A stretch of DNA of 64,000 bases from a virus, in the IMG/VR virus record IMGVR_UViG_3300010885_011634, positions 1 through 64,000 of that record; one strand, given 5' to 3'. Below are positions 1-64,000 of this stretch, piece after piece; within the stretch, counting starts at the first letter, position 1, and each line of letters opens with the position of its first letter. Position numbers and translations under genes: made by a program. The notes below the pieces were generated by a model, which ran no database searches, was not told where the DNA came from, and was given only the letters and a program-made list of their open reading frames with translations.

Positions 1-2
1 AC

Positions 3-158
3 GAACTATTTGATGCTGTACTTAAGGACGAAGCTGGGGAAGTGCGTGTAATGCGCTGTTGCGAGTGCTTTGACGAGGACGGAATGGTAGAGCACGAGTG
101 GGAGGACTGCATTAGCTTAGAAGAGTATGTAACGGAATACATAGACACGTGGGCTTGA
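3..158 (+). CDS. partial early protein, 5' end outside window
   Basis: An open frame enters from the left edge and stops at TGA 156-158, giving 51 visible residues. It is acidic, with a Cys cluster (MRCCECFDEDG) followed by many Glu and Asp. No family is recognised. It lies upstream of a strong hairpin and the first early promoter, so it probably closes the preceding early operon. The frame is inferred only from openness and from composition like its neighbours. Confidence 0.5.
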   Translation, partial: ELFDAVLKDEAGEVRVMRCCECFDEDGMVEHEWEDCISLEEYVTEYIDTWA

Positions 159-170
159 CATTTAGCAACA

Positions 171-194
171 GTAAGTTAGCAGGCGCTAACTTAC
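171..194. terminator. perfect 10-bp hairpin after the first partial gene
   Basis: GTAAGTTAGC at 171-180 pairs perfectly with GCTAACTTAC at 185-194 around a 4-nt loop (AGGC). It is followed by C-rich sequence, not a T tract. It may be a terminator-like or mRNA-end hairpin, or an operator 25 bp before the promoter at 220. Confidence 0.45.
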
Positions 195-219
195 CCCCAC
201 CGGACCCGTTGCCCGCCGG

Positions 220-248
220 TTGACATTTTGGCAAAAAGATGTTATAAT
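220..248 (+). promoter_or_regulatory. early sigma70 promoter for the 66-aa gene
   Basis: TTGACA at 220-225, 17-bp spacer, TATAAT at 243-248: a perfect consensus. The -35 box continues as TTGACATTTTGG, shared with the promoters at 905, 1778 and 2190. Predicted +1 is near 255 and an AGGAG ribosome site follows at about 261. Confidence 0.9.
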
Positions 249-273
249 ATACACATACTAAGGAGAGCGAGCT

Positions 274-474
274 ATGACAAAAAGAGAATTTACTAAACAA
301 CTTAGAGTGGGTCTGTTTGCAGATCGTGGCGTGGATTTGAAAGCCGCTATGGAGTATGCCTATTCCATCGCACAGGCCAGCGAGAATCCAGCAGCAGTCA
401 CCACTGCACTCCACGTGGTTCTTAACACGGTAGCAAATGTTCTGGAACGCGAAGTAGACGTGGAACTAGCTTAA
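274..474 (+). CDS. small early protein, 66 aa, unknown
   Basis: It begins at ATG 274 behind AGGAG and a consensus sigma70 promoter, so strong expression straight after infection is expected. The protein is soluble, with a basic N-terminus (MTKREFTKQLR) and an Ala-rich helical remainder ending in acidic residues. No domain is recognised. Position and promoter suggest a host-takeover gene, which is inference. Confidence 0.8.
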   Translation: MTKREFTKQLRVGLFADRGVDLKAAMEYAYSIAQASENPAAVTTALHVVLNTVANVLEREVDVELA

Positions 475-497
475 ATATATTATCAAAGGAGAAGTCC

Positions 498-908
498 ATG
501 GATGATATTCTAGCTTATGTGATCGTGTTAGCTGTAGGGATCGTAATAGGGATCTGGGCAGCTAACCTATTCCACCGCGTGATGATCAAGATCGTGCTCA
601 AAGACATGGGCATTGACAGCAACGCTAAACTCAAGCGATTCACTGAAGAAATCCAAGAAGATCTACGCAAGAGAGATCCAGAGGCCTACGCAGCATTAAT
701 GCGGGACATCGCAGAAGATCGTGAGCAAGAGGTAGTTCGTGTTCGTTTGGAAGCACATCAGGGCATACTGTTTGCTTACCGTGAAAGCGACAGCCAGTTC
801 CTAGGCCAGGGCAACACACGTGAAGACCTGATCAAGAGCATGGGCCACCGTTTCAAGAACGTGACTGTAGAGATCACCAACGCAGAGTTAATGAAAGATT
901 TCACTTGA
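498..908 (+). CDS. membrane-anchored early protein, 136 aa
   Basis: AAAGGAG lies 5 nt before ATG 498. Residues 4-25 form one hydrophobic segment (LAYVIVLAVGIVIGIWAANLF). The rest is a charged, probably helical domain (about 35-85) and a small beta-rich end. The topology suggests a single-pass anchor with a cytoplasmic domain. No family is recognised. Its stop codon overlaps the next promoter: the TTGACA starting at 905 includes the TGA at 906-908. Confidence 0.8.
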   Translation: MDDILAYVIVLAVGIVIGIWAANLFHRVMIKIVLKDMGIDSNAKLKRFTEEIQEDLRKRDPEAYAALMRDIAEDREQEVVRVRLEAHQGILFAYRESDSQFLGQGNTREDLIKSMGHRFKNVTVEITNAELMKDFT

Positions 909-933
909 CATTTTGGACGAAAGGTGCTATACT
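905..933 (+). promoter_or_regulatory. early sigma70 promoter, predicted leaderless
   Basis: TTGACA 905-910, 17-bp spacer, TATACT 928-933, with the TTGACATTTTGG extension. The ATG at 940 is 7 nt past the -10 box, the usual +1 position, and there is no room for a ribosome site. Confidence 0.85.
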
Positions 934-939
934 AGCACT

Positions 940-1167
940 ATGAACTTAAACAACACACTACAATGGCTGGGAACAACTGCACTAATCACTATGTATGTGA
1001 TCATGAGCTTTTACCCTGAACTACATCCTTGGAACATAGTGGCTGGCTGCCTAGGCGGTATCTTCTACTTTTCATGGAGCTTCAGAACAGCAAACCGTCC
1101 ACAGATGATAGTAAACATGGCAGGCATTTTAGTTTGCCTAGCAGGTATATACCGTGCGTGGCTTTAA
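940..1167 (+). CDS. small multi-pass membrane protein, 75 aa
   Basis: Start chosen at ATG 940 because the promoter's -10 box ends at 933; the longer frame from TTG 913 would begin inside the promoter. The protein has two to three hydrophobic segments (about 8-25, 31-46 and 54-73). No family is recognised. A leaderless transcript is predicted. Likely acts in the inner membrane; role unknown. Confidence 0.8.
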   Translation: MNLNNTLQWLGTTALITMYVIMSFYPELHPWNIVAGCLGGIFYFSWSFRTANRPQMIVNMAGILVCLAGIYRAWL

Positions 1168-1303
1168 GGTTCTCCTCGTGTTAGCATGTGGCTGCATTCT
1201 CGGGGGATGCTCTACATACAACTGGAGCTTCAACAACGCACAGCTGGCCCTAGACAACTACAGACACATACACAGCAGCATAGAACAGGGACGCTTACCG
1301 TGA
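1154..1303 (+). CDS. small lipoprotein, 49 aa
   Basis: GTG 1154 opens a frame overlapping the previous gene by 14 nt and ending at TGA 1301-1303. It reads a basic start, a hydrophobic stretch and a lipobox (ILGGC, Cys about 19), then a 30-residue tail. This is a textbook lipoprotein signal, and its end overlaps the next start as GTGA, so it is preferred over the competing frame from ATG 1186. The start codon is uncertain. Possible outer-membrane or spanin-like role is inference. Confidence 0.6.
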   Translation: MRGFKVLLVLACGCILGGCSTYNWSFNNAQLALDNYRHIHSSIEQGRLP

Positions 1304-1539
1304 AAACAGAGCTGATCCTCGTCAGCACAATGTTAGCAGCTGGATACGGCACAGTTGACACTGAATCATTACGCACCACGGTCATAGACTATCACTGTAA
1401 CCACTATCGAATTCTAGAGTCTGCGGACGAAGGATACCAGTTTAACCCTCCAGAAGTCTATCAAAACATCTACAGGACCTGTGACCAATTGCGTCAAGGT
1501 GTTGTAAAAAAGCCACAATACTCTATTAAAGATCTATGA
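1300..1539 (+). CDS. small exported protein, 79 aa
   Basis: GTG 1300 overlaps the upstream lipoprotein stop (GTGA), a typical translational coupling. The N-terminus (KTELILVSTMLAAGYG) looks like a signal peptide or short membrane anchor. The mature part carries two Cys residues (YHCNHY and RTCDQL) that could form a disulfide. A longer frame from ATG 1186 exists but would replace the lipoprotein gene and has an unlikely Gln/Thr-rich N-terminus. Confidence 0.6.
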   Translation: MKTELILVSTMLAAGYGTVDTESLRTTVIDYHCNHYRILESADEGYQFNPPEVYQNIYRTCDQLRQGVVKKPQYSIKDL

Positions 1540-1772
1540 ACGCACACGATAAACACAACTTAGACTTCCTCTTAGCAGCTGAACCCGAAACTATCCGTGA
1601 TTGGGCGGGTAAGATGGGTGCAGACGATATCAACTACGCACAGGAACTGCTACTACAACACGCTGAAGATCTCAGGGAGCGATCACGTGAAATCCTGGTA
1701 GAAGCCGAGATGGCTCGCTTGGACAACAGCTATGCTATCGCCCGGGATTACCTGAAGCGATTTACCTTATAA
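1536..1772 (+). CDS. small helical early protein, 78 aa
   Basis: ATG 1536 overlaps the previous stop as ATGA. The product is acidic and mostly helical, with no membrane segment or recognisable motif. It closes this early gene string; the next promoter begins 6 nt after its stop. Confidence 0.75.
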   Translation: MNAHDKHNLDFLLAAEPETIRDWAGKMGADDINYAQELLLQHAEDLRERSREILVEAEMARLDNSYAIARDYLKRFTL

Positions 1773-1777
1773 ATTGG

Positions 1778-1806
1778 TTGACATTTTGGACAATTGGTGT
1801 TATACT
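1778..1806 (+). promoter_or_regulatory. early sigma70 promoter for the 114-aa gene
   Basis: TTGACA 1778-1783, 17-bp spacer, TATACT 1801-1806, again with the TTGACATTTTGG extension. The leader carries AGGAG at 1830-1834, 6 nt before ATG 1841. Confidence 0.88.
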
Positions 1807-1840
1807 GTAAACACTTAGATAAACAACTTAGGAGCGCGAA

Positions 1841-2185
1841 ATGACAACACTAGAAACTACAATGGTAAAAGCAGCACATGCCAAGGCTATGTCTGCAGCA
1901 CAACTAGCAAGCCAAGCATTCAGCGACAAACACTTCAATGGTCGTGATGGGGGCGCCTGTGGCTTTGCTTGGGTAAACGTATACAAGGTCCGTTCTAATT
2001 CAAAGCTAGGTAAAGCCTTGTGTGATGTAGGGTTCCGCAAGGGATACAGTGGCGGCTTACAGTTATGGAACCATTGGTGGCATGGACAGAGTGTAGACGC
2101 AGCAGAGCATGGGGCCACTGCCTATGCACAAGTGATCGCACAAGAGCTGAACCTAGAAGCATACTCAGGCAGCCGACTAGACTAA
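1841..2185 (+). CDS. conserved-type early phage protein, 114 aa
   Basis: It starts at ATG 1841 with AGGAG and its own consensus promoter. After an Ala-rich helical N-terminus (1-30) it has a Gly/Trp-rich core (residues about 36-90) with motifs GACGFAWVNV, DVGFRKGYSGG and WNHWWHG. It looks like a compact globular fold that recurs in marine T4-like phages, but no function is known to me. No membrane segment. Confidence 0.8.
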   Translation: MTTLETTMVKAAHAKAMSAAQLASQAFSDKHFNGRDGGACGFAWVNVYKVRSNSKLGKALCDVGFRKGYSGGLQLWNHWWHGQSVDAAEHGATAYAQVIAQELNLEAYSGSRLD

Positions 2186-2189
2186 TTGG

Positions 2190-2218
2190 TTGACATTTTG
2201 GCAAAACCATAGTATAAT
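2190..2218 (+). promoter_or_regulatory. early sigma70 promoter for the small-gene string at 2245
   Basis: TTGACA 2190-2195, 17-bp spacer, TATAAT 2213-2218; fourth copy of the TTGACATTTTGG promoter. Predicted +1 near 2225 and an AAAGGA ribosome site at about 2234. Confidence 0.9.
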
Positions 2219-2244
2219 TGACACATACAAACAAAGGACACACA

Positions 2245-2376
2245 ATGACTAGACTATTAACGCGACTCTTAGATGCTATTCCAACGCCAACTCCTGAGCA
2301 GGGCGATCGGTTAGTGGGTTATGTATGTTTGTTTGGCTTGGGCTTTTGCACAGCCGTACTGGTGTTTGGTGTATAA
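2245..2376 (+). CDS. small membrane protein, 43 aa
   Basis: ATG 2245 follows AAAGGA and the promoter at 2190. A polar N-terminus (with PTPTPEQGD) leads to one hydrophobic C-terminal segment (about 24-43) ending at TAA 2374-2376. That stop overlaps the next ATG as TAATG. Unknown function. Confidence 0.7.
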   Translation: MTRLLTRLLDAIPTPTPEQGDRLVGYVCLFGLGFCTAVLVFGV

Positions 2377-2462
2377 TGGACATACGAGATTACCCAGCAT
2401 TGATATGTGTCATAGTCATGCTGCCTACAGTTATACTAGGAGTGGTATGCCTAGGCTTATAA
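2376..2462 (+). CDS. tiny membrane peptide, 28 aa
   Basis: ATG 2376 overlaps the upstream stop by one base (TAATG). The product is almost entirely one transmembrane helix after six polar residues (MDIRDY, then ALICVIVMLPTVILGVV). Its last 16 nt are shared with the next gene in another frame. Short, but promoter, coupling and hydrophobicity support it. Confidence 0.55.
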   Translation: MDIRDYPALICVIVMLPTVILGVVCLGL

Positions 2463-2647
2463 CACTCATGCTGGTCACACAGTTAGCAGCCTGCAGCATG
2501 CTAGGGGATCGTAGGGATGCTCCGTGGGATCCAAAGCACCCGCAAGGTATGTTAGAACAGATACCTAACTGGGATGGTGAGGCTAATAGAGTATGTGGCG
2601 GACACTTGCCCCCAGAGCAACGCCGAGGTCGCAGTGCTAGATGTTAG
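2447..2647 (+). CDS. small lipoprotein, 66 aa
   Basis: Start chosen at ATG 2447, giving a signal with hydrophobic core and lipobox QLAAC (Cys 17) and a 49-residue polar tail rich in Pro, Gly and Arg. The longer frame from 2321 adds no signal and overlaps two other genes. Short Pro-containing lipoproteins next to a small inner-membrane protein recall o-spanins, but the partner here is too short to be an ordinary i-spanin, so that role is only a guess. Confidence 0.55.
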   Translation: MPRLITLMLVTQLAACSMLGDRRDAPWDPKHPQGMLEQIPNWDGEANRVCGGHLPPEQRRGRSARC

Positions 2648-2674
2648 CAGCATAGTAGTAAAGGTAATAGAGTA

Positions 2675-2899
2675 ATGGGATACATTGTATACAACACAGC
2701 CAGCGGACGTGCAGAGCGTTACTATAAGCTGGAGCGCACAGCAAAGCAGCAGGCTACACGCATGACTCGAGACCCGTACCGTAGCCGACATGAAGCCGGT
2801 GAGTTCAAGGCCATAGCCTATGCAGCCTACGAAGGTGTGTTAATGGGAATGTCGCCGGAGAATCTCAAGTATTGGTCATGGACCAACCATCTGAGGTGA
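2675..2899 (+). CDS. small basic early protein, 74 aa
   Basis: ATG 2675 is preceded by AAGG at about 2661. The product is basic (Arg/Lys-rich, residues 12-40) and aromatic at its C-terminus (KYWSWTNHL), without membrane segments. Unknown. The following 150 bases (2900-3050) hold no gene I can support, only the first copy of a 57-bp repeat. Confidence 0.65.
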   Translation: MGYIVYNTASGRAERYYKLERTAKQQATRMTRDPYRSRHEAGEFKAIAYAAYEGVLMGMSPENLKYWSWTNHLR

Positions 2900-2978
2900 C
2901 ATGGTGGGGGTACCGGTATACAGCGTAGTGTAGCGTATATACAACAGTAAGGGGTAGCAAATCACCACCCTGAAAAGC

Positions 2979-3035
2979 TAAGTACTTCACCACTATTTTT
3001 TTGCGCTCTAATTTTTTACCCTGCAGGACCCATTT
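2979..3035 (+). repeat. 57-bp intergenic repeat, copy 1
   Basis: It starts TAAGTACT and ends ACCCTGCAGGACCCATTT, with a T-rich middle. Copy 2 lies at 3242-3298 with the two conserved ends in the same register. Both copies precede a small gene. Probably regulatory. Confidence 0.6.
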
Positions 3036-3050
3036 CAGATACATATTATT

Positions 3051-3236
3051 ATGAACAATGAACTATACAATGAAACCATAGTAAGAAACGGTAATACCTA
3101 TCGCTACGATCCAGACTACGACTGTTACTATCGTGTATACGCCCGTGAAGATCTCACACACATGCAACAGTTTGGATGGATCTATGTAATAGCCGTATTA
3201 ACAGCCATTTGCTACTATGTAGAATTTCTTCGCTAG
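3051..3236 (+). CDS. tail-anchored small membrane protein, 61 aa
   Basis: ATG 3051 is followed by a Tyr-rich, charged N-terminal part (RYDPDYDCYYRVY) and one C-terminal hydrophobic helix (about 42-58, GWIYVIAVLTAICYYV). The ribosome site is weak. The repeat at 2979 may supply its control. Unknown function. Confidence 0.6.
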   Translation: MNNELYNETIVRNGNTYRYDPDYDCYYRVYAREDLTHMQQFGWIYVIAVLTAICYYVEFLR

Positions 3237-3241
3237 ACTGT

Positions 3242-3298
3242 TAAGTACTGTAGTCAAAAAAAAACGCACGGTAATTTTTACCCTGCTAGGACCCATTT
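3242..3298 (+). repeat. 57-bp intergenic repeat, copy 2
   Basis: TAAGTACT at 3242-3249 and ACCCTGCTAGGACCCATTT at the end match copy 1 (2979-3035) at the same 30-nt offset; the middle differs. The TAGGAC in it can act as ribosome site for the TTG start at 3297. Confidence 0.6.
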
Positions 3299-3488
3299 GG
3301 AACTCATACACACACTCTTACCTAAAGTTATATCCATGCTGTTATCATGGTTAGATCAGGGTAACCTACGCAACCGTGTGTATACTCAGCAACAGCGTAT
3401 AGAGATATTAGAAACAGCATTAGATGATTGTGGACGTATAAGTACTGATCCACTGATAAAAAACATAGTTAAAAGGACATTAGAATGA
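3297..3488 (+). CDS. small helical protein, 63 aa, TTG start
   Basis: The frame opens at TTG 3297, 6-7 nt after TAGGAC in the repeat element. An amphipathic or hydrophobic N-terminal helix (LIHTLLPKVISMLLSWL) precedes a charged helical part. Its end overlaps the next gene as ATGA. Unknown function. Confidence 0.6.
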   Translation: MELIHTLLPKVISMLLSWLDQGNLRNRVYTQQQRIEILETALDDCGRISTDPLIKNIVKRTLE

Positions 3489-3571
3489 AATCATACGAAA
3501 TTATAGTTATTATACTACTAACCACACTAGTTGTCATACACTTTGAAATACTAAGATTTATTCCTCAATAA
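3485..3571 (+). CDS. tiny membrane peptide, 28 aa
   Basis: ATG 3485 overlaps the previous stop (ATGA) and has AAAGGAC 8 nt upstream. The product is one hydrophobic helix (about 5-20) with short polar ends. The 259 bases after it (3572-3830) hold no gene I can support: only AT-rich sequence, the near-palindrome GCAAAAAATTTTTGC at 3679-3693, and the GGAGAG ribosome site of the next gene. Confidence 0.6.
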   Translation: MKSYEIIVIILLTTLVVIHFEILRFIPQ

Positions 3572-3830
3572 CACTGTCAAGCACGTGAGCGACGAAGTTT
3601 GCGATACTGTTAGCTATAAGATATAAACTACTCTGTTAACTCCATGTCAAAAACTTTTTACCGCTTACTACTTCGTAGCAAAAAATTTTTGCGCTTCGCT
3701 TCGCTTTCTTGAATTAACCTCCCCTCGATTGCTAAATTAATATATGTCAGGCGCACAGGTTCGTCATACTCAGATCTAGTCGCAACGGCCGCTAGACATG
3801 ATAATTAACGTATTACACGGAGAGTATTAA

Positions 3831-4181
3831 ATGACACTTACACAAATTATTGCAGCTAACCTAGCAGCATTATGTTTATTATTTTTAGTCTATAATCATA
3901 TCACATTCACCAAAATAAAAGAATGTTACAGCATGTGGTTTAAGCGAGAATATTGGACTGACTACAACACAGTGGAGTTTCTATCGTGGTTTGCCAAGGC
4001 CACTATCATTATTCCTGGCTTGATCTTTGGCATCAGCGTTTGGTGGCTGTACTTCTTTACACTAGGCACTAGCTTGACTTTGATCTGGGCGTCAGAAAAG
4101 AAACTACTACCTACACTAGTAGGATTTAACACTATATGGGCATGGATATCGTGTATGGTGTTAGCGCAGCATCTAGTATAA
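3831..4181 (+). CDS. three-helix membrane protein, 116 aa
   Basis: ATG 3831 follows GGAGAG. Hydrophobic segments at about 3-22, 54-84 (probably two) and 92-113 indicate three or four membrane passes, with a charged loop (residues 25-45) between the first two. No family recognised. It is the last early-type gene; a T4 late promoter overlaps its stop. Confidence 0.75.
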   Translation: MTLTQIIAANLAALCLLFLVYNHITFTKIKECYSMWFKREYWTDYNTVEFLSWFAKATIIIPGLIFGISVWWLYFFTLGTSLTLIWASEKKLLPTLVGFNTIWAWISCMVLAQHLV

Positions 4182-4184
4182 ATA
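4177..4184 (+). promoter_or_regulatory. T4-type late promoter, TATAAATA
   Basis: Perfect T4 late consensus. Its last A (4184) is 6 nt before ATG 4190, so +1 should be the A of the start codon. Confidence 0.8.
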
Positions 4185-4189
4185 CTAGC

Positions 4190-4402
4190 ATGAACACATT
4201 CCTACTACCAAAAGCTCGTAGCATGGTTACCGGACAAACTGTTAAACAACAGGATCTCACAGGTAATCGCTATACTCTACAACAACGTGATCTGTGCCAA
4301 GCTCAAGCCGACCTACTAGCGAAAAAACAATCCGCTGTTACAGGTGACACTTGGACAGGATTTGTTGAACAGTATACGCCTACAACAAGATCATCTGTAT
4401 AG
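4190..4402 (+). CDS. small late protein, 70 aa, virion-associated type
   Basis: Start set at ATG 4190 by the perfect late promoter immediately upstream; an ATG at 4136 in the same frame would lie inside the previous gene. The protein is polar, with a Thr/Gln-rich middle (TGQTVKQQDLTGNRYTLQQR), and resembles small late proteins of marine T4-like phages. Function unknown. It converges on the GNAT gene with a 12-nt overlap of the two stops. Confidence 0.7.
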   Translation: MNTFLLPKARSMVTGQTVKQQDLTGNRYTLQQRDLCQAQADLLAKKQSAVTGDTWTGFVEQYTPTTRSSV

Positions 4403-4825
4403 ATAGTTTACTGAGTCAGTATTTTCTCTATAGATCTCAGCACCATTCTTTAAGTGAAACTTACGTGCCATTTCAGTTTTAGGACTCAGTGTCACGTAGG
4501 TAGTGACTTCGGGATTTTCTTCTTTAATTCTAGCCTGAGCCTGTTCAATTAACTCACGGCCCGCACCCGCAGCATAACTCCAAATAGTATAGAACACCGC
4601 GGTATTGGTGTTGATGACAGTGTCAGCTAGTTCGTCTACGCTTCTAGGTATGTCTGCTAGGAACTTTACGCAGGTCACTGCCAGTGGTTGATCATCGGCA
4701 TCTTTGAGTACAAATATACGACTGTTGTCGTTGACTCTCTGCTCGATGGGGATCTCAGGACGAACAGGATCGTCTTTGATCAATTGTGTTAGTGCGTCTT
4801 CGATTGAGTTGATGATGTGTAGCAT
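4391..4825 (-). CDS. GNAT-fold acetyltransferase-like protein
   Basis: A 144-aa protein whose second half matches the GNAT acyl-CoA binding region: a beta strand (AVFYTIWSYA), a Gly-containing turn (AAGAGRELIEQA), a helix, then VTLSPKTEMARKFHLKNGA, the usual strand and helix with the final Gly-Ala. The acceptor is unknown (protein, aminoglycoside-like or sugar amine). It has its own sigma70-like promoter and ends in the convergent overlap with the 70-aa late gene. Confidence 0.7.
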   Translation of the reverse strand: MLHIINSIEDALTQLIKDDPVRPEIPIEQRVNDNSRIFVLKDADDQPLAVTCVKFLADIPRSVDELADTVINTNTAVFYTIWSYAAGAGRELIEQAQARIKEENPEVTTYVTLSPKTEMARKFHLKNGAEIYRENTDSVNYLYR

Positions 4826-4836
4826 GTCGTGCCCTT

Positions 4837-4866
4837 ATTATATGCGTATTTATTAAGGACTGTCAA
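4837..4866 (-). promoter_or_regulatory. sigma70 promoter before the GNAT gene, overlapping a late-like box
   Basis: On the minus strand TTGACA (4866-4861), 18-bp spacer, TATAAT (4842-4837). A late-like AATAAATA lies within the spacer (4854-4847). Predicted +1 near 4830, about 5 nt before ATG 4825. Confidence 0.7.
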
Positions 4867-4877
4867 AAACTGCTAGT

Positions 4878-5588
4878 TTAATCTATAGGTTGGGTCTGTT
4901 CCAAGCTGAGTTCTTGATCTTCAAGCTCTCGTATTTCGTCAGTGATTTGATCTATGAGTCCTAGGTTGCGTATGACCTTGAACACTAGATTTTCTGTTGA
5001 CCATTCGCCTGCACGTTCTAATCCTGCCTTGCGCATTTTGGTAATACGTTCTTTTACTGATCGTAACTTATTAAGATCTTTAGATAAAAGTGCTGACTCA
5101 ATATCGTGGATTGCTGAATCTTTTTTGGCTTCTACAGCAGCATCATCGACATCGGGTTTGACTTTACGAGGTTCTTGAACCCATGCTTGGTTTAATATGC
5201 TGTAGATACCTGTGCTGTGATGTGGTTCGTCTTGACCTTGTACATAGCATTCTACAGGTAGGCCTCGCACTGTGATGTTATGTTGATCGCTCCAGAGAGC
5301 TTTCTTAGCATTGAACAGTTCGCGAGCACCTTCGCCGGGTAACCCCTTGACTATTAAGTGTAAATCTAAATCACTGTATTCTGTCCAGGTATAGTTGGCA
5401 TTACTACCAGTGATCGTGTAATCTACTACATTTAAGTCAATTCCGATAAATTCTTCAAAAGCCATGGCAATTTCTTTAAGTTTATCAACGACTTGCAAGT
5501 CCAATTTTCCGTCTTTCCACAATTTGGGGTTTAATCGTCGGTTCAGAGTAATTAGATCACGTTGTTCTGTTAACTGTCTTAAACGCAC
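4878..5588 (-). CDS. nucleotidyltransferase-fold protein with capsid-targeting-like N-terminus
   Basis: The 236-aa product has the polymerase-beta-type nucleotidyltransferase signature: Gly61-Ser62, then SDLDLH with Asp73 and Asp75 as likely metal ligands. The rest is helical and charged. The substrate cannot be read from sequence; the family includes tRNA, antibiotic and toxin nucleotidyltransferases. The N-terminus MRLRQLTE ends in an L-x-E site like T4 prohead protease sites, as in the neighbouring gene, hinting at packaging in the head. Confidence 0.7.
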   Translation of the reverse strand: MRLRQLTEQRDLITLNRRLNPKLWKDGKLDLQVVDKLKEIAMAFEEFIGIDLNVVDYTITGSNANYTWTEYSDLDLHLIVKGLPGEGARELFNAKKALWSDQHNITVRGLPVECYVQGQDEPHHSTGIYSILNQAWVQEPRKVKPDVDDAAVEAKKDSAIHDIESALLSKDLNKLRSVKERITKMRKAGLERAGEWSTENLVFKVIRNLGLIDQITDEIRELEDQELSLEQTQPID

Positions 5589-5590
5589 AA

Positions 5591-5983
5591 TTATACTCCG
5601 TAACGATTTGGTTTAGGTTTAGCCACTGGGCTTTGGGTCGCTGTGGAGTTAGTTTCTCTGCTGGCATTATCAGTAATTTTTGTTGGGTTAACTCCCATAA
5701 GTTTTGAAGCTAATTTAATAGTTTCTTCATCTTCAGGAGCATACATAACCTGTGTTAAATTTTCAGCCCACGGACTTTCTTGTTCAAACTCAATATGCCC
5801 AGCTGCATCTGCACGGGCTGCGGCAGTGGCCATGCCATAACGATACTGCATATAAGGATCGGTATTACGTAGTTGATGTTGTACAAACACGCCCGGTAAG
5901 GCAGCATTTGCGTCAGCTGAAACACCTTTGCTGGTGCCGCTGGCCTTGGCTTTATATTCTACTAGTAGTTCTTTTATGCGCAT
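5591..5983 (-). CDS. 130-aa late protein with capsid-targeting-like N-terminus
   Basis: The N-terminus MRIKELLVE resembles T4 capsid-targeting sequences, ending in L-V-E where the prohead protease could cut. The rest is Ala/Gln-rich and probably disordered near the C-terminus (SPVAKPKPNRYGV). A TAAATA late box lies 5 nt before the ATG. The stop is 3 nt from the next start. Likely an internal head protein, by inference from N-terminus and promoter. Confidence 0.65.
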   Translation of the reverse strand: MRIKELLVEYKAKASGTSKGVSADANAALPGVFVQHQLRNTDPYMQYRYGMATAAARADAAGHIEFEQESPWAENLTQVMYAPEDEETIKLASKLMGVNPTKITDNASRETNSTATQSPVAKPKPNRYGV

Positions 5984-5986
5984 CCA

Positions 5987-6226
5987 TTATTTAGCCCACA
6001 TTAGGTGATAGCTTAACAATGTGCGTTCATCGTAAAATTCAGCCATGAGTTTGAAGTCATCGTTGACTTTGTCTACTACTAATTGGCATTGCTCGTGCGG
6101 TTGTTTTAATAACCAAGTAACTTGTTCTATGCCTATGGCCTTTTGTACTTTGGGCCAATCTACATCTATCATATCAGTGCCGTTATTGGTTTGCCAGTGA
6201 TATAATTCAATACGTTTACTCTTCAT
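5987..6226 (-). CDS. small protein after gp41, 79 aa
   Basis: ATG 6226 lies within the last codons of gp41 (11-nt overlap), indicating coupled translation. The protein is polar and Trp-containing, with no recognised motif. Its stop (5987-5989) overlaps the late box of the next gene. Confidence 0.7.
   Translation of the reverse strand: MKSKRIELYHWQTNNGTDMIDVDWPKVQKAIGIEQVTWLLKQPHEQCQLVVDKVNDDFKLMAEFYDERTLLSYHLMWAK
5988..5995 (-). promoter_or_regulatory. T4-type late promoter, GCTAAATA
   Basis: Minus-strand GCTAAATA, last A at 5988, 5 nt before ATG 5983. Six of eight bases match the T4 consensus. It would give the internal-head-like gene its own late, leaderless transcript. Confidence 0.55.
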
Positions 6227-7637
6227 CGCCGCCCATGTTGTTAAGGATTTCTCTTAACTTAGTTGATTCTACATGAGCACGTACTTTACCTACAGGCACG
6301 CCTTCTGTTGGCTCTTCACGCTCTTCTGTTTGTAAATTGGTCTTGCGTTTGATACTGTCAATAATTGAACTAGCACCGCGACTAGCTGAACCTCCGTGGT
6401 CTTGTTCATCTTCTGGTAAATCGCTGATCTTTAATGATTCTAGATTAAACTCTAGATCAATCTTCATACCAACACCACTCGAACTACGAGTTTTCATTAA
6501 CTGTATTTGATAGCGTCCACGTTCACGCATAGCCCTACTAGTGAAGATACCAAACACGTTATCTGCCGTTTGAATCTTACTTAAACCACCACTAATATGA
6601 CTGTGATCAAACTCAACTTCTTCAACTGCTCCACGATTCAACTGTGCCGCTGTAACGAACACACAGTTCTTTTCTACTGCTAGATTACGCAGTTCTTCTG
6701 ACACATACTTGTCTTTGATAAACAAGTCTGCTGGACTGATCTTTTTACTCACTGGCATCAGCAAGTCTAAATAGTCAACTAACAATACGTCTACTTTCTT
6801 GCCTACTTTGATTTCATATTCTTTTAAGTATGCTCGAATGTCGTTGGCAGTCTTACCGCTTGGCATGTACTTGACCTGTAACATACCTGCTTTCTTGCCT
6901 ATGATCTTAACTTTCATTTCAACATCATCTAAATCCTTAAAGATGTCTTTAGTTGCAATACCTGTAAGCATTGCATCAATACGCATACTAACCAATGCTT
7001 CTGAAAGTTCTAGTGTTAGATAAACTACATTAAGGCCCATTAACGCCCAGTTCACACCTAAGTTCGCTAAGAACAATGATTTACCTGCACCCGATCCACC
7101 TGCAAAGATATTCAACTCTCCGCGGTTCATGCCACCAAACAATCTACGATCCATGCTAGGCCAGCCTGTACTTACCTGTCCGTTTTTATCTTTAATACCT
7201 AATAGTCTACCACGTGGATCAGCAAAGTAGTCAGTACCCATATCACGTGCCAGTCCAATTTGTACTGCTTCTTTGATCAGTACTTCAACTGCACCGTAGT
7301 CATGCTTTTCTAATAAGTCTGCTGAATTAATAATTGCTCGTTCAAGAGCTTTGTGTTGTGTGAACTGTTCAAACTCATCCATGAACCAATCCATATGCCC
7401 ATCTTTGATTTCTTCAGGCTTTTTCAGTTCAGTACGACAAGTGGCATTGACCATTTCATAGTCCGGTAATACATTGTAGCCTTTAGCATATTCATTAATG
7501 AACTCTGCGGCATCTTGTAGTTTACGATCAAACAGGGTGTGATCAAAAATACCCTGACAGCGTACAAACACTTCTGCATCTGCTAACATTAATTCAAGAT
7601 ATAATTTTTGTACTTCGTATCCGTATTCTTTTATCAT
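6216..7637 (-). CDS. 41: replicative DNA helicase, gp41-like (DnaB family)
   Basis: A 473-aa RecA-fold helicase. An N-terminal helical domain (about 1-130) precedes the ATPase core with Walker A GGSGAGKS (180-187) and Walker B LLVDYLDLL (about 284-292). The C-terminal 70 residues are charged and probably flexible. In T4 this helicase forms a hexamer on the lagging strand and works with primase gp61, which is directly upstream here (3-nt gap). Length matches T4 gp41 (475 aa). Confidence 0.93.
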   Translation of the reverse strand: MIKEYGYEVQKLYLELMLADAEVFVRCQGIFDHTLFDRKLQDAAEFINEYAKGYNVLPDYEMVNATCRTELKKPEEIKDGHMDWFMDEFEQFTQHKALERAIINSADLLEKHDYGAVEVLIKEAVQIGLARDMGTDYFADPRGRLLGIKDKNGQVSTGWPSMDRRLFGGMNRGELNIFAGGSGAGKSLFLANLGVNWALMGLNVVYLTLELSEALVSMRIDAMLTGIATKDIFKDLDDVEMKVKIIGKKAGMLQVKYMPSGKTANDIRAYLKEYEIKVGKKVDVLLVDYLDLLMPVSKKISPADLFIKDKYVSEELRNLAVEKNCVFVTAAQLNRGAVEEVEFDHSHISGGLSKIQTADNVFGIFTSRAMRERGRYQIQLMKTRSSSGVGMKIDLEFNLESLKISDLPEDEQDHGGSASRGASSIIDSIKRKTNLQTEEREEPTEGVPVGKVRAHVESTKLREILNNMGGDEE

Positions 7638-7640
7638 ATA

Positions 7641-8660
7641 TTAATTATATACTCTTTCTAATTTTTGTTCTAGTTGTTTCATGGCCATTTGTAATTTTAT
7701 ATGTCCTTTTTGTGCTGTTTTGATAGCATCGACAATTACAAATAACTTGCCGTATCTCTGTACAGCATCTGCACTATCTTTTACGTCAGCATCCCAGTTA
7801 GGAAACGCCACGGCCCAGTCATGTTGGATAGCTCGTTTAATAAGCTCAAGCCCAGCTTCATCTTGATCGGGTATTACAATAACTTCATGCCCTAGACTAT
7901 TAATTATACGTGCCTGTTGATCCGCAATGTCGTTAGTGAGTAACGCTACACCACCTACTGCTAACGCATCAAATGGTCCTTCACAAACAAATACATATTT
8001 TTGATATTCTTCTTGGCTATCAACATTAAACACAAAATGCGGATGCTGATCAGAAATATATTTTGGTTTACCGTCTGTGACTTTACGAGCAGTATTGCCT
8101 ACTATTTCTCCTTTATAGAAAAACGGTAGTATTACTCTATTGTCAAATCCAGATAAAGGAGTCCAATAGAACTGTCCACTAAATGCATCATGCCCACGAT
8201 CAATAATATATTTGACTACACTAACAAATGCATCCTGACTATCGCTTGGCAAGTCGTCTACTATAGAAGACCATTCAGATATTGGCATAGCACCCTCTGG
8301 TAGTTCTTTTACTCCAAAGTCAACTACGGGTTCTGAATGAGTGGGTTGATAATCGGCAGATTCTGTTTTGAGTGCTTCAAAAATTAATTCTTTAATATCA
8401 TCTTCTGATGCACCTAACCATTTACAAAGATTCTTAAATTTGTTAGATATTGGACGACCCGGCAGCCAACTTGCTGTAAATTTACAATTGAAACAATTAT
8501 AAACTATACCTTGATCAAATCGTAACCCACCTCGTTTACGTGTATCTGATTTGTGGCCGCGATGTCCGCAACAGGGGGCGTTAAAACTAGTCCAACCAGA
8601 CGGACTTGCTTTTGCACGTGAAGGTAATAGCGTTCGAAATTTGTCAACTACGAGAGTCAT
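7641..8660 (-). CDS. 61: DNA primase, gp61-like
   Basis: A 339-aa primase. The N-terminus has a zinc-binding site (Cys30, Cys31, His33, then Cys56 and Cys59 in YNCFNCKF). A TOPRIM domain follows: Glu in FVCEGPFDALA (about 225-235) and the acidic pair in VIVIPDQDEAG (about 256-266). It makes RNA primers at the fork together with gp41, the next gene. A consensus sigma70 promoter puts +1 on its ATG. Confidence 0.92.
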   Translation of the reverse strand: MTLVVDKFRTLLPSRAKASPSGWTSFNAPCCGHRGHKSDTRKRGGLRFDQGIVYNCFNCKFTASWLPGRPISNKFKNLCKWLGASEDDIKELIFEALKTESADYQPTHSEPVVDFGVKELPEGAMPISEWSSIVDDLPSDSQDAFVSVVKYIIDRGHDAFSGQFYWTPLSGFDNRVILPFFYKGEIVGNTARKVTDGKPKYISDQHPHFVFNVDSQEEYQKYVFVCEGPFDALAVGGVALLTNDIADQQARIINSLGHEVIVIPDQDEAGLELIKRAIQHDWAVAFPNWDADVKDSADAVQRYGKLFVIVDAIKTAQKGHIKLQMAMKQLEQKLERVYN

Positions 8661-8666
8661 ACATAT

Positions 8667-8695
8667 AGTATACTATCTGTATAAGACCTTGTCAA
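8667..8695 (-). promoter_or_regulatory. early sigma70 promoter for primase-helicase, predicted leaderless
   Basis: Minus-strand TTGACA (8695-8690), 17-bp spacer, TATACT (8672-8667). ATG 8660 is 7 nt past the -10 box, so transcription should begin at the A of the start codon. The promoter overlaps the end of the upstream gene. Confidence 0.88.
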
Positions 8696-9488
8696 CGGTT
8701 CCTGTGGTTGGATAATGCCGAACTCGGAAAAAATTGTATTTTCCTGTGACATTTTTATATACTTGACTTGCACTAGATAATGTTAACGTTTCAAGATCTG
8801 TCCAAACATGTGGATTGCCACCTTCACTTAGACTACCTTGAATTTTTACAGTGCCAGTATAATTTGAACAGCTTAATTGGAATGTGTGTAGACTTTGTGG
8901 TACTTGTGTAATACCTACTGCGTCAATTAAACTAGAAGTATAATATTTAGGTTCTGTATTACCGGTTGTGCCTGGATTAATATATTCAAATTTGGTTACG
9001 ATAATGCTTTCTTCTGCTTCACCTAACACGTCACCGGATACTTCCATAGTACCAATGGCACCGTATTGAGCATCTTGAAACATAGGTGTTTTAGAAGTCA
9101 CGGTATATTCGTCTGTTCCGCTAATTGGCGAACGGACTTCTTGAGTAATGCTGTAATTATAGAATCCTGATTCTAATTCTGCTAATTCTGCTTGAGTCAA
9201 AATAACATAAACTTTGCCACCGCTGGCACTAACTGTAACACAGTCTTTGCTGAGAATTAAATCTTTCCCCTCTCTGGTAATGATGTTAAATACCAAAGTA
9301 GAGCCGCTTATATCTGCGGCTTTCTGGTCCGAGTTCCGTACCTGTAAATCAATACGATTATCAACACTGCGATAAGTTTTTAAGTTGCGATTATACACTC
9401 TACGATACCTCTCCGTTTGCCAGGAAGCCAGCGCATTTGTAAATACGTCTATCTTATTTGGATATAAATAAACTGAATTAAGTTGCAT
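8673..9488 (-). CDS. probable virion protein, 271 aa
   Basis: A mostly beta-type protein without membrane segment or enzyme motif. The N-terminus (LYPNKIDVFTNALASW, YRRVYNRNLK) and following beta repeats resemble a conserved structural-type protein of marine T4-like phages. A GATAAATA late box at 9516-9509 supports late expression; AAAGG about 11 nt before ATG 9488 may be the ribosome site. Possibly a tail or fibre component; exact role unknown. Confidence 0.6.
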   Translation of the reverse strand: MQLNSVYLYPNKIDVFTNALASWQTERYRRVYNRNLKTYRSVDNRIDLQVRNSDQKAADISGSTLVFNIITREGKDLILSKDCVTVSASGGKVYVILTQAELAELESGFYNYSITQEVRSPISGTDEYTVTSKTPMFQDAQYGAIGTMEVSGDVLGEAEESIIVTKFEYINPGTTGNTEPKYYTSSLIDAVGITQVPQSLHTFQLSCSNYTGTVKIQGSLSEGGNPHVWTDLETLTLSSASQVYKNVTGKYNFFRVRHYPTTGTVDKVLYR

Positions 9489-9508
9489 ACATTACTGGAC
9501 CTTTACAA

Positions 9509-9516
9509 TATTTATC
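9509..9516 (-). promoter_or_regulatory. T4-type late promoter, GATAAATA
   Basis: Seven of eight bases match. Last A at 9509, predicted +1 near 9503 and a 15-nt leader with AAAGG before ATG 9488. Confidence 0.6.
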
Positions 9517-9517
9517 A

Positions 9518-9889
9518 ATGAGAATAACAGAAAACTTACAAGAAAATTTTCCATTCATAAGCGTATTAAACCACGTAAACCATGAATACGTAGGCATTAT
9601 AATCAACCAAGATGCTCAGGTAACTAGCATGTATGATTATGTATCAATACGAACAGAACAAGAACGAACACGCTTCTTAGAACTAGGTGAAGCATGGTGG
9701 TGGGAATCAAATAGACAAATTCCTATTAATATTTTTCTATCTAGAGAAATTGGGGAATTTAAGTATGTTATTAAAAACTTCAGTACCAAAGATGTTAAAT
9801 TACTACATGGCCCTTGTACTAGCTTAAATGATATTATTGTAAAAAGAATTAAACGTAAATCTATTACATTAGTTCGTCGAGCAACCTAA
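9518..9889 (+). CDS. conserved phage protein, 123 aa, plus-strand island
   Basis: A single plus-strand gene between two minus-strand strings. It is aromatic-rich (EAWWWESNRQIPINIFL) and fits a conserved family of unknown function in marine T4-like phages. No enzymatic motif. Only about 9 nt separate its ATG from the divergent late box, so its own promoter is unclear. Its stop interlocks with that of the next minus-strand gene (CTAA, 9886-9889). Confidence 0.75.
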   Translation: MRITENLQENFPFISVLNHVNHEYVGIIINQDAQVTSMYDYVSIRTEQERTRFLELGEAWWWESNRQIPINIFLSREIGEFKYVIKNFSTKDVKLLHGPCTSLNDIIVKRIKRKSITLVRRAT

Positions 9890-10464
9890 CTAAACTCGTA
9901 ACTAATCTCTTCACAAATTAAATTCATTTGAACAACGACTGCAACTGCATACGCAGTAGCATGCGACTTCTTAAAGAAATACTCGTCATTCTTTGGTTTT
10001 ACCCACACTTCGTTCATTATTGTAGTCCAATCTTTCTCTATCAGATAACGCTTCGCTGGTCGTATCATCGCTAGTACTGCTGCTAATTGTTCGATGCTTT
10101 TCGGCTGCACTTTGTTGAGTATAGAAGAGTTCCCGTTGACGTGAAATAGTAAGCTGTTGAAAGATGAATCTATTAGCAAATCCCATAATGGCTCTCGGTT
10201 CATTAATTCCATGAGATGCTCTTCATCTCGTACACCTTTATATATCCCAACGTTGAGAAAATCTATTTTGAAATACCCTAAGTCCTCAGCGGCTTCATAT
10301 GGTACTGCACAAATACCTTCAACGGCATTCATTGGTACTTCGTGTAGATAGACTCCTGTATTATGCTTAACTAATTTGTTATCATCAATACGACTAGCTC
10401 GTACATGCTTAAACAAAGTTAATGCTTGCTCACGATCTAAAAAGTCTATATCTATATCTGGCAT
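9886..10464 (-). CDS. miniature relative of bacterial DNA polymerase III alpha (C-family)
   Basis: A complete 192-aa protein whose motifs match, in order, the catalytic core of DnaE/PolC polymerases: MPDIDIDF (residues 1-8; Asp5 and Asp7 correspond to the first two catalytic Asp of E. coli DnaE), KHNTGV (33-38), YFKIDFL (64-70; Asp68 corresponds to the third), the helix IEQLAAVLAMIRPA (124-137) and KSHATAYA (166-173). In bacteria this core spans roughly 500 residues, so fingers and most of the thumb, plus PHP, beta-binding and OB regions, are missing. It ends a gene string that also encodes a gp62-like clamp-loader subunit. Homology is strong; polymerase activity is uncertain. Confidence 0.75.
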   Translation of the reverse strand: MPDIDIDFLDREQALTLFKHVRASRIDDNKLVKHNTGVYLHEVPMNAVEGICAVPYEAAEDLGYFKIDFLNVGIYKGVRDEEHLMELMNREPLWDLLIDSSFNSLLFHVNGNSSILNKVQPKSIEQLAAVLAMIRPAKRYLIEKDWTTIMNEVWVKPKNDEYFFKKSHATAYAVAVVVQMNLICEEISYEFS

Positions 10465-10637
10465 GGTTCAACCTTTTTCCAACTAGACGGTCCATCTGAA
10501 GAAAAGCCAACGTACTGTTCGCCAGTCTCCATATCAATTAACCTGTACTTCTCTGGACATCGAGTGTACACGGTTAATGTTTTAGGATTCTCAAGTTCTA
10601 ATACTTGTGACCCGTCTTTTAATGTTCTAGTGGTCAT
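10452..10637 (-). CDS. small conserved phage protein, 61 aa
   Basis: A small beta-type protein (TLKDGSQVLEL, then YTRCPEKYRLIDMETGEQYVG, Trp-Lys near the end) of a kind common in marine T4-like phages, function unknown. Its end overlaps the next gene by 13 nt and its ATG abuts the previous stop, so it is translated as part of the long string. Confidence 0.75.
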   Translation of the reverse strand: MTTRTLKDGSQVLELENPKTLTVYTRCPEKYRLIDMETGEQYVGFSSDGPSSWKKVEPCQI

Positions 10638-10873
10638 TAATTTAATCTTGTGGTTTCGAATAATAATAAAGGCAACGTGTCTGCTAAAAATTGTGCGTAT
10701 TCTTCTGCATCTTCATCATCAGCGAATCCAGAAAATTTAACATACACTACTCCTTCTTCTGTATCTGTTGGCGCCGAATACACTTCAATATCAATATCAT
10801 CTCTAGAAATAAATTCTTCGTTTTCACGTAATTCTTCTACTTCTTCTATTTTTGGCGGCGGTCTTTTTGGCAT
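10637..10873 (-). CDS. small acidic protein, 78 aa
   Basis: A Pro/Lys start (MPKRPPPK) is followed by a strongly acidic sequence and a short alpha/beta part ending LPLLLFETT. No recognised family. It shares one base with each neighbour (starts and stops at 10873 and 10637). Confidence 0.7.
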   Translation of the reverse strand: MPKRPPPKIEEVEELRENEEFISRDDIDIEVYSAPTDTEEGVVYVKFSGFADDEDAEEYAQFLADTLPLLLFETTRLN

Positions 10874-11556
10874 TATAGTATTTTAGCTTCCTTAATGATG
10901 TCTTTAACTAATTCAATATCTGCAGGCAATGCTTTGAAACGGCGCATCCAAAATTGTGGATCAATCATAGGTCCTATAATTTCCAATTGCTCATCATTCA
11001 TACGACGCAACATTTCTTTACCTGACTTACTATTTAAGATAATCCACGGCGATACTAACCCTTCTTTAATATCGTGTGTAGCACGATTCAAATTTACATA
11101 TTGAAAATAATGTTCCCACCCAGCATTATTTTCATCTGCCCACTCCATCATCGTTTTGATAGTACGTTGTATTGCACCGTCAGCAGGTTCTTTTTTAATT
11201 AACTCTGCAACATACGTTTCATACAACTCATCACGACACCAATGATCTAATTTTACTCCACTGCGTATTACAAACTCTATAAACATCTCTGGATATATTG
11301 GCGCTGTATTAACTAAGAAACTACCAAATTTAACCATGGCATTATAAAATGCGCTTGATGCAAAGTCTTCAAAGGATTTAGTAGCGTGAGACTTTTGAGA
11401 TATCTCATAAAATCTTTGATAAGTTAATAACCCTGCCTGTACATGTTTTTCATGCTTGCTCATGTGCCTGCGTTTTTGTTCGCATACATGTACGGCTAGA
11501 GTTTTTTCTTTAGCAAATTCTTTATTACAATATTCGCACTTAAAACTTAATTGCAT
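10873..11556 (-). CDS. C2H2-type zinc-finger protein, 227 aa
   Basis: ATG 11556 is chosen; a GTG 33 nt upstream extends further into the preceding gene. The N-terminus is a zinc finger (Cys7, Cys10, His23 with Cys25 or His31) in FKCEYCNKEF and TLAVHVC. The remaining 190 residues are helical with no known domain. A nucleic-acid-binding role is likely from the finger. It sits between the gp62-like gene and the small acidic gene in one transcript. Confidence 0.7.
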   Translation of the reverse strand: MQLSFKCEYCNKEFAKEKTLAVHVCEQKRRHMSKHEKHVQAGLLTYQRFYEISQKSHATKSFEDFASSAFYNAMVKFGSFLVNTAPIYPEMFIEFVIRSGVKLDHWCRDELYETYVAELIKKEPADGAIQRTIKTMMEWADENNAGWEHYFQYVNLNRATHDIKEGLVSPWIILNSKSGKEMLRRMNDEQLEIIGPMIDPQFWMRRFKALPADIELVKDIIKEAKIL

Positions 11557-12019
11557 TGATCTGTTTTTTGTCCCAACCAAGTGTTGCACAATATTCCTTA
11601 ATTTCTTTATCTGTTGTAATTTTAGCCATTGTTTCTATATCTGCTAATTTAGTACTAGGAAATAATTCTGCAAGGAATTCTTCTTTTTTATTCTTTTGTT
11701 TCTTTAACGGAATCCATTCATGAAAGAATGTTTTCTTGCTTTCATGACTACACATACATAGCGTTTGCCAAACTAGCTTTGGATGCTTTTGTATGTCATT
11801 CCAATTCTTATTATAAAATTCATTAGTGGTTAAAACAAAGTGTTCTTGATGTTCTCTATTGCTTGTCTTAACATTACTAATATATCGATTTAGATTCCAA
11901 AAATCGCCTTTGATTTCTTTCTTGCCTTCGTCTGTGGCAGCTTCCCACAGATCTTTAAGTCCAAGGTCTACTGCTGGAATCATATCCTTAAAAAGATCTA
12001 CGTGTTTATTTTGGCCCAT
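11540..12019 (-). CDS. 62: clamp-loader small subunit, gp62-like (tentative)
   Basis: A 159-aa protein with the pattern of small clamp-loader subunits of T4-like phages: FWNLNRYISNV, TTNEFYN, KHPKLVWQTLC and HEWI, with a helical C-terminus. In T4, gp62 with gp44 loads the gp45 clamp. No gp44 or gp45 is in the window, so the call rests on sequence pattern alone. An upstream sigma70-like promoter (12043-12071) could give it separate expression. Confidence 0.55.
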   Translation of the reverse strand: MGQNKHVDLFKDMIPAVDLGLKDLWEAATDEGKKEIKGDFWNLNRYISNVKTSNREHQEHFVLTTNEFYNKNWNDIQKHPKLVWQTLCMCSHESKKTFFHEWIPLKKQKNKKEEFLAELFPSTKLADIETMAKITTDKEIKEYCATLGWDKKQINAIKF

Positions 12020-12254
12020 GTTCTTTACTCAAATGATATAATATTATAACACGTTCAAGAGCGGATTGCAAGGCCTCATTGGTCTTTGCTGCTCTCCGAA
12101 TTTCTCCCCAAAGTTTATCCTCTTTAAGTTGATCAAGCGAGTCTTGGAGGGCTGGATCCACTGAATGCAATGATCGATCTAAGGTTCCAAATTTTCGTGA
12201 ATAGACAGTCTTTCCACCATCTGGACTTTCAAATATAAGCGGTAGTTGTTTCAT
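12006..12254 (-). CDS. small conserved phage protein, 82 aa
   Basis: ATG 12254 overlaps the methyltransferase stop as ATGA; a longer frame to 12290 is less likely. The N-terminal motif LIFESPDGGKTVYSRKFG recurs in small proteins of marine T4-like phages, function unknown. The C-terminal half is helical and charged. Confidence 0.7.
   Translation of the reverse strand: MKQLPLIFESPDGGKTVYSRKFGTLDRSLHSVDPALQDSLDQLKEDKLWGEIRRAAKTNEALQSALERVIILYHLSKEHGPK
12043..12071 (-). promoter_or_regulatory. possible internal sigma70 promoter before the gp62-like gene
   Basis: Minus-strand TTGCAA (12071-12066), 17-bp spacer, TATAAT (12048-12043), +1 near 12036. The -35 box is only four of six. Confidence 0.4.
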
Positions 12255-12814
12255 TTTACAAACTTTAAGATTAATTCTGAGCCTACCCAATTTTTGAATT
12301 GTTCAGTCCACCAGTCTTGGTCTGTGCGCTCAAGCTCTTCTGCGGTGTATGCCTGCTCAATTTCAGTACCACGCTTTTTCTTTTTACCTAGTTTAAGATT
12401 TGTACCTATGAAACAAAACTTTGTTGTCATACGCATTAAATGATCAATTACTATTGATAAATCTTCTGTTGGAATAGCTGATAAGGCTTGTATGGCAATT
12501 ATAGCATCAAATTTAGAATCTAAAGGCGGATATACTTCAAATTTTTCAACGCAAGGATCAAACTTATATACTGATGTTAAATTTAAGTATTCGTCAAAAG
12601 TTTGATTATCAGTACCAAAATTAATTATTGATCCTGGCTCGTAGTGTAGACCTTTGCCGCAACCGTAATCTAATAATGTTTTAGCATTGTGTTTTTGTGC
12701 TAAGGCTTTAATTTCATCTGCATACGCTAATGTGCCGCCCCCTGAGTATGTTTTATTCTGCAGGTGAAACTGTCTAACACCCTCAACTCTATGATAATAT
12801 TCTTGACTAAACAT
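12251..12814 (-). CDS. SAM-dependent methyltransferase, class I
   Basis: A 187-aa Rossmann methyltransferase: motif I TLLDYGCGKG (about 46-55) binds SAM, followed by an Asp-containing motif II region (YKFDPCV, about 83-89) and a motif IV-like strand (FDAIIAIQAL). The acceptor is unknown; its place at the end of a sugar gene string suggests modification of a glycan or small metabolite. The start is 3 nt from the preceding stop. Confidence 0.8.
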   Translation of the reverse strand: MFSQEYYHRVEGVRQFHLQNKTYSGGGTLAYADEIKALAQKHNAKTLLDYGCGKGLHYEPGSIINFGTDNQTFDEYLNLTSVYKFDPCVEKFEVYPPLDSKFDAIIAIQALSAIPTEDLSIVIDHLMRMTTKFCFIGTNLKLGKKKKRGTEIEQAYTAEELERTDQDWWTEQFKNWVGSELILKFVK

Positions 12815-12816
12815 TG

Positions 12817-13500
12817 TTACACCTGTGAATTATAAAAATTTAATAAGTTTACGTACTGTTCGTTTTCGTGTTTTCTAGATCCTTTTGCTGTCCAAATCAT
12901 TCGATCAGGAGTCATCTTTGTACCAGTCCACTCAGAACTTAATTGCGGTATTGGTTTTTCAATCATCATAGCATCTAATATATCTTGATCTAAAAACCAA
13001 TAAATGTTTCCTTGTTTGAAACTTTCATATAATCTAGTGCTGTATGTATTTCTAAAATCATCAGCTCCAAATGATATCGCACTGGCTAATGACTTACCAC
13101 CTTTTCTAATAGTAATTTTACTAAGGTCAGTTGCTTCTAAAAATTTAGTTAGTGGGATTGTTTTATTAGCAATCACATCACAATCAAAACTTATAACCTT
13201 TGCAGAAGGATCAAATATTTCCGGAATTCTTATAAACCGAATGCAAGCACATAACGTATTAAATTCTTTATTATTAATATCTATTAATTCGCTGGTATAG
13301 CTTACGCTTTTTTGAGAGCACCATTCTAGTTGTTCATTGGTTGGATTATACAAATGAACATGAACATTTGCCCACGGTGCATGTTGTAGTAAACTTAATG
13401 CTAGTGCTTTGCCATATAGATCAAAATATTTTGAATCTGCTGCAAAGTAGAAGAAGTTACCAACTAAGCGAGACGGTACATTCAAAGACGGTAGGATCAT
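12817..13500 (-). CDS. glycosyltransferase, GT8-like (GT-A fold)
   Basis: A 227-aa protein with a DxD-type metal/nucleotide site in VISFDCDVIAN (about 103-113), preceded by KALALSLLQHAPWANVHVHLYN and followed by the GT8-type acceptor segment WFLDQDILDAMM (about 168-179). It probably transfers a hexose from a UDP-sugar. It overlaps the sugar reductase gene by 4 nt (ATGA), tying it to the pathway genes upstream. Confidence 0.8.
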   Translation of the reverse strand: MILPSLNVPSRLVGNFFYFAADSKYFDLYGKALALSLLQHAPWANVHVHLYNPTNEQLEWCSQKSVSYTSELIDINNKEFNTLCACIRFIRIPEIFDPSAKVISFDCDVIANKTIPLTKFLEATDLSKITIRKGGKSLASAISFGADDFRNTYSTRLYESFKQGNIYWFLDQDILDAMMIEKPIPQLSSEWTGTKMTPDRMIWTAKGSRKHENEQYVNLLNFYNSQV

Positions 13501-14312
13501 AGATTTTTTAATTCGTTAAGCATTATATCGTAATTGGGAATATTGAACTCTAATAATTTACGTGTATCAATTAAGATTTTGTTTACAGGCTTTGGACCTT
13601 GTGTCTGTACAATAGTTTTGTTAAGAGCAAATGTTTCATTTATCTTACACAACAAGTCATATTTGTTAATTTTATTATCGTTATTAACAAGATGGTACAC
13701 TCCGGTAATTACAGGAGTTTGCATGTATTGATCAATACATTTTGCTAACTGTAAGGTAGTAATGCCATTCCACCAAGCATTATCCCATCCTTGTAATTCA
13801 GTCGCTGGGTTGTTAACGACCCAATTAAAAAGTCCTGTGCCATTCGATTTTAACTCAGGGCCAATAATACTCATTCTAAATGTAACATCTTTACTGTTAT
13901 TCACTTCACCTAAGGATTTTGAGTTGCCATAGGCATTCATTTCAGTATGAACATCTGCTTCGACGTATTCACCTTTCTTACCATCAAACACGCAGTCTGT
14001 TGAAAGATGTATTAGTTTCGTAGCAGTATTTTTTAATGCCTGCTCAACGTAGTGCGGAAACCAAGAATTAATAATTGCAGCTCTATCTGGACGATCATTG
14101 CTGTCTTTGACTAACAAGCCAATACAATTTATAACGTAATCGTAGACATCAATATTATTAAAAAACTGTGTAACATCTACTACATTTTCGATGTCTAAAT
14201 GAAAATCAGCATCAGTTCTAGCGACAGTATGCACAACATAATTTTGTTGTTTAAGATACTTTACAATAACATGTCCAGCCATGCCATTGGCGCCAATTAC
14301 TAAGACTTTCAT
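13497..14312 (-). CDS. RmlD-type sugar-nucleotide 4-reductase
   Basis: A 271-aa extended SDR: NAD(P)-binding GANGMAG (7-13), the family motif LSTDCVFDGKKG and catalytic Tyr-x3-Lys in YGNSK. It follows the dehydratase (4-nt overlap) and the 2-epimerase. WbjC/CapF enzymes carry an additional C-terminal cupin of about 100 residues that is absent here, while reductases of the UDP-L-RhaNAc/L-QuiNAc branch (WbvR type) do not. The latter branch is therefore inferred. Confidence 0.8.
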   Translation of the reverse strand: MKVLVIGANGMAGHVIVKYLKQQNYVVHTVARTDADFHLDIENVVDVTQFFNNIDVYDYVINCIGLLVKDSNDRPDRAAIINSWFPHYVEQALKNTATKLIHLSTDCVFDGKKGEYVEADVHTEMNAYGNSKSLGEVNNSKDVTFRMSIIGPELKSNGTGLFNWVVNNPATELQGWDNAWWNGITTLQLAKCIDQYMQTPVITGVYHLVNNDNKINKYDLLCKINETFALNKTIVQTQGPKPVNKILIDTRKLLEFNIPNYDIMLNELKNL

Positions 14313-15289
14313 ATGAACTTACCTTTTTTCAGCATTTCCTTAATCTCAGATTTGTTCATGATAAACGTCTTAGATGAAAATTCTTGATGTGCAAATTTCT
14401 TTAGATCTTTATATTTTTCAGTTAATTCAGCACTAGATTTAGAAGGTAGAATAACAAAATAATTTTCATCGTAACAATACGATAACGGTGATTCATGTTT
14501 TGAAATTAACATTTCATCTAATTTTTCACCAGGACGGCCGCCAATTTCTTTTATTTCTACAACACCATATTCGTCTATTAGTACATTGGCAATATCTCTA
14601 ATATAACATGCTGGCATATTCATAACAAATGTTTCACCACCGATACTGTCTTCTGCTGCTTTGAATAACAAACTTATTGCTTCTTCTAATGTCAAGAAGA
14701 ATCGGGTCATTTCTATATCAGTGATAGTGATTGGCCCACCTGCTTTAATCTGTTCTATAAAATAAGGAATTACGGAGCCATTTGAGCCCATAACATTGCC
14801 GCCTCTAATACAAACAAATTTAGTATAGTCGGTTAAATCATTAGCTTGGATAATTAATTTCTCGCCTACAGATTTAGTCATTCCATATAGGTTAACCGGT
14901 TCAACAGCCTTATCAGTGCTTACATCGATAACCTTTTTTACACGATTTTCAATAGCGGCATTAACAATATTACTGGTGCCGGTAATGTTTGTTTTGATTG
15001 CTTCTTGCGGATGTTCTTCACATACCGGAACGTGTTTAAGAGCAGCCATATGAAAAATATAATCAATATTCTTAGTGGCAAATCTTACAGAATCATAGTC
15101 ACGAACATCACCAATTACATACTTAATGCGCTGGTCATTAAACTTTCGTTGCATTAAAACTTGTTGTAGTTCACCTCTAGAAAATACAACAATTTCTTTT
15201 ACATCGTATTTTTCCAATAACATTCTAGTTAAGGTTTGCCCCCAAGAGCCCGTGCCCCCGGTTATTAAAATTCTTGCATTATTAAACAT
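14309..15289 (-). CDS. UDP-GlcNAc 4,6-dehydratase/5-epimerase (CapE/FnlA/PseB family)
   Basis: A 326-aa SDR with GGTGSWG (11-17) and STDKAV (124-129) followed by Tyr135 and Lys139 in NLYGMTK, the catalytic set of short inverting dehydratases. It removes water from UDP-GlcNAc and inverts C5, the first step to UDP-L-FucNAc, UDP-L-QuiNAc or pseudaminic acid. The adjacent reductase and 2-epimerase argue for the L-sugar route, not pseudaminic acid. Confidence 0.85.
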   Translation of the reverse strand: MFNNARILITGGTGSWGQTLTRMLLEKYDVKEIVVFSRGELQQVLMQRKFNDQRIKYVIGDVRDYDSVRFATKNIDYIFHMAALKHVPVCEEHPQEAIKTNITGTSNIVNAAIENRVKKVIDVSTDKAVEPVNLYGMTKSVGEKLIIQANDLTDYTKFVCIRGGNVMGSNGSVIPYFIEQIKAGGPITITDIEMTRFFLTLEEAISLLFKAAEDSIGGETFVMNMPACYIRDIANVLIDEYGVVEIKEIGGRPGEKLDEMLISKHESPLSYCYDENYFVILPSKSSAELTEKYKDLKKFAHQEFSSKTFIMNKSEIKEMLKKGKFI

Positions 15290-15297
15290 ATTTTTTC

Positions 15298-16374
15298 CTA
15301 AGTTGACATCAGTATGTTAATTACTGTATCCGATACATTTGTTTTATTATACTCACTAGGGATGCCCCAATTTTTATTAATTGCCTTGGCGCTGTTATAG
15401 CAAGAAATTATATTTTCTTTTTTAAGGCCGCTAATAATATTCGATCCACACCAAATTGTTTCCGGTCTTTCTGTTGTATCTCTAATGGTAATTGTTGGTA
15501 TACCAAATAAACACATCTCTTCTTGCACAGTACCTGAATCGCTAATTGCCATATATGCATTTTTTTCTAAGTTAACAAAATCAAAAAATCCTAACGGTTC
15601 AGTCATTATGATATTTGGATTATCAACTAAAATATTAAACTTTGCTAATTTTTGTTTAGTTCTAGGATGGCAACTAAACACTATTTTATATTCTTTAGAT
15701 ATTTCTTCAAAACTTTCAAAAATATTAATTAATCGATCATCAACATCAACATTTTCTGCTCGATGTGCAGTGGCTATAATGTAGTTATTTTTTTCAAGAT
15801 TAAGTGTTGTTAATATAGAGGAACTGTTGATTTCAGTTGCATAAAAATCTATTACTTCTTTGATTGGATTTCCTGTGACAAATACTTTATTGTTTGTAGC
15901 ACCTTCACGTAATAAATTTTGACGACTTAATTCAGTGTAAGGTAAATTTATACTAGACACAGCATCAATAATTTTTCTATTCTTTTCTTCAGGAACTTTG
16001 AGATCATAACAGCGATTACCAGCTTCCATATGGTAGACTGGAATGCCTAATCTTTCACATATGATTGCTGCTAGCCCAGAGTTAGTATCGCCCAATATTA
16101 AAACTTTATCAGGATTAAACTCTTGTAGATATTGTTCTACTCCAACAAACATCTTACCGATTTGTTCAGCTGTGGTACCTTTACTATCTATTACGACATC
16201 AGGTTTACGTATGCCTAAATCGTTAAAGAAAATATCGTTAAGCGCAGGATCGTAGTTTTGTCCAGTATGTAGTATGCGATGATCGCATAACTGATCAAGT
16301 TTAGGTATAATTCTAGACAGTCGTATGATTTCTGGACGTGTGCCTAGGATTGTTAATATCTTACAATTAGCCAT
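15298..16374 (-). CDS. UDP-N-acetylglucosamine 2-epimerase family (WecB/CapG/FnlC)
   Basis: A 358-aa GT-B-fold epimerase: N-terminal TILGTRPEIIRL, VLILGDTNSGLA (about 92-103), HMEAGNR and the C-terminal SDSGTVQEE (about 279-287), all standard for the family, at full length. With the dehydratase and reductase downstream it completes a three-enzyme UDP-L-amino-sugar pathway, epimerising C2 in the last step. The final sugar cannot be decided from sequence alone. Confidence 0.87.
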   Translation of the reverse strand: MANCKILTILGTRPEIIRLSRIIPKLDQLCDHRILHTGQNYDPALNDIFFNDLGIRKPDVVIDSKGTTAEQIGKMFVGVEQYLQEFNPDKVLILGDTNSGLAAIICERLGIPVYHMEAGNRCYDLKVPEEKNRKIIDAVSSINLPYTELSRQNLLREGATNNKVFVTGNPIKEVIDFYATEINSSSILTTLNLEKNNYIIATAHRAENVDVDDRLINIFESFEEISKEYKIVFSCHPRTKQKLAKFNILVDNPNIIMTEPLGFFDFVNLEKNAYMAISDSGTVQEEMCLFGIPTITIRDTTERPETIWCGSNIISGLKKENIISCYNSAKAINKNWGIPSEYNKTNVSDTVINILMST

Positions 16375-17035
16375 TGATTAAATTCATAGTGCTGCTGTCA
16401 AGATTATATTCTTTACAATAGGCTTCGACAAACGGAATAATGTTTGTTTTTAGTGTTGATTCTATATCAAACGATTTTTTTATAAAACACCCGGTCCATG
16501 ATGTGGGAGAAGTTAAAAAGAATAGATTATAATTTTTGTGTAGCTCTTCATTGAAATAATATTCATACCAACTAATTCCTCTAGGTTGGCAATCGTGAAA
16601 TCCAATGATATCAAATTTATCAAATAAGGTATTGATTGACAGCGTTCGAGCGCAGGTAAAATGATCTACAAATAGCATCTTAGGCTCCAATGGTTCGTTT
16701 CCAATAGTCACAGAAAGATCTTTATAGTAGTCGATAATTTTATTTTTTTGTTCGGGTGCAAGCTCTCTTAAAAATGTTCTTAATTTAATATCACTGCCTA
16801 AGTCGTGAAATATTAAACTACACCGTGCATCAAAATTGTTATTTTCTTTAACATGATTTAGCCATTCTTTATCGTTGTCAATAAAAAATAGTTTTTCTGC
16901 TTGTGAATTAAGGAATACCGGCGACGAATATAATCCTGTACCTAATTCAACTATTAATTTTGGATTCAGTGCCGCAACTACAGTTTTAAGCAACGGTACA
17001 TGAGTACTCCATTCGTAATCATTAACTATATTCAT
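16367..17035 (-). CDS. SAM-methyltransferase-fold protein
   Basis: A 222-aa protein with a Rossmann start (KLIVELGTGLYSSPVF, about 26-41; an acidic residue ends the next strand in FFIDND). MLFVDHF and IIGFHDCQ resemble later strands of methyltransferases that act on sugars or surface glycans. The acceptor is unknown. It overlaps the genes on both sides by 4-8 nt. Confidence 0.65.
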   Translation of the reverse strand: MNIVNDYEWSTHVPLLKTVVAALNPKLIVELGTGLYSSPVFLNSQAEKLFFIDNDKEWLNHVKENNNFDARCSLIFHDLGSDIKLRTFLRELAPEQKNKIIDYYKDLSVTIGNEPLEPKMLFVDHFTCARTLSINTLFDKFDIIGFHDCQPRGISWYEYYFNEELHKNYNLFFLTSPTSWTGCFIKKSFDIESTLKTNIIPFVEAYCKEYNLDSSTMNLING

Positions 17036-17898
17036 TTTAGTTCTCCTAATGTTTTTATAGCTGCGGTAAGAAAATTATTATAGTCATTTATATTGGTTTT
17101 GTCAAGTTTGCTTTCAAATTCTTGTGCAAGCGGATGACCAGCATACCAGTGAAATCCAATAACCCCAGGGGCGTAAATTAGGTCTAGCATGTCTTCTGTT
17201 GGTGTTGAAAACACTGCTGGGATTGAGTCCTCTTGAAGGGAATATACACACTTTGGTTCAATAAAATATACATTCATTTCTCTTCCAAAATCTTTTCTTA
17301 TCTTTACTTGACTGTGATAGTTATTATCAATTAGTAAGCTGCCAATACACTGATATTGTGTTTCGTCGTAGGCTTCCTTTGCCAGCTCACCTATTTTTCT
17401 ATAAAAAGGATTATTACCTGCCGACATTAAAAAACTGATTGCATGTTTGGATTTCTTAAAACAGCATAGAAACGCATCAATTGACTGTTGATACCCTTCC
17501 TCAACATTTTCAACTAAATTGTTCATTGGCTTAACATACAAAATATCAATATCTGACCATACCCCGCCTTCTGTAGACAATAAGCGCCAGCGTAGAAAAT
17601 CACTTTTGTGAACTTCGTGGGCGTCATTGTCAAAGTCTTCAGAAAAATCTTCCTTTACAATCTCAACGTCCAGAGCATGTAATTCGTCAAAATAGTCCTT
17701 GTCAATATTGGCTCTTTTTTGATGCATACTATGCCACGGTGGCGGTTTAGTAGTAAGTTTTACCGGAACATGGATTTTAATTTTCCAGTCCGGATTCAGT
17801 ATTCTAAACGACAGTACTGATAGATATCGTAAGAATGATAACTTTTTATTGCCCCAATAAAAATGCATAACTTTGGGAATTTTTGTTAGATACCACAT
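17032..17898 (-). CDS. glycosyltransferase with DXD motif (GT32-like)
   Basis: A 288-aa protein: N-terminal IPKVMHFYWG and the hallmark KSDFLRWRLLSTEGGVWSDI (about 97-116) with the DxD as SDID. These match the sugar-binding DXD family (OCH1/capsular type). It probably transfers a hexose from a nucleotide sugar. It is one of several glycosyltransferases in this string. Confidence 0.82.
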   Translation of the reverse strand: MWYLTKIPKVMHFYWGNKKLSFLRYLSVLSFRILNPDWKIKIHVPVKLTTKPPPWHSMHQKRANIDKDYFDELHALDVEIVKEDFSEDFDNDAHEVHKSDFLRWRLLSTEGGVWSDIDILYVKPMNNLVENVEEGYQQSIDAFLCCFKKSKHAISFLMSAGNNPFYRKIGELAKEAYDETQYQCIGSLLIDNNYHSQVKIRKDFGREMNVYFIEPKCVYSLQEDSIPAVFSTPTEDMLDLIYAPGVIGFHWYAGHPLAQEFESKLDKTNINDYNNFLTAAIKTLGELK

Positions 17899-18662
17899 AT
17901 TGTGTCCTTATTATTAGCTCTAAAAATGGGAGGATCAGACGCTTGCAATTTAGCAAGTAGTTGTCGATTGTCGACTGTTGCTGGAGGCGCCAGTGGGTTA
18001 TTATACAATTTAGGATGCCATTGATGTATAACATACGGTGCTTCAACAAACGTCACATTTAATTTTTTATTTTTAATTCTTTGTAAAAACTCGTCATCAT
18101 CATAACTATGACCAAGAGCAAATTCTTCATCAAACCCATTTAATTCGCATAGGTTTTTTCTAGTAATTGCTGAGGTAAAATGGTATCCTACCGGATGGTG
18201 TATACGATGATTAACCCATTTTGTTTTACTAGATTTTGTTCCACCCACATCTATTGTACCGCCCTGATGTAGAATTCTAACGTCACCTTTATTGCATGCC
18301 CAACAATGAAAAGTTAGATAATTGTCATTAGTTAATGCTTGATTCACATATGATATAACGTCTCCTTCGTGACAGCATTCCGGATTTTGAATAATGATTT
18401 TATCTCCAGAGCTTTCACGAAATCCTACATTATATGGTACACACGGATTGAACCAAGTTTTTGATCCACGGTCTGACATTTTAATTATTTTAATATTCAA
18501 CAATGGAAATTCATTAGGAATTGTATCTAAACTGTTTTCTAAGTTGCTAAAATCATCTACAATTATTACTTCAAAGTCTTTTTCTCGACTTTGCATAAAT
18601 GTTTTTAGAGTGTGTCTTAATAACTCTAATCGATTATAATATGCCATTACTATTGATATCAT
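17886..18662 (-). CDS. glycosyltransferase family 2
   Basis: A 258-aa GT2 protein: ISIVMAYYNRLELL at the start, FEVIIVDDFSN (about 30-40) for nucleotide binding and GSKTWFNPCVPYNVGF, typical of this fold; LCELNGFDEEFALGHSYDDD (about 178-197) is the conserved C-terminal acceptor/base region. Likely adds a sugar to a surface or virion glycan. It overlaps both neighbours. Confidence 0.85.
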   Translation of the reverse strand: MISIVMAYYNRLELLRHTLKTFMQSREKDFEVIIVDDFSNLENSLDTIPNEFPLLNIKIIKMSDRGSKTWFNPCVPYNVGFRESSGDKIIIQNPECCHEGDVISYVNQALTNDNYLTFHCWACNKGDVRILHQGGTIDVGGTKSSKTKWVNHRIHHPVGYHFTSAITRKNLCELNGFDEEFALGHSYDDDEFLQRIKNKKLNVTFVEAPYVIHQWHPKLYNNPLAPPATVDNRQLLAKLQASDPPIFRANNKDTICGI

Positions 18663-19258
18663 GATAGTTTCAACTCAGCCATTATATATTTGTTTCGTTG
18701 ACTAATCACATTAACAATTTCCACACCTTCTTCTTGCTCGGGCATATTGGTCTTTTTATATATTACTCGTAAATCCATTACAACTCTTGTATTTGCATGT
18801 GAATGTTTTAATATTAAATCTTTATAAGTGTTTACAGGATAGTGAAACCCACAAGACACCCACGATGTGATTAGATCAAATTTAACATCTTCTGGAATGT
18901 TAATATTATTACAATCGATTAAATGATAATTTTTAGTACCTAATTTTTTTAATTCTGCGTCCACTTCTGATAATGGATGATAGAATAAAAAATCTTCAGC
19001 TGTCTTATTATATTTTCCAGTTGATGCTATAGGAGATTTGGAATCGTTATCTTTGGTATCACCGTCCAGTAACCACAATTCGGAATTATATTTTTCATTG
19101 AACATCCTCGATTCCCAAGCAAGTCCGCATCCAATGTCCAAAATCTTCAGTGGTGCGCTACCTAAAAACTTATCTAAAATTTCAAAGTTTTCTTTCTTGT
19201 AGCGTTGATATAATTCTGTATCCCAGAGTCCATCGTCGCCTATCCACTGTTTTGTCAT
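18659..19258 (-). CDS. SAM-dependent methyltransferase-like protein
   Basis: A 199-aa protein with motif I LKILDIGCGLAWESRMF (about 37-53), an acidic motif II (LWLLDGD) and FDLITSWVSCGFHYP near motif IV. It overlaps the cupin gene (ATGA) upstream and the GT2 gene downstream. The acceptor is unknown; sugar methylation is plausible from context. Confidence 0.75.
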   Translation of the reverse strand: MTKQWIGDDGLWDTELYQRYKKENFEILDKFLGSAPLKILDIGCGLAWESRMFNEKYNSELWLLDGDTKDNDSKSPIASTGKYNKTAEDFLFYHPLSEVDAELKKLGTKNYHLIDCNNINIPEDVKFDLITSWVSCGFHYPVNTYKDLILKHSHANTRVVMDLRVIYKKTNMPEQEEGVEIVNVISQRNKYIMAELKLS

Positions 19259-19602
19259 TTACTAAATCCTACGCTATCTCGTTCAATATCTTCATGATCA
19301 AATTCTGCCCAATACAATTCAAATGCCACAGTATCTTCCAAGGCTTCAAATTGGTGGTATTCACCAGGAGCAACTTTAGTGTATTGACCTGCCGTTAAAA
19401 CTGTTTCGTCAACTAGATCATAGTTGTTTTTCCAAACACGAATAATAAGTTTTCCAGATTCAACAAAGAATCCGTTCCACTTAAATTGGTGCTTGTGCTT
19501 AGAACAGACGCCGCCCGCCCGGGCTTCGATACGGTGAAACTCTAATACACCGTTGGCTTCAAGGAGTTCTGTTTGACCCCACACTTTACCTGCTATCATC
19601 AT
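19255..19602 (-). CDS. single-domain cupin
   Basis: A 115-aa cupin beta-barrel with metal-ligand candidates His37 and His39 (KHKHQFKW), Glu/Gly positions (FVESGKLIIRV) and His83 (PGEYHQFEAL). It resembles the cupin half of mannose-6-phosphate isomerase-type proteins and the C-terminal domain of the fusion at 29154. AGGACC precedes two adjacent ATGs. Probably acts on a sugar or small ligand. Confidence 0.75.
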   Translation of the reverse strand: MMIAGKVWGQTELLEANGVLEFHRIEARAGGVCSKHKHQFKWNGFFVESGKLIIRVWKNNYDLVDETVLTAGQYTKVAPGEYHQFEALEDTVAFELYWAEFDHEDIERDSVGFSK

Positions 19603-19644
19603 GGTCCTTTATAATGTTATGCTTTTATAGCACACATATTTAAC

Positions 19645-20151
19645 TCAAACTATTTTGTCGAGTTGTAAAATTTCGCTCTGTCGAGATACCTCTTTAACAA
19701 AGTATACACACGGCGGATTTGGACCATCATGTAACGGCACTGTTAATAATTGCCCGTTTTTCATTTTAGGAAAATACCATTTTACATCCTGATAGATATT
19801 AATGATTTCAATAGGTAAAAAGTCACATTTGAATCCTTTGATAGGGTTAAATTCAAAAGCATCAAACCCACGCTCATTAATTGATGTTAGCGGTAATACT
19901 TCTGGATCTAATCCACAATCCTTATCACCTACTACCATACACCAATCTAATGGCATTTGAATTTCATATCCGCCAACTCGTAACAGTATTGCTGGACTAT
20001 TAAAAGACTCTAAGAAGATAAGTGGCATGAAAAAGAAATCTGGATCGTTTGGATTGCTGTTGTCTAGAACAGAAAATCTAGTATCCTCGTCTACTTCTTC
20101 AGGTAACTCGTTTAGATCAAACGAGGTGTTGTTTAATGTTAATATTCTCAT
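19645..20151 (-). CDS. conserved phage protein after UvsW, 168 aa
   Basis: A soluble, acidic protein with a beta-rich middle (AILLRVGGYEIQMPLDWCMVV) and DWCMVVGDKDCG; it looks like a conserved partner gene next to uvsW in marine T4-like phages. Function unknown. It overlaps uvsW by 4 nt (ATGA). Confidence 0.7.
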   Translation of the reverse strand: MRILTLNNTSFDLNELPEEVDEDTRFSVLDNSNPNDPDFFFMPLIFLESFNSPAILLRVGGYEIQMPLDWCMVVGDKDCGLDPEVLPLTSINERGFDAFEFNPIKGFKCDFLPIEIINIYQDVKWYFPKMKNGQLLTVPLHDGPNPPCVYFVKEVSRQSEILQLDKIV

Positions 20152-21602
20152 ATGTTTACCTTGGTTATTGTAAAGGGGTATTTCGCCTCCTTGTAATATT
20201 TTTTTCTTTCTGTCAAATGTCGCTTGGCATACTTACATGCTGATGTGATATCCCAAATTTCTACATGATCCTTATCTTCAGCTTTTCTAATACCGCGGCC
20301 AATACTTTGAATGACCCGCACAAACGATTTTCCTGGTTCAATGAGCACAAGATTAAAAATGCGGGGAATATTAATGCCAACAGCAGCAACACCATAGGTA
20401 GCAATAATAATCTTGCCATCGCTAGTTTTAATTTCGTCATATTCTTCTTTCCTGTCAGTTAATTTCATACCACCGCTGACAAACACAGCTTCCGGTATTA
20501 AATCAATAAGTTTATTTCCAGTGTCAATTCTGTTGATCAATACTAAGGTATTGCCGTTTTGACTAACTTCTTTGATCTTATTTGCAATCCAATCTAATCT
20601 ATTAGGATCAGTTACAAGGAATGAATATTCCTCAGGATAACTTCTAAACACTTGAACATCATTAGTTTGTAAAATATTAATGGACAGTTGCGCCAACACA
20701 TCTTTTTGCTGTAGATCGTATGCACTGACACGATTAATTACTGGCCCAATACTAGCTAGTATACCTTGAAATTCCCACGCTTCCTTAGGTATTGTTCCAG
20801 TTAATCCCCAACGTATCGGACAGTTCTTAAAATTTTGTGTAAGTAATTTTGTTAACACTTCTGCTTTAGCTTGATGCACTTCGTCAATAATTACTGCGTT
20901 AACCCCTTCACAAAACTCTGCAAGAGATAGCGTATCGTCGTCGTAACTTTTCTTATCTAAGACATTAAGACTTTGCCAAGTACATATTGTATGTGTACGA
21001 TTAAGCTCTTTACGATCACCAAAATACACACCAACATCTAATCCAAGGTTAACATAATCCTCTTCAGTTTGTACTACTAACGACTTATTAGGTACAATAA
21101 CCATTGTGCGGCCGTAAGGCTCACACAGATGACTAAGCGTAGCAGTAGTAATTGTTTTGCCTGCACCTGTTGCTACTTCCTGTAGACTTTGCGGATTCTC
21201 TAAAAACTTGTTTACTACATCAAATTGATAATCACGAAGTACAATAGGTGTGCCAGCTTCTGGATGACCTTTTGGCCATGTCTTGCCTTGATCGGCCCAA
21301 TAATTTTCTGTCACTGGAGTAAACGTAATATCTTGATGTTGTCTTAAATCTTCAACATCAATTTCGTATCCATCGTTTTCTATGATGGGTAATATGACAT
21401 CCAAGTGTGCAAGATAACCAGTACCACCAATGCTAAAATAAGTTTTAGTTCCATCCCATCTTCCAAGTTTATATGCAGGCATGTGCCGTGCGTAAGGTAA
21501 ATCAAATTTTAATTTGTTTACAATCTTACGCCGTGTTTCGACAGCGAGTCCTTCTAATTTAATGTTTACTTCGTCTCTAATTGTAAGTTTACAGCTCGAC
21601 AA
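20148..21602 (-). CDS. uvsW: UvsW-like DNA/RNA helicase (SF2)
   Basis: A 484-aa superfamily-2 helicase: an N-terminal DNA-binding domain (about 1-95), Walker A ATGAGKT (144-150), motif II DEVH (240-243), motif III LTGT (about 269-272) and motif VI QSIGRGIRK in the second RecA domain. In T4, UvsW unwinds branched intermediates and R-loops and helps the shift to recombination-dependent replication. Full length. It overlaps the 393-aa gene by 14 nt. Confidence 0.92.
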   Translation of the reverse strand: MSSCKLTIRDEVNIKLEGLAVETRRKIVNKLKFDLPYARHMPAYKLGRWDGTKTYFSIGGTGYLAHLDVILPIIENDGYEIDVEDLRQHQDITFTPVTENYWADQGKTWPKGHPEAGTPIVLRDYQFDVVNKFLENPQSLQEVATGAGKTITTATLSHLCEPYGRTMVIVPNKSLVVQTEEDYVNLGLDVGVYFGDRKELNRTHTICTWQSLNVLDKKSYDDDTLSLAEFCEGVNAVIIDEVHQAKAEVLTKLLTQNFKNCPIRWGLTGTIPKEAWEFQGILASIGPVINRVSAYDLQQKDVLAQLSINILQTNDVQVFRSYPEEYSFLVTDPNRLDWIANKIKEVSQNGNTLVLINRIDTGNKLIDLIPEAVFVSGGMKLTDRKEEYDEIKTSDGKIIIATYGVAAVGINIPRIFNLVLIEPGKSFVRVIQSIGRGIRKAEDKDHVEIWDITSACKYAKRHLTERKKYYKEAKYPFTITKVNI

Positions 21603-22770
21603 TTTTTTGTCCTCTTTGTTCTGATGGTTTTATATCCCCTAGATAAATCACGCAAGGATGACTACCAACCCAGTCTTTAGTTAACTGGTTAGTTGACGGA
21701 TATAAATTGTTGCTTACTAATAGTTTAACACTTTCTTGCTCTTTGAACAACCACTTTGCCGGCTTAAATTCAAAAATTAAAATCCTTCCAGTTTCAACTT
21801 TGCCGCCAACACCGTTAACCTTAATCCATTCGTTTATACCAGTATTTTGTTCTTTAGAATCTCTAAAACATACTTTAATTTCGTTGCGATCAATGCCGGC
21901 CGCATCAGCATCATTAATGAATTGAGTTAGCCAATCTAGAGTATTACTTGTACGATCTAGCACAATACAAACACGGCCAGTAATACTGTTACATAGGCTC
22001 AAAAAGTCTGCATTGTTTTTAATCCAAAAACTATTTGAATCAGATGCAGCAATTTTTTCTATCATAGTGCGTGGCTTGCTAGAATACAGATATCCCATAC
22101 TTTTCGCCAACAACAAATCATTATCTATCAGCCCCGATGAATGAGTTTTGAACCAGTCATCTGTCTCTGTACTGCTGTTGCCTAAAACTACCCAATTGGC
22201 TACAACACTACTAAATGGTAATACCTCTTCTTGATTCTGCCAAATTTCTTCAACTTCTGCCAATGCAATCATAAAAGTGTCATCAATCTCAAAGTTATGT
22301 TTTAATGCAAATTCGTATAATTGAACTAAGTTAGCATCGTAGACTGACAGTTGACGTAACTTTCTTTCAGGATCCCACGACGACATTAGATGTTGTTTAT
22401 CTTCAAACTCGTCATCAAACTCTCGTTTTAGTTGATATGGAAATTTAACACATACCCATATAGATCCGTTAGATTCTTTTTCAACAAATATCTTTTTAGA
22501 TAGATCTAATATTCTAAAGGGAGTTTTCCATTGCGGATTATCTAATACGTGCTGATAATCAAAACTAGATTTCAGCATCAGTACTCTGTATTTGGCCAGC
22601 AGTTTTAATATAAAATTAGCTTGATTTTGAGTAAGTTCTTTACCTTGTAGGATAACAGAATAGAAGCTAGATGCAGCTGACAAGTCTTGAGCTTGCAGGG
22701 GCACTTCGTCTAGCATAACTAGATCATAAAATTTAATAAAGGTATCTTCTACAAAGTCTGATGATAGCAT
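21589..22770 (-). CDS. uncharacterised protein upstream of UvsW, 393 aa
   Basis: No helicase or nuclease motif is recognised. The protein is alpha/beta with a C-terminal half showing Rossmann-like strands (RVCIVLDRTSNTLDWL, GRILIFEFKPAKWLF, HPCVIYLGDIKPS). The overlap with uvsW and shared promoter suggest a partner in replication or recombination. A consensus sigma70 promoter sets +1 at its ATG. Confidence 0.75.
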   Translation of the reverse strand: MLSSDFVEDTFIKFYDLVMLDEVPLQAQDLSAASSFYSVILQGKELTQNQANFILKLLAKYRVLMLKSSFDYQHVLDNPQWKTPFRILDLSKKIFVEKESNGSIWVCVKFPYQLKREFDDEFEDKQHLMSSWDPERKLRQLSVYDANLVQLYEFALKHNFEIDDTFMIALAEVEEIWQNQEEVLPFSSVVANWVVLGNSSTETDDWFKTHSSGLIDNDLLLAKSMGYLYSSKPRTMIEKIAASDSNSFWIKNNADFLSLCNSITGRVCIVLDRTSNTLDWLTQFINDADAAGIDRNEIKVCFRDSKEQNTGINEWIKVNGVGGKVETGRILIFEFKPAKWLFKEQESVKLLVSNNLYPSTNQLTKDWVGSHPCVIYLGDIKPSEQRGQKIVEL

Positions 22771-22776
22771 TAGTTC

Positions 22777-22805
22777 AGTATACTACCTTAACAAGTGGTT
22801 GTCAA
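22777..22805 (-). promoter_or_regulatory. early sigma70 promoter, predicted leaderless
   Basis: Minus-strand TTGACA (22805-22800), 17-bp spacer, TATACT (22782-22777). ATG 22770 is 7 nt past the -10 box. It may drive the long string down to 9886. Confidence 0.88.
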
Positions 22806-22808
22806 CGA

Positions 22809-23624
22809 TTATTTGAAATTAAGTCGTTGTAATGGAATACCTTGTGCAATTTCTTCTACAGTCCATTCTGTGTGACATAATTTTAGAAACCATTCCTGTC
22901 TATCAGGTAACGCAATGTTTTCAATATTTTCAAATTTATCACTAACAGGATAGGCTAAACTACTACTGTCACATATTATTGGAACTCCGGCAATTGCCGC
23001 TTGTACCGCAGGACCGCTGTTGTGATTCACCACACAATGATAGTTATAATTGATATCAAAATCATCGTAGCTGTTGGGTATCTGTTTTGGAAGTTCTACT
23101 ATCACCCCTGGAATGTTCACCGTAATTACCGATCTAGGATGCGGCCTAAACACTATATTACGATCGCTATACTTACGAATATTAGCAACTGATTCTTCAA
23201 CCCACTTATTCATTGCAGGTTGATCAATCCACTGTTGACTGGCTTTATGCTGTCCTGCAATTAAAATATTATCTTGTCTAGATTCTTGTACAGGCTGTAA
23301 CGATACTTTTAATTTGTTAGGTCTTTCTAAATCTAATTCGGATTGATTTCCAAACTCTCCAAGACCATTTATGTGGTTAAGACTAATTCTCCATGTCTTG
23401 CCCCTATGAAGATTCCCAACCTCAATGATCACAATTGGCTTACCTGATTGATAAACTTGTTGATTACGGGCCATACGTCCTTGCCAAAGCACTGACCATA
23501 TAACTGCTACATCTTCATTACGAGTTACTATTTCGTGTCCAAGAGATCTCAGTCCTTTTTCAAAGGCATCAAAGACAGGTGGGCTATTCAAAGCACCATA
23601 TTCGCGATATAATCTGAAGCGCAT
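22809..23624 (-). CDS. glycosyltransferase-like protein, tandem family member 1
   Basis: A 271-aa GT-B-like protein. The C-terminal half shows the family pattern: IVFRPHPR, an Asn-Ser-Gly-Pro-Ala loop in VVNHNSGPAVQAAIAGVPII and an end WTVEEIAQGIP. This is like the nucleotide-sugar half of capsular Kdo-type transferases. It is the most diverged of five copies (others at 24895, 25811, 26910, 27680). Substrate unknown. Confidence 0.65.
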   Translation of the reverse strand: MRFRLYREYGALNSPPVFDAFEKGLRSLGHEIVTRNEDVAVIWSVLWQGRMARNQQVYQSGKPIVIIEVGNLHRGKTWRISLNHINGLGEFGNQSELDLERPNKLKVSLQPVQESRQDNILIAGQHKASQQWIDQPAMNKWVEESVANIRKYSDRNIVFRPHPRSVITVNIPGVIVELPKQIPNSYDDFDINYNYHCVVNHNSGPAVQAAIAGVPIICDSSSLAYPVSDKFENIENIALPDRQEWFLKLCHTEWTVEEIAQGIPLQRLNFK

Positions 23625-23631
23625 AATAAGT

Positions 23632-23639
23632 TATAAATA
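23632..23639 (+). promoter_or_regulatory. T4-type late promoter, TATAAATA
   Basis: Perfect eight-base match on the plus strand; predicted +1 near 23645, 7 nt before ATG 23652. It drives the two-gene plus-strand island. Confidence 0.75.
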
Positions 23640-23651
23640 TCAGAGTATTTA

Positions 23652-24059
23652 ATGATTATTATGGCCAAGTTTCAAAAAAGATTACGAAAATTAGTTACAC
23701 CTCAATCAAACGCTGTTGTAATAGGCCAAGGGTTTGGATACCTACTGGACATTGCAGAACTATTTGATACTGTGTTTGTATTTTCCTGGGACCTGCCTAA
23801 AATTAAAAATAAAAATTTAGTTTATAGAGAAAACTTTGCCGATCTTAATCCGTTAAGCGAAATATCTACAGTATTCATAGACTTAGATCAAATACAACAT
23901 TTGCAGGCTTTATTGCCGGTATGGCTTAAGTGGAAGTCGGTTATACTAATTGAAGGTAACGATGTTATTGGTCGCGAACATTCAAAACCGCTTTACGATA
24001 ATCATTATAGGGCAGTAGAACAGCAAGGCACACATCATATATGGAAATTAAAACAATGA
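23652..24059 (+). CDS. small Rossmann-like protein, 135 aa
   Basis: Starts at ATG 23652, with an alternative ATG at 23661 (MAKFQKRLRK). Basic N-terminus, then alternating strands and helices (AVVIGQGFGYLLDIAEL, TVFVFSWDLP, VFIDLDQIQ, VILIEGNDVIG). It resembles a degenerate methyltransferase-type Rossmann fold without clear cofactor motif. It overlaps the following glycosyltransferase as ATGA. Confidence 0.65.
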   Translation: MIIMAKFQKRLRKLVTPQSNAVVIGQGFGYLLDIAELFDTVFVFSWDLPKIKNKNLVYRENFADLNPLSEISTVFIDLDQIQHLQALLPVWLKWKSVILIEGNDVIGREHSKPLYDNHYRAVEQQGTHHIWKLKQ

Positions 24060-24898
24060 AAATATCAGTGGTAACTACATTTCATCAGGCAGGATACGAT
24101 CAATACGGTAAGCGTATGATAGAAACTTTTATAAAGAATTGGCCAACTGATGTAACATTATATGTGTATGCTGAAGATTGTAATGTAATCGAAACTGCTC
24201 CAAATCTCATTGTAAAAGATTTGCATCAGGCAAGCCCCGCATTAGTTGCATTCAAAGAACGTTGGAAAAATGTTCCAAAAGCAAATGGTGATGTGTCAGC
24301 TGATCCAGTTCGATCTAAAAGAAAAGATGCAGGCAAAGGATTCAAATGGCATGCTATTCGATTTGCTCACAAAGTATATTCGATCTTTGCTTGTGCATCA
24401 GAATGTAATAGTGATGTGCTAGTATGGATGGATGCTGATACTATCTGCCACAGTCCAATTACCATGCAAGATATAGAACGATTAATTCCTCAAAATGTAG
24501 ATTTATGTTATCTTGGAAGAAATGGCAAATATTCAGAATGCGGGTTATATGCAATGAATTTGAAATCACAATCTACATTAAATTTCTTAAAAGAATTTCA
24601 AAGAGTATACGATGATGCTGAACGTGGAATTTTTACATTAGATGAATGGCACGACAGTTACGTATTTGACGCTGTACGAGTTCGAATCTCTGACCTGCAT
24701 CAATTAAATTGGAGTGCAGGCCTACGAGACCTACGACCACACGCTGGCAATTCTGCAGGTGAAGGACATCCGTTAATCAACAGCGAATGGGGTGCGTGGT
24801 TAGATCATCTTAAGGGCGGAAGGAAAAGTCTAGGCAGAAGTAAACGGGAAGATCTTAAAGTTCCAAGAACAGAACCTTATTGGCAACAGTTTCGTTAA
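24056..24898 (+). CDS. glycosyltransferase, GT-A fold with DxD
   Basis: ATG 24056 (ATGA overlap) is preferred to an in-frame start 15 nt upstream. The 280-aa protein opens ISVVTTFHQAGYDQYGKRM and has the DxD in VLVWMDADTICH (about 121-132), with ECGLYAMNL and DEWHDSYVFDAVR later. A nucleotide-sugar transferase is likely. It converges with the next minus gene; the stops share TTAA at 24895-24898. Confidence 0.75.
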   Translation: MKISVVTTFHQAGYDQYGKRMIETFIKNWPTDVTLYVYAEDCNVIETAPNLIVKDLHQASPALVAFKERWKNVPKANGDVSADPVRSKRKDAGKGFKWHAIRFAHKVYSIFACASECNSDVLVWMDADTICHSPITMQDIERLIPQNVDLCYLGRNGKYSECGLYAMNLKSQSTLNFLKEFQRVYDDAERGIFTLDEWHDSYVFDAVRVRISDLHQLNWSAGLRDLRPHAGNSAGEGHPLINSEWGAWLDHLKGGRKSLGRSKREDLKVPRTEPYWQQFR

Positions 24899-25818
24899 AT
24901 GTAACGCTTAAAGAATTGCCATGCTTCGCCTGAACGCAATTCACCAAAGTCCCAATGGCACATAGATAGCCTCTCAATCCAGCCTTGTCTTTCAGGCATA
25001 TCTGGATTTTCTAATTTACTTAGATCTGTATTTGCAACACCAAACGTTTGGCTATGTTGAGGTTGTGGATCTGTAAGGAATGCTGGAATGCCTTCAATTA
25101 AACTAGCAACACTAGGACTACTATTGTACACTACAGTTGCCCATGCATTTTGAAAATCATCAACTAATCTTTCTTTTGTACTTAACGACACATTTTGATG
25201 ATTAATTTTTAATATTTGTTTTATTTTTTTATCACCAGGATGTGCTCTTACAACAATATGCCTGTTGGAATATTGTCTAATTTTATGAATGGTTTGATTC
25301 ATCCAATCAACAGAATTAAGGCCGCGCATACTCCATCCGCCGTTGCGTTGTAAACAAATAAGAATATGGCTGCCTGTTGTGCGATACGGCTTAAGGCTTA
25401 TTCCTAAATTCCTACTAATTTTCTCCCATCTAGCGGGATCAATATCTTTATCAAAATAAAACCCAGTTGTAGGAAAAACACCATCAAAACTATATCTAAG
25501 ATATCTGCGAGTATTTCCAGGGTCTGCATACAAAAATAAATTGCTATCAACAATTAATGATCTTTTGCTGTTGTGTTTTTGTAAATTTACAGCATCTTGT
25601 CTAAGTTGTAAATGCGGCATTGTTTTGCCATGCTCATGTACAAACCCTTGTATTAATGCCACGTCACATGGAATAGCATTCATGCCTCGATGAGCGATTG
25701 CAGTGTCGCCTGACAGGTGTACACCTTGTAAGAAATTATCTAAGATAAGAGGCTTTTCTAGATTATTGTTACCAGGAGGAATGCCACCATAATATGCGAC
25801 TGCTATAAGGTTAGACAT
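24895..25818 (-). CDS. glycosyltransferase-like protein, tandem family member 2
   Basis: A 307-aa member of the five-copy family: IVVRAHPGDKK, the loop VVYNSSPSVASLIEGIPAF and the end CHWDFGELRSGEAW. The N-terminal half differs from the other copies, as expected if each recognises a different acceptor. It overlaps the next family member by 8 nt. Confidence 0.65.
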   Translation of the reverse strand: MSNLIAVAYYGGIPPGNNNLEKPLILDNFLQGVHLSGDTAIAHRGMNAIPCDVALIQGFVHEHGKTMPHLQLRQDAVNLQKHNSKRSLIVDSNLFLYADPGNTRRYLRYSFDGVFPTTGFYFDKDIDPARWEKISRNLGISLKPYRTTGSHILICLQRNGGWSMRGLNSVDWMNQTIHKIRQYSNRHIVVRAHPGDKKIKQILKINHQNVSLSTKERLVDDFQNAWATVVYNSSPSVASLIEGIPAFLTDPQPQHSQTFGVANTDLSKLENPDMPERQGWIERLSMCHWDFGELRSGEAWQFFKRYI

Positions 25819-26908
25819 GATATTTTCTTATAATTTCTACTGCGGTGCCGTCAATTAATTCATCATAGGTAAATTGGCTATAACTTAATACCGCTAACCA
25901 ACTGGCTAAACTTCCTGTATATAAGTTATTCACATCGGCTAACTTATTACGAGTAACTGAATTGCTAACATGTTTATCTAACGTAATAGCAGGGACACCT
26001 GCCCATATAGATTCAGTGGCTGAATTAGAATTAATACTAACTGTACAATAATAATCTTCGTCACGCAAATGTTGATATAAATTTGCTCTTGTTTTTTTAT
26101 TAGTCTTTTCTCTAAACACAATCTTCTTGTCTGTGTATTTTCTTAATTCAGCTTCTACATCGTATTTCCATTTTGCTATATCTACATGGAATATGCCAGC
26201 AGCAAACTGTCCTGGTTCTATAACAAGGATACGATCACCACCTTCTCGCCATGGCCGAGGGAACGATCTAAATACACCTAACCGATCAACAGGAGCATCA
26301 AACATCTTGTTACTGTGTAAGTGATTTCTAACTAGTCTATGCCATTTTTTGTTTGGTTCAATAAAATTAGTATACCCGCTGTCGATAAACCAAAACGGCT
26401 GATTCTGATCAATTTTTGATACTAACAGCCCTTCATTGCCAACTGTATTTCTTAATAAACAATCTTCAGTTACACTATTGAAATTCTTTCGACGAATTAA
26501 GGTAGCTGTTGGGTCTATGTGTAATCCTACACTTTTTACAAAATAATCTTCATTGATATTTTTATATAAATTTAGGATTTTTTCCTCGCCAATTTTATTA
26601 ATAAAATATTCAATGTGAGTCCTAAGATGTTTTCGATAATAGGCTTTTCTTGTGTTCAATAATGTTTTTATTTCTAAAGTGTATGTACGAAGATCTTCCT
26701 CAATCGCTTTGATTAATCGTGCCTTAAATTTAATCTTATGCTTTGGAATATTCTTTTGGAATTTTTTATCATCAGCTTTACTGATCCACCAATTAACTAC
26801 TTCAGTTGTGTGCGTTTCTCTGAAGACAATGTTATTACATACTTCGTGGTGGTCTATTAGACTGTATAAAAAATGCGCGATTTCTTTATCGTTTAGTAAA
26901 AGTTTCAT
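25811..26908 (-). CDS. glycosyltransferase-like protein, tandem family member 3
   Basis: The longest copy, 365 aa, with about 130 extra N-terminal residues that are basic and helical. Family features are present: FWFIDSGYTN, KWHRLVRNHLH, KKIVFREKT, SINSNSATESIWAGVPAITL and YSQFTYDELIDGTAVEI. Its ATG is 2 nt from the stop of member 4. Confidence 0.65.
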   Translation of the reverse strand: MKLLLNDKEIAHFLYSLIDHHEVCNNIVFRETHTTEVVNWWISKADDKKFQKNIPKHKIKFKARLIKAIEEDLRTYTLEIKTLLNTRKAYYRKHLRTHIEYFINKIGEEKILNLYKNINEDYFVKSVGLHIDPTATLIRRKNFNSVTEDCLLRNTVGNEGLLVSKIDQNQPFWFIDSGYTNFIEPNKKWHRLVRNHLHSNKMFDAPVDRLGVFRSFPRPWREGGDRILVIEPGQFAAGIFHVDIAKWKYDVEAELRKYTDKKIVFREKTNKKTRANLYQHLRDEDYYCTVSINSNSATESIWAGVPAITLDKHVSNSVTRNKLADVNNLYTGSLASWLAVLSYSQFTYDELIDGTAVEIIRKYHV

Positions 26909-26909
26909 G

Positions 26910-27683
26910 TTAATATCTTTGAGAGATTTCCCAAGCAGTTCCGTTTAATATTTCTTCTATAGTAAATTGTCCGTATGCAAGATTGCGACACTGTTTTTCA
27001 ATAGTTTCTAAATCTGGTTTGAACGGATTAGATAATTGTGATAGGTCAGTACTTGCTAACGGCGTTGCTGCGCAAGGAACTGAAACAAATGCCGGAACTC
27101 CATACAAAACTGATTCTACAGCCGCAATACTGTTAAAAGCAACAGTAGCATGTACTCCGCTATCAAAGGCATCATAAATTGTGTAGCCTTGATTGCGTTC
27201 ACTCCGTGCTCCTTTGACTCGCACCTCAATAGGTAAATTACTGTATTTTTTTATTTCAGCGGTTGTAGTAGATACCCATGTGTCATAATCGTGCCCATAA
27301 TATCTACAGGCTTTTGGATTAGGCAATACTAATAAAATCTTTTTATTATAATTCTTCCACCCTGTCCATTTTAGTCTAGGATCTTGTTTGAGTAAGTTAT
27401 TCCAACGATCTGCTGGAACATCTCTAATAACGTCATGTTGATTTGCATTTTTTACAACACGATGCCAAATCTTTTTTCCACTAGAATTGCCAACACTTGG
27501 AAAATTGCCTAGGTATCCAGTATCGATATAATAAAAATCTCTATTAGCTTCGATGCATCTCTGAACATGATCTTTTTTAATCACACCTCTGACTACTAAA
27601 GGTTTAGTAACTTCGGCAGGCTCACCTGTACAGGCATTCTTAGATCCAACAACTAGGGATTCTTCTAACGATAATTCTTTCAT
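26910..27683 (-). CDS. glycosyltransferase-like protein, tandem family member 4
   Basis: A 257-aa copy, closest to member 5. Shared features are DFYYIDTGYLGN, KIWHRVVKN, VAFNSIAAVESVLYGVPAF and YGQFTIEEILNGTAWEI. It overlaps member 5 by 4 nt, consistent with local duplication. Confidence 0.68.
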   Translation of the reverse strand: MKELSLEESLVVGSKNACTGEPAEVTKPLVVRGVIKKDHVQRCIEANRDFYYIDTGYLGNFPSVGNSSGKKIWHRVVKNANQHDVIRDVPADRWNNLLKQDPRLKWTGWKNYNKKILLVLPNPKACRYYGHDYDTWVSTTTAEIKKYSNLPIEVRVKGARSERNQGYTIYDAFDSGVHATVAFNSIAAVESVLYGVPAFVSVPCAATPLASTDLSQLSNPFKPDLETIEKQCRNLAYGQFTIEEILNGTAWEISQRY

Positions 27684-28483
27684 GTATTTTCCAATATTGA
27701 TTTAGCCTTGCCGTTTTTTAATTCACTAATGTGAAATTGGCCATATGCTAAATGACTCGCCCATGCAACTAATTTATCACTATCTGCATAGTACGGAGTT
27801 TCTATTTGACTTAAATCCTGTAATGCTACAGGACTTGCTGCGTTGGCAGGTGCTAGTGTAAATGCTGGAATGCCATGAAATATACTTTCAACGGCTGCTA
27901 CACTATTAAATGTTACCAAAGCAAATACATCTTTATCAAGAGCATTCTGTAAGGTATCAGTAGCAATGCGGTCAATTCTATTTGCAGCTCGTTCTCTAAC
28001 TTCAACAGGTCGATCGGTATACTGTTTAATAGTATTAACGGTATCTTCTACCCACTGATCTAAATCAACACCATAAAACTTACAAGGTTTTTCATCAGGT
28101 TTGGCAACTAATATCTTACGACCAGTTTTTCGCCACGGCTTAAATTTTTTATTAAATGATAGAAAACGATCAGAAGGTCGCGGAATAATTTCACCATGCT
28201 GTAAATCATTCTTTACAATGCGATGCCAGTATTTCCAACCGTTGGGGTTAGCTGGTGTTCGATCGTTTCCAAAATAACCCGAATCGATATAATAAAAATC
28301 GCGGCCATCTTTCCAGCAACGTTTCATTATTTTGTGTTTAAGAATTCCCCGTAACACAATGGGGTTATTTGACGTATCGTAAATAAAATCTTCAGTATCA
28401 ATAGTTTGCTCACCACAGCCGCTAGCAAACATATTCACATACTCGTCATTATTTCCCTTGCTTAGGAAAATCCATTTACTCAT
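27680..28483 (-). CDS. glycosyltransferase-like protein, tandem family member 5
   Basis: A 267-aa copy with DFYYIDSGYFGN, KYWHRIVKND, RPVEVRERAAN, VTFNSVAAVESIFHGIPAF and YGQFHISELKNGKA. It overlaps the upstream glycosyltransferase by 4 nt. The strong match to member 4 shows recent common origin. Confidence 0.68.
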   Translation of the reverse strand: MSKWIFLSKGNNDEYVNMFASGCGEQTIDTEDFIYDTSNNPIVLRGILKHKIMKRCWKDGRDFYYIDSGYFGNDRTPANPNGWKYWHRIVKNDLQHGEIIPRPSDRFLSFNKKFKPWRKTGRKILVAKPDEKPCKFYGVDLDQWVEDTVNTIKQYTDRPVEVRERAANRIDRIATDTLQNALDKDVFALVTFNSVAAVESIFHGIPAFTLAPANAASPVALQDLSQIETPYYADSDKLVAWASHLAYGQFHISELKNGKAKSILENT

Positions 28484-29157
28484 AGATTGCGCTGTAAACA
28501 GTAGTCTGTATATATGCGCTCACGGTGCCACTCATCGCCCATTGGCGTAGTAGCAAAATCATGGAAACTTGGAGTACCTAAGGTGTAATGTAATAATTTT
28601 GCTTCCGGATTAGCACCAAATTCATCTGGTAGCCAATTCCATACATTAGGTAATTCGCCAATCAAGTCATCAGTAAGCCAAGTAAATCTATGTACTTGTG
28701 CACCGGTGGCATTTTGTACAAATTCTGGAGTTACTGCTTTGTTAGCTTCGTGACCGCAATTCCAAAGTATTACACTTGACCAATTTTTACGAGGATAATT
28801 TTCGTTTTTAGAACCAAGATATTTTTCTGTTAGTTTAGTTTGATAATCGTGTTTAACTACCATGACTGCTTTACTGTCGTCACGCAGTGCCCATAACTTC
28901 TCAATATCGTCACGCACTAACATATCGCCGTCCATAAAGATTGCCCAACCGTTATATTCCATTAAGTGTGGAACAAGAAAACGACTGTAGATAAATTGAT
29001 TACTGCCGTCTGTGTGACCTTCTTCATAGTCTTGTAAATTATTCAATGCCAACGCTGTAAATGCTATTGGCTTGCTTGAATGTCTAATAATACTATTTGC
29101 GCATACATGGTATGCTATTGCTTCGCGGGGATCAAACCCAATAAAAACTCTAATCAT
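28480..29157 (-). CDS. glycosyltransferase, GT8-like
   Basis: ATG 29157 overlaps the previous stop (ATGA) and is preferred to a longer frame. The 225-aa protein opens IRVFIGFDPREAIAYHVCA and has the DxD in WAIFMDGDMLVRDD (about 79-92), then SSVILWNCGH and LHYTLGTPSFHD. It fits GT-A transferases that use UDP-sugars. Context: first enzyme after the nucleotidyltransferase-cupin fusion. Confidence 0.78.
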   Translation of the reverse strand: MIRVFIGFDPREAIAYHVCANSIIRHSSKPIAFTALALNNLQDYEEGHTDGSNQFIYSRFLVPHLMEYNGWAIFMDGDMLVRDDIEKLWALRDDSKAVMVVKHDYQTKLTEKYLGSKNENYPRKNWSSVILWNCGHEANKAVTPEFVQNATGAQVHRFTWLTDDLIGELPNVWNWLPDEFGANPEAKLLHYTLGTPSFHDFATTPMGDEWHRERIYTDYCLQRNL

Positions 29158-29909
29158 TCTCTTTCTATGTCCTCTTCGATACATTGTGCGCCGTATTGTA
29201 TTTCTACAATTTTAACAGGAACATCCCACGGGTTTGATAATTGGTGCCATTCACCAACTGGAACTCTATATTCTTGATGCTTCTCTAAAACTTTTCCAGA
29301 CAACATATATCCGCTGTTAAGTCGACTAGCCACGCTCGCTATACCGTCACTAACAATCCAATATTCTGCTCTTAGATAATGTCGTTGCATTGATAATTTT
29401 TGACCAGGATTAACTGTAAGTTCTTTTACTTTCATGCCCGGTACTTCGTGAAGCACTCGATAATAGCCCCACGGTCGTTCAATTTTAGGTGCTTTCCATT
29501 CTTGTAAAATCCAGCTACTACTATTCTTTTTATTCTCGCCACCGACACCAAATACAAATTCAACACCAAGCTCTGTCATTTCTGGAATATTATCAGCTGT
29601 GCGATCGCCGCCATTAGCAAATATAATATGGTGATTTGGATACATTAATTTAACATTACGTATTGCCTCAATTGCATGATTATCAGTATCGTTGAATAAT
29701 ATACAATGGTCTACTGCTTTAAGATTTTGAATAATATCGATACGTTCAGTACTTGGCATGAACTCCCGGCCTTTCTTTCTACGTAGCCAGTCGTCAGAGT
29801 TCACTCCTACTACTAAAATATCTCCAAGTTCTCGTGCGGCATTAATATAAGAAATATGCCCGGAATGTAAGGGATCAAACCCGCCGGTTATAAGTACAAT
29901 GGTTTTCAT
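29154..29909 (-). CDS. cytidylyltransferase-type nucleotidyltransferase fused to a cupin
   Basis: A 251-aa two-domain protein. Residues 1-135 are a RfaE2/TagD-like nucleotidyltransferase with the HxGH site as HSGH (15-18) and the distal STERIDI motif. Residues about 143-251 form a cupin (RPWGYYRVL, PGQKLSMQRHYLRAEYWIV, YRVPVGEWHQLSNPW) like the C-terminal part of GDP-mannose pyrophosphorylase/mannose isomerase proteins. It may activate a sugar phosphate and bind or isomerise the product. A late box sits 6 nt upstream of the ATG. Confidence 0.8.
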   Translation of the reverse strand: MKTIVLITGGFDPLHSGHISYINAARELGDILVVGVNSDDWLRRKKGREFMPSTERIDIIQNLKAVDHCILFNDTDNHAIEAIRNVKLMYPNHHIIFANGGDRTADNIPEMTELGVEFVFGVGGENKKNSSSWILQEWKAPKIERPWGYYRVLHEVPGMKVKELTVNPGQKLSMQRHYLRAEYWIVSDGIASVASRLNSGYMLSGKVLEKHQEYRVPVGEWHQLSNPWDVPVKIVEIQYGAQCIEEDIERE

Positions 29910-29914
29910 GCAGA

Positions 29915-29922
29915 TATTTATC
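29915..29922 (-). promoter_or_regulatory. T4-type late promoter, GATAAATA, leaderless
   Basis: Last A at 29915, 6 nt before ATG 29909. The box lies in a near-palindrome CAGATATTTATCTG (29911-29924). Confidence 0.7.
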
Positions 29923-29941
29923 TGCGTAGATTACTCAATAA

Positions 29942-30397
29942 TTAAAGACTGGCGTCTTCTAATCCGGCTGTTCTTAGTTTAACAATATTTGATACTTGCC
30001 ATTGCTTAATGTCAAGTGCTTTGATAATTCCCAACCACTTATTTCTAAGTAGTGCGAAATCGTTGATAATTTTTTCAAAGTCTACAACGTCAGCTTCGCC
30101 TTCTACAAACTTTTCACAGTCTCTAGAAGACAAAGCTCGTTGATAGTTTTCTAAATACTTTCGAAAATGCTGACTACGAAGGCGTCTTAGTTCAATGTTT
30201 AGATATTCTAAAATACCTTCAATTTCTTGAAGCTGATTAAATCGGTTCTCAACAATACCTGGCATATTTGCCGATATCTTTTCTAAACTACCGGATACTT
30301 TGCAATCAAATTTTGCTTGAATTAATTCAGCTTCATAGAATGCTACTGCATCTGGTATGTTTGAAATGTCTTTTGAAACCTTATCGTACCAGTTCAT
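29942..30397 (-). CDS. uvsY: UvsY-like recombination mediator (probable)
   Basis: A 151-aa helical protein located two genes after uvsX. The C-terminal part (LGIIKALDIKQWQVSNIVKL and following) follows the pattern of UvsY helices, and the length is close to T4 UvsY (137 aa). UvsY loads UvsX onto gp32-coated ssDNA. It overlaps the small acidic gene by 4 nt (ATGA). Confidence 0.65.
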   Translation of the reverse strand: MNWYDKVSKDISNIPDAVAFYEAELIQAKFDCKVSGSLEKISANMPGIVENRFNQLQEIEGILEYLNIELRRLRSQHFRKYLENYQRALSSRDCEKFVEGEADVVDFEKIINDFALLRNKWLGIIKALDIKQWQVSNIVKLRTAGLEDASL

Positions 30398-30633
30398 TCG
30401 TCCTCTTCTTCATATCCATAATCTGGTTCATCTTCTACTTCTTCACCGTCAATAGCATATTCAATAGCTTCGTCGAGATACGAATCAACCCCTCTTAAGC
30501 CATCTAATACACTATCTTTAATGCCGTGGTCTACTAGTGCGTTAACAAAGTCGGCGGCGGTATCTTTTCTATATTTCTCTGGAATATGTTCAACTACTAT
30601 AATCCAAATATCGGTGATTAATTCTTCTTTCAT
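30394..30633 (-). CDS. small acidic protein after UvsX, 79 aa
   Basis: A helical 79-aa protein with a very acidic C-terminus (EEVEDEPDYGYEEEDE). It overlaps uvsX and the UvsY-like gene by 4 nt each, so it is produced with the recombination proteins. Function unknown; the acidic tail resembles protein-protein interaction tails such as that of gp32. Confidence 0.75.
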   Translation of the reverse strand: MKEELITDIWIIVVEHIPEKYRKDTAADFVNALVDHGIKDSVLDGLRGVDSYLDEAIEYAIDGEEVEDEPDYGYEEEDE

Positions 30634-31709
30634 TCATGGGTCTCCAAGTCTGGTTCAACATTTGTAGTTATCTCAGAATTGGTTTTTTCACCGTGTTTAG
30701 AAATGTCTGCCATTACAATATCTAACCCGTCTTTCTCGTTACGTTCCCATGCCTTGCGGAATTGTTTGATAACCTCACCATCTTCTGTAGTATATACTAG
30801 GCTGTTACCTTCTTTCTTGAGCATACCTTTAGCTTCAAACAAGTCGACTAATCCACTATATGGACTCATACCTGTTTCATAAGGAATTTCAACCTGTACA
30901 CTTTCAAACGGTTTAGCATAACGTGTTTTCATAATCTTACAGGCTGCACGAATACCTTGTACAGTTGTAGTCTTATTACCATCAGCATCAAGTTTCAATT
31001 TTAATTTACGCATAGCAACAACAATTGAACTTGCGTAAATGAAACCTTGTCCGCCACTGATCTTATCATCTGGATCAAACATATCTTGACTTGCGTATGT
31101 ATGATTGGTACATACCATGCCTATATTGTAACTACCAAACATATTAACGCAATTACGAACAAGTGCTGTCAATGCTTTGGGTTTACGACCCATGTCACCT
31201 TTCAAATCGCCTGCTTGGAATTGATTAATGTCAGTCGGTGTTAGCAACATACCCAAGCTATCAATGACAAACAATACTTTAGGACGATCAGTTTCATCCA
31301 TTGTTTTGTATTCTGCAATAAACTCTGTAATAGTCTTTGCTACATCGTCGATCATAGCCATATTAAGTTTTAACAACTTATCTGGACTTGTATCAACGCC
31401 AAGAGCGTGTAACCATGCTTCGTCTAGCGCATTTTCTGTATCAATTAAGATAGGGTAAATGCCTTGTGCTTGTGCGTTTTTAACTAGGTTGCCTGAACAG
31501 ATAAAACTCTTACCTGCACCAGATTCGCCAGCGAATACCGTTACTTTACCAAGAGGAATGCCACGATTAAAATCGCCACTAATTAGATAGTTTAATGCGA
31601 AGTTATTTGTGCTGACCCAATCTGTTGGATCATTAAAGCCAATACTAAGTCCTTCAATAGACTTTGTGATTGACTTTCTAAATTTAGAAATATCAAATGC
31701 TTTTGCCAT
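30630..31709 (-). CDS. uvsX: UvsX RecA-like recombinase
   Basis: A 359-aa recombinase: Walker A GESGAGKS (61-68), Walker B VLFVID (145-150) and DNA-binding loop region QFQAGDLKGDMGRK. It forms filaments on ssDNA and drives strand exchange for recombination-dependent replication. It lies downstream of gp32, separated by a hairpin, and its start is preceded by a GGCATA motif also repeated in the gp32 leader. Confidence 0.95.
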   Translation of the reverse strand: MAKAFDISKFRKSITKSIEGLSIGFNDPTDWVSTNNFALNYLISGDFNRGIPLGKVTVFAGESGAGKSFICSGNLVKNAQAQGIYPILIDTENALDEAWLHALGVDTSPDKLLKLNMAMIDDVAKTITEFIAEYKTMDETDRPKVLFVIDSLGMLLTPTDINQFQAGDLKGDMGRKPKALTALVRNCVNMFGSYNIGMVCTNHTYASQDMFDPDDKISGGQGFIYASSIVVAMRKLKLKLDADGNKTTTVQGIRAACKIMKTRYAKPFESVQVEIPYETGMSPYSGLVDLFEAKGMLKKEGNSLVYTTEDGEVIKQFRKAWERNEKDGLDIVMADISKHGEKTNSEITTNVEPDLETHE

Positions 31710-31729
31710 ATTATTATGCCCTGTTGAGA

Positions 31730-31757
31730 ATAGAGCGTGAGTTCCCCCACGCTCTAT
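31730..31757 (-). terminator. 10-bp perfect hairpin between gp32 and uvsX
   Basis: ATAGAGCGTG (31730-31739) pairs perfectly with CACGCTCTAT (31748-31757) around 8 nt. There is no T tract on the minus strand, so it may attenuate, stabilise the gp32 mRNA end or allow partial read-through into uvsX. Confidence 0.6.
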
Positions 31758-31766
31758 AGTTTAGTC

Positions 31767-32750
31767 TTATTGCTTTTGACGATTGCGAATCATGGCAAGG
31801 ATGTCTTGCGCACGACTGTTATCACCTGCTGGTGCCGCTGTAGCATCTTCAACTTGTGGTTTTGGAGTTACCAAAGCCGCTGGAGCATCTTCTGCATCTT
31901 CATCAACTGGAGCAGCTTTAACTGCTGCCGGTTTATTAGGATCACCTGTTGCTGAACTTAAACCTGCTGGTTTGAAATACTGACCCCAACGTTCGAGATC
32001 ATATGCTTCACCATCAACTGATGCTTCAAACATTTCCTTCATAACTTTCAACTCAACGTCTGTTGGTTTCTTAGGTAGGAAGTCTGACAAGTTAAACAAT
32101 TCATGACTTGCTAGTGCTGCTGTTTCAACTTCGCTTAAAGCACGTTCACGACGTGACCATTTACTTGTTGAATAGTCAGCAAAGCCACCTTTCGATGTCT
32201 TAGCAATACGGAAGTCTACACCCTTTAGGTAGTCAGTTGGCAATTCATCTAACTCAGGATCCATCAATGCTGAACGGATAATTTGATAGATTTGAGGACC
32301 AATAATAAATCTACGGATTGGGTTTTCTGGTTTCTTATCTTCACCAATTGGATCTTCTACTACAAAGCCTTGGAAAATGTATGAACGTTTTTTCCAATAC
32401 TTACGACCCATTTCTTCTAAACTTTTATCTTTGAACCAACTACGCACTTCTGACAAGATTGGACAAACTGAACCATCGTTGTACATTTCCACGCATGGAA
32501 CTTGCACTTGTACTGGGCGTGAATCTGTTTCACCTTTAATGCCAGCAAATGGTAGTTTGATCATTGCACGTTCTACCCAAAAGAATGTGTTATTGGTATT
32601 ACCGTCAGGAAGTAAACGGATAACCGCTTCTTTGCCTTCTTGCATGTTCCAGTGTGGGTAAATTGCGTTGTCGCCGCCGCCTGTTGATTGTCCTGTGGAC
32701 TTTGTTTGTGCTTCTTGAAGTTTCGCACGAATTTCTGCTAATGTTGCCAT
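31767..32750 (-). CDS. 32: single-stranded DNA-binding protein, gp32-like
   Basis: A 327-aa protein with the gp32 layout: a short basic N-terminal region for cooperativity, the OB-fold core with the zinc-region Cys pair (QVPCVEMYNDGSVCPILSE) and an Ala/Pro-rich acidic linker ending in a short C-terminal helix (ILAMIRNRQK). It coats ssDNA in replication, recombination and repair. Only two Cys are seen in the core, fewer than in T4. AGGAGG precedes the ATG. Confidence 0.92.
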   Translation of the reverse strand: MATLAEIRAKLQEAQTKSTGQSTGGGDNAIYPHWNMQEGKEAVIRLLPDGNTNNTFFWVERAMIKLPFAGIKGETDSRPVQVQVPCVEMYNDGSVCPILSEVRSWFKDKSLEEMGRKYWKKRSYIFQGFVVEDPIGEDKKPENPIRRFIIGPQIYQIIRSALMDPELDELPTDYLKGVDFRIAKTSKGGFADYSTSKWSRRERALSEVETAALASHELFNLSDFLPKKPTDVELKVMKEMFEASVDGEAYDLERWGQYFKPAGLSSATGDPNKPAAVKAAPVDEDAEDAPAALVTPKPQVEDATAAPAGDNSRAQDILAMIRNRQKQ

Positions 32751-32754
32751 TTTA

Positions 32755-32790
32755 TATGCCTCCTATGTTATGCCTAAAATGTTTTATGCC
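32755..32790 (-). promoter_or_regulatory. gp32 leader with three GGCATA repeats
   Basis: In the predicted 50-nt leader, GGCATA occurs at 32790-32785, 32774-32769 and 32760-32755, the last next to the AGGAGG ribosome site. A fourth copy precedes uvsX (31720-31715). T4 gp32 represses its own translation by binding its leader, so an operator role is plausible. Confidence 0.5.
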
Positions 32791-32806
32791 TTGTACGCAT
32801 ATTGTT

Positions 32807-32835
32807 ATTATGCGCTGTTTATTTAGTTAAGTCAA
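32807..32835 (-). promoter_or_regulatory. sigma70 promoter for gp32
   Basis: Minus-strand TTGACT (32835-32830), 17-bp spacer, CATAAT (32812-32807); predicted +1 near 32800, 50 nt before the start codon. Confidence 0.75.
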
Positions 32836-32876
32836 CTAAAATTCTATCTATTTTTGAAACTGTTTTACCAAAATGC

Positions 32877-33491
32877 CTAGATGTTTTCAATGCCCTTTGC
32901 TTGCCACGGTGGCGGCCATGACCACGATACAAAAGAGTACTTATTACCTGATATGAGTGGTGTTGAATAATGTGGGTGTGTAACTGTACTAGGCCAAATC
33001 ATAGCATATCCTACGGGAATATCTTTACTGTTAAATCCTTGGCGACTAAATGTTAAATCACATCCTTCATAATTAGAATTTAATTTTACGTTTAGTGTAT
33101 ATTGACTTACATCATTATGTGCTGATGCAAATTGTCCTACTTGTGTGTATTTGATAATGTATGGTGGGAACCATCCAAATATTCCAGCAGACTCTTTTGT
33201 AAAAACTTTTTCTAATATTGGAATAATATCGGTTTTATAATGATTGGTATAGTCTTGTAAGAACGTAGGAACAACAGTATCGATTGATAAATCGTTCCAA
33301 CCCAACCCAACCTCTTTTGAAGATTCTAAAAACTGTGTGTCTTTAGAAAATTCTGTAGAATGCACTTCAGCTATTTGAATAAGACTATTGCAAAATTCTT
33401 CAGTCCAAAATGGTGTTATAATAATATCGTTAACGACTTCAAACTCTTTTCCACTATTTGGATGTATACCATTTTGATAGTTAATTTGCAT
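32877..33491 (-). CDS. 2-oxoglutarate/Fe(II) oxygenase (prolyl-4-hydroxylase-like)
   Basis: A 204-aa oxygenase with His-Asn-Asp (SAHNDVSQYTLNV), distal His in STVTHPHYSTPL and Lys in SGNKYSFVSW for 2-oxoglutarate. It is a stand-alone copy of a family expanded at 52158-59860. It probably hydroxylates a protein or small molecule; the target is unknown. A TAAATA late box lies 5 nt before the ATG. Confidence 0.75.
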   Translation of the reverse strand: MQINYQNGIHPNSGKEFEVVNDIIITPFWTEEFCNSLIQIAEVHSTEFSKDTQFLESSKEVGLGWNDLSIDTVVPTFLQDYTNHYKTDIIPILEKVFTKESAGIFGWFPPYIIKYTQVGQFASAHNDVSQYTLNVKLNSNYEGCDLTFSRQGFNSKDIPVGYAMIWPSTVTHPHYSTPLISGNKYSFVSWSWPPPWQAKGIENI

Positions 33492-33495
33492 TTTG

Positions 33496-33503
33496 TATTT
33501 ACT
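33496..33503 (-). promoter_or_regulatory. T4-type late promoter, AGTAAATA, leaderless
   Basis: Last A at 33496, 5 nt before ATG 33491. It follows the terminator at 33521-33546. Confidence 0.6.
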
Positions 33504-33520
33504 ACTAGTATGTTAATGCC

Positions 33521-33546
33521 AAAAAGAAAGGGCACCTAAGTGCCCT
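33521..33546 (-). terminator. rho-independent terminator after the 660-aa gene
   Basis: On the minus strand AGGGCAC-TTAG-GTGCCCT followed by TTCTTTTT. Seven perfect base pairs, 4-nt loop, T tract. It insulates the oxygenase gene downstream. Confidence 0.8.
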
Positions 33547-33568
33547 ATCTCACTGCTACGAACAATCT

Positions 33569-35551
33569 TTACATGCCTGCTAGTTCTCTAATACGTGCTA
33601 ATTCTGCAATTTGTGGATCAGCCTGTTGTGGAGCCATACGCTCTACCATTTTGCGAGCAACTTGTTCTGCTTGTTCGCCAAACTTCTTGCCTACCATAAC
33701 TGCAACACCTTCTGGGCCTTTAGGGAATGTGCCTGAATCTTTATCATAGAATGAGTGAATAAATTCAGCTAATTCTTGTACTGGAATTTTTGACATTTTT
33801 TCAGTTTTACGGCGAGCAATATCACTTGAGTGTGTTACTTTACCGCGTGGATCTTTACCTTGGGACTTTTCCCAGTCACCTTCGTGTGACCAAGATTTAA
33901 CATTGCCTTCTTTGTCTTTTTCTACTTTGTCAATCGCTTCGTCTTTCTCGCCTCGATTTTTTGCTAGTCTTTCTGGATGACTAATATTTTTTGTTCTTTC
34001 TTTTTCTAAATCATCATGCGATACTTTCCAATTTTTATCGCCAGACTGCTGTCTCTTGTATGCAGGGACATCACTTTTATTCATGTCTTCTTGTGGTATT
34101 TCTTCACCTTCTGGTTGTTCCATACCTTGCTCTGCGCCTGCAGGTTCTTCAACATAGTCACCGAAGTCTAATTGTTCTAGAGCCTCTGGTGCATTTTGTT
34201 CTAACCAATCCTTAACTAAGCCGCGTGTACATGAATCTGGATCTTCTTTAGATTGTGCCTTTATTGCTTGATCAAGTTGTGGATCTTCAATAATGCCTTT
34301 TAGACTTTCGATAGCATTGCTGCCATCTACGCCTGCTGGAAAATGTTGACCTACTAATTCTTGTAGTTGTTGTAATGCAGCCTGTTGTTCGTCTGGATCT
34401 TGGCTTTGAATCGCTGACTCTTCACCTAGACCCATTGCCCAGTTTTCAAAACGTGCAAATGGATCTTCATATGTATCCACTTCTACATCTTCGTTGGCAA
34501 TATCTTCTTGTGCTGTCATAGCGACTATGTCGTCATAGCCTAATGTGCTTTCTTCTTGCATTAATCTGTATAGTACTGGAAATACAGATTTAATATCTTC
34601 TTTGAAGTTACGCACGGTGAATTTGTTTGTGAAATCTTCTACTACATCTTGAGGTACTTCCATTGGACTTTGTGCCTGGAATGATTCTCTATATGCCTCA
34701 TAGTGACCTTGTTTTGATAATTTTGAAATAGTTTCGCGCAGTTTATCTAATTGCATAGTTGAGCGTTCTACAATACCGTTGGTGTCGGAATTCATTAGGT
34801 CATTGCGAACAACATAATTACCAAAGCTCTTTAGTTGAGCAATCTCTTCGCTCATACGTATGATACTTTCGCCAATTTCGTCATAAGGTTTACCGCCGTT
34901 AGCAACATGTCGTTGCATAGCACGGGCACCGCTTAAATGAATGAACGGATACTTAAATCTTTCACCGTCCGCATTCTCAACAAACAAGCCTGCAATGTTT
35001 CGTGATCTTGCTCCAGGAGCCATATCGTCACTTAGCGTTTGGCTGTGTTTGATAATAAGACGTGTGTTTTCTAATTTCTGATAACTAACGTTCTTATTAC
35101 CGTATAGTTGACTTTCACTCATAATACTTTCTCCGACTGGTTTTGTTATTACTGTATCTGACGTAGGTTGCGGTTGTGAATATTGACTTAGAAAAGCGTA
35201 ATCTCGTTTATCTAAATTATCTTTAGCAATATCACGGGTGTCAAAATTTAACAATCTACGTTTGGCAAATGTTCTTAATTCTTTTAAGAATCCGTACCAA
35301 TTATCTTTTTGGTTACCGTCCATGGCTTCTGTAATGCCATGACTAAAATATACTTTCATGCTACTTGGTTCTGCTAGGCTGATGCTGACATGTCCAATAG
35401 GGGTTTCACCTTCCATGTAATCAAAATCAAAGAAGCGAGCTTGCTCTGGATTGATGGTAATTTCGCCGGTTTCAGCACCTAATTTAAGGCCTGTAAAGCG
35501 GCTTCTAATTTTATAGAATAAATCTGTTGCTATATTGTTTCTTGCGTCCAT
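33569..35551 (-). CDS. large late virion-associated protein, 660 aa
   Basis: Start set at ATG 35551 because a late box lies 6 nt upstream; a TTG 15 nt further up falls in the promoter. N-terminal 150 residues are globular (NNIATDLFYKIRSRFTGLKL, GHVSISLAEP), followed by a helical middle, an acidic Gln-rich stretch (about 410-490) and a highly charged Lys/Glu C-terminus (about 500-600). No enzyme motif. It resembles large structural-type proteins next to gp17 in marine T4-like phages. Confidence 0.65.
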   Translation of the reverse strand: MDARNNIATDLFYKIRSRFTGLKLGAETGEITINPEQARFFDFDYMEGETPIGHVSISLAEPSSMKVYFSHGITEAMDGNQKDNWYGFLKELRTFAKRRLLNFDTRDIAKDNLDKRDYAFLSQYSQPQPTSDTVITKPVGESIMSESQLYGNKNVSYQKLENTRLIIKHSQTLSDDMAPGARSRNIAGLFVENADGERFKYPFIHLSGARAMQRHVANGGKPYDEIGESIIRMSEEIAQLKSFGNYVVRNDLMNSDTNGIVERSTMQLDKLRETISKLSKQGHYEAYRESFQAQSPMEVPQDVVEDFTNKFTVRNFKEDIKSVFPVLYRLMQEESTLGYDDIVAMTAQEDIANEDVEVDTYEDPFARFENWAMGLGEESAIQSQDPDEQQAALQQLQELVGQHFPAGVDGSNAIESLKGIIEDPQLDQAIKAQSKEDPDSCTRGLVKDWLEQNAPEALEQLDFGDYVEEPAGAEQGMEQPEGEEIPQEDMNKSDVPAYKRQQSGDKNWKVSHDDLEKERTKNISHPERLAKNRGEKDEAIDKVEKDKEGNVKSWSHEGDWEKSQGKDPRGKVTHSSDIARRKTEKMSKIPVQELAEFIHSFYDKDSGTFPKGPEGVAVMVGKKFGEQAEQVARKMVERMAPQQADPQIAELARIRELAGM

Positions 35552-35556
35552 AAGTG

Positions 35557-35564
35557 TATTTATC
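35557..35564 (-). promoter_or_regulatory. T4-type late promoter, GATAAATA, leaderless
   Basis: Last A at 35557, 6 nt before ATG 35551. The box overlaps the terminase stop codon. Confidence 0.75.
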
Positions 35565-37149
35565 AATATCCTGTACTGATGAAGATTGGCATAGGTAGCT
35601 GATCTTCGGTTAATTTTTCGCTCATTTTTTCGTAAATCTTAGGATCCCAGTCTGCTAACACATTAGCCATACGAATGATTAACAACGTACTCGATACTAA
35701 GTCATCGTGTTCACCGGATTTAGCACTAAACCCTGTAGCATGAGCCACGTAGGTTTTAAGTTCTGAAATCAATGGTTTAGAATGTATTTTCATTTTTTGT
35801 GTTTCTAACATATTTTTAAGTTGACTACATCCTGCTATTTTAGTACGATGCGTGGTGTTAAAGCCTTTGCGGAATTTACGGATATGTCCACGTCTAATAG
35901 GCTCGCTTAAGAATAACCCATTAAAGTTTTCTTCACCTAAATCACTAATAACAATTAGTGCTGCTTCACCTAGCGTGTTGTTTTCAACACTATAGTAAAT
36001 CTGAGGGGCATTACCTTTTTCAATTCCTCGATCGTTGATGTAACGACATATTTCTCGTAGATGTTTAACTTGACTTTGAATTGGCGTTAGATTATGATGC
36101 CACTCTGCTACTTGTTCCATGCTAGGCATTTCATATACCTGGATAGCACCGTAGTCGCCACCAGTACCTAGACTAGGATCTAGAGCTACTAGATATGTAC
36201 AGCGTGGGTCAATATCTTTGTACCAACGTGTTTGACCCATTGTCATTGTTGGTTCATCGCCTTTCATCTCTGCAAGACGTACTGCGTTAATTAGTGTTTC
36301 GTCAAAGATTAAGAATTCGCAATCAAACTCTCGACGGAATCGTTCTTCACCAATTTTAGCACGTTCTGTTGCTGCCCATACCTCGTCACGATCTGGATGT
36401 TCTGCCCAGTGTGCAAAGTAACTGTAAAATCCGTTAGTTCCTAATTGTTGTTCGTTACCAAACTCGTCAAACTTTTTGTTAGCCTCAGTCCAAATTAACG
36501 CAAACTGATCTTCGTCTGAGTTTGGTGTTGATGTAATAATACACTTACCACCTGTTGACAATGTTGGTGATAACGCAGTCCAAAACTCTTTGGCTTTTTC
36601 TGGCGGTTGTACAAACGCAAACTCATCACAATAAATTAATGAAAGAGATTTACCACGACCGGTATTTTCTGTAGTTGTTGTTGCTTGAATACGTGCTCCA
36701 TTGTCGTATTCAATTGAGTTTCTATTGTATGTATGAACACCGGCACGAATAAAATCAGGCAAGTTCTCGTAGCCAAAACGGTAACGATTCATAATATCCT
36801 GCGCACCTTCGTATTTGTGAGCAGCAATTAATACTTGTGCTTCCGGTACAAACATAGTATACCACAATAAGTATCCTGTGGCACAGGTAGTTTTACCCAT
36901 CTGTCGAGGTAACATAGCAATACATTGTTTGTTTTCGTGGTATGCTTGAATTAATCTTTCTTGATATTCGTACGGCACAAAAGGAATACTGCCCCGGACA
37001 GGATGTTGGATCTTTAAGAAGTTTTTACAGAAGTATAATGGACCATTAACTGGATCCATACAGGCTTCTAAATGCTTTACTTCCTCTAGTGTATATCGTT
37101 GAGGAGCGTGGGCTTTCTTAATTAAATTACCGTCTAATGATTTTGCCAT
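35563..37149 (-). CDS. 17: terminase large subunit, gp17-like
   Basis: A 528-aa packaging motor: Walker A PRQMGKTT (81-88), Walker B LIYCDEF (171-177), coupling motif TSTPN (206-210) and a C-terminal RNase-H-like nuclease starting VALDPSLGTGGDYG (Asp324). It cuts concatemers and pumps DNA into the prohead with gp16. Slightly shorter than T4 gp17 (610 aa). A late promoter and an upstream terminator make it a separate unit. Confidence 0.95.
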   Translation of the reverse strand: MAKSLDGNLIKKAHAPQRYTLEEVKHLEACMDPVNGPLYFCKNFLKIQHPVRGSIPFVPYEYQERLIQAYHENKQCIAMLPRQMGKTTCATGYLLWYTMFVPEAQVLIAAHKYEGAQDIMNRYRFGYENLPDFIRAGVHTYNRNSIEYDNGARIQATTTTENTGRGKSLSLIYCDEFAFVQPPEKAKEFWTALSPTLSTGGKCIITSTPNSDEDQFALIWTEANKKFDEFGNEQQLGTNGFYSYFAHWAEHPDRDEVWAATERAKIGEERFRREFDCEFLIFDETLINAVRLAEMKGDEPTMTMGQTRWYKDIDPRCTYLVALDPSLGTGGDYGAIQVYEMPSMEQVAEWHHNLTPIQSQVKHLREICRYINDRGIEKGNAPQIYYSVENNTLGEAALIVISDLGEENFNGLFLSEPIRRGHIRKFRKGFNTTHRTKIAGCSQLKNMLETQKMKIHSKPLISELKTYVAHATGFSAKSGEHDDLVSSTLLIIRMANVLADWDPKIYEKMSEKLTEDQLPMPIFISTGY

Positions 37150-37154
37150 ATTGT

Positions 37155-37162
37155 TATTTACT
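37155..37162 (-). promoter_or_regulatory. T4-type late promoter, AGTAAATA, leaderless
   Basis: Last A at 37155, 6 nt before the terminase ATG 37149; directly after the terminator at 37164-37190. Confidence 0.65.
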
Positions 37163-37163
37163 G

Positions 37164-37190
37164 AAAAAAATAGGCTCCGAAGAGCCTATT
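37164..37190 (-). terminator. rho-independent terminator with UUCG loop
   Basis: Minus strand AATAGGCTC-TTCG-GAGCCTATT then seven T (complement of 37164-37170, partly shared with the stem). A perfect 9-bp stem closed by the stable UUCG tetraloop. Confidence 0.92.
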
Positions 37191-37208
37191 TGGATTTAAC
37201 AATTTATA

Positions 37209-37652
37209 TTAAGCAAATGTTAAACCAGTCAATGCTACGTTTGTAATAGTAACACTACCCGAACCGCCTAATGCTGCTAAGATCACAGCTTCTAAATTAG
37301 TGTACGAAGTATCTGGAGAACCACTAGTAGCACCGTAAAGCGCACCAGTATCTGTTTTATTAGCATTCACTAGTGCAATGAATTGATTAGCACCAGATGC
37401 TGTTGGAATACCAACATAGTAAATTTCTGCTAAACTTTGTAACGCAAAAACTGCTTTAGACAGATTGCTGTCTGCAACCGTCGGCGTTGTTGTAAAGTTA
37501 TATGCTGAAGAAACAATTTTAATTGCCTGTAGTTTTGGTGTACCAAAACTTGTATACGGTCCAACACCTGCTGAGCCATCACCTAATAATTTTTTAGCAT
37601 TAGTTGTGATAGCTGTGCCGTTAGCGGCATCATATGCGAATAAATCAGCCAT
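37209..37652 (-). CDS. probable virion protein, 147 aa
   Basis: A Gly/Ala/Thr-rich beta-type protein (NAKKLLGDGSAGVGPYTSFG, SGSVTITNVALTGLTF) typical in composition of phage structural proteins; no match recalled. GGAGC precedes its ATG and it shares one base with the upstream gene. It is followed directly by a strong terminator. Confidence 0.65.
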   Translation of the reverse strand: MADLFAYDAANGTAITTNAKKLLGDGSAGVGPYTSFGTPKLQAIKIVSSAYNFTTTPTVADSNLSKAVFALQSLAEIYYVGIPTASGANQFIALVNANKTDTGALYGATSGSPDTSYTNLEAVILAALGGSGSVTITNVALTGLTFA

Positions 37653-38347
37653 TATTTTGCTCCTTTAGTTTCTGCTAATCTTTGTAATAGTTCTGCACGG
37701 ATAGCAGCACGTAAGTCTCCCTCTGGCATTGACATTGGATTGTCACCAGCTTGGTAACTGTGTTTATGTTGGCCTTTAGGACGATTCATTCCGCCTGCTA
37801 ATTTGTTAATCATATATTCAGTGTCTTTAACTTCAGGTCCTGATACGCCATCTGGGGCATTGCCAAATGCTTCCTCTTTATCTTTTGGTTCTTTTTCAGC
37901 ATCGTGGTCGTCCATATCGTGGTCACCATCGCCGTCAATATCGCCCATTGCTTTTTGCATAGGGCTACTATCCATATCACCGCCTGGTTTATTATCATTG
38001 TCTGCATCGAAGTCAGGTAACATTTTTAATGGCGGAAGTTCTTGACGATCGGTTGACATTGCTGCCGGAGGAATCATATCAATACTTGGAATTGTCGTTG
38101 GTTCTTTTTGGTTGATCATATCTGGATTAACTTTAGTTAACAGTTTCATCAACTCACCAATGTCATCCATACCTTGCGCATTAATGTTTACACTCATGCT
38201 TGGTGGAGGTGTTTCTTTATGTTCCATTCCCATTGGAGCTGGAGGCATTTCGCCACACTCTTCAACTGGAACATCTGTTATTTGAATTGCTTCTGCTGTA
38301 GGTTGGTCTAACTCACGCATTTTAGCCATTAAATCATTAAAGTTCAT
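37652..38347 (-). CDS. acidic late protein with DGDGD segment, 231 aa
   Basis: Low-complexity, hydrophilic protein: Met/Pro-rich region (about 20-55), then ADNDNKPGGDMDS and DIDGDGDHDMDDHDAEKEPK (about 118-160), which resemble calcium-binding repeats, and a helical C-terminus. The N-terminus NFNDLMAKMRELD recalls conserved late proteins near gp16/gp17 in marine T4-like phages. Possibly a scaffold or head-internal protein; unproven. GGGAG precedes the start. Confidence 0.6.
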   Translation of the reverse strand: MNFNDLMAKMRELDQPTAEAIQITDVPVEECGEMPPAPMGMEHKETPPPSMSVNINAQGMDDIGELMKLLTKVNPDMINQKEPTTIPSIDMIPPAAMSTDRQELPPLKMLPDFDADNDNKPGGDMDSSPMQKAMGDIDGDGDHDMDDHDAEKEPKDKEEAFGNAPDGVSGPEVKDTEYMINKLAGGMNRPKGQHKHSYQAGDNPMSMPEGDLRAAIRAELLQRLAETKGAK

Positions 38348-38348
38348 A

Positions 38349-38912
38349 TTAACTCCCTATGGCGCTTTTAGCACCTTCCTTATTTTGTTTAGTCTTAGGC
38401 AGTTTATATTCACCTTGCCCGTTTTCTTTCTTTAATTGTTTAGCTGTTTTAGCCAAATCTTTTAAGAATCCTTTGTTAAAATCATCACCAAAATAATCTT
38501 TAGTTTTGATTTTTCCTGCTTCTTTGTAGCTTGCATCGTCTAATAATGCTTCACCGCTCGGTTCTGCTGTAGCTAAAATTTGATCTTGTTCTGATGGTTC
38601 GCCAGCGCCACGTACACGGAAACAACTTGCAGGAATGCCCATTTCTTTAATATCATTTGAAATTTCAGGCGATGTAATTGGATATTCACAAATTACTTCG
38701 TAGATTGTTACTTCTGTATTTGGATGATCTGGAAAATCTAAAGGCAATGCTTGGATTGGGGTAGTTTTAATCTTTTCAAAAGTCATAACCTTACAACGCC
38801 CTAATCTTTCCTTTAAGTTTTCTTCAAACTTTTCAGGTAACGGCCCTGCAACTTTAATCTTAAAGTCGTATACTCTTTTGCCTTCGGCAAGATATTGCTT
38901 AAATGTCTTCAT
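38349..38912 (-). CDS. late protein with capsid-targeting-like N-terminus, 187 aa
   Basis: The N-terminus MKTFKQYLAE closely resembles the T4 capsid-targeting sequence of internal proteins, with L-A-E as possible prohead protease site. The body is alpha/beta (YDFKIKVAGPLPEKF, TEVTIYEVICEYPI), the C-terminus Lys-rich and probably disordered. Likely packaged in the head; activity unknown. A late box lies 6 nt before the ATG. Confidence 0.65.
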   Translation of the reverse strand: MKTFKQYLAEGKRVYDFKIKVAGPLPEKFEENLKERLGRCKVMTFEKIKTTPIQALPLDFPDHPNTEVTIYEVICEYPITSPEISNDIKEMGIPASCFRVRGAGEPSEQDQILATAEPSGEALLDDASYKEAGKIKTKDYFGDDFNKGFLKDLAKTAKQLKKENGQGEYKLPKTKQNKEGAKSAIGS

Positions 38913-38917
38913 AGTAG

Positions 38918-38925
38918 TATTTAGT
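38918..38925 (-). promoter_or_regulatory. T4-type late promoter, ACTAAATA, leaderless
   Basis: Last A at 38918, 6 nt before ATG 38912; overlaps the end of the gp16 gene. Confidence 0.6.
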
Positions 38926-39403
38926 CCTTTTGACCCAATTTCTTAAGTAGCTCGTTGCGATCTGTAATTACATAACCTTGCCCGTTGATAATATCGTTTG
39001 GATCATCGGGTTGATCTTTGTCCATTTTTAGCTTTTTAAGCTGTAAATCCACAGCTTTTAACTTCTTATCTAATTTAGCAGTCTTAGCAGTAATAGCATT
39101 ACCTAACATACTCGATGCCACTTCAAAAATGCGGCCGCTGTAACGCACTTCTACGTTCATACCTAAATCCATTAAATCGTCGTATGCTTGTTCTGCTTTG
39201 GTGGCTAGATGATCTAACTCTTTATCATCAAGATCATCTAATTCTTGGATCTGTGGTAACGTACTAGTTATACGCTGTATCTCTCTACTGGTCTTTTCAA
39301 TGTTATCAACAGCTTCATGAGTAGGTTTTTCTATAGGAGCTGGTTCAGCTTCTACAGGCTTTGATTCTTCTAAATTAAAAAGTTCTTCTAGTTTTTTCGT
39401 CAT
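38921..39403 (-). CDS. 16: terminase small subunit, gp16-like
   Basis: A 160-aa helical protein with two coiled-coil-prone segments (about 55-80 and 110-130), matching T4 gp16 (164 aa) in length, organisation and C-terminal DPNDIINGQG-type region. It recognises DNA and stimulates gp17. In the same late region as gp17 and gp4. GATAAGTA, a weak late-like box, is 5 nt upstream of the ATG. Confidence 0.75.
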   Translation of the reverse strand: MTKKLEELFNLEESKPVEAEPAPIEKPTHEAVDNIEKTSREIQRITSTLPQIQELDDLDDKELDHLATKAEQAYDDLMDLGMNVEVRYSGRIFEVASSMLGNAITAKTAKLDKKLKAVDLQLKKLKMDKDQPDDPNDIINGQGYVITDRNELLKKLGQKD

Positions 39404-39410
39404 ACTTTAC

Positions 39411-39851
39411 TTATCTGCGTTTGGCGCCTTGATGGAAAATCTCGCCTTCATTAACTACACGAAACTTTAATCCCTGTTGCTTACACCAAGCATTTGCAGC
39501 TTCCCATTTAGCCATATTTTTAACATACTGCTGTTGGTTATATTGGCTCTTGCCAACTTTTTCTAACATTGTTTGACTTTCAGGTTTAACTTCTACAACC
39601 TCAGCATGTTTGCCACCTGTTTTGTCGCTGTAAACAATGAAAAAATCTGGGACATAAATTGTGTATTTGCCAGTTAACGGATCTCTATAGGGTATTTGAA
39701 TACTTTCACTTGCCCATTTTTCAACACCCTGGTGTTCGTCAAGCATGCGCATAAACACAAATTCCCAACTACTGCGAGCCAGAGGTGTTTTCTTCCCTAC
39801 ATACTTCTCAGGATTTTTCATTTCAAAACGACCCTGTGCAAATTTTGCCAT
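39411..39851 (-). CDS. 4: head completion protein gp4-like (nuclease fold)
   Basis: A 146-aa protein matching T4 gp4 in length. WEFVFMRMLDEH, then YVPDFFIVYSD and AEVVEVKP (about 68-100) form a restriction-endonuclease-like core: Asp and Glu-x-Lys. In T4 it is needed to finish DNA-filled heads before tails join. It shares one base with the upstream gene. Confidence 0.85.
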   Translation of the reverse strand: MAKFAQGRFEMKNPEKYVGKKTPLARSSWEFVFMRMLDEHQGVEKWASESIQIPYRDPLTGKYTIYVPDFFIVYSDKTGGKHAEVVEVKPESQTMLEKVGKSQYNQQQYVKNMAKWEAANAWCKQQGLKFRVVNEGEIFHQGAKRR

Positions 39852-40216
39852 TACGGAGATATATTTCTAGATTGATTTACAACTACATTAGTAGTTCTAA
39901 ATCCTAACGTGCTGGTTGGAGTTCTATTGTTATTTAGAACTTCGCCAACTACTTGACTTAGGCCAAGCCCGTCAAACTGCTCAAGACTATCTAGTATTGA
40001 ATAAATTGGGGTTCCGTCTAATTTTGCTTGTTTTAACAATACTGTAGCTACGACTAATGCTGCATCGTCTTCAAACCCTTTTTTCTTAAAAAAAGATACA
40101 GTACTGTTAACGTCATTAGCATTAAATTCTAATGTTTCCTGACCATAGTTATTAAAAAATAACTTTGTACCTGCTGCGCTATCTTCGCTATTTGTTATAG
40201 GTAAATTAGTTGCCAT
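39851..40216 (-). CDS. conserved virion-type protein, 121 aa
   Basis: A helical protein with AVVATVLLK-like core (DDAALVVATVLLKQAKLDG) and an Asn-rich C-terminus. It resembles a small protein regularly found between the gp48/54-like gene and gp4 in marine T4-like phages. Function unknown; AGGACC precedes the ATG. Confidence 0.65.
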   Translation of the reverse strand: MATNLPITNSEDSAAGTKLFFNNYGQETLEFNANDVNSTVSFFKKKGFEDDAALVVATVLLKQAKLDGTPIYSILDSLEQFDGLGLSQVVGEVLNNNRTPTSTLGFRTTNVVVNQSRNISP

Positions 40217-40223
40217 GATGGTC

Positions 40224-41312
40224 CTATACTATTGGATTGCCGCCGGCCATTATCTTAGGCGCTGCAATAGTTGTGTCTGTATTAGTTGAACTCTTAGGAA
40301 ATACTGCACCAACTACTCCGCCTACAGTTGAAACTGCGGTTGCTATATTTGCTGGATTACTTAAAATATTGATAGCTTCTTGTTTGAGGCCTTCTTTAGT
40401 AAGAGAATTAAAGTTTTTATAAGTGTTTACAGTTTTAATTGCTGTGCCTAGGAATCCACCAAAACTATCAAACGTTGACCCATTGGCCACATCACCAAAT
40501 ATACTTTCTAATCCGTCAAGCACACCGCCGTCGCCTGTTAAGTTAGCAACTCCTCCGCCTGCAACACTTAGAGGACTTGGTACTGTATCGTAATGTAATG
40601 TTGCAAAACCTTTTGGGCTGTTAATAGTACAGTTACCTGCAGAGTATTTTACAGCTTCGTATTCTAAAGTCATATTACTTTCTAAGAATTCAGTTGCTGA
40701 ATAGTCAACACTACCGTGACTCCATGATTTAATTCTTGGATTGACTAATGTGTATCCTAAAAATCTTCTACGGCTCATTGTATAGATGCTGATAGATTTG
40801 AAAAACGGAGTAGATATATTGTTATCCATACCGTATCTAAAATTATCTAATGGAGTTTTAGTTGAACGTAAATGATTCATGTTGTATGCTGAGGTAGGGT
40901 TATGCCTATCAGCTACATAATATCCGTAATAAATTGCCCACAATGCATTTACAATTCCTGCGCTGTCATCATGTAACGCGATGTTTACAGGTTCATAATT
41001 GAAATTCTTATAGACAATCTTTTTTCTATTATATTGATTTTTAACAATACTGTCAAAATTATACTTAGGCAGGTCTGCTGCCTTAACTAACATTCCAACT
41101 TCGTCGCCGTGTTTTGCGGTAAACGATGGAGCTTTAATTGCTGATTTGTCTAATTCAAATCTAACATAAAATAGAAATTTAGTTCGAGGCGATAATCTAT
41201 AGGTATCGTCGATGAATAGTCTAGTGGCATGCTGCCAGCTACCTACTAGCCCTTTAGGATTAGTAAGTCCGGTACCGACACCAGTAAGAAAACGTGTAAA
41301 TTTATTGGCCAT
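40224..41312 (-). CDS. baseplate tail-tube-type protein (gp48/gp54-like)
   Basis: A 362-aa protein with N-terminus MANKFTRFLTGVGTGLTNPK and a central tail-tube-like fold (FLFYVRFELDK, SWSHGSVDYSATEFLESNMT, EYEAVKYSAG). In T4, gp48 and gp54 are tube-like proteins that cap the baseplate and start tube assembly. Length agrees with T4 gp48 (364 aa). It lies just after the tube gene behind a terminator and late promoter. Gp48 versus gp54 is not decided. Confidence 0.65.
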   Translation of the reverse strand: MANKFTRFLTGVGTGLTNPKGLVGSWQHATRLFIDDTYRLSPRTKFLFYVRFELDKSAIKAPSFTAKHGDEVGMLVKAADLPKYNFDSIVKNQYNRKKIVYKNFNYEPVNIALHDDSAGIVNALWAIYYGYYVADRHNPTSAYNMNHLRSTKTPLDNFRYGMDNNISTPFFKSISIYTMSRRRFLGYTLVNPRIKSWSHGSVDYSATEFLESNMTLEYEAVKYSAGNCTINSPKGFATLHYDTVPSPLSVAGGGVANLTGDGGVLDGLESIFGDVANGSTFDSFGGFLGTAIKTVNTYKNFNSLTKEGLKQEAINILSNPANIATAVSTVGGVVGAVFPKSSTNTDTTIAAPKIMAGGNPIV

Positions 41313-41316
41313 ACAA

Positions 41317-41324
41317 TATTTATG
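41317..41324 (-). promoter_or_regulatory. T4-type late promoter, CATAAATA, leaderless
   Basis: Seven of eight match; last A at 41317, 5 nt before ATG 41312; immediately after the terminator at 41328-41353. Confidence 0.72.
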
Positions 41325-41327
41325 TCA

Positions 41328-41353
41328 CAAAAAAACCCGGGGATACCGGGTTT
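41328..41353 (-). terminator. rho-independent terminator after the tail tube gene
   Basis: Minus strand AAACCCGG-TATCC-CCGGGTTT continued by T residues. Eight perfect base pairs and a T tract. Confidence 0.9.
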
Positions 41354-41369
41354 CTTTGATTAAGGTCTA

Positions 41370-42014
41370 TTAACCTTGTGTACCTAAAGCGCCTGTAATT
41401 GCTTGTGTAGCGATCTGACGTCCAACTGCTGCGCCAATACCACCTTCTAAGCTAGTAGCTGTCTTATCAGCACCCCATTGTTCCATATTATCGAAACGAA
41501 TTGTAAGTGCTACTGTTGCTTCTTCATTAGTACCGTATGCTAATTCACCGTAGTCTGCATTTTGTACAAAGCAACCATACAAGTTAATTGTTTCAAGAAC
41601 TTTTGGTGCTAGGTTAGCGTTACCGCCGTCTAGTATTTCTGTTCTCATTGTAAACTTGTAATCAACACCTGAACGTGCAGATGCTTGTTCTAAGAAGTCA
41701 AATTGTTTCTGTATTTGTTGACCAACTAGTTTTTGTACTTCGCCACTTGCATCGTCACGTAGTGTCAATGTAACTGTTTCAAAGTTTGGTTTACCAGCTA
41801 GATATACTTTAGAGTTATAAACATCTAGTGTCATTTCTTCAAAGTTTACCTTTGGTCTTGTTACGTCTTTAACTTGTTTTGTCAATTCAGTTGCTGCTGC
41901 AACGCCAAATCCTAATAAAGTAACACGGAAGCGATACTTAAGTTTTGGCATTAGCAGTACTTGCGTACCGCCTGCGGTTGGAACTGATAAATTATTTAAT
42001 GATGTAATTGCCAT
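41370..42014 (-). CDS. 19: tail tube protein, gp19-like
   Basis: A 214-aa tube subunit, somewhat longer than T4 gp19 (163 aa). LKYRFRVTLLGFG, TRPKVNFEEMTLDVYNSK and the C-terminal EATVALTIRFDNMEQWG are typical. AGGAGAG precedes the ATG, 3 nt after the sheath stop, so sheath and tube are translated from one mRNA. Its terminator follows directly. Confidence 0.9.
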   Translation of the reverse strand: MAITSLNNLSVPTAGGTQVLLMPKLKYRFRVTLLGFGVAAATELTKQVKDVTRPKVNFEEMTLDVYNSKVYLAGKPNFETVTLTLRDDASGEVQKLVGQQIQKQFDFLEQASARSGVDYKFTMRTEILDGGNANLAPKVLETINLYGCFVQNADYGELAYGTNEEATVALTIRFDNMEQWGADKTATSLEGGIGAAVGRQIATQAITGALGTQG

Positions 42015-42016
42015 TT

Positions 42017-45000
42017 TTAGATCTCTCCTGTATTCTTGACACGCAATGGAATGTAAATGAACTCAACGGCCTTAACAGGTTCAATTGCGATATCTACCCA
42101 TAGCTCATTACGATCAACCCTTGCTGCTGTGTTGTTAGTTTCATCACACACAACTGCAAAGTCATATAAAGCACGTAAGCCCACTAATTCAAGCAATAAA
42201 CTTTCAACTGCTTGTTTAATTTCATCACGTGTAATCTTATCATTTGGTTCAAAGATATATGGACGAGCTAATTTGTTTAACTGACTACGTAAGTAAACTG
42301 TTAAACGTGCTACGTTGATTCGATCTAATGCACTTGCATTTCTTGCACGAGTTTTTTGACCATAGTTAACTAAACCAACACCATTAAAGAATGTAATTGG
42401 ATTAATTTTTAAGTCATAAAGTGTATCACGTTGACCTTCATTCAGAGCAACTGTTTGGAACTCACCTGTGTTACCATCAATATAACCTACTGATGTTGCA
42501 TTAGTGATGCCGCCACGTCTTGTACCTGCTGGTGCAAACCATGGATAACTTGCATTGTCACTTAGTGCAATAGTTTTCAACATCATATGTGTTGATGGAA
42601 CAACTGCGTTTGAACCACTTAAGTCTGTTGTAAATCCGCTTGGATAAAACACAGCTAAGTATTCATCATATGTAACAATACCCATATCACCGTTATCTGT
42701 TACTAGTTCTGCGTTAGAACCCCAGTTAGTTAATGATGTAGCATCGCTTGGTAAACGTAATGGAGTGTCTGCAATAACAAATGCAGTTACACCACGATCA
42801 ATGTTTAAGTTAACTAAGTTGCTCATTAGCTCAGGATATCCTGGGCAAGCAATTAAGTTAAAGTTACGACGTTCTTCATCACGGATCTCTGCGCTTGTAT
42901 CAACTGCACTCTTAAGTGCTGCTACTACAACACCACGTTGTGCTTTGCGTAAGAATGATCCTGAACCATCTTCGTTATTTGCTGAAGCGGTAACCCAACG
43001 ATCAACTTCTGTGTAAGTGCTCATTGACATTGCAGTAACTACCGCATTACCTAATGGACTGTTTGTAGAGTCAAAACGTTGATTGTCTTCTGTTTGATCA
43101 ATAAAGTTTCTAACATATTTTTTAACGTTACCATCTGAACGACGTAGATTCCATAACAACATACCTTTTGGATATAGTGCTGGATCCGGAGCATCTGGAT
43201 CTAAATAGTTACTGGCTAATAATGTTGCAATTGAAGCTGCTGTATTGCCTGCTGCTCCGCTTGATCCCCAACGTGCATCGGCAAATAAAATGCCGCTTTC
43301 TGTTGTTTGATCTGTTTTATCAACTAATTCCCATTTCTCTGAATTAGGAACTCCTTGGATGCTGCTGTTGTAGCGATAAATTGTTGGGAAGTTTTCTAGA
43401 TCAGCTGTGCTAATCCATAAATCATTATCAACAAATGTTACACCGCCTGTGTATGGATTTGATGCTGATACTGTAGGGCCTGTTGCACTAGTACTTGCAA
43501 AATTATTTGTATATCCAACCCATGTGCGACCGTTGTGTACCATGATATCAATTTCACTAACTTCTGAATTGTACCACATTTGGCCATCTGCTGGAGCATT
43601 ATTTGGAGCCGAGCTTGCTGCTAAGAAATTATCAGCTGCTAATGGTTTCCAGTTTGAAGCTACATATTGCTCACTAGCACTGGCTGGTAGAGCATAGAAA
43701 TTTGCTGTGCCTGTTAGTGCGTCAATGTTGAAGGCTGTATACAATCTTTCTAATGCTGTTAAACTTGCACCACTTGCTGCAAAACGTAACTCACCGCCTT
43801 CCTTGTGTGTAATTACTAATTCATTGTCAGCAGTAACACCTGCTTCTAAGTAACTAGGAATTTCAACTGGATTAGCTGGATCTGAATTATCGTAACCAAA
43901 GTTTGCAATACCGTTAATTGTGTCTGCAATTGTTCTAGGATCATCAACTGTACCAGCAGCAGTAAATGTTAATGCTGTTGATACTAATGTTGCGCTGCCC
44001 GGAATACTTTGTTTAAGCGTCCAAGTCTTGTTACCACCAGCAATTAGATATGAACTTGTAACTGCTTTTGATGTGATCGAAGTTCCAGTGTTAGCACTTT
44101 TTGCTCTGACCCAAATTCTAAATGTTGCTGTTTCTGGTGAAGCATCGTATCTGTTATCTTCTAATGCATTTGTTTGAACATATAATGCACTTTGTTCAAT
44201 GTTTGCGCCACCACCTGAACGATCTAGGTAATATAATGCTGCGTGACTAGAGGCATAAATTGGAGCTGCTACTGAAACCCAAGTTTCTGTTGCAGAATTC
44301 CAACGTTTAACAATCCAACGTGCACCACTGTTTGGTTCTGTTGTCTTGATCCAGACTGATCCACTTGGACGACCGTTTGTTAATGTTCCGCTACCATCAT
44401 CATCGTCATCACCAATTTTGAAAGCTGGGATACTTGTGTGTGGGTTTTGTGTTAATTTAGGACCATGGAATGTTCCTGCTGTTAACCCAATAGCTGATAG
44501 TGACAATGTTCCGGCAGCTACCGTAATAGCATTAGTTAGTGATGAATCGCCATCATTGCCTGCTAAATCACCACCGCCCATTTGGCCAGCATCAGCATAT
44601 AGGTATAGTCTGCTGTTTACGACTCGAGCAGTAACACCATTAATTAACAAACCGTTGATAGTGTCTACTAAGCCGTTTACTGTATTATTTGGTGCCGATG
44701 CTACAGTAACTAATGTACCGTTAATTGTAAAATTACCAGCGGCAATTGCGCCAGTTACTGCTGAACTGCCTTTAATAGTAGGCCAGCTAGCTGCCCATTC
44801 TTGGCTACCAACTAATACCCAATCACCTGCATTAACGGCTGTGCCGCCACCTGCGATTCCGCCGTTTCCTGGGGACTTGTAATAAATTCTGCCATATTCT
44901 CTTGGTGCTGAAAATGTTCCAGGGCCGTCAACTGTTTGTAATACAACAGCATAATCACCAATAGAACCAACTGACTCTTTTGGTGCGTTACTGTTGATGT

Positions 45001-45529
45001 TATCGACATCGTCGTCAGTTAACACCATTGGAATTTTAACTGTAAATTTCTGACCGCCTACTACTGTTGAGGGTGAACCGTTCCACTCTTGGATACCCCA
45101 AGCTGTAGAAGTTGTGTCTACCCACCATTGGCCATCGTCTGGATTTGCTCCCGGGGCTGAAGCCGAAGCTTCTAATTGTGTTAAATCAACATCAGCCCTA
45201 ACGATAAATGCTGCGTTGCTAACTCCTAGCAAACTGTAAGCTGCTAGTAGTCCGTATTCGTTTCTTTCGCCGCCATGCACTGGATTTGTAGATGCTGTCT
45301 TTTCAAAGAAAGGTACACCAAAGTAATCTACTAGATCTTTTTGGCTTGTCATCTTAAATGCTTTTCCAGCATTTGCTTTAGTAGTCGCTGTAGCAGTGCC
45401 GGTGCCTGCTGCGTTTGTTTTATCTTGTCCTGATGCTACGACGATAAGAGGTGTTGTACCTGGTTCTGCAGGTGTGTATTGACTCTCGTCGATTACCGTA
45501 ACTTGTACTCCGGGTGATTGTAGTGCCAT
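42017..45529 (-). CDS. 18: tail sheath protein, gp18-like, very large
   Basis: At 1170 aa it is much longer than T4 gp18 (659 aa). The N-terminal SPGVQVTVIDESQYTPA and the C-terminal sheath core (about 800-1170, including NVARLTVYLRSQLNKLARPY and WVDIAIEPVKAVEFIYIP) are classic. Between them (about 125-790) lies an insertion of beta-type modules with repeated Trp/Asn-Gly motifs (about 130-150, 390-420, 645-670, 695-730), also found in two other virion proteins here. AGGAG precedes the ATG. Confidence 0.93.
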   Translation of the reverse strand: MALQSPGVQVTVIDESQYTPAEPGTTPLIVVASGQDKTNAAGTGTATATTKANAGKAFKMTSQKDLVDYFGVPFFEKTASTNPVHGGERNEYGLLAAYSLLGVSNAAFIVRADVDLTQLEASASAPGANPDDGQWWVDTTSTAWGIQEWNGSPSTVVGGQKFTVKIPMVLTDDDVDNINSNAPKESVGSIGDYAVVLQTVDGPGTFSAPREYGRIYYKSPGNGGIAGGGTAVNAGDWVLVGSQEWAASWPTIKGSSAVTGAIAAGNFTINGTLVTVASAPNNTVNGLVDTINGLLINGVTARVVNSRLYLYADAGQMGGGDLAGNDGDSSLTNAITVAAGTLSLSAIGLTAGTFHGPKLTQNPHTSIPAFKIGDDDDDGSGTLTNGRPSGSVWIKTTEPNSGARWIVKRWNSATETWVSVAAPIYASSHAALYYLDRSGGGANIEQSALYVQTNALEDNRYDASPETATFRIWVRAKSANTGTSITSKAVTSSYLIAGGNKTWTLKQSIPGSATLVSTALTFTAAGTVDDPRTIADTINGIANFGYDNSDPANPVEIPSYLEAGVTADNELVITHKEGGELRFAASGASLTALERLYTAFNIDALTGTANFYALPASASEQYVASNWKPLAADNFLAASSAPNNAPADGQMWYNSEVSEIDIMVHNGRTWVGYTNNFASTSATGPTVSASNPYTGGVTFVDNDLWISTADLENFPTIYRYNSSIQGVPNSEKWELVDKTDQTTESGILFADARWGSSGAAGNTAASIATLLASNYLDPDAPDPALYPKGMLLWNLRRSDGNVKKYVRNFIDQTEDNQRFDSTNSPLGNAVVTAMSMSTYTEVDRWVTASANNEDGSGSFLRKAQRGVVVAALKSAVDTSAEIRDEERRNFNLIACPGYPELMSNLVNLNIDRGVTAFVIADTPLRLPSDATSLTNWGSNAELVTDNGDMGIVTYDEYLAVFYPSGFTTDLSGSNAVVPSTHMMLKTIALSDNASYPWFAPAGTRRGGITNATSVGYIDGNTGEFQTVALNEGQRDTLYDLKINPITFFNGVGLVNYGQKTRARNASALDRINVARLTVYLRSQLNKLARPYIFEPNDKITRDEIKQAVESLLLELVGLRALYDFAVVCDETNNTAARVDRNELWVDIAIEPVKAVEFIYIPLRVKNTGEI

Positions 45530-45562
45530 TCCCTATTCTCCTGGTAATAGTTTTGCTCAAAG

Positions 45563-45570
45563 TATTTACC
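45563..45570 (-). promoter_or_regulatory. T4-type late promoter for sheath-tube, GGTAAATA
   Basis: Last A at 45563, +1 near 45557; a 28-nt leader with AGGAG before ATG 45529. One of the few late units with a normal ribosome site. Confidence 0.55.
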
Positions 45571-45622
45571 AGTATATTGTAAAAATGCCCTGTTATAGTA
45601 CAATATAAAGGGGCTGAAAAGG

Positions 45623-45630
45623 CTTAAATA
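45623..45630 (+). promoter_or_regulatory. T4-type late promoter, CTTAAATA, leaderless
   Basis: Last A at 45630, 6 nt before ATG 45636; divergent from the sheath promoter. Confidence 0.55.
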
Positions 45631-45635
45631 TTAAT

Positions 45636-45971
45636 ATGAGACCGCTTTGTAGGTGCGGGCAACGACCCCGTGCAGTTAATTATAAAAAAGGTGACAAAGT
45701 TTATTATAGATCTTTGTGTGAAGTCTGCATGGCCAATGGGATATATTACGGAGTGCCTCGTTGGGTACGTGCTGGATACAAAATAAAATCACAATGCGAT
45801 AAATGTGGATTTCAATCGCAACATAAAGAAGTGTTTAGAGTGTTTCATATTGATGGCGACTTAAACAACTGTCGCCATTCAAATTTGAAAACTGTATGCT
45901 CTAATTGTGTTCAGATATTAAGCAAGGAAGGGATCAACTGGCGCCAGGGCGATCTTATTGCTGATTACTAG
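45636..45971 (+). CDS. HNH-like zinc-binding protein, 111 aa
   Basis: Cys pairs (CRCG, CEVC, CDKC, CSNC) and the segment FRVFHIDGDLNNC then SNLKTVCSNC match the beta-beta-alpha-metal core of HNH nucleases: His in FHIDGD, Asn in SNL, Cys pair. The final catalytic/ligand His after the last Cys is replaced by Val, so it may be a DNA-binding or inactive relative. Conserved type in marine T4-like phages. Its last 54 nt overlap the dNMP kinase gene on the other strand. Confidence 0.7.
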   Translation: MRPLCRCGQRPRAVNYKKGDKVYYRSLCEVCMANGIYYGVPRWVRAGYKIKSQCDKCGFQSQHKEVFRVFHIDGDLNNCRHSNLKTVCSNCVQILSKEGINWRQGDLIADY

Positions 45972-46574
45972 GTCTTTAGCTTGGGTATATAAATCGTCAA
46001 TTGAACTGTTATTATCAACGATAACATCAAACCCACATCCTAACCAAGCCCATTCGCTAGCGTGTATACCTCGTAACTTCATATCGTTAAGCCCAATGTT
46101 ACTGCCGCGATTAGCTGATATAGCACTATCGTACCAATCAGGTAATTCGCCACGCTTTACCCATACAATGATGCCGCCAGCTTTTTTAATAGCATCAATT
46201 TCGTTAGGGAACCGACAATCACTGATTACTACATGGTCTTTACTATTGCGGAGTTTATTTTCTAGGCTTGCGATCCAGATATCATCATGGAAACTTTTAC
46301 GGGCAACTTCTGTGCCCCAATATTGTAAGACCCATCGTGGAGTAAGTGTTGGCATTGCTAGGCGTTCCGCCCACCATGGATCTACTTGTTCTCGCCATTC
46401 ACGGGCTTCTTTTGTACGACCTTCAAGCAGCGTTCTGTCCCAGCCAAATACTGCGGCAACAGCATCTTTTAATGTTGATGCAAAGCTCTCTCGTCTAAAT
46501 TCGTGGAAGTTAACTAGATAGTCAGCGACTGTATCTTTGCCGCTGCCAATAAAACCGCAAATACCTATAATCAT
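45918..46574 (-). CDS. 1: deoxynucleoside monophosphate kinase, gp1-like
   Basis: A 218-aa P-loop kinase: GFIGSGKDT (7-15), LID/NMP-binding region WREQVDPWWAERLA, TPRWVLQYWGTEVAR and VVISDCRFPNEIDAIKKAGG, all as in T4 gene 1 kinase (241 aa). It phosphorylates dNMPs to dNDPs for phage DNA synthesis. AGGAGAC precedes the ATG, with a consensus sigma70 promoter. The 3' end overlaps the HNH-like gene in antisense. Confidence 0.88.
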   Translation of the reverse strand: MIIGICGFIGSGKDTVADYLVNFHEFRRESFASTLKDAVAAVFGWDRTLLEGRTKEAREWREQVDPWWAERLAMPTLTPRWVLQYWGTEVARKSFHDDIWIASLENKLRNSKDHVVISDCRFPNEIDAIKKAGGIIVWVKRGELPDWYDSAISANRGSNIGLNDMKLRGIHASEWAWLGCGFDVIVDNNSSIDDLYTQAKDLVISNKIALAPVDPFLA

Positions 46575-46593
46575 AAATGTCTCCTATAAGACT

Positions 46594-46622
46594 ATTATAT
46601 TATAGATTTATTGCAATGTCAA
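46594..46622 (-). promoter_or_regulatory. early sigma70 promoter for dNMP kinase
   Basis: Minus-strand TTGACA (46622-46617), 17-bp spacer, TATAAT (46599-46594): perfect consensus; +1 near 46587. Confidence 0.88.
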
Positions 46623-46628
46623 GACTTT

Positions 46629-47384
46629 TTAGCCAATTACCCAACCCCAACCTTGGGTAGTAATACCTGTTTTAAGATCTTCCATTAGCTTTTCCATTTC
46701 TGCTGTAGCTTCGCTTTTCATCGCAGCACCATTTAGTGCGCTACCGCCTTGTGGGCCTGCAATTTGAGCAAATTTCTCACGTGCTTGTCCAAGCATCATT
46801 TTGCAGTTGGCTAATGTATAGTCTTTAATCCATTGACCCGCATAGGTATCATCAATAATAGCAAAGTCTGGTTTAACATTGTAAACTAAAAGCATTACTG
46901 ATTCTTCACCCCTAGGACGCTGGTGAATTGTTAATTTCTTACTTTGTGGATTCCAATTGAAGTTAATAAAGCTACCAAACATTTTGCCTACTAACTCTTG
47001 GTACCCTGCAAATAATTCGTAAGTTAGTAATCCGCCCATATTTGTTGAACTTAACAAATAGGTGTTGGTGTAGGCCATGTTAAATGGTTCAAATACTGTA
47101 CCACCTGTTCCGCCACCTGTGCGTGATCCAATACTGCGTCGATATATCTGACGAACTTGTTGAATTTCTGCGGGCAATATATATTCGTTAGTATCTGTTA
47201 AAAGATTTAAGAATATATAGCTTTCTTCTACAGCGTTATCACTTCGCTGACGGAATACGGCTAACGCCCGTGTTAGTGCAGTTTCATAGTGAACGGGGTC
47301 TAATTCTACATCAACCATGCCATCACCTAGCATAGCTTTACAGTAGTCATAAACGCTTTGTTTTGAAGTATCTAATTGGCTCAT
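46629..47384 (-). CDS. 13: neck protein, gp13-like (tentative)
   Basis: A 251-aa protein: VYDYCKAMLGDGMVDVELDP at the start, EESYIFLNLLTDTNEYILP, FINFNWNPQSKKLTIHQRPR and a long C-terminal helix, in the pattern of T4-like gp13 neck proteins (T4 gp13 is 309 aa). Gp13 closes the filled head and docks the tail. Position beside gp15 and sheath agrees. A late box lies 6 nt before the ATG. Confidence 0.6.
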   Translation of the reverse strand: MSQLDTSKQSVYDYCKAMLGDGMVDVELDPVHYETALTRALAVFRQRSDNAVEESYIFLNLLTDTNEYILPAEIQQVRQIYRRSIGSRTGGGTGGTVFEPFNMAYTNTYLLSSTNMGGLLTYELFAGYQELVGKMFGSFINFNWNPQSKKLTIHQRPRGEESVMLLVYNVKPDFAIIDDTYAGQWIKDYTLANCKMMLGQAREKFAQIAGPQGGSALNGAAMKSEATAEMEKLMEDLKTGITTQGWGWVIG

Positions 47385-47389
47385 ACTGT

Positions 47390-47397
47390 TATTTATC
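47390..47397 (-). promoter_or_regulatory. T4-type late promoter, GATAAATA, leaderless
   Basis: Last A at 47390, 6 nt before ATG 47384; back to back with the plus-strand box at 47403. Confidence 0.72.
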
Positions 47398-47402
47398 GTT
47401 GC

Positions 47403-47410
47403 GGTAAATA
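47403..47410 (+). promoter_or_regulatory. T4-type late promoter, GGTAAATA
   Basis: Last A at 47410, +1 near 47416, 2 nt before ATG 47418: nearly leaderless. Divergent from the gp13 promoter. Confidence 0.55.
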
Positions 47411-47417
47411 TATAACT

Positions 47418-48686
47418 ATGCCAAGACTCAGCTTATACCGTCCCGAAAAGGGCAATGATTACAAATTTATAGATAAGAATATCTGGGAAATGTTCCAGGT
47501 TGGCGGCACTGATGTACTTGTACACAAGTATATAGGGCCCGGATCTGCTGCTGGAGTTACTCCTTCTACACCCGGATACACTACGCCGGGCGAAACACAG
47601 ATACAAGATCTATTATTCCTAGAAAATCGTGATCGCAAATACGACCCAGACGTATATGTTATGCGTGGTGTTTATAACATTTCAGACATCGATTTTAACT
47701 TATCACAATTTGGACTGTTTCTACAAAACGATACAATCTTTATTAGTTTCCATATAAACGATACTGTAGAAAAATTAGGTCGTAAAATCATGGCAGGCGA
47801 TGTTATTGAACTGCCGCACTTAAAAGACGATCATGCGTTAAACGATTTACAATTTGCCCTAAAGCGTTTCTTTGTAATTGAAGAAGTTAGCCGTGCTGCT
47901 GAAGGATTTTCAGTAACATGGTACCCACACTTGTATCGTGCAAAATGTAAACCACTAGTCGACAGTCAAGAGTTCAAAGACATTTTAGATGGCGCAGCGG
48001 GTGAAGGCAGTGATCAAAGTCTGCGTGACATTATGTCAACGTATGAAAAAGAAATGCAGATTACTCAAGCGGTGCTTAACCAAGCAGAATCTGACGCTCC
48101 TCGTAGCGGATATGATACTAGTAAGTTCTATACAGTTCGTAAAGATACAGACGGTAATGCTGAATTAGTAACGGTTGACAACGATATTATTGATAGTTAT
48201 AGTGCCGACCGTACCACACAAGCAACAGATGCAGATGGCAATTTATTATTTGAAGCTGACGGAGTTACTCCAATGTATGTTGGAGTCACAGCTAGCAGTA
48301 TGCTTAAATCAGCTGACGAGAAATATTATAACGGTTATATTACCCAAGACGGGCTACCACCAAACGGTGCTCCGTTTACGGCAGGAATTGCATTTCCTGT
48401 AAATCCAACAGAAGGACAATTCTGTTTACGTAAAGATTACATGCCTAATAGATTGTTCCGCTTTAATGGAGCACGTTGGGTTAAAGTTGAGGACATTGCA
48501 CGTATGACTATGAATAATCTAGGTGCTAGCGACACAGGCACCGGTGATGTATTTGACGGCAAAGATGTACGACAAACACAGAAAACAAGTTTCATTAACA
48601 ACGAAGCTACTGCTAAGATAGACGGCCGTACAGTTCAAGAAAAACAAAGTTTATCAAAATCTCTAAGACCAAAGGCGGATGAATAA
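47418..48686 (+). CDS. virion protein of the neck/tail-completion region, 422 aa
   Basis: Start set at ATG 47418 (MPRLSLYRPEKGNDYKFID) from the late promoter; the longer frame begins in the divergent gene. FNLSQFGLFLQNDTIFISFH and RKIMAGDVIELPHLKD (about 85-135) resemble T4 gp14-type neck proteins. Residues about 330-365 carry a Trp/Asn-Gly module (LFRFNGARWVKV) shared with sheath and gp15. Assignment to gp14 is possible but not certain. Confidence 0.65.
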   Translation: MPRLSLYRPEKGNDYKFIDKNIWEMFQVGGTDVLVHKYIGPGSAAGVTPSTPGYTTPGETQIQDLLFLENRDRKYDPDVYVMRGVYNISDIDFNLSQFGLFLQNDTIFISFHINDTVEKLGRKIMAGDVIELPHLKDDHALNDLQFALKRFFVIEEVSRAAEGFSVTWYPHLYRAKCKPLVDSQEFKDILDGAAGEGSDQSLRDIMSTYEKEMQITQAVLNQAESDAPRSGYDTSKFYTVRKDTDGNAELVTVDNDIIDSYSADRTTQATDADGNLLFEADGVTPMYVGVTASSMLKSADEKYYNGYITQDGLPPNGAPFTAGIAFPVNPTEGQFCLRKDYMPNRLFRFNGARWVKVEDIARMTMNNLGASDTGTGDVFDGKDVRQTQKTSFINNEATAKIDGRTVQEKQSLSKSLRPKADE

Positions 48687-48823
48687 TGGAAAACGAAAAC
48701 AAAAAAATAACATACAAATGTGTGTGCGGATGTGAAAGACATTGCGGACATAGTTGTCAAGATTGTGAAAATTGTCCTGATTGCGAATGCAAACTTTGCC
48801 AACAGGGTAAGGAATTTAACTAA
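48686..48823 (+). CDS. cysteine-rich mini-protein, 45 aa
   Basis: ATG 48686 overlaps the upstream stop (TAATG) and its own stop overlaps the gp15 start the same way. Ten Cys in about 30 residues (CVCGCERHCGHSC, then CENCPDCECKLC) suggest one or two bound zinc ions or an iron-sulfur-like site. Tight coupling between two structural genes argues that it is real. Function unknown. Confidence 0.75.
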   Translation: MENENKKITYKCVCGCERHCGHSCQDCENCPDCECKLCQQGKEFN

Positions 48824-50319
48824 TGGATTATTTCTATGACGGGCAGGTAAGACGATATGTAACGCAGTTTATGCGTGTGTTTATCGGCTTCAAATATAAA
48901 ACAGGTGGTGATGTTCCTGAAGAACGCCACGTACCTGTAATGTATGGCGACATGACTAGACAAGTTGCTAGTATCATTAAAGACAATTCTGAAAATAAAA
49001 TGAGCACCGTTCCTCGTGTAGCTTGTTATATTTCAGGATTAGAAATGGATATGGATAGAATGTCTGATGCTAGTTTTGTCAGCAAAGTTAATATTCGTGA
49101 AAGACGTTATACTGATGTTGACGGCGACGGGTTAGCTGACTATCAAAATGTGCAAGGCGGTAATTATACTGTTGAACGTTTAATGCCTACTCCATTTAAG
49201 TTAAGCATGAAGGCAGAAATTTGGACCAGCAATACAGATCAAAAATTACAATTATTAGAACAAATTTTAGTGTTGTTTAATCCAAGTTTAGAAATTCAAA
49301 CAACGGACAACTATATTGATTGGACTAGTTTAAGTGTAATCAATTTGTCATCAATTAATTTTAGTTCAAGAACAATTCCACAAGGTGCAGATTCTGACAT
49401 TGATATTTGCAGTATGGAATTTGACATGCCCATTTATATCAGTCCGCCTGCTAAAGTTAAACGATTAGGTGTTGTAAAAAGTATTATCAATAATGTGTTC
49501 ACTGAGCAAGGTGATATTGTAAGATTAGAAGATCTTGTGTTTAACAGAAACAAAGGTACATTTGAAGCGATTCCGTTGAGATTTAGAGTGCTGTTATTCA
49601 AATCTAGTAACGGCCAACCGTACGATTATGATCTAACATTGGTAAATCCAGATGCTGCGGTGTTGGCGCTAGGGCTTGATCAAAAATCTATTAAGACCGG
49701 TGAACCGGTTGACTGGAACAGTATATTAGATGTGCAAGGCGGATATACCGCCGATAGTCAAGCATATTTCAAACAGGCAACCGGATACGATCTAGTTGGT
49801 ACTTTTGCGGTAAATTCAGTTGATCCTAGTGTAGTAGTTGTAACATTTGATCAAGATACAATTCCTCAAAACACTTCTATTGCAAGTACCGTTAACGGTA
49901 TCGATGCTAGAGGAACGGTAGATGCAATTATAGATCCTTACAAATATAATCCAGTTACTACCTATGGAAGTCGTGCAGCAATTCCGTTAGGTATTAGATT
50001 CTTGATGCTTGATGATGTTAATAACAGTGAAAATGTTGGTCAATCGTACGGAGTTTCTCCGTTTACAAATAATTATGATGGCCCAGATGCTTGGAAAAAT
50101 AGCGACGGAAACGATCCTGTAATTAAAGCAAATAGTATTATTGAATGGAATGGTAGCGCCTGGGTAACTATTTGGAATCCTGCTACAGGTGCTAATCCTA
50201 CATATCTACAAAATCTACGCACCGGCATCAAATATCGTTGGGACGGTGATCAATGGCTTAAAGCGTTTGAAGGCGAGTATGCGCCAGGATATTGGGGCTT
50301 TGTTCTAGATCCGCAATAA
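48823..50319 (+). CDS. 15: tail completion/sheath terminator, gp15-like, with C-terminal extension
   Basis: Residues 1-230 match T4 gp15 (272 aa): MDYFYDGQVRRYVTQFMRVF, VPVMYGDMTRQ, VERLMPTPFKLSMKAEIWTS, LLEQILVLFNP. Gp15 caps the sheath and joins it to the neck. Residues about 230-498 are a long extension with a Ca-type or Ig-like part and two Trp modules (IIEWNGSAWVTI, KYRWDGDQWLKA). TAATG coupling to the Cys-rich gene. Confidence 0.85.
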   Translation: MDYFYDGQVRRYVTQFMRVFIGFKYKTGGDVPEERHVPVMYGDMTRQVASIIKDNSENKMSTVPRVACYISGLEMDMDRMSDASFVSKVNIRERRYTDVDGDGLADYQNVQGGNYTVERLMPTPFKLSMKAEIWTSNTDQKLQLLEQILVLFNPSLEIQTTDNYIDWTSLSVINLSSINFSSRTIPQGADSDIDICSMEFDMPIYISPPAKVKRLGVVKSIINNVFTEQGDIVRLEDLVFNRNKGTFEAIPLRFRVLLFKSSNGQPYDYDLTLVNPDAAVLALGLDQKSIKTGEPVDWNSILDVQGGYTADSQAYFKQATGYDLVGTFAVNSVDPSVVVVTFDQDTIPQNTSIASTVNGIDARGTVDAIIDPYKYNPVTTYGSRAAIPLGIRFLMLDDVNNSENVGQSYGVSPFTNNYDGPDAWKNSDGNDPVIKANSIIEWNGSAWVTIWNPATGANPTYLQNLRTGIKYRWDGDQWLKAFEGEYAPGYWGFVLDPQ

Positions 50320-50326
50320 GTACGTG

Positions 50327-50713
50327 ATGCAACAACGTGCCGGATTACTTTTTTTAGCAAAAACCACAGGTCGAACATTATTGATTCTTGAAGATCAAAA
50401 GTGGACCGTACCAACCTTTACTAGAAAATCCACGCTATTAGAAGATGCAGATAGTTTATTAGAAAGTTATTCTAAAGGCAAAATAGTTCCAATAGAATTG
50501 TATCTATCAGAAGATAAAGGATTTGAATACGGCACATATATTTGTTTAGTTAATGAGGAATTTTTAACTATCGCCGCATCAACGATTAGCTGGTCTAGTT
50601 TAGATAATTTGCCAAAACAATTACACAACGGGCTTAAGGCTACATTAAATAATCAAATTATAAGAACTAAAATTGATACTATTATGGAGTTAGAAATTGT
50701 TACAAGCAATTAG
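50327..50713 (+). CDS. Nudix-fold-like protein without Nudix box, 128 aa
   Basis: ATG 50327 is chosen over the adjacent GTG. The order of elements (RAGLLFLAKTTGRTLLILED, KWTVPTF, FEYGTYICLVNEEF, ISWSSLDNLPKQLHNGLK) follows phage Nudix hydrolases, but the catalytic G-x5-E-x7-RE-x-EE box between them is not present. It may be a binding protein or pseudoenzyme. It overlaps the next gene by 17 nt. Confidence 0.55.
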   Translation: MQQRAGLLFLAKTTGRTLLILEDQKWTVPTFTRKSTLLEDADSLLESYSKGKIVPIELYLSEDKGFEYGTYICLVNEEFLTIAASTISWSSLDNLPKQLHNGLKATLNNQIIRTKIDTIMELEIVTSN

Positions 50714-50978
50714 AAAATCTAGTCGATTTCTTGAAGATTATAACAAATACCAAGAAGCTATTTCTAAAATTCCGGATGGCGCTTTCAAGGAAGAAGCTAA
50801 AACTTTATTGAATCGCCTATCTGCTGAAGTTAAAAAATTAGATGAGATGCATAATGAGATGGTGTTCTCAAAGCAGTTGCCTACTATTGGCCATGAGATG
50901 CGCGAACAAATAGTAACTCTTAGAAAACAATTAGAAATTAAACTTAAAGATTTTCAAGAAACAAAAAAATCTACTTAG
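50697..50978 (+). CDS. coiled-coil small protein, 93 aa, TTG start
   Basis: TTG 50697 is the only early start in this frame. The product is helical and charged, with heptad-like stretches (KTLLNRLSAEVKKLDEMHNE, REQIVTLRKQLEIKLKDF). It resembles small proteins after gp15 in marine T4-like phages. It converges with the fibre-like gene; the stops share TTAG at 50975-50978. Confidence 0.7.
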   Translation: MLQAIRKSSRFLEDYNKYQEAISKIPDGAFKEEAKTLLNRLSAEVKKLDEMHNEMVFSKQLPTIGHEMREQIVTLRKQLEIKLKDFQETKKST

Positions 50979-52075
50979 ATTACTGAGAAAGATTTTACAA
51001 AAATTGCACCAACCATCGCAATTCTTCCAGAGCACTGATATCGATAAGTTCCAGAAATACCATCTGGAATTTTCCAATATAGTGTTCCTGAATCTTTTCC
51101 TTGGGCACTTGATCCTGTTGATACAACTCCTGTAGTGCTAACATGAACCAATCCAACGCTGTATTCTAATGCTGTTGCGTCTTGAATCAACATAGATAGA
51201 CCGGGTGTTTGGAGATTAAAGGCAATAGTAGTGCCAGTCAATACAAATAATGATGGGTTATTACCAGTATATTGATCAAAGCGGTAAGCAGTAACTCCAA
51301 TATTAGTTACATTTAATCTAGTAATAGCCTGCAGATAAATTTGATCTATTGTTAAATTTGCAGTAACTATATCGGATAACCCATTAAATGTAGTTGCCGT
51401 ACCAGAATTTGTAATAGTAATTGTATCAGTGCTAGCATCTCCCGAAATGCTAATGCCAGTACCGGCCACTAACGTAAGAGTATCAGTTGTCGAGTCTGCT
51501 ACTAAATTGCTGCCACCTGCTACTGAAACAGTTGCAAAACTATTTGTAGATGCTCCAACTGCCGCTGAAATTGTAATAACATCGGTTGTTGCGTCAGTTG
51601 TAATTAATATATTAGAACCTGCTACTAGTGTAACAGTATCATTTCCGGAATCTGCGCTAACTGTTGATTGCCCTGCAACGGCAATGTTTGAAAAATTTGA
51701 TTGTGTGTTAGTAATAACAATCTCGCCATCTGCGGTGCTTGAGGTTGCAATACCGCTGCCACCGGAAAATTGAATACTATTTCCTGTAGTTATTGGTCTA
51801 GCTGTAGAATCGTCAGCAACAATAGTTAGGTCAAATCCTCCGCCAGTACTACTTGCTACTCCGGCTGCCGCCGCCTTTGCACGAAAAGTAGAATTTTCAA
51901 CGTTAGTTAAATCGTTCTTAGCTAAACTATATCCACCAAGCTGTGCTCCATCAAAAACACGAAGAGTTTTTAAGGTTTGATCGTAAAAAATTTCACCACG
52001 AGATCCTAATTTTCTATCTAAGAATTCTTGATCTCTAGGGAAAACACGCAGATTATTAATAATTGAGTTCTTCAT
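50975..52075 (-). CDS. fibre-like virion protein with repeats and a cupredoxin-like end, 366 aa
   Basis: Start set at ATG 52075 by a late box 6 nt upstream; the TTG further up lies in the promoter. The N-terminus (RVFPRDQEFLDRKLGSRGEIFYD) looks like a fibre-attachment region. Residues about 130-235 contain two repeats of about 38 residues (VAG.S...DS..DT.TLVAG pattern). The last 100 residues resemble a cupredoxin fold, ending GTYRYQCSGRIAMVGAI, where the usual copper-ligand His between Cys and Met is missing. Probably an adhesin. Confidence 0.7.
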   Translation of the reverse strand: MKNSIINNLRVFPRDQEFLDRKLGSRGEIFYDQTLKTLRVFDGAQLGGYSLAKNDLTNVENSTFRAKAAAAGVASSTGGGFDLTIVADDSTARPITTGNSIQFSGGSGIATSSTADGEIVITNTQSNFSNIAVAGQSTVSADSGNDTVTLVAGSNILITTDATTDVITISAAVGASTNSFATVSVAGGSNLVADSTTDTLTLVAGTGISISGDASTDTITITNSGTATTFNGLSDIVTANLTIDQIYLQAITRLNVTNIGVTAYRFDQYTGNNPSLFVLTGTTIAFNLQTPGLSMLIQDATALEYSVGLVHVSTTGVVSTGSSAQGKDSGTLYWKIPDGISGTYRYQCSGRIAMVGAIFVKSFSVI

Positions 52076-52080
52076 GTTAA

Positions 52081-52088
52081 TATTTATG
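52081..52088 (-). promoter_or_regulatory. T4-type late promoter, CATAAATA, leaderless
   Basis: Last A at 52081, 6 nt before ATG 52075. Confidence 0.75.
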
Positions 52089-52116
52089 CTCAATTTTCAT
52101 TAACAGTGGATAGCCA

Positions 52117-52145
52117 TTGAACTAAGTAAACAATGTACTTACTAT
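52117..52145 (+). promoter_or_regulatory. possible sigma70 promoter for the oxygenase string
   Basis: TTGAAC (52117-52122), 17-bp spacer, TACTAT (52140-52145). Both boxes are imperfect; +1 near 52152, 6 nt before ATG 52158. Confidence 0.4.
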
Positions 52146-52157
52146 GCGATGTGACCT

Positions 52158-52733
52158 ATGAAAATAGCTACTAATGCTATCCCGTTAAAATATCAAGAAT
52201 CTATCTTGGCCGCAGTTACAGATAGGAAATTCCCATGGTTTCCGGTACATGAACAATACAGCAATAATACACGTATGACTTTTAGTCATTTGATTATTAA
52301 TGACGGACCTGATCAGGCGCCTGGATCTACTGCATCCGGATACTATAACCTGTTTCTTCCTATTGTATATTCAATGGCAGATCTTATAGGAAAGCCTATA
52401 AAAAAAGTTCTTAGAATTCGAGTTGGGTTAATTTTACCTACACCGTGGTTGCCTGCAATTAACGACACTATTATATACGAACAATCAGGTGATGATGCAC
52501 ATCAGGATTTTTTCTTACCACACCATACAGGATTATATTATATTAATTCAAGCGATGGAGATACTGTCATATACAATGAAAAATCTCAAGCAGATACCTA
52601 TACAGAGTTATCTAAAATTTCACCAGAGCAAGGAAAAATTTGTGTATTTGATGGAGAGCACTTTCATGCTGCTGGTACTCCTAGCTGTTCTCCTTATCGA
52701 TTAGTTGCTACTTTTAATTTTACCACATTATGA
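52158..52733 (+). CDS. 2-oxoglutarate/Fe(II) oxygenase-like, HxD type
   Basis: A 191-aa protein: metal site His-Gln-Asp in DDAHQDFFLPHHTGLYYIN, distal His in GEHFHAAGTP and Arg in YRLVATFNF for 2-oxoglutarate. The order of strands matches small dioxygenases near halogenases in this region. Substrate unknown. It overlaps the following gene by 4 nt (ATGA). Confidence 0.72.
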   Translation: MKIATNAIPLKYQESILAAVTDRKFPWFPVHEQYSNNTRMTFSHLIINDGPDQAPGSTASGYYNLFLPIVYSMADLIGKPIKKVLRIRVGLILPTPWLPAINDTIIYEQSGDDAHQDFFLPHHTGLYYINSSDGDTVIYNEKSQADTYTELSKISPEQGKICVFDGEHFHAAGTPSCSPYRLVATFNFTTL

Positions 52734-53470
52734 GTATTTTTAATTTTTTCAAAAAACCAAAGCCCTTAAAGACTGTAGTTTGGTCAGTTGTTCCAGGTCT
52801 TGAAGAAATAGTTCCTCCCACTCCAATGAAGGATAACATCCCTAGCTGGTTCAAAAACATGCCCAAAGATATTGCTCCGCTGGCAATGCTACATCCAGGA
52901 ACAGCTAAACGTTGCCCTTCGTTTGTAGACTATTTTAGTCAAGGATTTGTTGTTAAAATGTGGTGCGATCTAGCCGTTACTATTAATGAAGATAGATCGT
53001 ATAACGTTTATACTCCTGAAGATTGTTTTAGATTTGAAAATCACGGCGACGAACAATTTTTAGATTATATTCCTAATCGAAAAGAACTAAACATTAGTAT
53101 GGTGCTTAAGGCGTTTTGTCCGTGGAGAGTACTTACACCGCCGGGCTATTCATTAATGCAACTACCGTTAATTTACAACTTTAATAAAGATTTTACAGTA
53201 TTTCCAGGATTAATCTGGACTGACGTTCATCATGAAATTAATCAGCAAATTGCATTTCACGGTTATGGTGATTTTTTTATTCCTAGAGGAACTCCTTTGG
53301 CTGCGTACATTCCATTCAAACGAGAAAGACATGATTTAGAAGTATCTAAGAACACTGAAGAACTCTCGTATCGTGATAGGATTGCATACTATTGGTGGGC
53401 GGGAAAATTTAAGAACGGGTATAGAGAGCATCAAATAGAACTCAAAAAAGGAGAAAGAAATGACAGTTGA
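52730..53470 (+). CDS. uncharacterised protein of the oxygenase region, 246 aa
   Basis: A Trp/Pro-rich soluble protein (VVWSVVPGLEEIVPPTP, IPSWFKNMP, TAKRCPSFVDYFSQGF) with a likely beta-barrel middle and His-rich LIWTDVHHEINQQIAFHGYG. No recognised catalytic motif. It is coupled to the oxygenase before and overlaps the small gene after by 11 nt. It could be a metal- or substrate-binding partner. Confidence 0.7.
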   Translation: MSIFNFFKKPKPLKTVVWSVVPGLEEIVPPTPMKDNIPSWFKNMPKDIAPLAMLHPGTAKRCPSFVDYFSQGFVVKMWCDLAVTINEDRSYNVYTPEDCFRFENHGDEQFLDYIPNRKELNISMVLKAFCPWRVLTPPGYSLMQLPLIYNFNKDFTVFPGLIWTDVHHEINQQIAFHGYGDFFIPRGTPLAAYIPFKRERHDLEVSKNTEELSYRDRIAYYWWAGKFKNGYREHQIELKKGERNDS

Positions 53471-53699
53471 TGAATTAGTAGCAGGCAAGAATTATTTTTG
53501 TGATTATTTTGTAAATGTTGATCCAGAACAAGTTCCATCATTAGCAGGACAAAATATTCCTATGGCTAGAATGAACGGTAAAGCACAAATAATGCAACGC
53601 GATGTGGAGTCAAAACTGTGTATCATTGTCGATTTAATGTCACATCAAGAATATGTTGTGCCGTTTGAAAACATTTCACAGATTCAAGAAGTAGCATAA
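53460..53699 (+). CDS. small protein of the oxygenase region, 79 aa
   Basis: ATG 53460 lies inside the previous gene's end, behind AAAGGAG. A beta-type 79-aa protein (MARMNGKAQIMQRDVESKLC, IVDLMSHQEYVVPFENISQI) of unknown function. Context suggests co-expression with the oxygenases. Confidence 0.65.
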   Translation: MTVDELVAGKNYFCDYFVNVDPEQVPSLAGQNIPMARMNGKAQIMQRDVESKLCIIVDLMSHQEYVVPFENISQIQEVA

Positions 53700-53708
53700 T
53701 AGTTACAA

Positions 53709-54299
53709 ATGATTAACGATATTATTGTTTTAGATGATGTTATTCCTAAAGCATATCAAGATGCTATTGAAAAACGTGTAATGACGGAAAATTTCCCTTG
53801 GTGGTATCAATCTGATAGTTCATATACGGACAAAATTGATGCTAAAAGATTTCCAAGTTTTAATCATTTGTTATCTAAAAATGGTGTTGAATATAATCAA
53901 TCTACTTCATTCTTTTTACCGATTGCATATCATGCCTGTGAAAAGATCAATTTCAAAATTAATGATTTTATCTACATTAAAAGCTGCCTACAAATGCCTA
54001 TAATTATGGATACCAGCGACCGAAGTAACAATGTACATATCGATAGTCAAATTCCTCATTTAGTTGTACTTTACTACGTAACCGACAGTGATGGTGATAC
54101 TATAATATATGATAGGATGTATGATAAATCAACGGAAAACTGGATAGATATTACTCGCTTAGAACACAACAAACTACCCGTTAAGCAAACGGTAACACCT
54201 AAAAAGGGAAGAGTAGTGCTATTTGACGGGCGATATTTGCATAATAGTTCAACTCCGTTACACGGCCCTAGATGTATCCTTAATTTTGATGTTGTATAA
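53709..54299 (+). CDS. 2-oxoglutarate/Fe(II) oxygenase-like, HxD type
   Basis: A 196-aa paralogue of the gene at 57509: both start with NDIIVLD and end alike. Metal site His-Ile-Asp in NVHIDSQIPHLVVLYYV, distal His in YLHNSSTPLHGPRC, Arg before the last strand. The late box TATAAATA overlaps its stop and drives the next small gene. Confidence 0.72.
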   Translation: MINDIIVLDDVIPKAYQDAIEKRVMTENFPWWYQSDSSYTDKIDAKRFPSFNHLLSKNGVEYNQSTSFFLPIAYHACEKINFKINDFIYIKSCLQMPIIMDTSDRSNNVHIDSQIPHLVVLYYVTDSDGDTIIYDRMYDKSTENWIDITRLEHNKLPVKQTVTPKKGRVVLFDGRYLHNSSTPLHGPRCILNFDVV

Positions 54300-54302
54300 A
54301 TA
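54295..54302 (+). promoter_or_regulatory. T4-type late promoter, TATAAATA
   Basis: Perfect match; +1 near 54308 and AAGGAG at about 54321, giving ATG 54335 a normal 27-nt leader. Confidence 0.75.
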
Positions 54303-54334
54303 TAGTATATTATTTGATACAAGGAGTATTAACA

Positions 54335-54505
54335 ATGTGGACTGTAGAAGGTAAAACGTTTGATCGCTACTATAAGGCATACGAGTATGCTGCTGGGTTA
54401 TCAACAGAATTACAAAGAGAAGTAGAGATTATTAAACAAGGCGAATCTAAAGGCGTTAAAATTTTTGTAGGAAGAATTGTATCAGGCTACGCTGCAGATA
54501 TTTAG
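54335..54505 (+). CDS. small late protein, 56 aa
   Basis: ATG 54335 follows AAGGAG and a perfect late promoter. A soluble, charged protein (TVEGKTFDRYYKAYEYAAGL, GVKIFVGRIV). Unknown. Its stop interlocks with that of the next minus-strand gene (TTAG at 54502-54505). Confidence 0.7.
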   Translation: MWTVEGKTFDRYYKAYEYAAGLSTELQREVEIIKQGESKGVKIFVGRIVSGYAADI

Positions 54506-55146
54506 AGTCTACTAAAATCTAGCTCAGATAAATTAGGGTTAGATCCTACTTTTCCAATTATCATAGAGTTAAAAGCTAACGATTTCCTTGGGGTAGAGAA
54601 CGAATTTTTATCTACCCCATGTTTAAGATAACTAGGAAATAATAATAACGTATTTTTCCTAGGGTTAACTTTATAAAAATCCCAAGCAAAGTCATTTTCA
54701 ATAGATGCGTCACGGCAAATCTCAAATTGCGTTATTTTACTTGGTCTTAAAAAAGATAACGGTTCAAACGGAGGCTCTTGCCAATAGAAGCATCCCGATA
54801 TCAAACTGTTTGGATGCCGGTGGTATGTGTGTTGCTCGTTAACGTTTTTAATCGATACCCAACTTTGTGTCAATTCTATCTTTTCAAATCGGTATGCAAG
54901 TACTTCACGAGCATAGATTTCTAAATGTGTTATAATAAAATCTCTTAGTAGCTTACACTTAGGATTATCTAAAATATACGTATCTTCACTTACAGATCCA
55001 TATGTCTGTACATTTTCGTAGGCATTATTTGATCTCAATTTAGCAGTATCTAAAAACTCAACTGCTTCCGCTACATCTTTTTGACACAATGCAAAATATA
55101 ACGGTGTTGGAAATATTCCTATAACTTCGGTAAAATCTTCATTCAT
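54502..55146 (-). CDS. 2-oxoglutarate/Fe(II) oxygenase-like, HxH subgroup
   Basis: Start chosen at ATG 55146, just after the upstream stop; the longer frame adds a hydrophobic leader encoded inside the neighbour. The 214-aa protein has EQHTYHRHPNSLISGCFYW, distal His in PSYLKHGVD and Arg in RKSLAFNS. The expected acidic metal ligand is replaced by His, as in three neighbours. It fits the putative 2OG-Fe(II) oxygenase group common in marine phages. Confidence 0.68.
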   Translation of the reverse strand: MNEDFTEVIGIFPTPLYFALCQKDVAEAVEFLDTAKLRSNNAYENVQTYGSVSEDTYILDNPKCKLLRDFIITHLEIYAREVLAYRFEKIELTQSWVSIKNVNEQHTYHRHPNSLISGCFYWQEPPFEPLSFLRPSKITQFEICRDASIENDFAWDFYKVNPRKNTLLLFPSYLKHGVDKNSFSTPRKSLAFNSMIIGKVGSNPNLSELDFSRL

Positions 55147-55147
55147 C

Positions 55148-55768
55148 TTATTCTCCCAACAGTACGTTGCCTGCAATTGAAATACGAATATCATCAGAAT
55201 TATAAAACGGATATACACAATGTCTTAACATCGCTGGAAATATTAAAAGTTTTCCTTCATAGGTGTTATCTACTATAAACTCAGTAGGTCGAGTATTCCC
55301 TAAAATATCAGAATAGGTAATTTCAAATTTTCCAGCAAATTTATAATTTGATGTATCCTTTGGTATTTTAACCCACAGGACATAACTTAAAATTCCTTCG
55401 TGTTGGTGGTTAGGAAAAAATTCATTGGCTTTTTGTAAATTGACCCAAGGATCTTGAAAGTGTAACGGTGCTTGAGTTTTTAGGTAATTCAAACTTCGTA
55501 GATACAATGACCTATCGTAATATTCTGCAACAGCATCTGCTAAAAAGTTTTTGAATTTTTCATTATTTTCTATTAGCTTAAAGTGTGTAGGTACGCCAGT
55601 TGACGATAACCCCGTAGTATGCAATGTTGTCCAGTATTTTTCTTTATCTCGATAATTTTTTTCTATATCGATTGTTTCTAGTTTGATAGATTCAAACAGT
55701 TCAGATGGAATATCCATTAGTAATAAACTAATATTGTTTAATACTAGATCTTCTACATTATTGATCAT
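55148..55768 (-). CDS. 2-oxoglutarate/Fe(II) oxygenase-like, HxH subgroup
   Basis: A 206-aa protein: FFPNHQHEGILSYVLWVKIP, then EGKLLIFPAMLRHCVYPF and RISIAGN at the C-terminus. The site reads His-Gln-His-Glu. It overlaps the next upstream gene by 11 nt and is 1 nt from the start of the next. Target unknown. Confidence 0.68.
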   Translation of the reverse strand: MINNVEDLVLNNISLLLMDIPSELFESIKLETIDIEKNYRDKEKYWTTLHTTGLSSTGVPTHFKLIENNEKFKNFLADAVAEYYDRSLYLRSLNYLKTQAPLHFQDPWVNLQKANEFFPNHQHEGILSYVLWVKIPKDTSNYKFAGKFEITYSDILGNTRPTEFIVDNTYEGKLLIFPAMLRHCVYPFYNSDDIRISIAGNVLLGE

Positions 55769-56327
55769 AGGTATACCACCCTGTAATAATATATTTGTTA
55801 CCTGAATATGGCGGATTACCTCGATGAGGATGTGTAAAGAAAGCTGGCCATAATACTAAAGTGCCAGTAGAAGGTTTAACTTTTAATTGCTGATACAGGT
55901 ATTCTGTTTCTCCACCATCTTCTACATCGTTAAGATATAGGGTATAAGCTAAGACTCTAGACGAGCTAGGATTGCCTGCTGATTCACAATGCCACGTGTG
56001 ATATCCCTGAGTTGGGGCGGTTCGCTGTACACACATGCCTTTTGGTGAATGCGGTGCAAGGAGTTGCAATACTTCATATTTGCTGGCGTATTTTTCATAT
56101 CCAAGATGTAACGTTTGATAGAATTGTTTAACAATATCATGATGGTAATAATGCATTTGATTATGAGGGGACCAATCATACATTACTCGGTCATCTGAAT
56201 TGCGTTCAAGACCGCGCTGAGGGATTGTTAATTTTTCAGAATGCATCCTTTCAAAAATGTCAATAACAGTTTGACAATATTCTGTATCAAATGCATTAGG
56301 ATATATTTCTATCATATTAGTTGTCAT
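55758..56327 (-). CDS. 2-oxoglutarate/Fe(II) oxygenase, prolyl-4-hydroxylase-like
   Basis: A 189-aa protein with site His-Cys-Glu in YHTWHCESAG, strand VLAYTLYLNDVEDGGETEY (classic for this class), distal His in FFTHPHRGNPP and Lys in GNKYIITGW. An internal ATG 12 nt downstream (MIEIYPNAF) could be the true start. Confidence 0.75.
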   Translation of the reverse strand: MTTNMIEIYPNAFDTEYCQTVIDIFERMHSEKLTIPQRGLERNSDDRVMYDWSPHNQMHYYHHDIVKQFYQTLHLGYEKYASKYEVLQLLAPHSPKGMCVQRTAPTQGYHTWHCESAGNPSSSRVLAYTLYLNDVEDGGETEYLYQQLKVKPSTGTLVLWPAFFTHPHRGNPPYSGNKYIITGWYTYDQ

Positions 56328-56332
56328 ATACT

Positions 56333-56914
56333 TTAATTAGCTGCTTTATCTGTAGACATAAAATTAAATGCAATTGAAATACGTTCATCGTTTGAATCGT
56401 TTACCGTTACCGAATGTTTAAGCCAAGGTGAAAATATATACATTCTTCCTGTTTCTGGTTTAAGAATAAAATCTCCGCTAAATGCATTATCAAAATAATC
56501 AGCACCGTCATTTCTATACAATATTAAATTACTATTAGAATTCTCAGGAACCTTAACATAGTATACCCCAGTTAAAATATTAGTATTATGACTATGCATC
56601 ACATTGTAATGAGTTGATCGATTAATATTAATCCATGACGAAATTGTTCCGACACGTTTAGTAATATTAATTTGTTTACACACTTCGTTGGCAAACTCTA
56701 TTCCTGTGTTGGCAAGATTTTGCAACGCTGGATATAGCGGATCGTTAAGATTTGATGCTGTACTATGGAAGCCGCCTTTATTTGAAGCATATAACCCTGC
56801 TTCTATTTTCTCTCTCAATAGACACTCTTGCAATACAGCAGTATTGTCAATATCAAATTCTGAAGAAAAAATAAAACTTGAAAAAATAGGTTCGCTTACA
56901 ATATTAGTAAACAT
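56333..56914 (-). CDS. 2-oxoglutarate/Fe(II) oxygenase-like, HxH subgroup
   Basis: ATG 56914 (MFTNIVSEPIF), near the upstream stop, is preferred to a longer overlapping frame. The 193-aa protein has HYNVMHSHNTNILTGVYYV, FSPWLKHSVTV and ERISIAFNF. Closely related in layout to the genes at 54502 and 56916. Confidence 0.68.
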   Translation of the reverse strand: MFTNIVSEPIFSSFIFSSEFDIDNTAVLQECLLREKIEAGLYASNKGGFHSTASNLNDPLYPALQNLANTGIEFANEVCKQINITKRVGTISSWININRSTHYNVMHSHNTNILTGVYYVKVPENSNSNLILYRNDGADYFDNAFSGDFILKPETGRMYIFSPWLKHSVTVNDSNDERISIAFNFMSTDKAAN

Positions 56915-56915
56915 A

Positions 56916-57512
56916 CTATGGCACCAACTTAATGTTAAAACTAATTGAAATTCTTTCTTTTTCTGAAATATTTGGTAACGTTCCATGTTGCAGCCACGAT
57001 GGAAACAACACCAATCGATTAGTAACAGCTTTATATTTGATGTTTGACGTTAAAAATTTTGATCTTAAACATAGCTCTGAATGATTGTATGCACTCGATG
57101 GTGCCATAAATTGAATGTCTCCACTGTTTTCGTGCGTCTGTACATAGTAGGCGCCGGAAATATCACTATACGGGTGACAGTGATATTCTTGATACATTCC
57201 TTTTTCTGAATAGTTAATCCATGAATCATACATATTAAGATATGAATATTTAGGATTTACTTCTAATTGATTTAAGAATGTATTTACAGATGCTAATATA
57301 TGATTTTTTAATATTGGGCAATGATTTTGAATTATATGATTCGATTGATTGTACTTAAATGTAGTCAGTATGTTTCCACCCCAAGGATTATTTAAGGTAG
57401 ATTTTTTATATTCATCACATACTGTTTGTGTTTCGGCATCTAACGATGTCTTAAGGTCAGCATCGTTGCAATCAACTACAAACACAGGTACTCCAAAGCA
57501 CATTTCTATCAT
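56916..57512 (-). CDS. 2-oxoglutarate/Fe(II) oxygenase-like, HxH subgroup
   Basis: A 198-aa protein: YDSWINYSEKGMYQEYHCHP, then SDISGAYYVQTHENSGDIQF, FPSWLQHGTLP and ERISISFNI. This is the clearest match to the small phage oxygenase group (first part binds Fe, Arg of ERIS binds 2-oxoglutarate). It overlaps the next upstream gene by 4 nt. Confidence 0.7.
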   Translation of the reverse strand: MIEMCFGVPVFVVDCNDADLKTSLDAETQTVCDEYKKSTLNNPWGGNILTTFKYNQSNHIIQNHCPILKNHILASVNTFLNQLEVNPKYSYLNMYDSWINYSEKGMYQEYHCHPYSDISGAYYVQTHENSGDIQFMAPSSAYNHSELCLRSKFLTSNIKYKAVTNRLVLFPSWLQHGTLPNISEKERISISFNIKLVP

Positions 57513-58096
57513 ATTAGGTCAAAATTTATTATGCAGCGTTTATCAGTGACCGGAGACGAACTAGAATGATAGTGTGCGCCGCTAAAGAATACACATCTTC
57601 CTTTTACAGGGTCTACAGTTTTTATAGCAGTAAAATTAGTAATGCCTGCTTGTTCTACAGGAACATTCTGCAACGTTTGTTGATATATTGTTGTTGGTCC
57701 TTGACTATCGTTTACATAGTATAGACATACCAGATGCTCCATAGGCATGTCAATATGTGGGTTATTTGATATAGATGGCAAATACGTAGGCAGTTGAAGG
57801 AACGATCGAACCCTAAAAACGTGTTGTATATTAAAATTAATTTTATCACAGGCTGAATACACTAACGGTAATAAAAAATCTAATTTTTGAGTTATAAGCC
57901 CGTCTTCATTCTTGAACACATGAGCAAATGCAGGATACTTGCGTGTAATCCCAACCTTTTCACCGTTGTTATCAGCATAGGTAATATCATTCTGCAGATA
58001 CCACGGAATGCTTCCATCACTGAGCATGAACTGTTCAATTGCATCTTGATACTGCAATGGAATTACATTGTCTAAAACAATTATATCGTTAACCAT
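57509..58096 (-). CDS. 2-oxoglutarate/Fe(II) oxygenase-like, HxD type
   Basis: A 195-aa paralogue of 53709-54299: NDIIVLDNVIPLQYQDAIE, site His-Ile-Asp in NPHIDMPMEHLVCLYYV, distal His in HYHSSSSPVTDKRC. It overlaps the adjacent halogenase by 8 nt, so the two are translated together. Confidence 0.72.
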   Translation of the reverse strand: MVNDIIVLDNVIPLQYQDAIEQFMLSDGSIPWYLQNDITYADNNGEKVGITRKYPAFAHVFKNEDGLITQKLDFLLPLVYSACDKINFNIQHVFRVRSFLQLPTYLPSISNNPHIDMPMEHLVCLYYVNDSQGPTTIYQQTLQNVPVEQAGITNFTAIKTVDPVKGRCVFFSGAHYHSSSSPVTDKRCIINFDLI

Positions 58097-59273
58097 TAAA
58101 AATTTCCAGGTGTCTCATTTTCTCGTCTAATAAATTCCAAAGAAAAATACTAACTGGCCCCATTATAATTGCTTCATCATTTTGATTAAGATAATTTAAT
58201 AGTTTACAAGCACTAATGTGTTCTTTCCATAAAGGGCTGTTGTCTAAATGATTTTGAGTTTTTTCTTTTGTAATTTTCCAAAATGGCGTGTCAAATACCG
58301 AACCTTTGTTATAAACAAAATGAATAAAGTTTTCATATTTTTGTGCTTCTTCTACTAATCTATGATTTAACTCATCTAATGTGTGTCCCTCTACAGTAAA
58401 GAAATTTACTATTTTAACACATACAGAATCATAATAGTATCCCGACAATGCTTCAAGCGGTTCAAAAAATAATGCGCGGTTTCCGTTCTTAAAAATTCTT
58501 CCATCTAATGGTTTTTTAGAATAGTAATTTTTGAAAGAAAACTCTCTTAAGTTTAATCCGTCAACAGTTGTGTTAAAGATTTCTGCCATTTCTTCCATAG
58601 CTTCTTCTTTAGTTGTAATAGTATCATTAAACAAATACCCCCATCCTTGCCTAGTCTGTAAAGGAATACCAAACATCCAACCATTTTTATGTGCTTGGTG
58701 ATAGGTATAATTCCAATCACCGGGTTTTTCTATAGTATGTATTAGTGCATGATTAACTGGGAGATCCTTACAAATTTCATAATCAGTATAGTCGTCTGGA
58801 TACCCACGACAGTCTACAATATAATCAAAGGTGTGTGGAACGCCGTTGATTAGCATTTCAACTTTATCGGCATCTTGCTTTAGGTCTTCAATTTTTCCTT
58901 CAAGTGCCGTGAATCGTTTGCCCCATTTAGATTTTAATTTTTTAATGACCACTTCACCTAACTTAAAATTATTAAAATGCATGGCAAAAAAGGGCGGAAG
59001 TATGTGAGTATTGAACGGCTCTGGAGTCCAGTTGATATATTTTACACCGTGCTTAGTTGTGGCATCAAGATCATCGGCATTGTCCAACATTGTAAATCCG
59101 GCACCTTTCCATAGTGCTTGTGGCAACGCAGTTGTAGTACTTTCGCCAATACCTAAAATTTTAATATCAGGATCGTGAATAGAATATATTTCAAAGTCGT
59201 TAGGCAGATGTGCTGACAAATAACACAGAGTATGTACTCCTGCGGTTCCAACACCTATAATTGCTATTTTCAT
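58089..59273 (-). CDS. divergent flavin-dependent halogenase-like protein, 394 aa
   Basis: FAD site GVGTAG (7-12) and GIGEST (41-46); Lys74 in ATTKHGVKYINW aligns with the catalytic Lys of tryptophan halogenases; LFFEPLEALSGYYYDS replaces the usual FIEPLESTG segment. The WxWxIP motif reads WMFGIP, with Phe for the second Trp. At 394 aa it is about 130 residues shorter than normal. It may bind FAD but halogenation is uncertain. AAGGAT precedes the ATG. Confidence 0.7.
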   Translation of the reverse strand: MKIAIIGVGTAGVHTLCYLSAHLPNDFEIYSIHDPDIKILGIGESTTTALPQALWKGAGFTMLDNADDLDATTKHGVKYINWTPEPFNTHILPPFFAMHFNNFKLGEVVIKKLKSKWGKRFTALEGKIEDLKQDADKVEMLINGVPHTFDYIVDCRGYPDDYTDYEICKDLPVNHALIHTIEKPGDWNYTYHQAHKNGWMFGIPLQTRQGWGYLFNDTITTKEEAMEEMAEIFNTTVDGLNLREFSFKNYYSKKPLDGRIFKNGNRALFFEPLEALSGYYYDSVCVKIVNFFTVEGHTLDELNHRLVEEAQKYENFIHFVYNKGSVFDTPFWKITKEKTQNHLDNSPLWKEHISACKLLNYLNQNDEAIIMGPVSIFLWNLLDEKMRHLEIFNG

Positions 59274-59290
59274 ATAATCCTTAAGTTATC

Positions 59291-59860
59291 CTATGCTACA
59301 AATTTTGCTGCAAATGTAAATCTAAAATGTGGTGCAAGAACTGTTGATGGTCTAATCATATGCGGAATTCTTGGATCAAATATAATTAATTTTCCTGGCT
59401 TGAATTGTGACACATACTCAAAGTCCGTTCCGTCCTCGTTAAGAAAAATAGTTTCACCGCCCCATTCAGGACTCCATTCTAAATTTAGATAGTATACAAG
59501 AGTCCAACTATTTTCAAGATTGTTATCTACGTGTGTATGAAATCTATCTGCGGGTGAGCATAGATTAATCATAGCATGCTGCATGGTTTCATTTGATATA
59601 TTAAATTTTTCTAATATTTCTGCAGGAAGTCTTCTTAAAATCTCAAGTCGATCTACATCGAACGGTGTATACACCGATACTAACGATAAGTGTTCTTTAT
59701 TTTCTAAAAGTTTGCTATCTGTACCGTCAATCTTAAACATCGATGTTATTGCAAAATTGTAAAATTGACTGCGTGTTGCAAAGTCAAACAAGTTCTCAAA
59801 TACGTATATCTTCTTGTTTGTTGCTGTTGTAAATTCTTTGGTTAAAACTTCTGAGCCCAT
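59291..59860 (-). CDS. 2-oxoglutarate/Fe(II) oxygenase, prolyl-4-hydroxylase-like
   Basis: A 189-aa protein with the textbook site: His-Val-Asp in RFHTHVDNNLENSWTLVYYL, NLEWSPEWGGETIFL, distal His in FDPRIPHMIRPS and Arg in HFRFTFAAK. Placed between two halogenases and overlapping one by 19 nt, so a shared substrate or pathway is plausible. Confidence 0.78.
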   Translation of the reverse strand: MGSEVLTKEFTTATNKKIYVFENLFDFATRSQFYNFAITSMFKIDGTDSKLLENKEHLSLVSVYTPFDVDRLEILRRLPAEILEKFNISNETMQHAMINLCSPADRFHTHVDNNLENSWTLVYYLNLEWSPEWGGETIFLNEDGTDFEYVSQFKPGKLIIFDPRIPHMIRPSTVLAPHFRFTFAAKFVA

Positions 59861-61314
59861 TCTTCAATTCCTATATAGTCTTTGCATATTTTCATATTGC
59901 GCTCTTTTTGTCTAGCATAGTATCTTAATATATATTCGTTAGATTCGTGCTTTGCTACTAGAGCTGGCGAGATTAATCCCAATGCATCAACTACTGTTAT
60001 CCAGCTTTCTAATGAATATTGTCTAGAGTAGTTGTTTAAGTTAATTTTTCCTGTGAGGTAAAATTGTTTTATTTCTTCTAATCTCGCAGTCAATGACTCT
60101 GGTATTCTGCTAGGATTGGTTTGATGTTCTTTCCAAAATTTAGTTTCTAATCCTTTTCCTCTATAATGCAATGATAAAAAATTCTTTATTGCTTCATAAC
60201 TTTCTGCTACTGATTGATTAAATTCTTTAGGAAACTCGCTAGCGTCTACCCATGGATTCCACACCCTTCTAAGGATCTCTAAAGAGTCAGTAATAATTCC
60301 AACTCCGTTAGCTTCTAATGGTTCTAAAAAGCCAGTGCTCAACCCAAGTCCTATTACATTATTCTTCTGGACTTGATCTAATACACATGGACTAAACTTT
60401 ATAGATGCAACTGGTTCTGCATGTTCACCAAATTTAGATCTAATTTCGTCTAGAGCCTGCTCAGGAGTTAAAATGTCTGGATCATACAGATATCCTTGTC
60501 CGGTCCTTTGCTTAATACCAATTTGCCAACTCCATCCGGCATCCATTGCTGTTGCTATTGTAGCTGAATTAAATTTTGGCTTATCCCACCAAGCTATCAC
60601 TGCTCTTGCTGGAAAGATGTCAGCGTATTCTGTTTTTCCTACATTCATTACTTTTTCTAATAGCAGTCTTGCAAATCCTGAGCAATCTATTGCCCAGTCA
60701 AGTGGAACTATTCGATCGTTATCTAGCACTAACGATTCAATATTTCCTTGGTGGTCAAGATTTGACTTCTGATATTCACCTTCTATAAGTGATATGTTTC
60801 TAGATAGCCCAATCTTTTTTAAGTATGCAGCATTAGCTCGTGAATCAAAATGCCACATAGACGGACCTATTTGATTTGTATTGGTATCAAATGGAACTAA
60901 ATTTTCTTTAACACACTGTCCGCTATGAGGAATGTCGCAGGGAGTTATACCCGAGCCTATTAGTTCTCTAAAATAAAAATATCTTTCTTTTTTACTTGGG
61001 AATGTTTTTGCCCATTCAGTGTAATATTCGGAAAACAGTGAGTGATAAAATTTATGACCTTTACCGTTCCAGTTATAAAACTCCCCGCCTTGTTTTGGGG
61101 TAGCTCCTGTTTCTTTGACCCAATCAATGATGTCGATGCCTAGGTTATTATATATTCCGTTGATTGGAAGATTTCCGCTTTCTCCTGCAATAATTGGAGG
61201 GCGTTTAGGATCCTCAATTACCGTCACTGTTAAATCAGGCCAGTAGTTTTTTATAAAGATAGCCGATAGCCATCCTGCTGTGCCTCCACCTAAAATAACT
61301 ACAGACTTAGTCAT
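59842..61314 (-). CDS. flavin-dependent (tryptophan-type) halogenase, 490 aa
   Basis: FAD site GGGTAGW (9-15), AGESGNLP (43-50), Lys74 in ATPKQGGEFYNW as catalytic Lys, and GLGLSTGFLEPLEANGVG. The WxWxIP motif is WSWQIG (Pro changed to Gly). Such enzymes use FADH2, chloride or bromide and O2 to halogenate an aromatic ring. Substrate unknown; phage role unknown. It overlaps the upstream halogenase by 8 nt. Confidence 0.82.
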   Translation of the reverse strand: MTKSVVILGGGTAGWLSAIFIKNYWPDLTVTVIEDPKRPPIIAGESGNLPINGIYNNLGIDIIDWVKETGATPKQGGEFYNWNGKGHKFYHSLFSEYYTEWAKTFPSKKERYFYFRELIGSGITPCDIPHSGQCVKENLVPFDTNTNQIGPSMWHFDSRANAAYLKKIGLSRNISLIEGEYQKSNLDHQGNIESLVLDNDRIVPLDWAIDCSGFARLLLEKVMNVGKTEYADIFPARAVIAWWDKPKFNSATIATAMDAGWSWQIGIKQRTGQGYLYDPDILTPEQALDEIRSKFGEHAEPVASIKFSPCVLDQVQKNNVIGLGLSTGFLEPLEANGVGIITDSLEILRRVWNPWVDASEFPKEFNQSVAESYEAIKNFLSLHYRGKGLETKFWKEHQTNPSRIPESLTARLEEIKQFYLTGKINLNNYSRQYSLESWITVVDALGLISPALVAKHESNEYILRYYARQKERNMKICKDYIGIEEWAQKF

Positions 61315-62896
61315 GATAAATGTTATCTTTTAGGAACTGATAATGAGTTGGCAAAGTATCAATATATTCTAGTACCTGTGATTTTCGAAGCTCGTAGTTT
61401 GCTCGAACTTCGTTCCAAATTTTTTCAGCATTCGGTGATCTAAACTCTACTAAATTCGCATACGATTCAGAGATGGGATTTAGCCCCATTCCAGCCATAA
61501 TAAATGTTTCTCCCACGGGCGTATCCCATCTTAAAGATTTTTCTGAATTTATTCTAAACATAGTTTCTTGAGCATTTCTTCTAAAGTTTACTTTAAGATC
61601 AAACGCTTCTGGAACATATCTAATTTTATTTGTTGCGTGGCGCCAATACTCAGTATCTGATCGTTGACTCATAGCATAGTGTAAGGATACAAATTGTTTG
61701 AATCCTTCAAGTTCTTCTCTTGCAGCAAAATTCCACCCGTCGATGTCAAATTGATTTACATACCCGTCTCTACGTGATAGAGTATCACTTAGCCTCATGA
61801 TATTTTCGTGTGTTGTTAATAGTCCAGTAGATTCTAACGGCTCAATAAATCCTAATGCTAGGCCCATTGCGCAGACGTTTTTAACCCAAGGTTCGTCTTG
61901 GACACCGTGGCGTATCTCGATATAATTAAATTCTGTTTCCTCGGCAGTTTTTTCGCCTAGCCTAATCGCTAAATGTTTTCTAAAATCCTTTTCTGCTTGT
62001 TCTCTATCTGCAAATTTACTCGAATGTACATAACCTGTACCTCGTCGGGTATATAACGGAATGTCCCACACCCATCCATTTTCGATAGCGGTACAATTAG
62101 TTACAGAGTGCATTTCATTTTCTCGATCAACATATTGCACTCTAGCAGCCAATGCTCGATCGTTTAGTAATACATCATCAAAACTTAAAAATTTTGTTTT
62201 CATTACCTTTTCAATTAATATTTTTCTGAAGCCCGATGCATCAATGTATAAATCGGCTGTTAAGTGTCGACCATCTTCGGTAATGATTTCAGAAACTTCT
62301 CCTAGCTCATTTTGTTTTACATCAACAATCGTGTCTTGTATGTGAGTCACTCCATTCGGAATGGCTATTTTTTCTTTTAGGTAAACTCCGAATCGTTCGG
62401 CATCCATGTGATATGCAGTGTTAAGATGGAAATCAAACCCTCTAATTTTACCTTCTTCATTTTTAGTTAATTTGTTTCTGTCAGTCATTAATACTTGATT
62501 AACAAACATCTCTGCAAAATCGCTAGGTGGTAATTTTTTTCCCGAATATGCTTGATAGTGGAACCAATCCATAATTCCATTATAACAATCAGCAGTATCA
62601 AAATTTCCAAACGGATAATGAAAAGATCCGCTGTCTTTTTCTCTGAAATCTGTAAATTTGATTGAAGTTTTATAGGTAGCGTTACAAAAACTCATCCAAT
62701 CTTCGTCTTTTAATCCCAATGAATCTAAAAATACATTTATGTGCCCAAGCGTAGATTCTCCTACTCCGATGGTTCCTATTTTTTTAGATTCGATCAATGT
62801 TATATCTAAAAATTTTAATTTTTTAGATAGATATGCAGCCGTCATCCAGCCGGTTGATCCGCCGCCTACTATTAAAACTTTTTTGATTGTTGGCAT
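61307..62896 (-). CDS. flavin-dependent tryptophan-type halogenase, 529 aa
   Basis: The most canonical of the set: GGGSTGW (11-17), IGVGEST (43-49), Lys76 in NATYKTSIKFTDF, WVWDIP and GLALGFIEPLESTGL, at the normal family length. All residues for FAD binding and halide activation seem present. Free or peptide-bound tryptophan, or another aromatic, could be the target. Its ATG overlaps the previous stop (TAATG). Confidence 0.88.
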   Translation of the reverse strand: MPTIKKVLIVGGGSTGWMTAAYLSKKLKFLDITLIESKKIGTIGVGESTLGHINVFLDSLGLKDEDWMSFCNATYKTSIKFTDFREKDSGSFHYPFGNFDTADCYNGIMDWFHYQAYSGKKLPPSDFAEMFVNQVLMTDRNKLTKNEEGKIRGFDFHLNTAYHMDAERFGVYLKEKIAIPNGVTHIQDTIVDVKQNELGEVSEIITEDGRHLTADLYIDASGFRKILIEKVMKTKFLSFDDVLLNDRALAARVQYVDRENEMHSVTNCTAIENGWVWDIPLYTRRGTGYVHSSKFADREQAEKDFRKHLAIRLGEKTAEETEFNYIEIRHGVQDEPWVKNVCAMGLALGFIEPLESTGLLTTHENIMRLSDTLSRRDGYVNQFDIDGWNFAAREELEGFKQFVSLHYAMSQRSDTEYWRHATNKIRYVPEAFDLKVNFRRNAQETMFRINSEKSLRWDTPVGETFIMAGMGLNPISESYANLVEFRSPNAEKIWNEVRANYELRKSQVLEYIDTLPTHYQFLKDNIYHD

Positions 62897-64000
62897 TACG
62901 TTATTTTCCTTTTCATGATCATTTCAAGTGCATCTCTATGTTTAAGCGGCTGTTCTGAATCGTCTTTTGCTTTAATTACAAATAGTTTTATTGCAGCCTC
63001 GTGCTGTAAGTCAGCTGGCATGTTATGCCACTTTGCTATTAATTTTTCTCTATCAAAATGTCCTAGTCCATTAAGAACTAAAAACCAATTATGATTTCTA
63101 AATAATATATATGGTTTTGCGAACGTTGTTGATAACGGCATATTTTCTTTATACATTGACAATGTTTTTGCATTAAACTCAGTTAACTTGAGTGTTTTAC
63201 AATACTTCCAAAAATCTGAATCTTCTCGTTTTGTTAGATAATGCAATTGCACAAAATCTATAGTATTTTGAAATACATCAACGAATTGTGCATTATAAAT
63301 TTCTGATATAGTAGTATTGGTTAATCCCCATGCAGGTAAGCAAGTACTTAATGAAAATGCTTGTTGTATTGCAGTTCCTATGTTTGTGGCCTCTAGTGGT
63401 TCAATAAAACTAGCAGACAAACCGATAGCACATACATTTTTTATCCACGGAGTCTTTGCATAACCTGCAGAAAACTTAAATCTTTTTACAATATTAAGTT
63501 TTTGTCCATATAGTTCTTCGACTTCTTTAATAGCAGTTTCTTCGTCGATAAATTTATCACAGTATACATATCCGTTACCAAATCTATGTTGCGTAGGAAT
63601 TTGCCATACCCATCCAGCACTAAGGGCAGTGGCTTTAGTATAAGAAGGAATTTCTTGGTCGTCTGTAAATTCTGTTGGGAATGTTATTGCAGAATTTACT
63701 GGTAGAAATTCTGCACAGTCTACCCATTCTGCATTTAATTTTTTAGTTAATACCTTATGAAATCCCGAACAATCGATATAAAACTCTGATGTGTAAGAAT
63801 TTGATTCTCCAAATATTTTACTAATGCCGTTGTCATCTGTTTCAACAGAAGTAATAGTATCTTCTACAATGCTTACACCTGCCTCTAAACATTTTTTTTG
63901 TAAAAATTCGTTGAGCTTAAAGGTATCAAAGTGAAATTGGTTCGCTGAAAATTCGAAAGGATAATAATGCTCGCTGTTTGCAATATAGTCGCCAACACAT
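62896..64000 (-). CDS. flavin-dependent halogenase, N-terminus outside window
   Basis: The frame stays open to the right edge, giving 367 residues of the C-terminal part. It reads QFHFDTFKLNEF, YIDCSGFHKVL, GWVWQIP (intact WxWxIP), HRFGNGYVYCD, WIKNVCAIGLSASFIEPLEA and a normal C-terminus. A shorter frame from TTG 63420 is only its end. The FAD and catalytic Lys region lies beyond the window. Fourth halogenase-type gene in a row with intervening oxygenases. Confidence 0.82.
   Translation of the reverse strand, partial: CVGDYIANSEHYYPFEFSANQFHFDTFKLNEFLQKKCLEAGVSIVEDTITSVETDDNGISKIFGESNSYTSEFYIDCSGFHKVLTKKLNAEWVDCAEFLPVNSAITFPTEFTDDQEIPSYTKATALSAGWVWQIPTQHRFGNGYVYCDKFIDEETAIKEVEELYGQKLNIVKRFKFSAGYAKTPWIKNVCAIGLSASFIEPLEATNIGTAIQQAFSLSTCLPAWGLTNTTISEIYNAQFVDVFQNTIDFVQLHYLTKREDSDFWKYCKTLKLTEFNAKTLSMYKENMPLSTTFAKPYILFRNHNWFLVLNGLGHFDREKLIAKWHNMPADLQHEAAIKLFVIKAKDDSEQPLKHRDALEMIMKRKIT

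Follow-up and report, generated by a model that had tools for sequence, protein, structure and literature searches.

The window analysed here is the 64,000-base stretch at positions 1-64000 of a virus record that is 91,263 bases long. It comes from a T4-like myophage, as genes for UvsX, a gp32-like SSB, terminase, tail sheath and a UvsW-like helicase are found, and the phage is an aquatic relative of T4. On the minus strand lie, in this order, the intact and adjacent reading frames of a C2-epimerase (EPI), a dehydratase (DEH) and a reductase (RED). EPI and DEH are spaced by 8 bp, while DEH and RED overlap by 4 bp. The three genes belong to a block running from 19602 down to 10873 whose genes overlap or nearly touch, and which also contains glycosyltransferase and methyltransferase-like genes (Table 1). 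No T4-type late promoter (TATAAATA) was found directly upstream of the operon. An initial annotation had described three adjacent enzyme genes of a UDP-L-amino-sugar pathway at 13497-16374, and coordinates, families and catalytic residues all agree with this. The glycosyltransferases that it placed alongside are also found, two of them upstream of EPI and probably a third next to RED. The latter assignment comes from the L015 protein, a member of the same BLAST cluster, which has a weak Glyco_transf_8 match (0.009). The 16367-17035 product has no match in Pfam or PHROG, and a Pfam search with the 18659-19258 product gave none either.

Table 1. Predicted genes of the sugar operon and its immediate surroundings
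Product	Coordinates	Strand	Size and evidence
Methyltransferase	12251-12814	-	Methyltransf_23 1.7e-5 (just under cut-off); phrog_24759 8e-11
Probable GT8-like glycosyltransferase (weak)	12817-13500	-	4-bp overlap with RED; BLAST cluster of L015 protein
RED, RmlD-like 4-reductase, predicted bifunctional C3-epimerase/C4-reductase	13497-14312	-	271 aa; RmlD_sub_bind 1.2e-25 (Pfam)
DEH, predicted UDP-GlcNAc 4,6-dehydratase/5-epimerase, Tyr-type	14309-15289	-	326 aa; Polysacc_synt_2 4e-95 (Pfam)
EPI, C2-epimerase (non-hydrolysing, CapG/WbjD/WbvD branch)	15298-16374	-	358 aa; Epimerase_2 1.6e-89 (Pfam)
Class-I methyltransferase-like protein, upstream of EPI	16367-17035	-	sequence appearance and position only
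Glycosyltransferase, Gly_transf_sug, DXD motif	17032-17898	-	Pfam 6e-8
GT2-family glycosyltransferase	17886-18662	-	Glycos_transf_2 1.2e-8 (Pfam); 93% identity in L172-L177, L179, L181
Methyltransferase-like protein	18659-19258	-	appearance of sequence; 92% identity in L172-L177, L179, L181
Stand-alone cupin, operon head	19255-19602	-	115 aa; Cupin_2 1.6e-5; WbuC-like 2.8e-5

DEH carries S124-T125-D126-K127, Y135 and K139, and thus the [ST]DKxnYx3K motif of inverting dehydratases (PMC8987622). Motif and residues support the annotated 5-inverting 4,6-dehydratase, the inversion itself being predicted from the sequence. Among PDB sequences the best match is FlaA1 (2gn4; 260 bits, 3e-76), followed by FnlA (255 bits), Pen/CapD 6bwc (241), CapE (240) and the Megavirus enzyme Mg534 (4TQG; 159). 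That DEH is further from Mg534 than from FlaA1 and FnlA suggests a separate acquisition. Its best model, PseB TIGR03589, gives 337 bits, under the cut-off of 407.75, and the FnlA model TIGR04130 gives 269 bits, under a cut-off of 730. Maximum-likelihood analysis joins the phage sequences in a single clade (100/100) nested in a clade of Tyr-type dehydratases (100/99), which also holds sequences of Asgard archaea, Clostridium, Halanaerobiales, a Spirochaete and Aliibacillus, and which is separate from FlaA1/PseB and from CapE/FnlA. No product of an enzyme of this exact clade is reported in the literature accessible. As far as the CapE/FnlA/WbjB branch is concerned, the suggested WbjB/WbvB type does not fit, since Tyr135 occupies the site where CapE, FnlA and WbjB have Met and DEH falls outside the CapE/FnlA clade. 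As to the first enzyme of pseudaminic acid synthesis, DEH shares with PseB/FlaA1 the inverting 4,6-dehydratase motif and its best PDB relative, but its score under the PseB cut-off and its separate clade led us to reject a PseB equivalog. Moreover, no aminotransferase (PseC) or other Pse gene is found among the neighbours at 12251-19602.

In EPI, D96, E117, E130 and H204 are present, the residues with catalytic roles in WecB. Of the PDB sequences, CapG (7ya2) is the best match at 2e-93, against 6.5e-38 for E. coli WecB, and the motif HMEAGNRC is common to EPI and CapG. The EPI tree places a phage clade (100/99) within the epimerases of Tyr-type operons (99/93), away from Mj WecB. EPI is therefore of the CapG/WbjD type and not, as initially labelled, of the WecB type. 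With 282.7 bits it nevertheless exceeds the cut-off of the NCBIfam wecB model (210.15), and it appears that the CapG branch falls within reach of that model. The EPI tree mirrors that of DEH, both enzymes having the same cellular relatives. The loss of catalytic residues from one of the enzymes was looked for, and those expected are present in all three.

RED consists of a single RmlD domain without a cupin (Pfam), and its best PDB sequences are RmlD-like proteins. The AlphaFold model, for which 35 sequences were used, reaches a mean pLDDT of 96; in a Foldseek search it matches RmlD crystal structures best, Pal (6bwl) coming 32nd. T105, C107, Y128 and K132 are present. In a MAFFT alignment Cys107, the last residue of an STDC motif, matches Cys109 of E. 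coli Fcl (GDP-fucose synthase), the position being Tyr106 in E. coli RfbD; BLASTP and HHalign also give the match with Fcl. STDC107 is invariant in 62 of 62 phage REDs, a set assembled by way of DEH and hence not selected for this cysteine. Bacterial REDs likewise have it (79/79), a biased count since they were partly picked by the pattern HLSTDCVF. To form L-RhaNAc, C3 must be inverted in addition to C5. With Cys107 as the C3-epimerisation residue, a cupin-less RED can complete the route and the cupin is not needed. Megavirus Mg535, a 270-aa RmlD-like reductase that both epimerises C3 and reduces C4, has kept this cysteine of GDP-fucose synthase (PMC9614988). The C4 stereochemistry (L-manno, not L-talo), which is not readable from sequence, is assigned to RED by analogy with Mg535. 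The view that a reductase lacking the cupin favours L-RhaNAc/L-QuiNAc is thus borne out by the domain structure and reinforced by Cys107. The idea of a split CapF, in which the stand-alone cupin at the operon head would supply the C3-epimerase, is unlikely, because the cupin gene follows UvsW, with which it is syntenic, and in several type-B phages (see below) lies on the strand opposite to DEH-RED. A profile of this cupin found no PDB sequence. It is probably outside the sugar pathway.

Taken together, EPI, DEH and RED probably give the phage a complete pathway to UDP-L-RhaNAc and UDP-L-QuiNAc, the products being predicted. We infer the substrate, the products, the C4 stereochemistry, the acceptor and the timing of expression, and the chemistry is deduced from the enzyme families, their residues and the Megavirus precedent. 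DEH would oxidise C4 of UDP-GlcNAc, remove water across C5/C6 and invert C5 to give UDP-2-acetamido-2,6-dideoxy-L-arabino-4-hexulose. RED would then epimerise C3, with Cys107 as acid/base, and reduce C4 with NADPH to yield UDP-L-RhaNAc, which EPI would convert into UDP-L-QuiNAc by inverting C2. The adjoining soluble glycosyltransferases and methyltransferases may assemble a glycan from these two sugars.

Some bacteria and giant viruses are already known to have pathways of this kind. In work attributed to Kneidinger (2003), Vibrio cholerae O37 reportedly uses WbvB, WbvR and WbvD as a three-enzyme UDP-L-QuiNAc route with a cupin-less reductase. By this description the phage set resembles it, but the Vibrio genes belong to a cellular O-antigen locus. 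The closest precedent is the Mg534/Mg535/Mg536 pathway of Megavirus chilensis for UDP-L-RhaNAc and UDP-L-QuiNAc (reviewed in PMC9614988 and PMC10117803). Mg534 and Mg535 were shown to make UDP-L-RhaNAc, and the virions contain RhaNAc and QuiNAc (PMC9614988). The three enzymes have 323, 270 and 370 aa and comprise a dehydratase with Tyr140-x3-Lys144, a cupin-less RmlD-like reductase with the Cys and a WbvD-like epimerase, WbvD being cited in the same source (PMC9614988). Phage and Megavirus sets are both encoded by viruses and share the three activities, sizes, contiguity, the Tyr-x3-Lys dehydratase and glycosyltransferases next door, as well as the cupin-less reductase with its C3-epimerase Cys and the WbvD-like epimerase, Mg535 having been compared by its description. 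They differ in that Megavirus is a giant virus of amoebae and that the phage system has variants without epimerase. In the UDP-L-FucNAc pathways CapE/CapF/CapG, FnlA/B/C and WbjB/C/D, the dehydratases are homologous to DEH and CapG is far nearer to EPI than is WecB, but DEH has Tyr instead of Met and forms its own clade, and RED is devoid of the CapF cupin. Pelagimyophages and phages of Patescibacteria are also aquatic and carry glycosyltransferases and nucleotide-sugar enzymes; those described in the accessible parts of PMC7029224 and PMC12911398 are rfaE, UDP-glucose dehydrogenase and rml/gmd genes, with no L-RhaNAc/L-QuiNAc set.

The association of the three genes is not a matter of chance. 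Sixty-three IMG/VR loci carry DEH at 68-81% identity, and in each of the 63 phage loci whose length allows a judgement, the window among them, RED follows DEH, adjacent or within 1 kb, mostly with a 4-bp overlap. A reciprocal search with EPI gave 13 phage loci, with DEH and RED in 12 of the 12 that are long enough. The genes also cluster in bacteria and Asgard archaea: of 80 RED loci from bacteria or archaea, 55 have all three on one strand, and five cellular loci, all with a Tyr-type DEH, have the phage order EPI-DEH-RED. Two types of phage can be distinguished among the 48 loci, out of 64, that include 3 kb or more of sequence upstream of DEH. EPI is found there in 25 (type A) and a methyltransferase-like gene in 23 (type B); every locus has one of the two genes and no locus has both. 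The type-B gene, directly upstream of DEH, encodes a Methyltransf_24-like protein of 183-187 aa. EPI is absent from the whole of three type-B records of 210, 188 and 162 kb, which are possibly incomplete, and the EPI-free phages retain DEH-RED. The constancy of DEH-RED, the mutual exclusion of the two upstream genes and the absence of EPI elsewhere imply alternative end products, QuiNAc or RhaNAc; in type-B phages the pathway should end at UDP-L-RhaNAc. In the DEH tree most type-B phages fall into one derived clade (100/99; L054 is unplaced), so that EPI appears to have been lost or replaced secondarily. The RED tree mixes the two types, which suggests recombination. In some type-A phages a methyltransferase immediately precedes DEH; several have the two as one frame of 529-531 aa. 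A methyltransferase beside or fused to DEH hints that the product sugar may be methylated, by analogy with the 4-O-methyl-L-RhaNAc of Megavirus fibrils (PMC9614988). In a tentative and more doubtful model, the Tyr-type DEH-RED module of this aquatic T4-like phage lineage would make UDP-L-RhaNAc, and swapping just one gene upstream, for an epimerase or for a methyltransferase, would switch the glycan of the phage's own or the infected cell's surface between L-QuiNAc and (O-methylated) L-RhaNAc.

Other products have to be considered. Should RED set C4 in the L-talo configuration, as WbjC/CapF do, the operon would make UDP-L-PneNAc and, through EPI, UDP-L-FucNAc. The nearest solved relative of EPI does come from the L-FucNAc pathway, and many related operons have CapE/FnlA-type dehydratases. 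However, RED is without the CapF-type cupin fusion, DEH lies outside the CapE/FnlA clade, and the nearest layout shown biochemically, that of Megavirus, yields RhaNAc and QuiNAc, which makes this route unlikely. It is very unlikely that RED reduces without epimerising C3, so that EPI would act on an unusual UDP-6-deoxy-L-hexosamine (altro or ido): although DEH scores nearest to PseB/FlaA1, whose product keeps the C3 configuration, Cys107 is invariant at the C3-epimerase position of GDP-fucose synthase and EPI is of the branch acting on C3-inverted L-sugars.

Two further readings detach one enzyme from the others. Pen (6bwc) has the TDKxnYx3K motif too (PMC8987622) and is the phage clade's neighbour in the DEH tree when this is rooted at the midpoint; DEH might thus be a Pen-like 5,6-dehydratase, its pathway incomplete without a Pal-like partner. 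FlaA1 and FnlA nevertheless outscore Pen, from which long branches separate the phage clade, and the fold of RED points to RmlD structures well before Pal, so that we hold this to be highly improbable. Least probable of all is that EPI acts as a WecB on host UDP-GlcNAc, giving UDP-ManNAc unconnected with DEH-RED. Its score above the wecB cut-off would allow this, but WecB structures score far under CapG, DEH-RED accompanies EPI in every phage locus long enough, and the three genes cluster in cells as well. The pathway to UDP-L-RhaNAc and UDP-L-QuiNAc remains the preferred reading.

Both L-RhaNAc and L-QuiNAc are rare and occur mostly in bacteria. In the open-access literature they were found reported, among viruses, only for giant viruses, and a limited test of that literature gave no phage report of this pathway, of the Tyr-type dehydratase clade or of the either/or upstream gene. 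A phage-borne version is thus apparently undescribed. When GenBank was searched for near relatives among phages, DEH and EPI had as their two best matches Staphylococcus 'phage' records that resemble host capsule genes, and these were set aside. Because this phage brings the whole donor pathway instead of single glycosyltransferases, it would not depend on its host for the sugar, and the phage coding of the glycan can be tested through the sugar composition of virions or infected cells. From the constant DEH-RED pair and the exchangeable gene upstream of it, the sugar carried by each phage can be predicted.

As to the host, the psbA and psbD families had no match in eight records, hence there is no cyanobacterial signal. 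As to the acceptor, no GtrA or Wzx-type flippase was found when searched for, nor a predicted membrane segment in the sugar genes or a membrane-bound glycosyltransferase. This speaks against a bactoprenol route of the phage's own, while the use of host machinery remains compatible. It favours neither of the two roles that the initial annotation put forward, alteration of the host O-antigen and decoration of virions. Glycosylation of DNA is weakly countered by the lack of a thymidylate synthase/hydroxymethylase family member in seven, perhaps partial, records; other base modifications exist. We lean slightly towards virion proteins, glycosylated in the cytoplasm, as acceptor; host surface glycans, reached through the host's export machinery, are nearly as likely.

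The neighbours of the pathway are also conserved. The product of the gene next to RED (12817-13500) recurs at 90% identity in most of L172-L181, and L172-L177, L179 and L181, a group among the loci that the EPI search gave, carry both the flanking methyltransferase-like gene at 18659 and the GT2 gene at 17886 (92-93%). One locus of this group sits in a record of 281,658 bases.

The gene order of the phage cassette, predicted C2-epimerase (EPI), predicted UDP-GlcNAc 4,6-dehydratase (DEH) and RmlD-like reductase (RED), also occurs on the Asgard archaeal contigs L086, L091 and L095 (Lokiarchaea/Promethearchaea). The archaeal dehydratases are of the Tyr type, with Tyr at the catalytic site where CapE/FnlA-type enzymes have Met, and are 58-61% identical to the phage DEH. 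A distant DEH-RED pair (38-39% identity each) is found in LR745206.1, an uncultured phage of 634,780 bases (L168); no EPI match lies near it, and it appears to sit within a glycan island in the genome of this huge phage.

In the 281-kb phage group recovered via EPI (L172), a gene intervenes between EPI and DEH. Judged by eye alone, it resembles neither a methyltransferase nor a glycosyltransferase so much as a 2OG-Fe(II) oxygenase. In several phages, a methyltransferase and the dehydratase form a single frame of 529-531 aa; in L010 they are two separate, overlapping genes. Many of these phages carry several copies of one family adjoining the sugar cassette. This family, with members in the window and L015, has no Pfam or PHROG match and possibly consists of GT-B-like glycosyltransferases. 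Two Staphylococcus 'phage' records, OR844989.1 (282 kb) and OR849864.1 (19 kb), hold apparent host capsule genes, which are probably host contamination.

Coordinates of features in the window and in homologous loci
Feature	Locus	Positions	Remark
DEH-RED pair	L168	2144-3091, 8001-8843	spacing about 5 kb
EPI-DEH intervening gene	L172	about 7040-7840	judged by eye
Methyltransferase-dehydratase	L016	171-1766	
	L017	3205-4800	
	L018	7392-8987	
	L022	7348-8937	
	L023	4000-5589	
	L029	3348-4943	
Multi-copy family	window	22809-23624	
	L015	3422-4261, 9771-10721, 10693-11805	
Tryptophan-halogenase-like	window	58089-59273, 59842-61314, 61307-62896	
2OG-Fe(II) oxygenase	window	54502-55218	
	window	57509-58096	weak
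Tail sheath	window	42017-45529	1170 aa

Elsewhere in the window, three tryptophan-halogenase-like genes are clustered, with 2OG-Fe(II) oxygenase genes nearby. The tail sheath protein is longer than the corresponding PHROG profile (915 positions), which is covered end to end.
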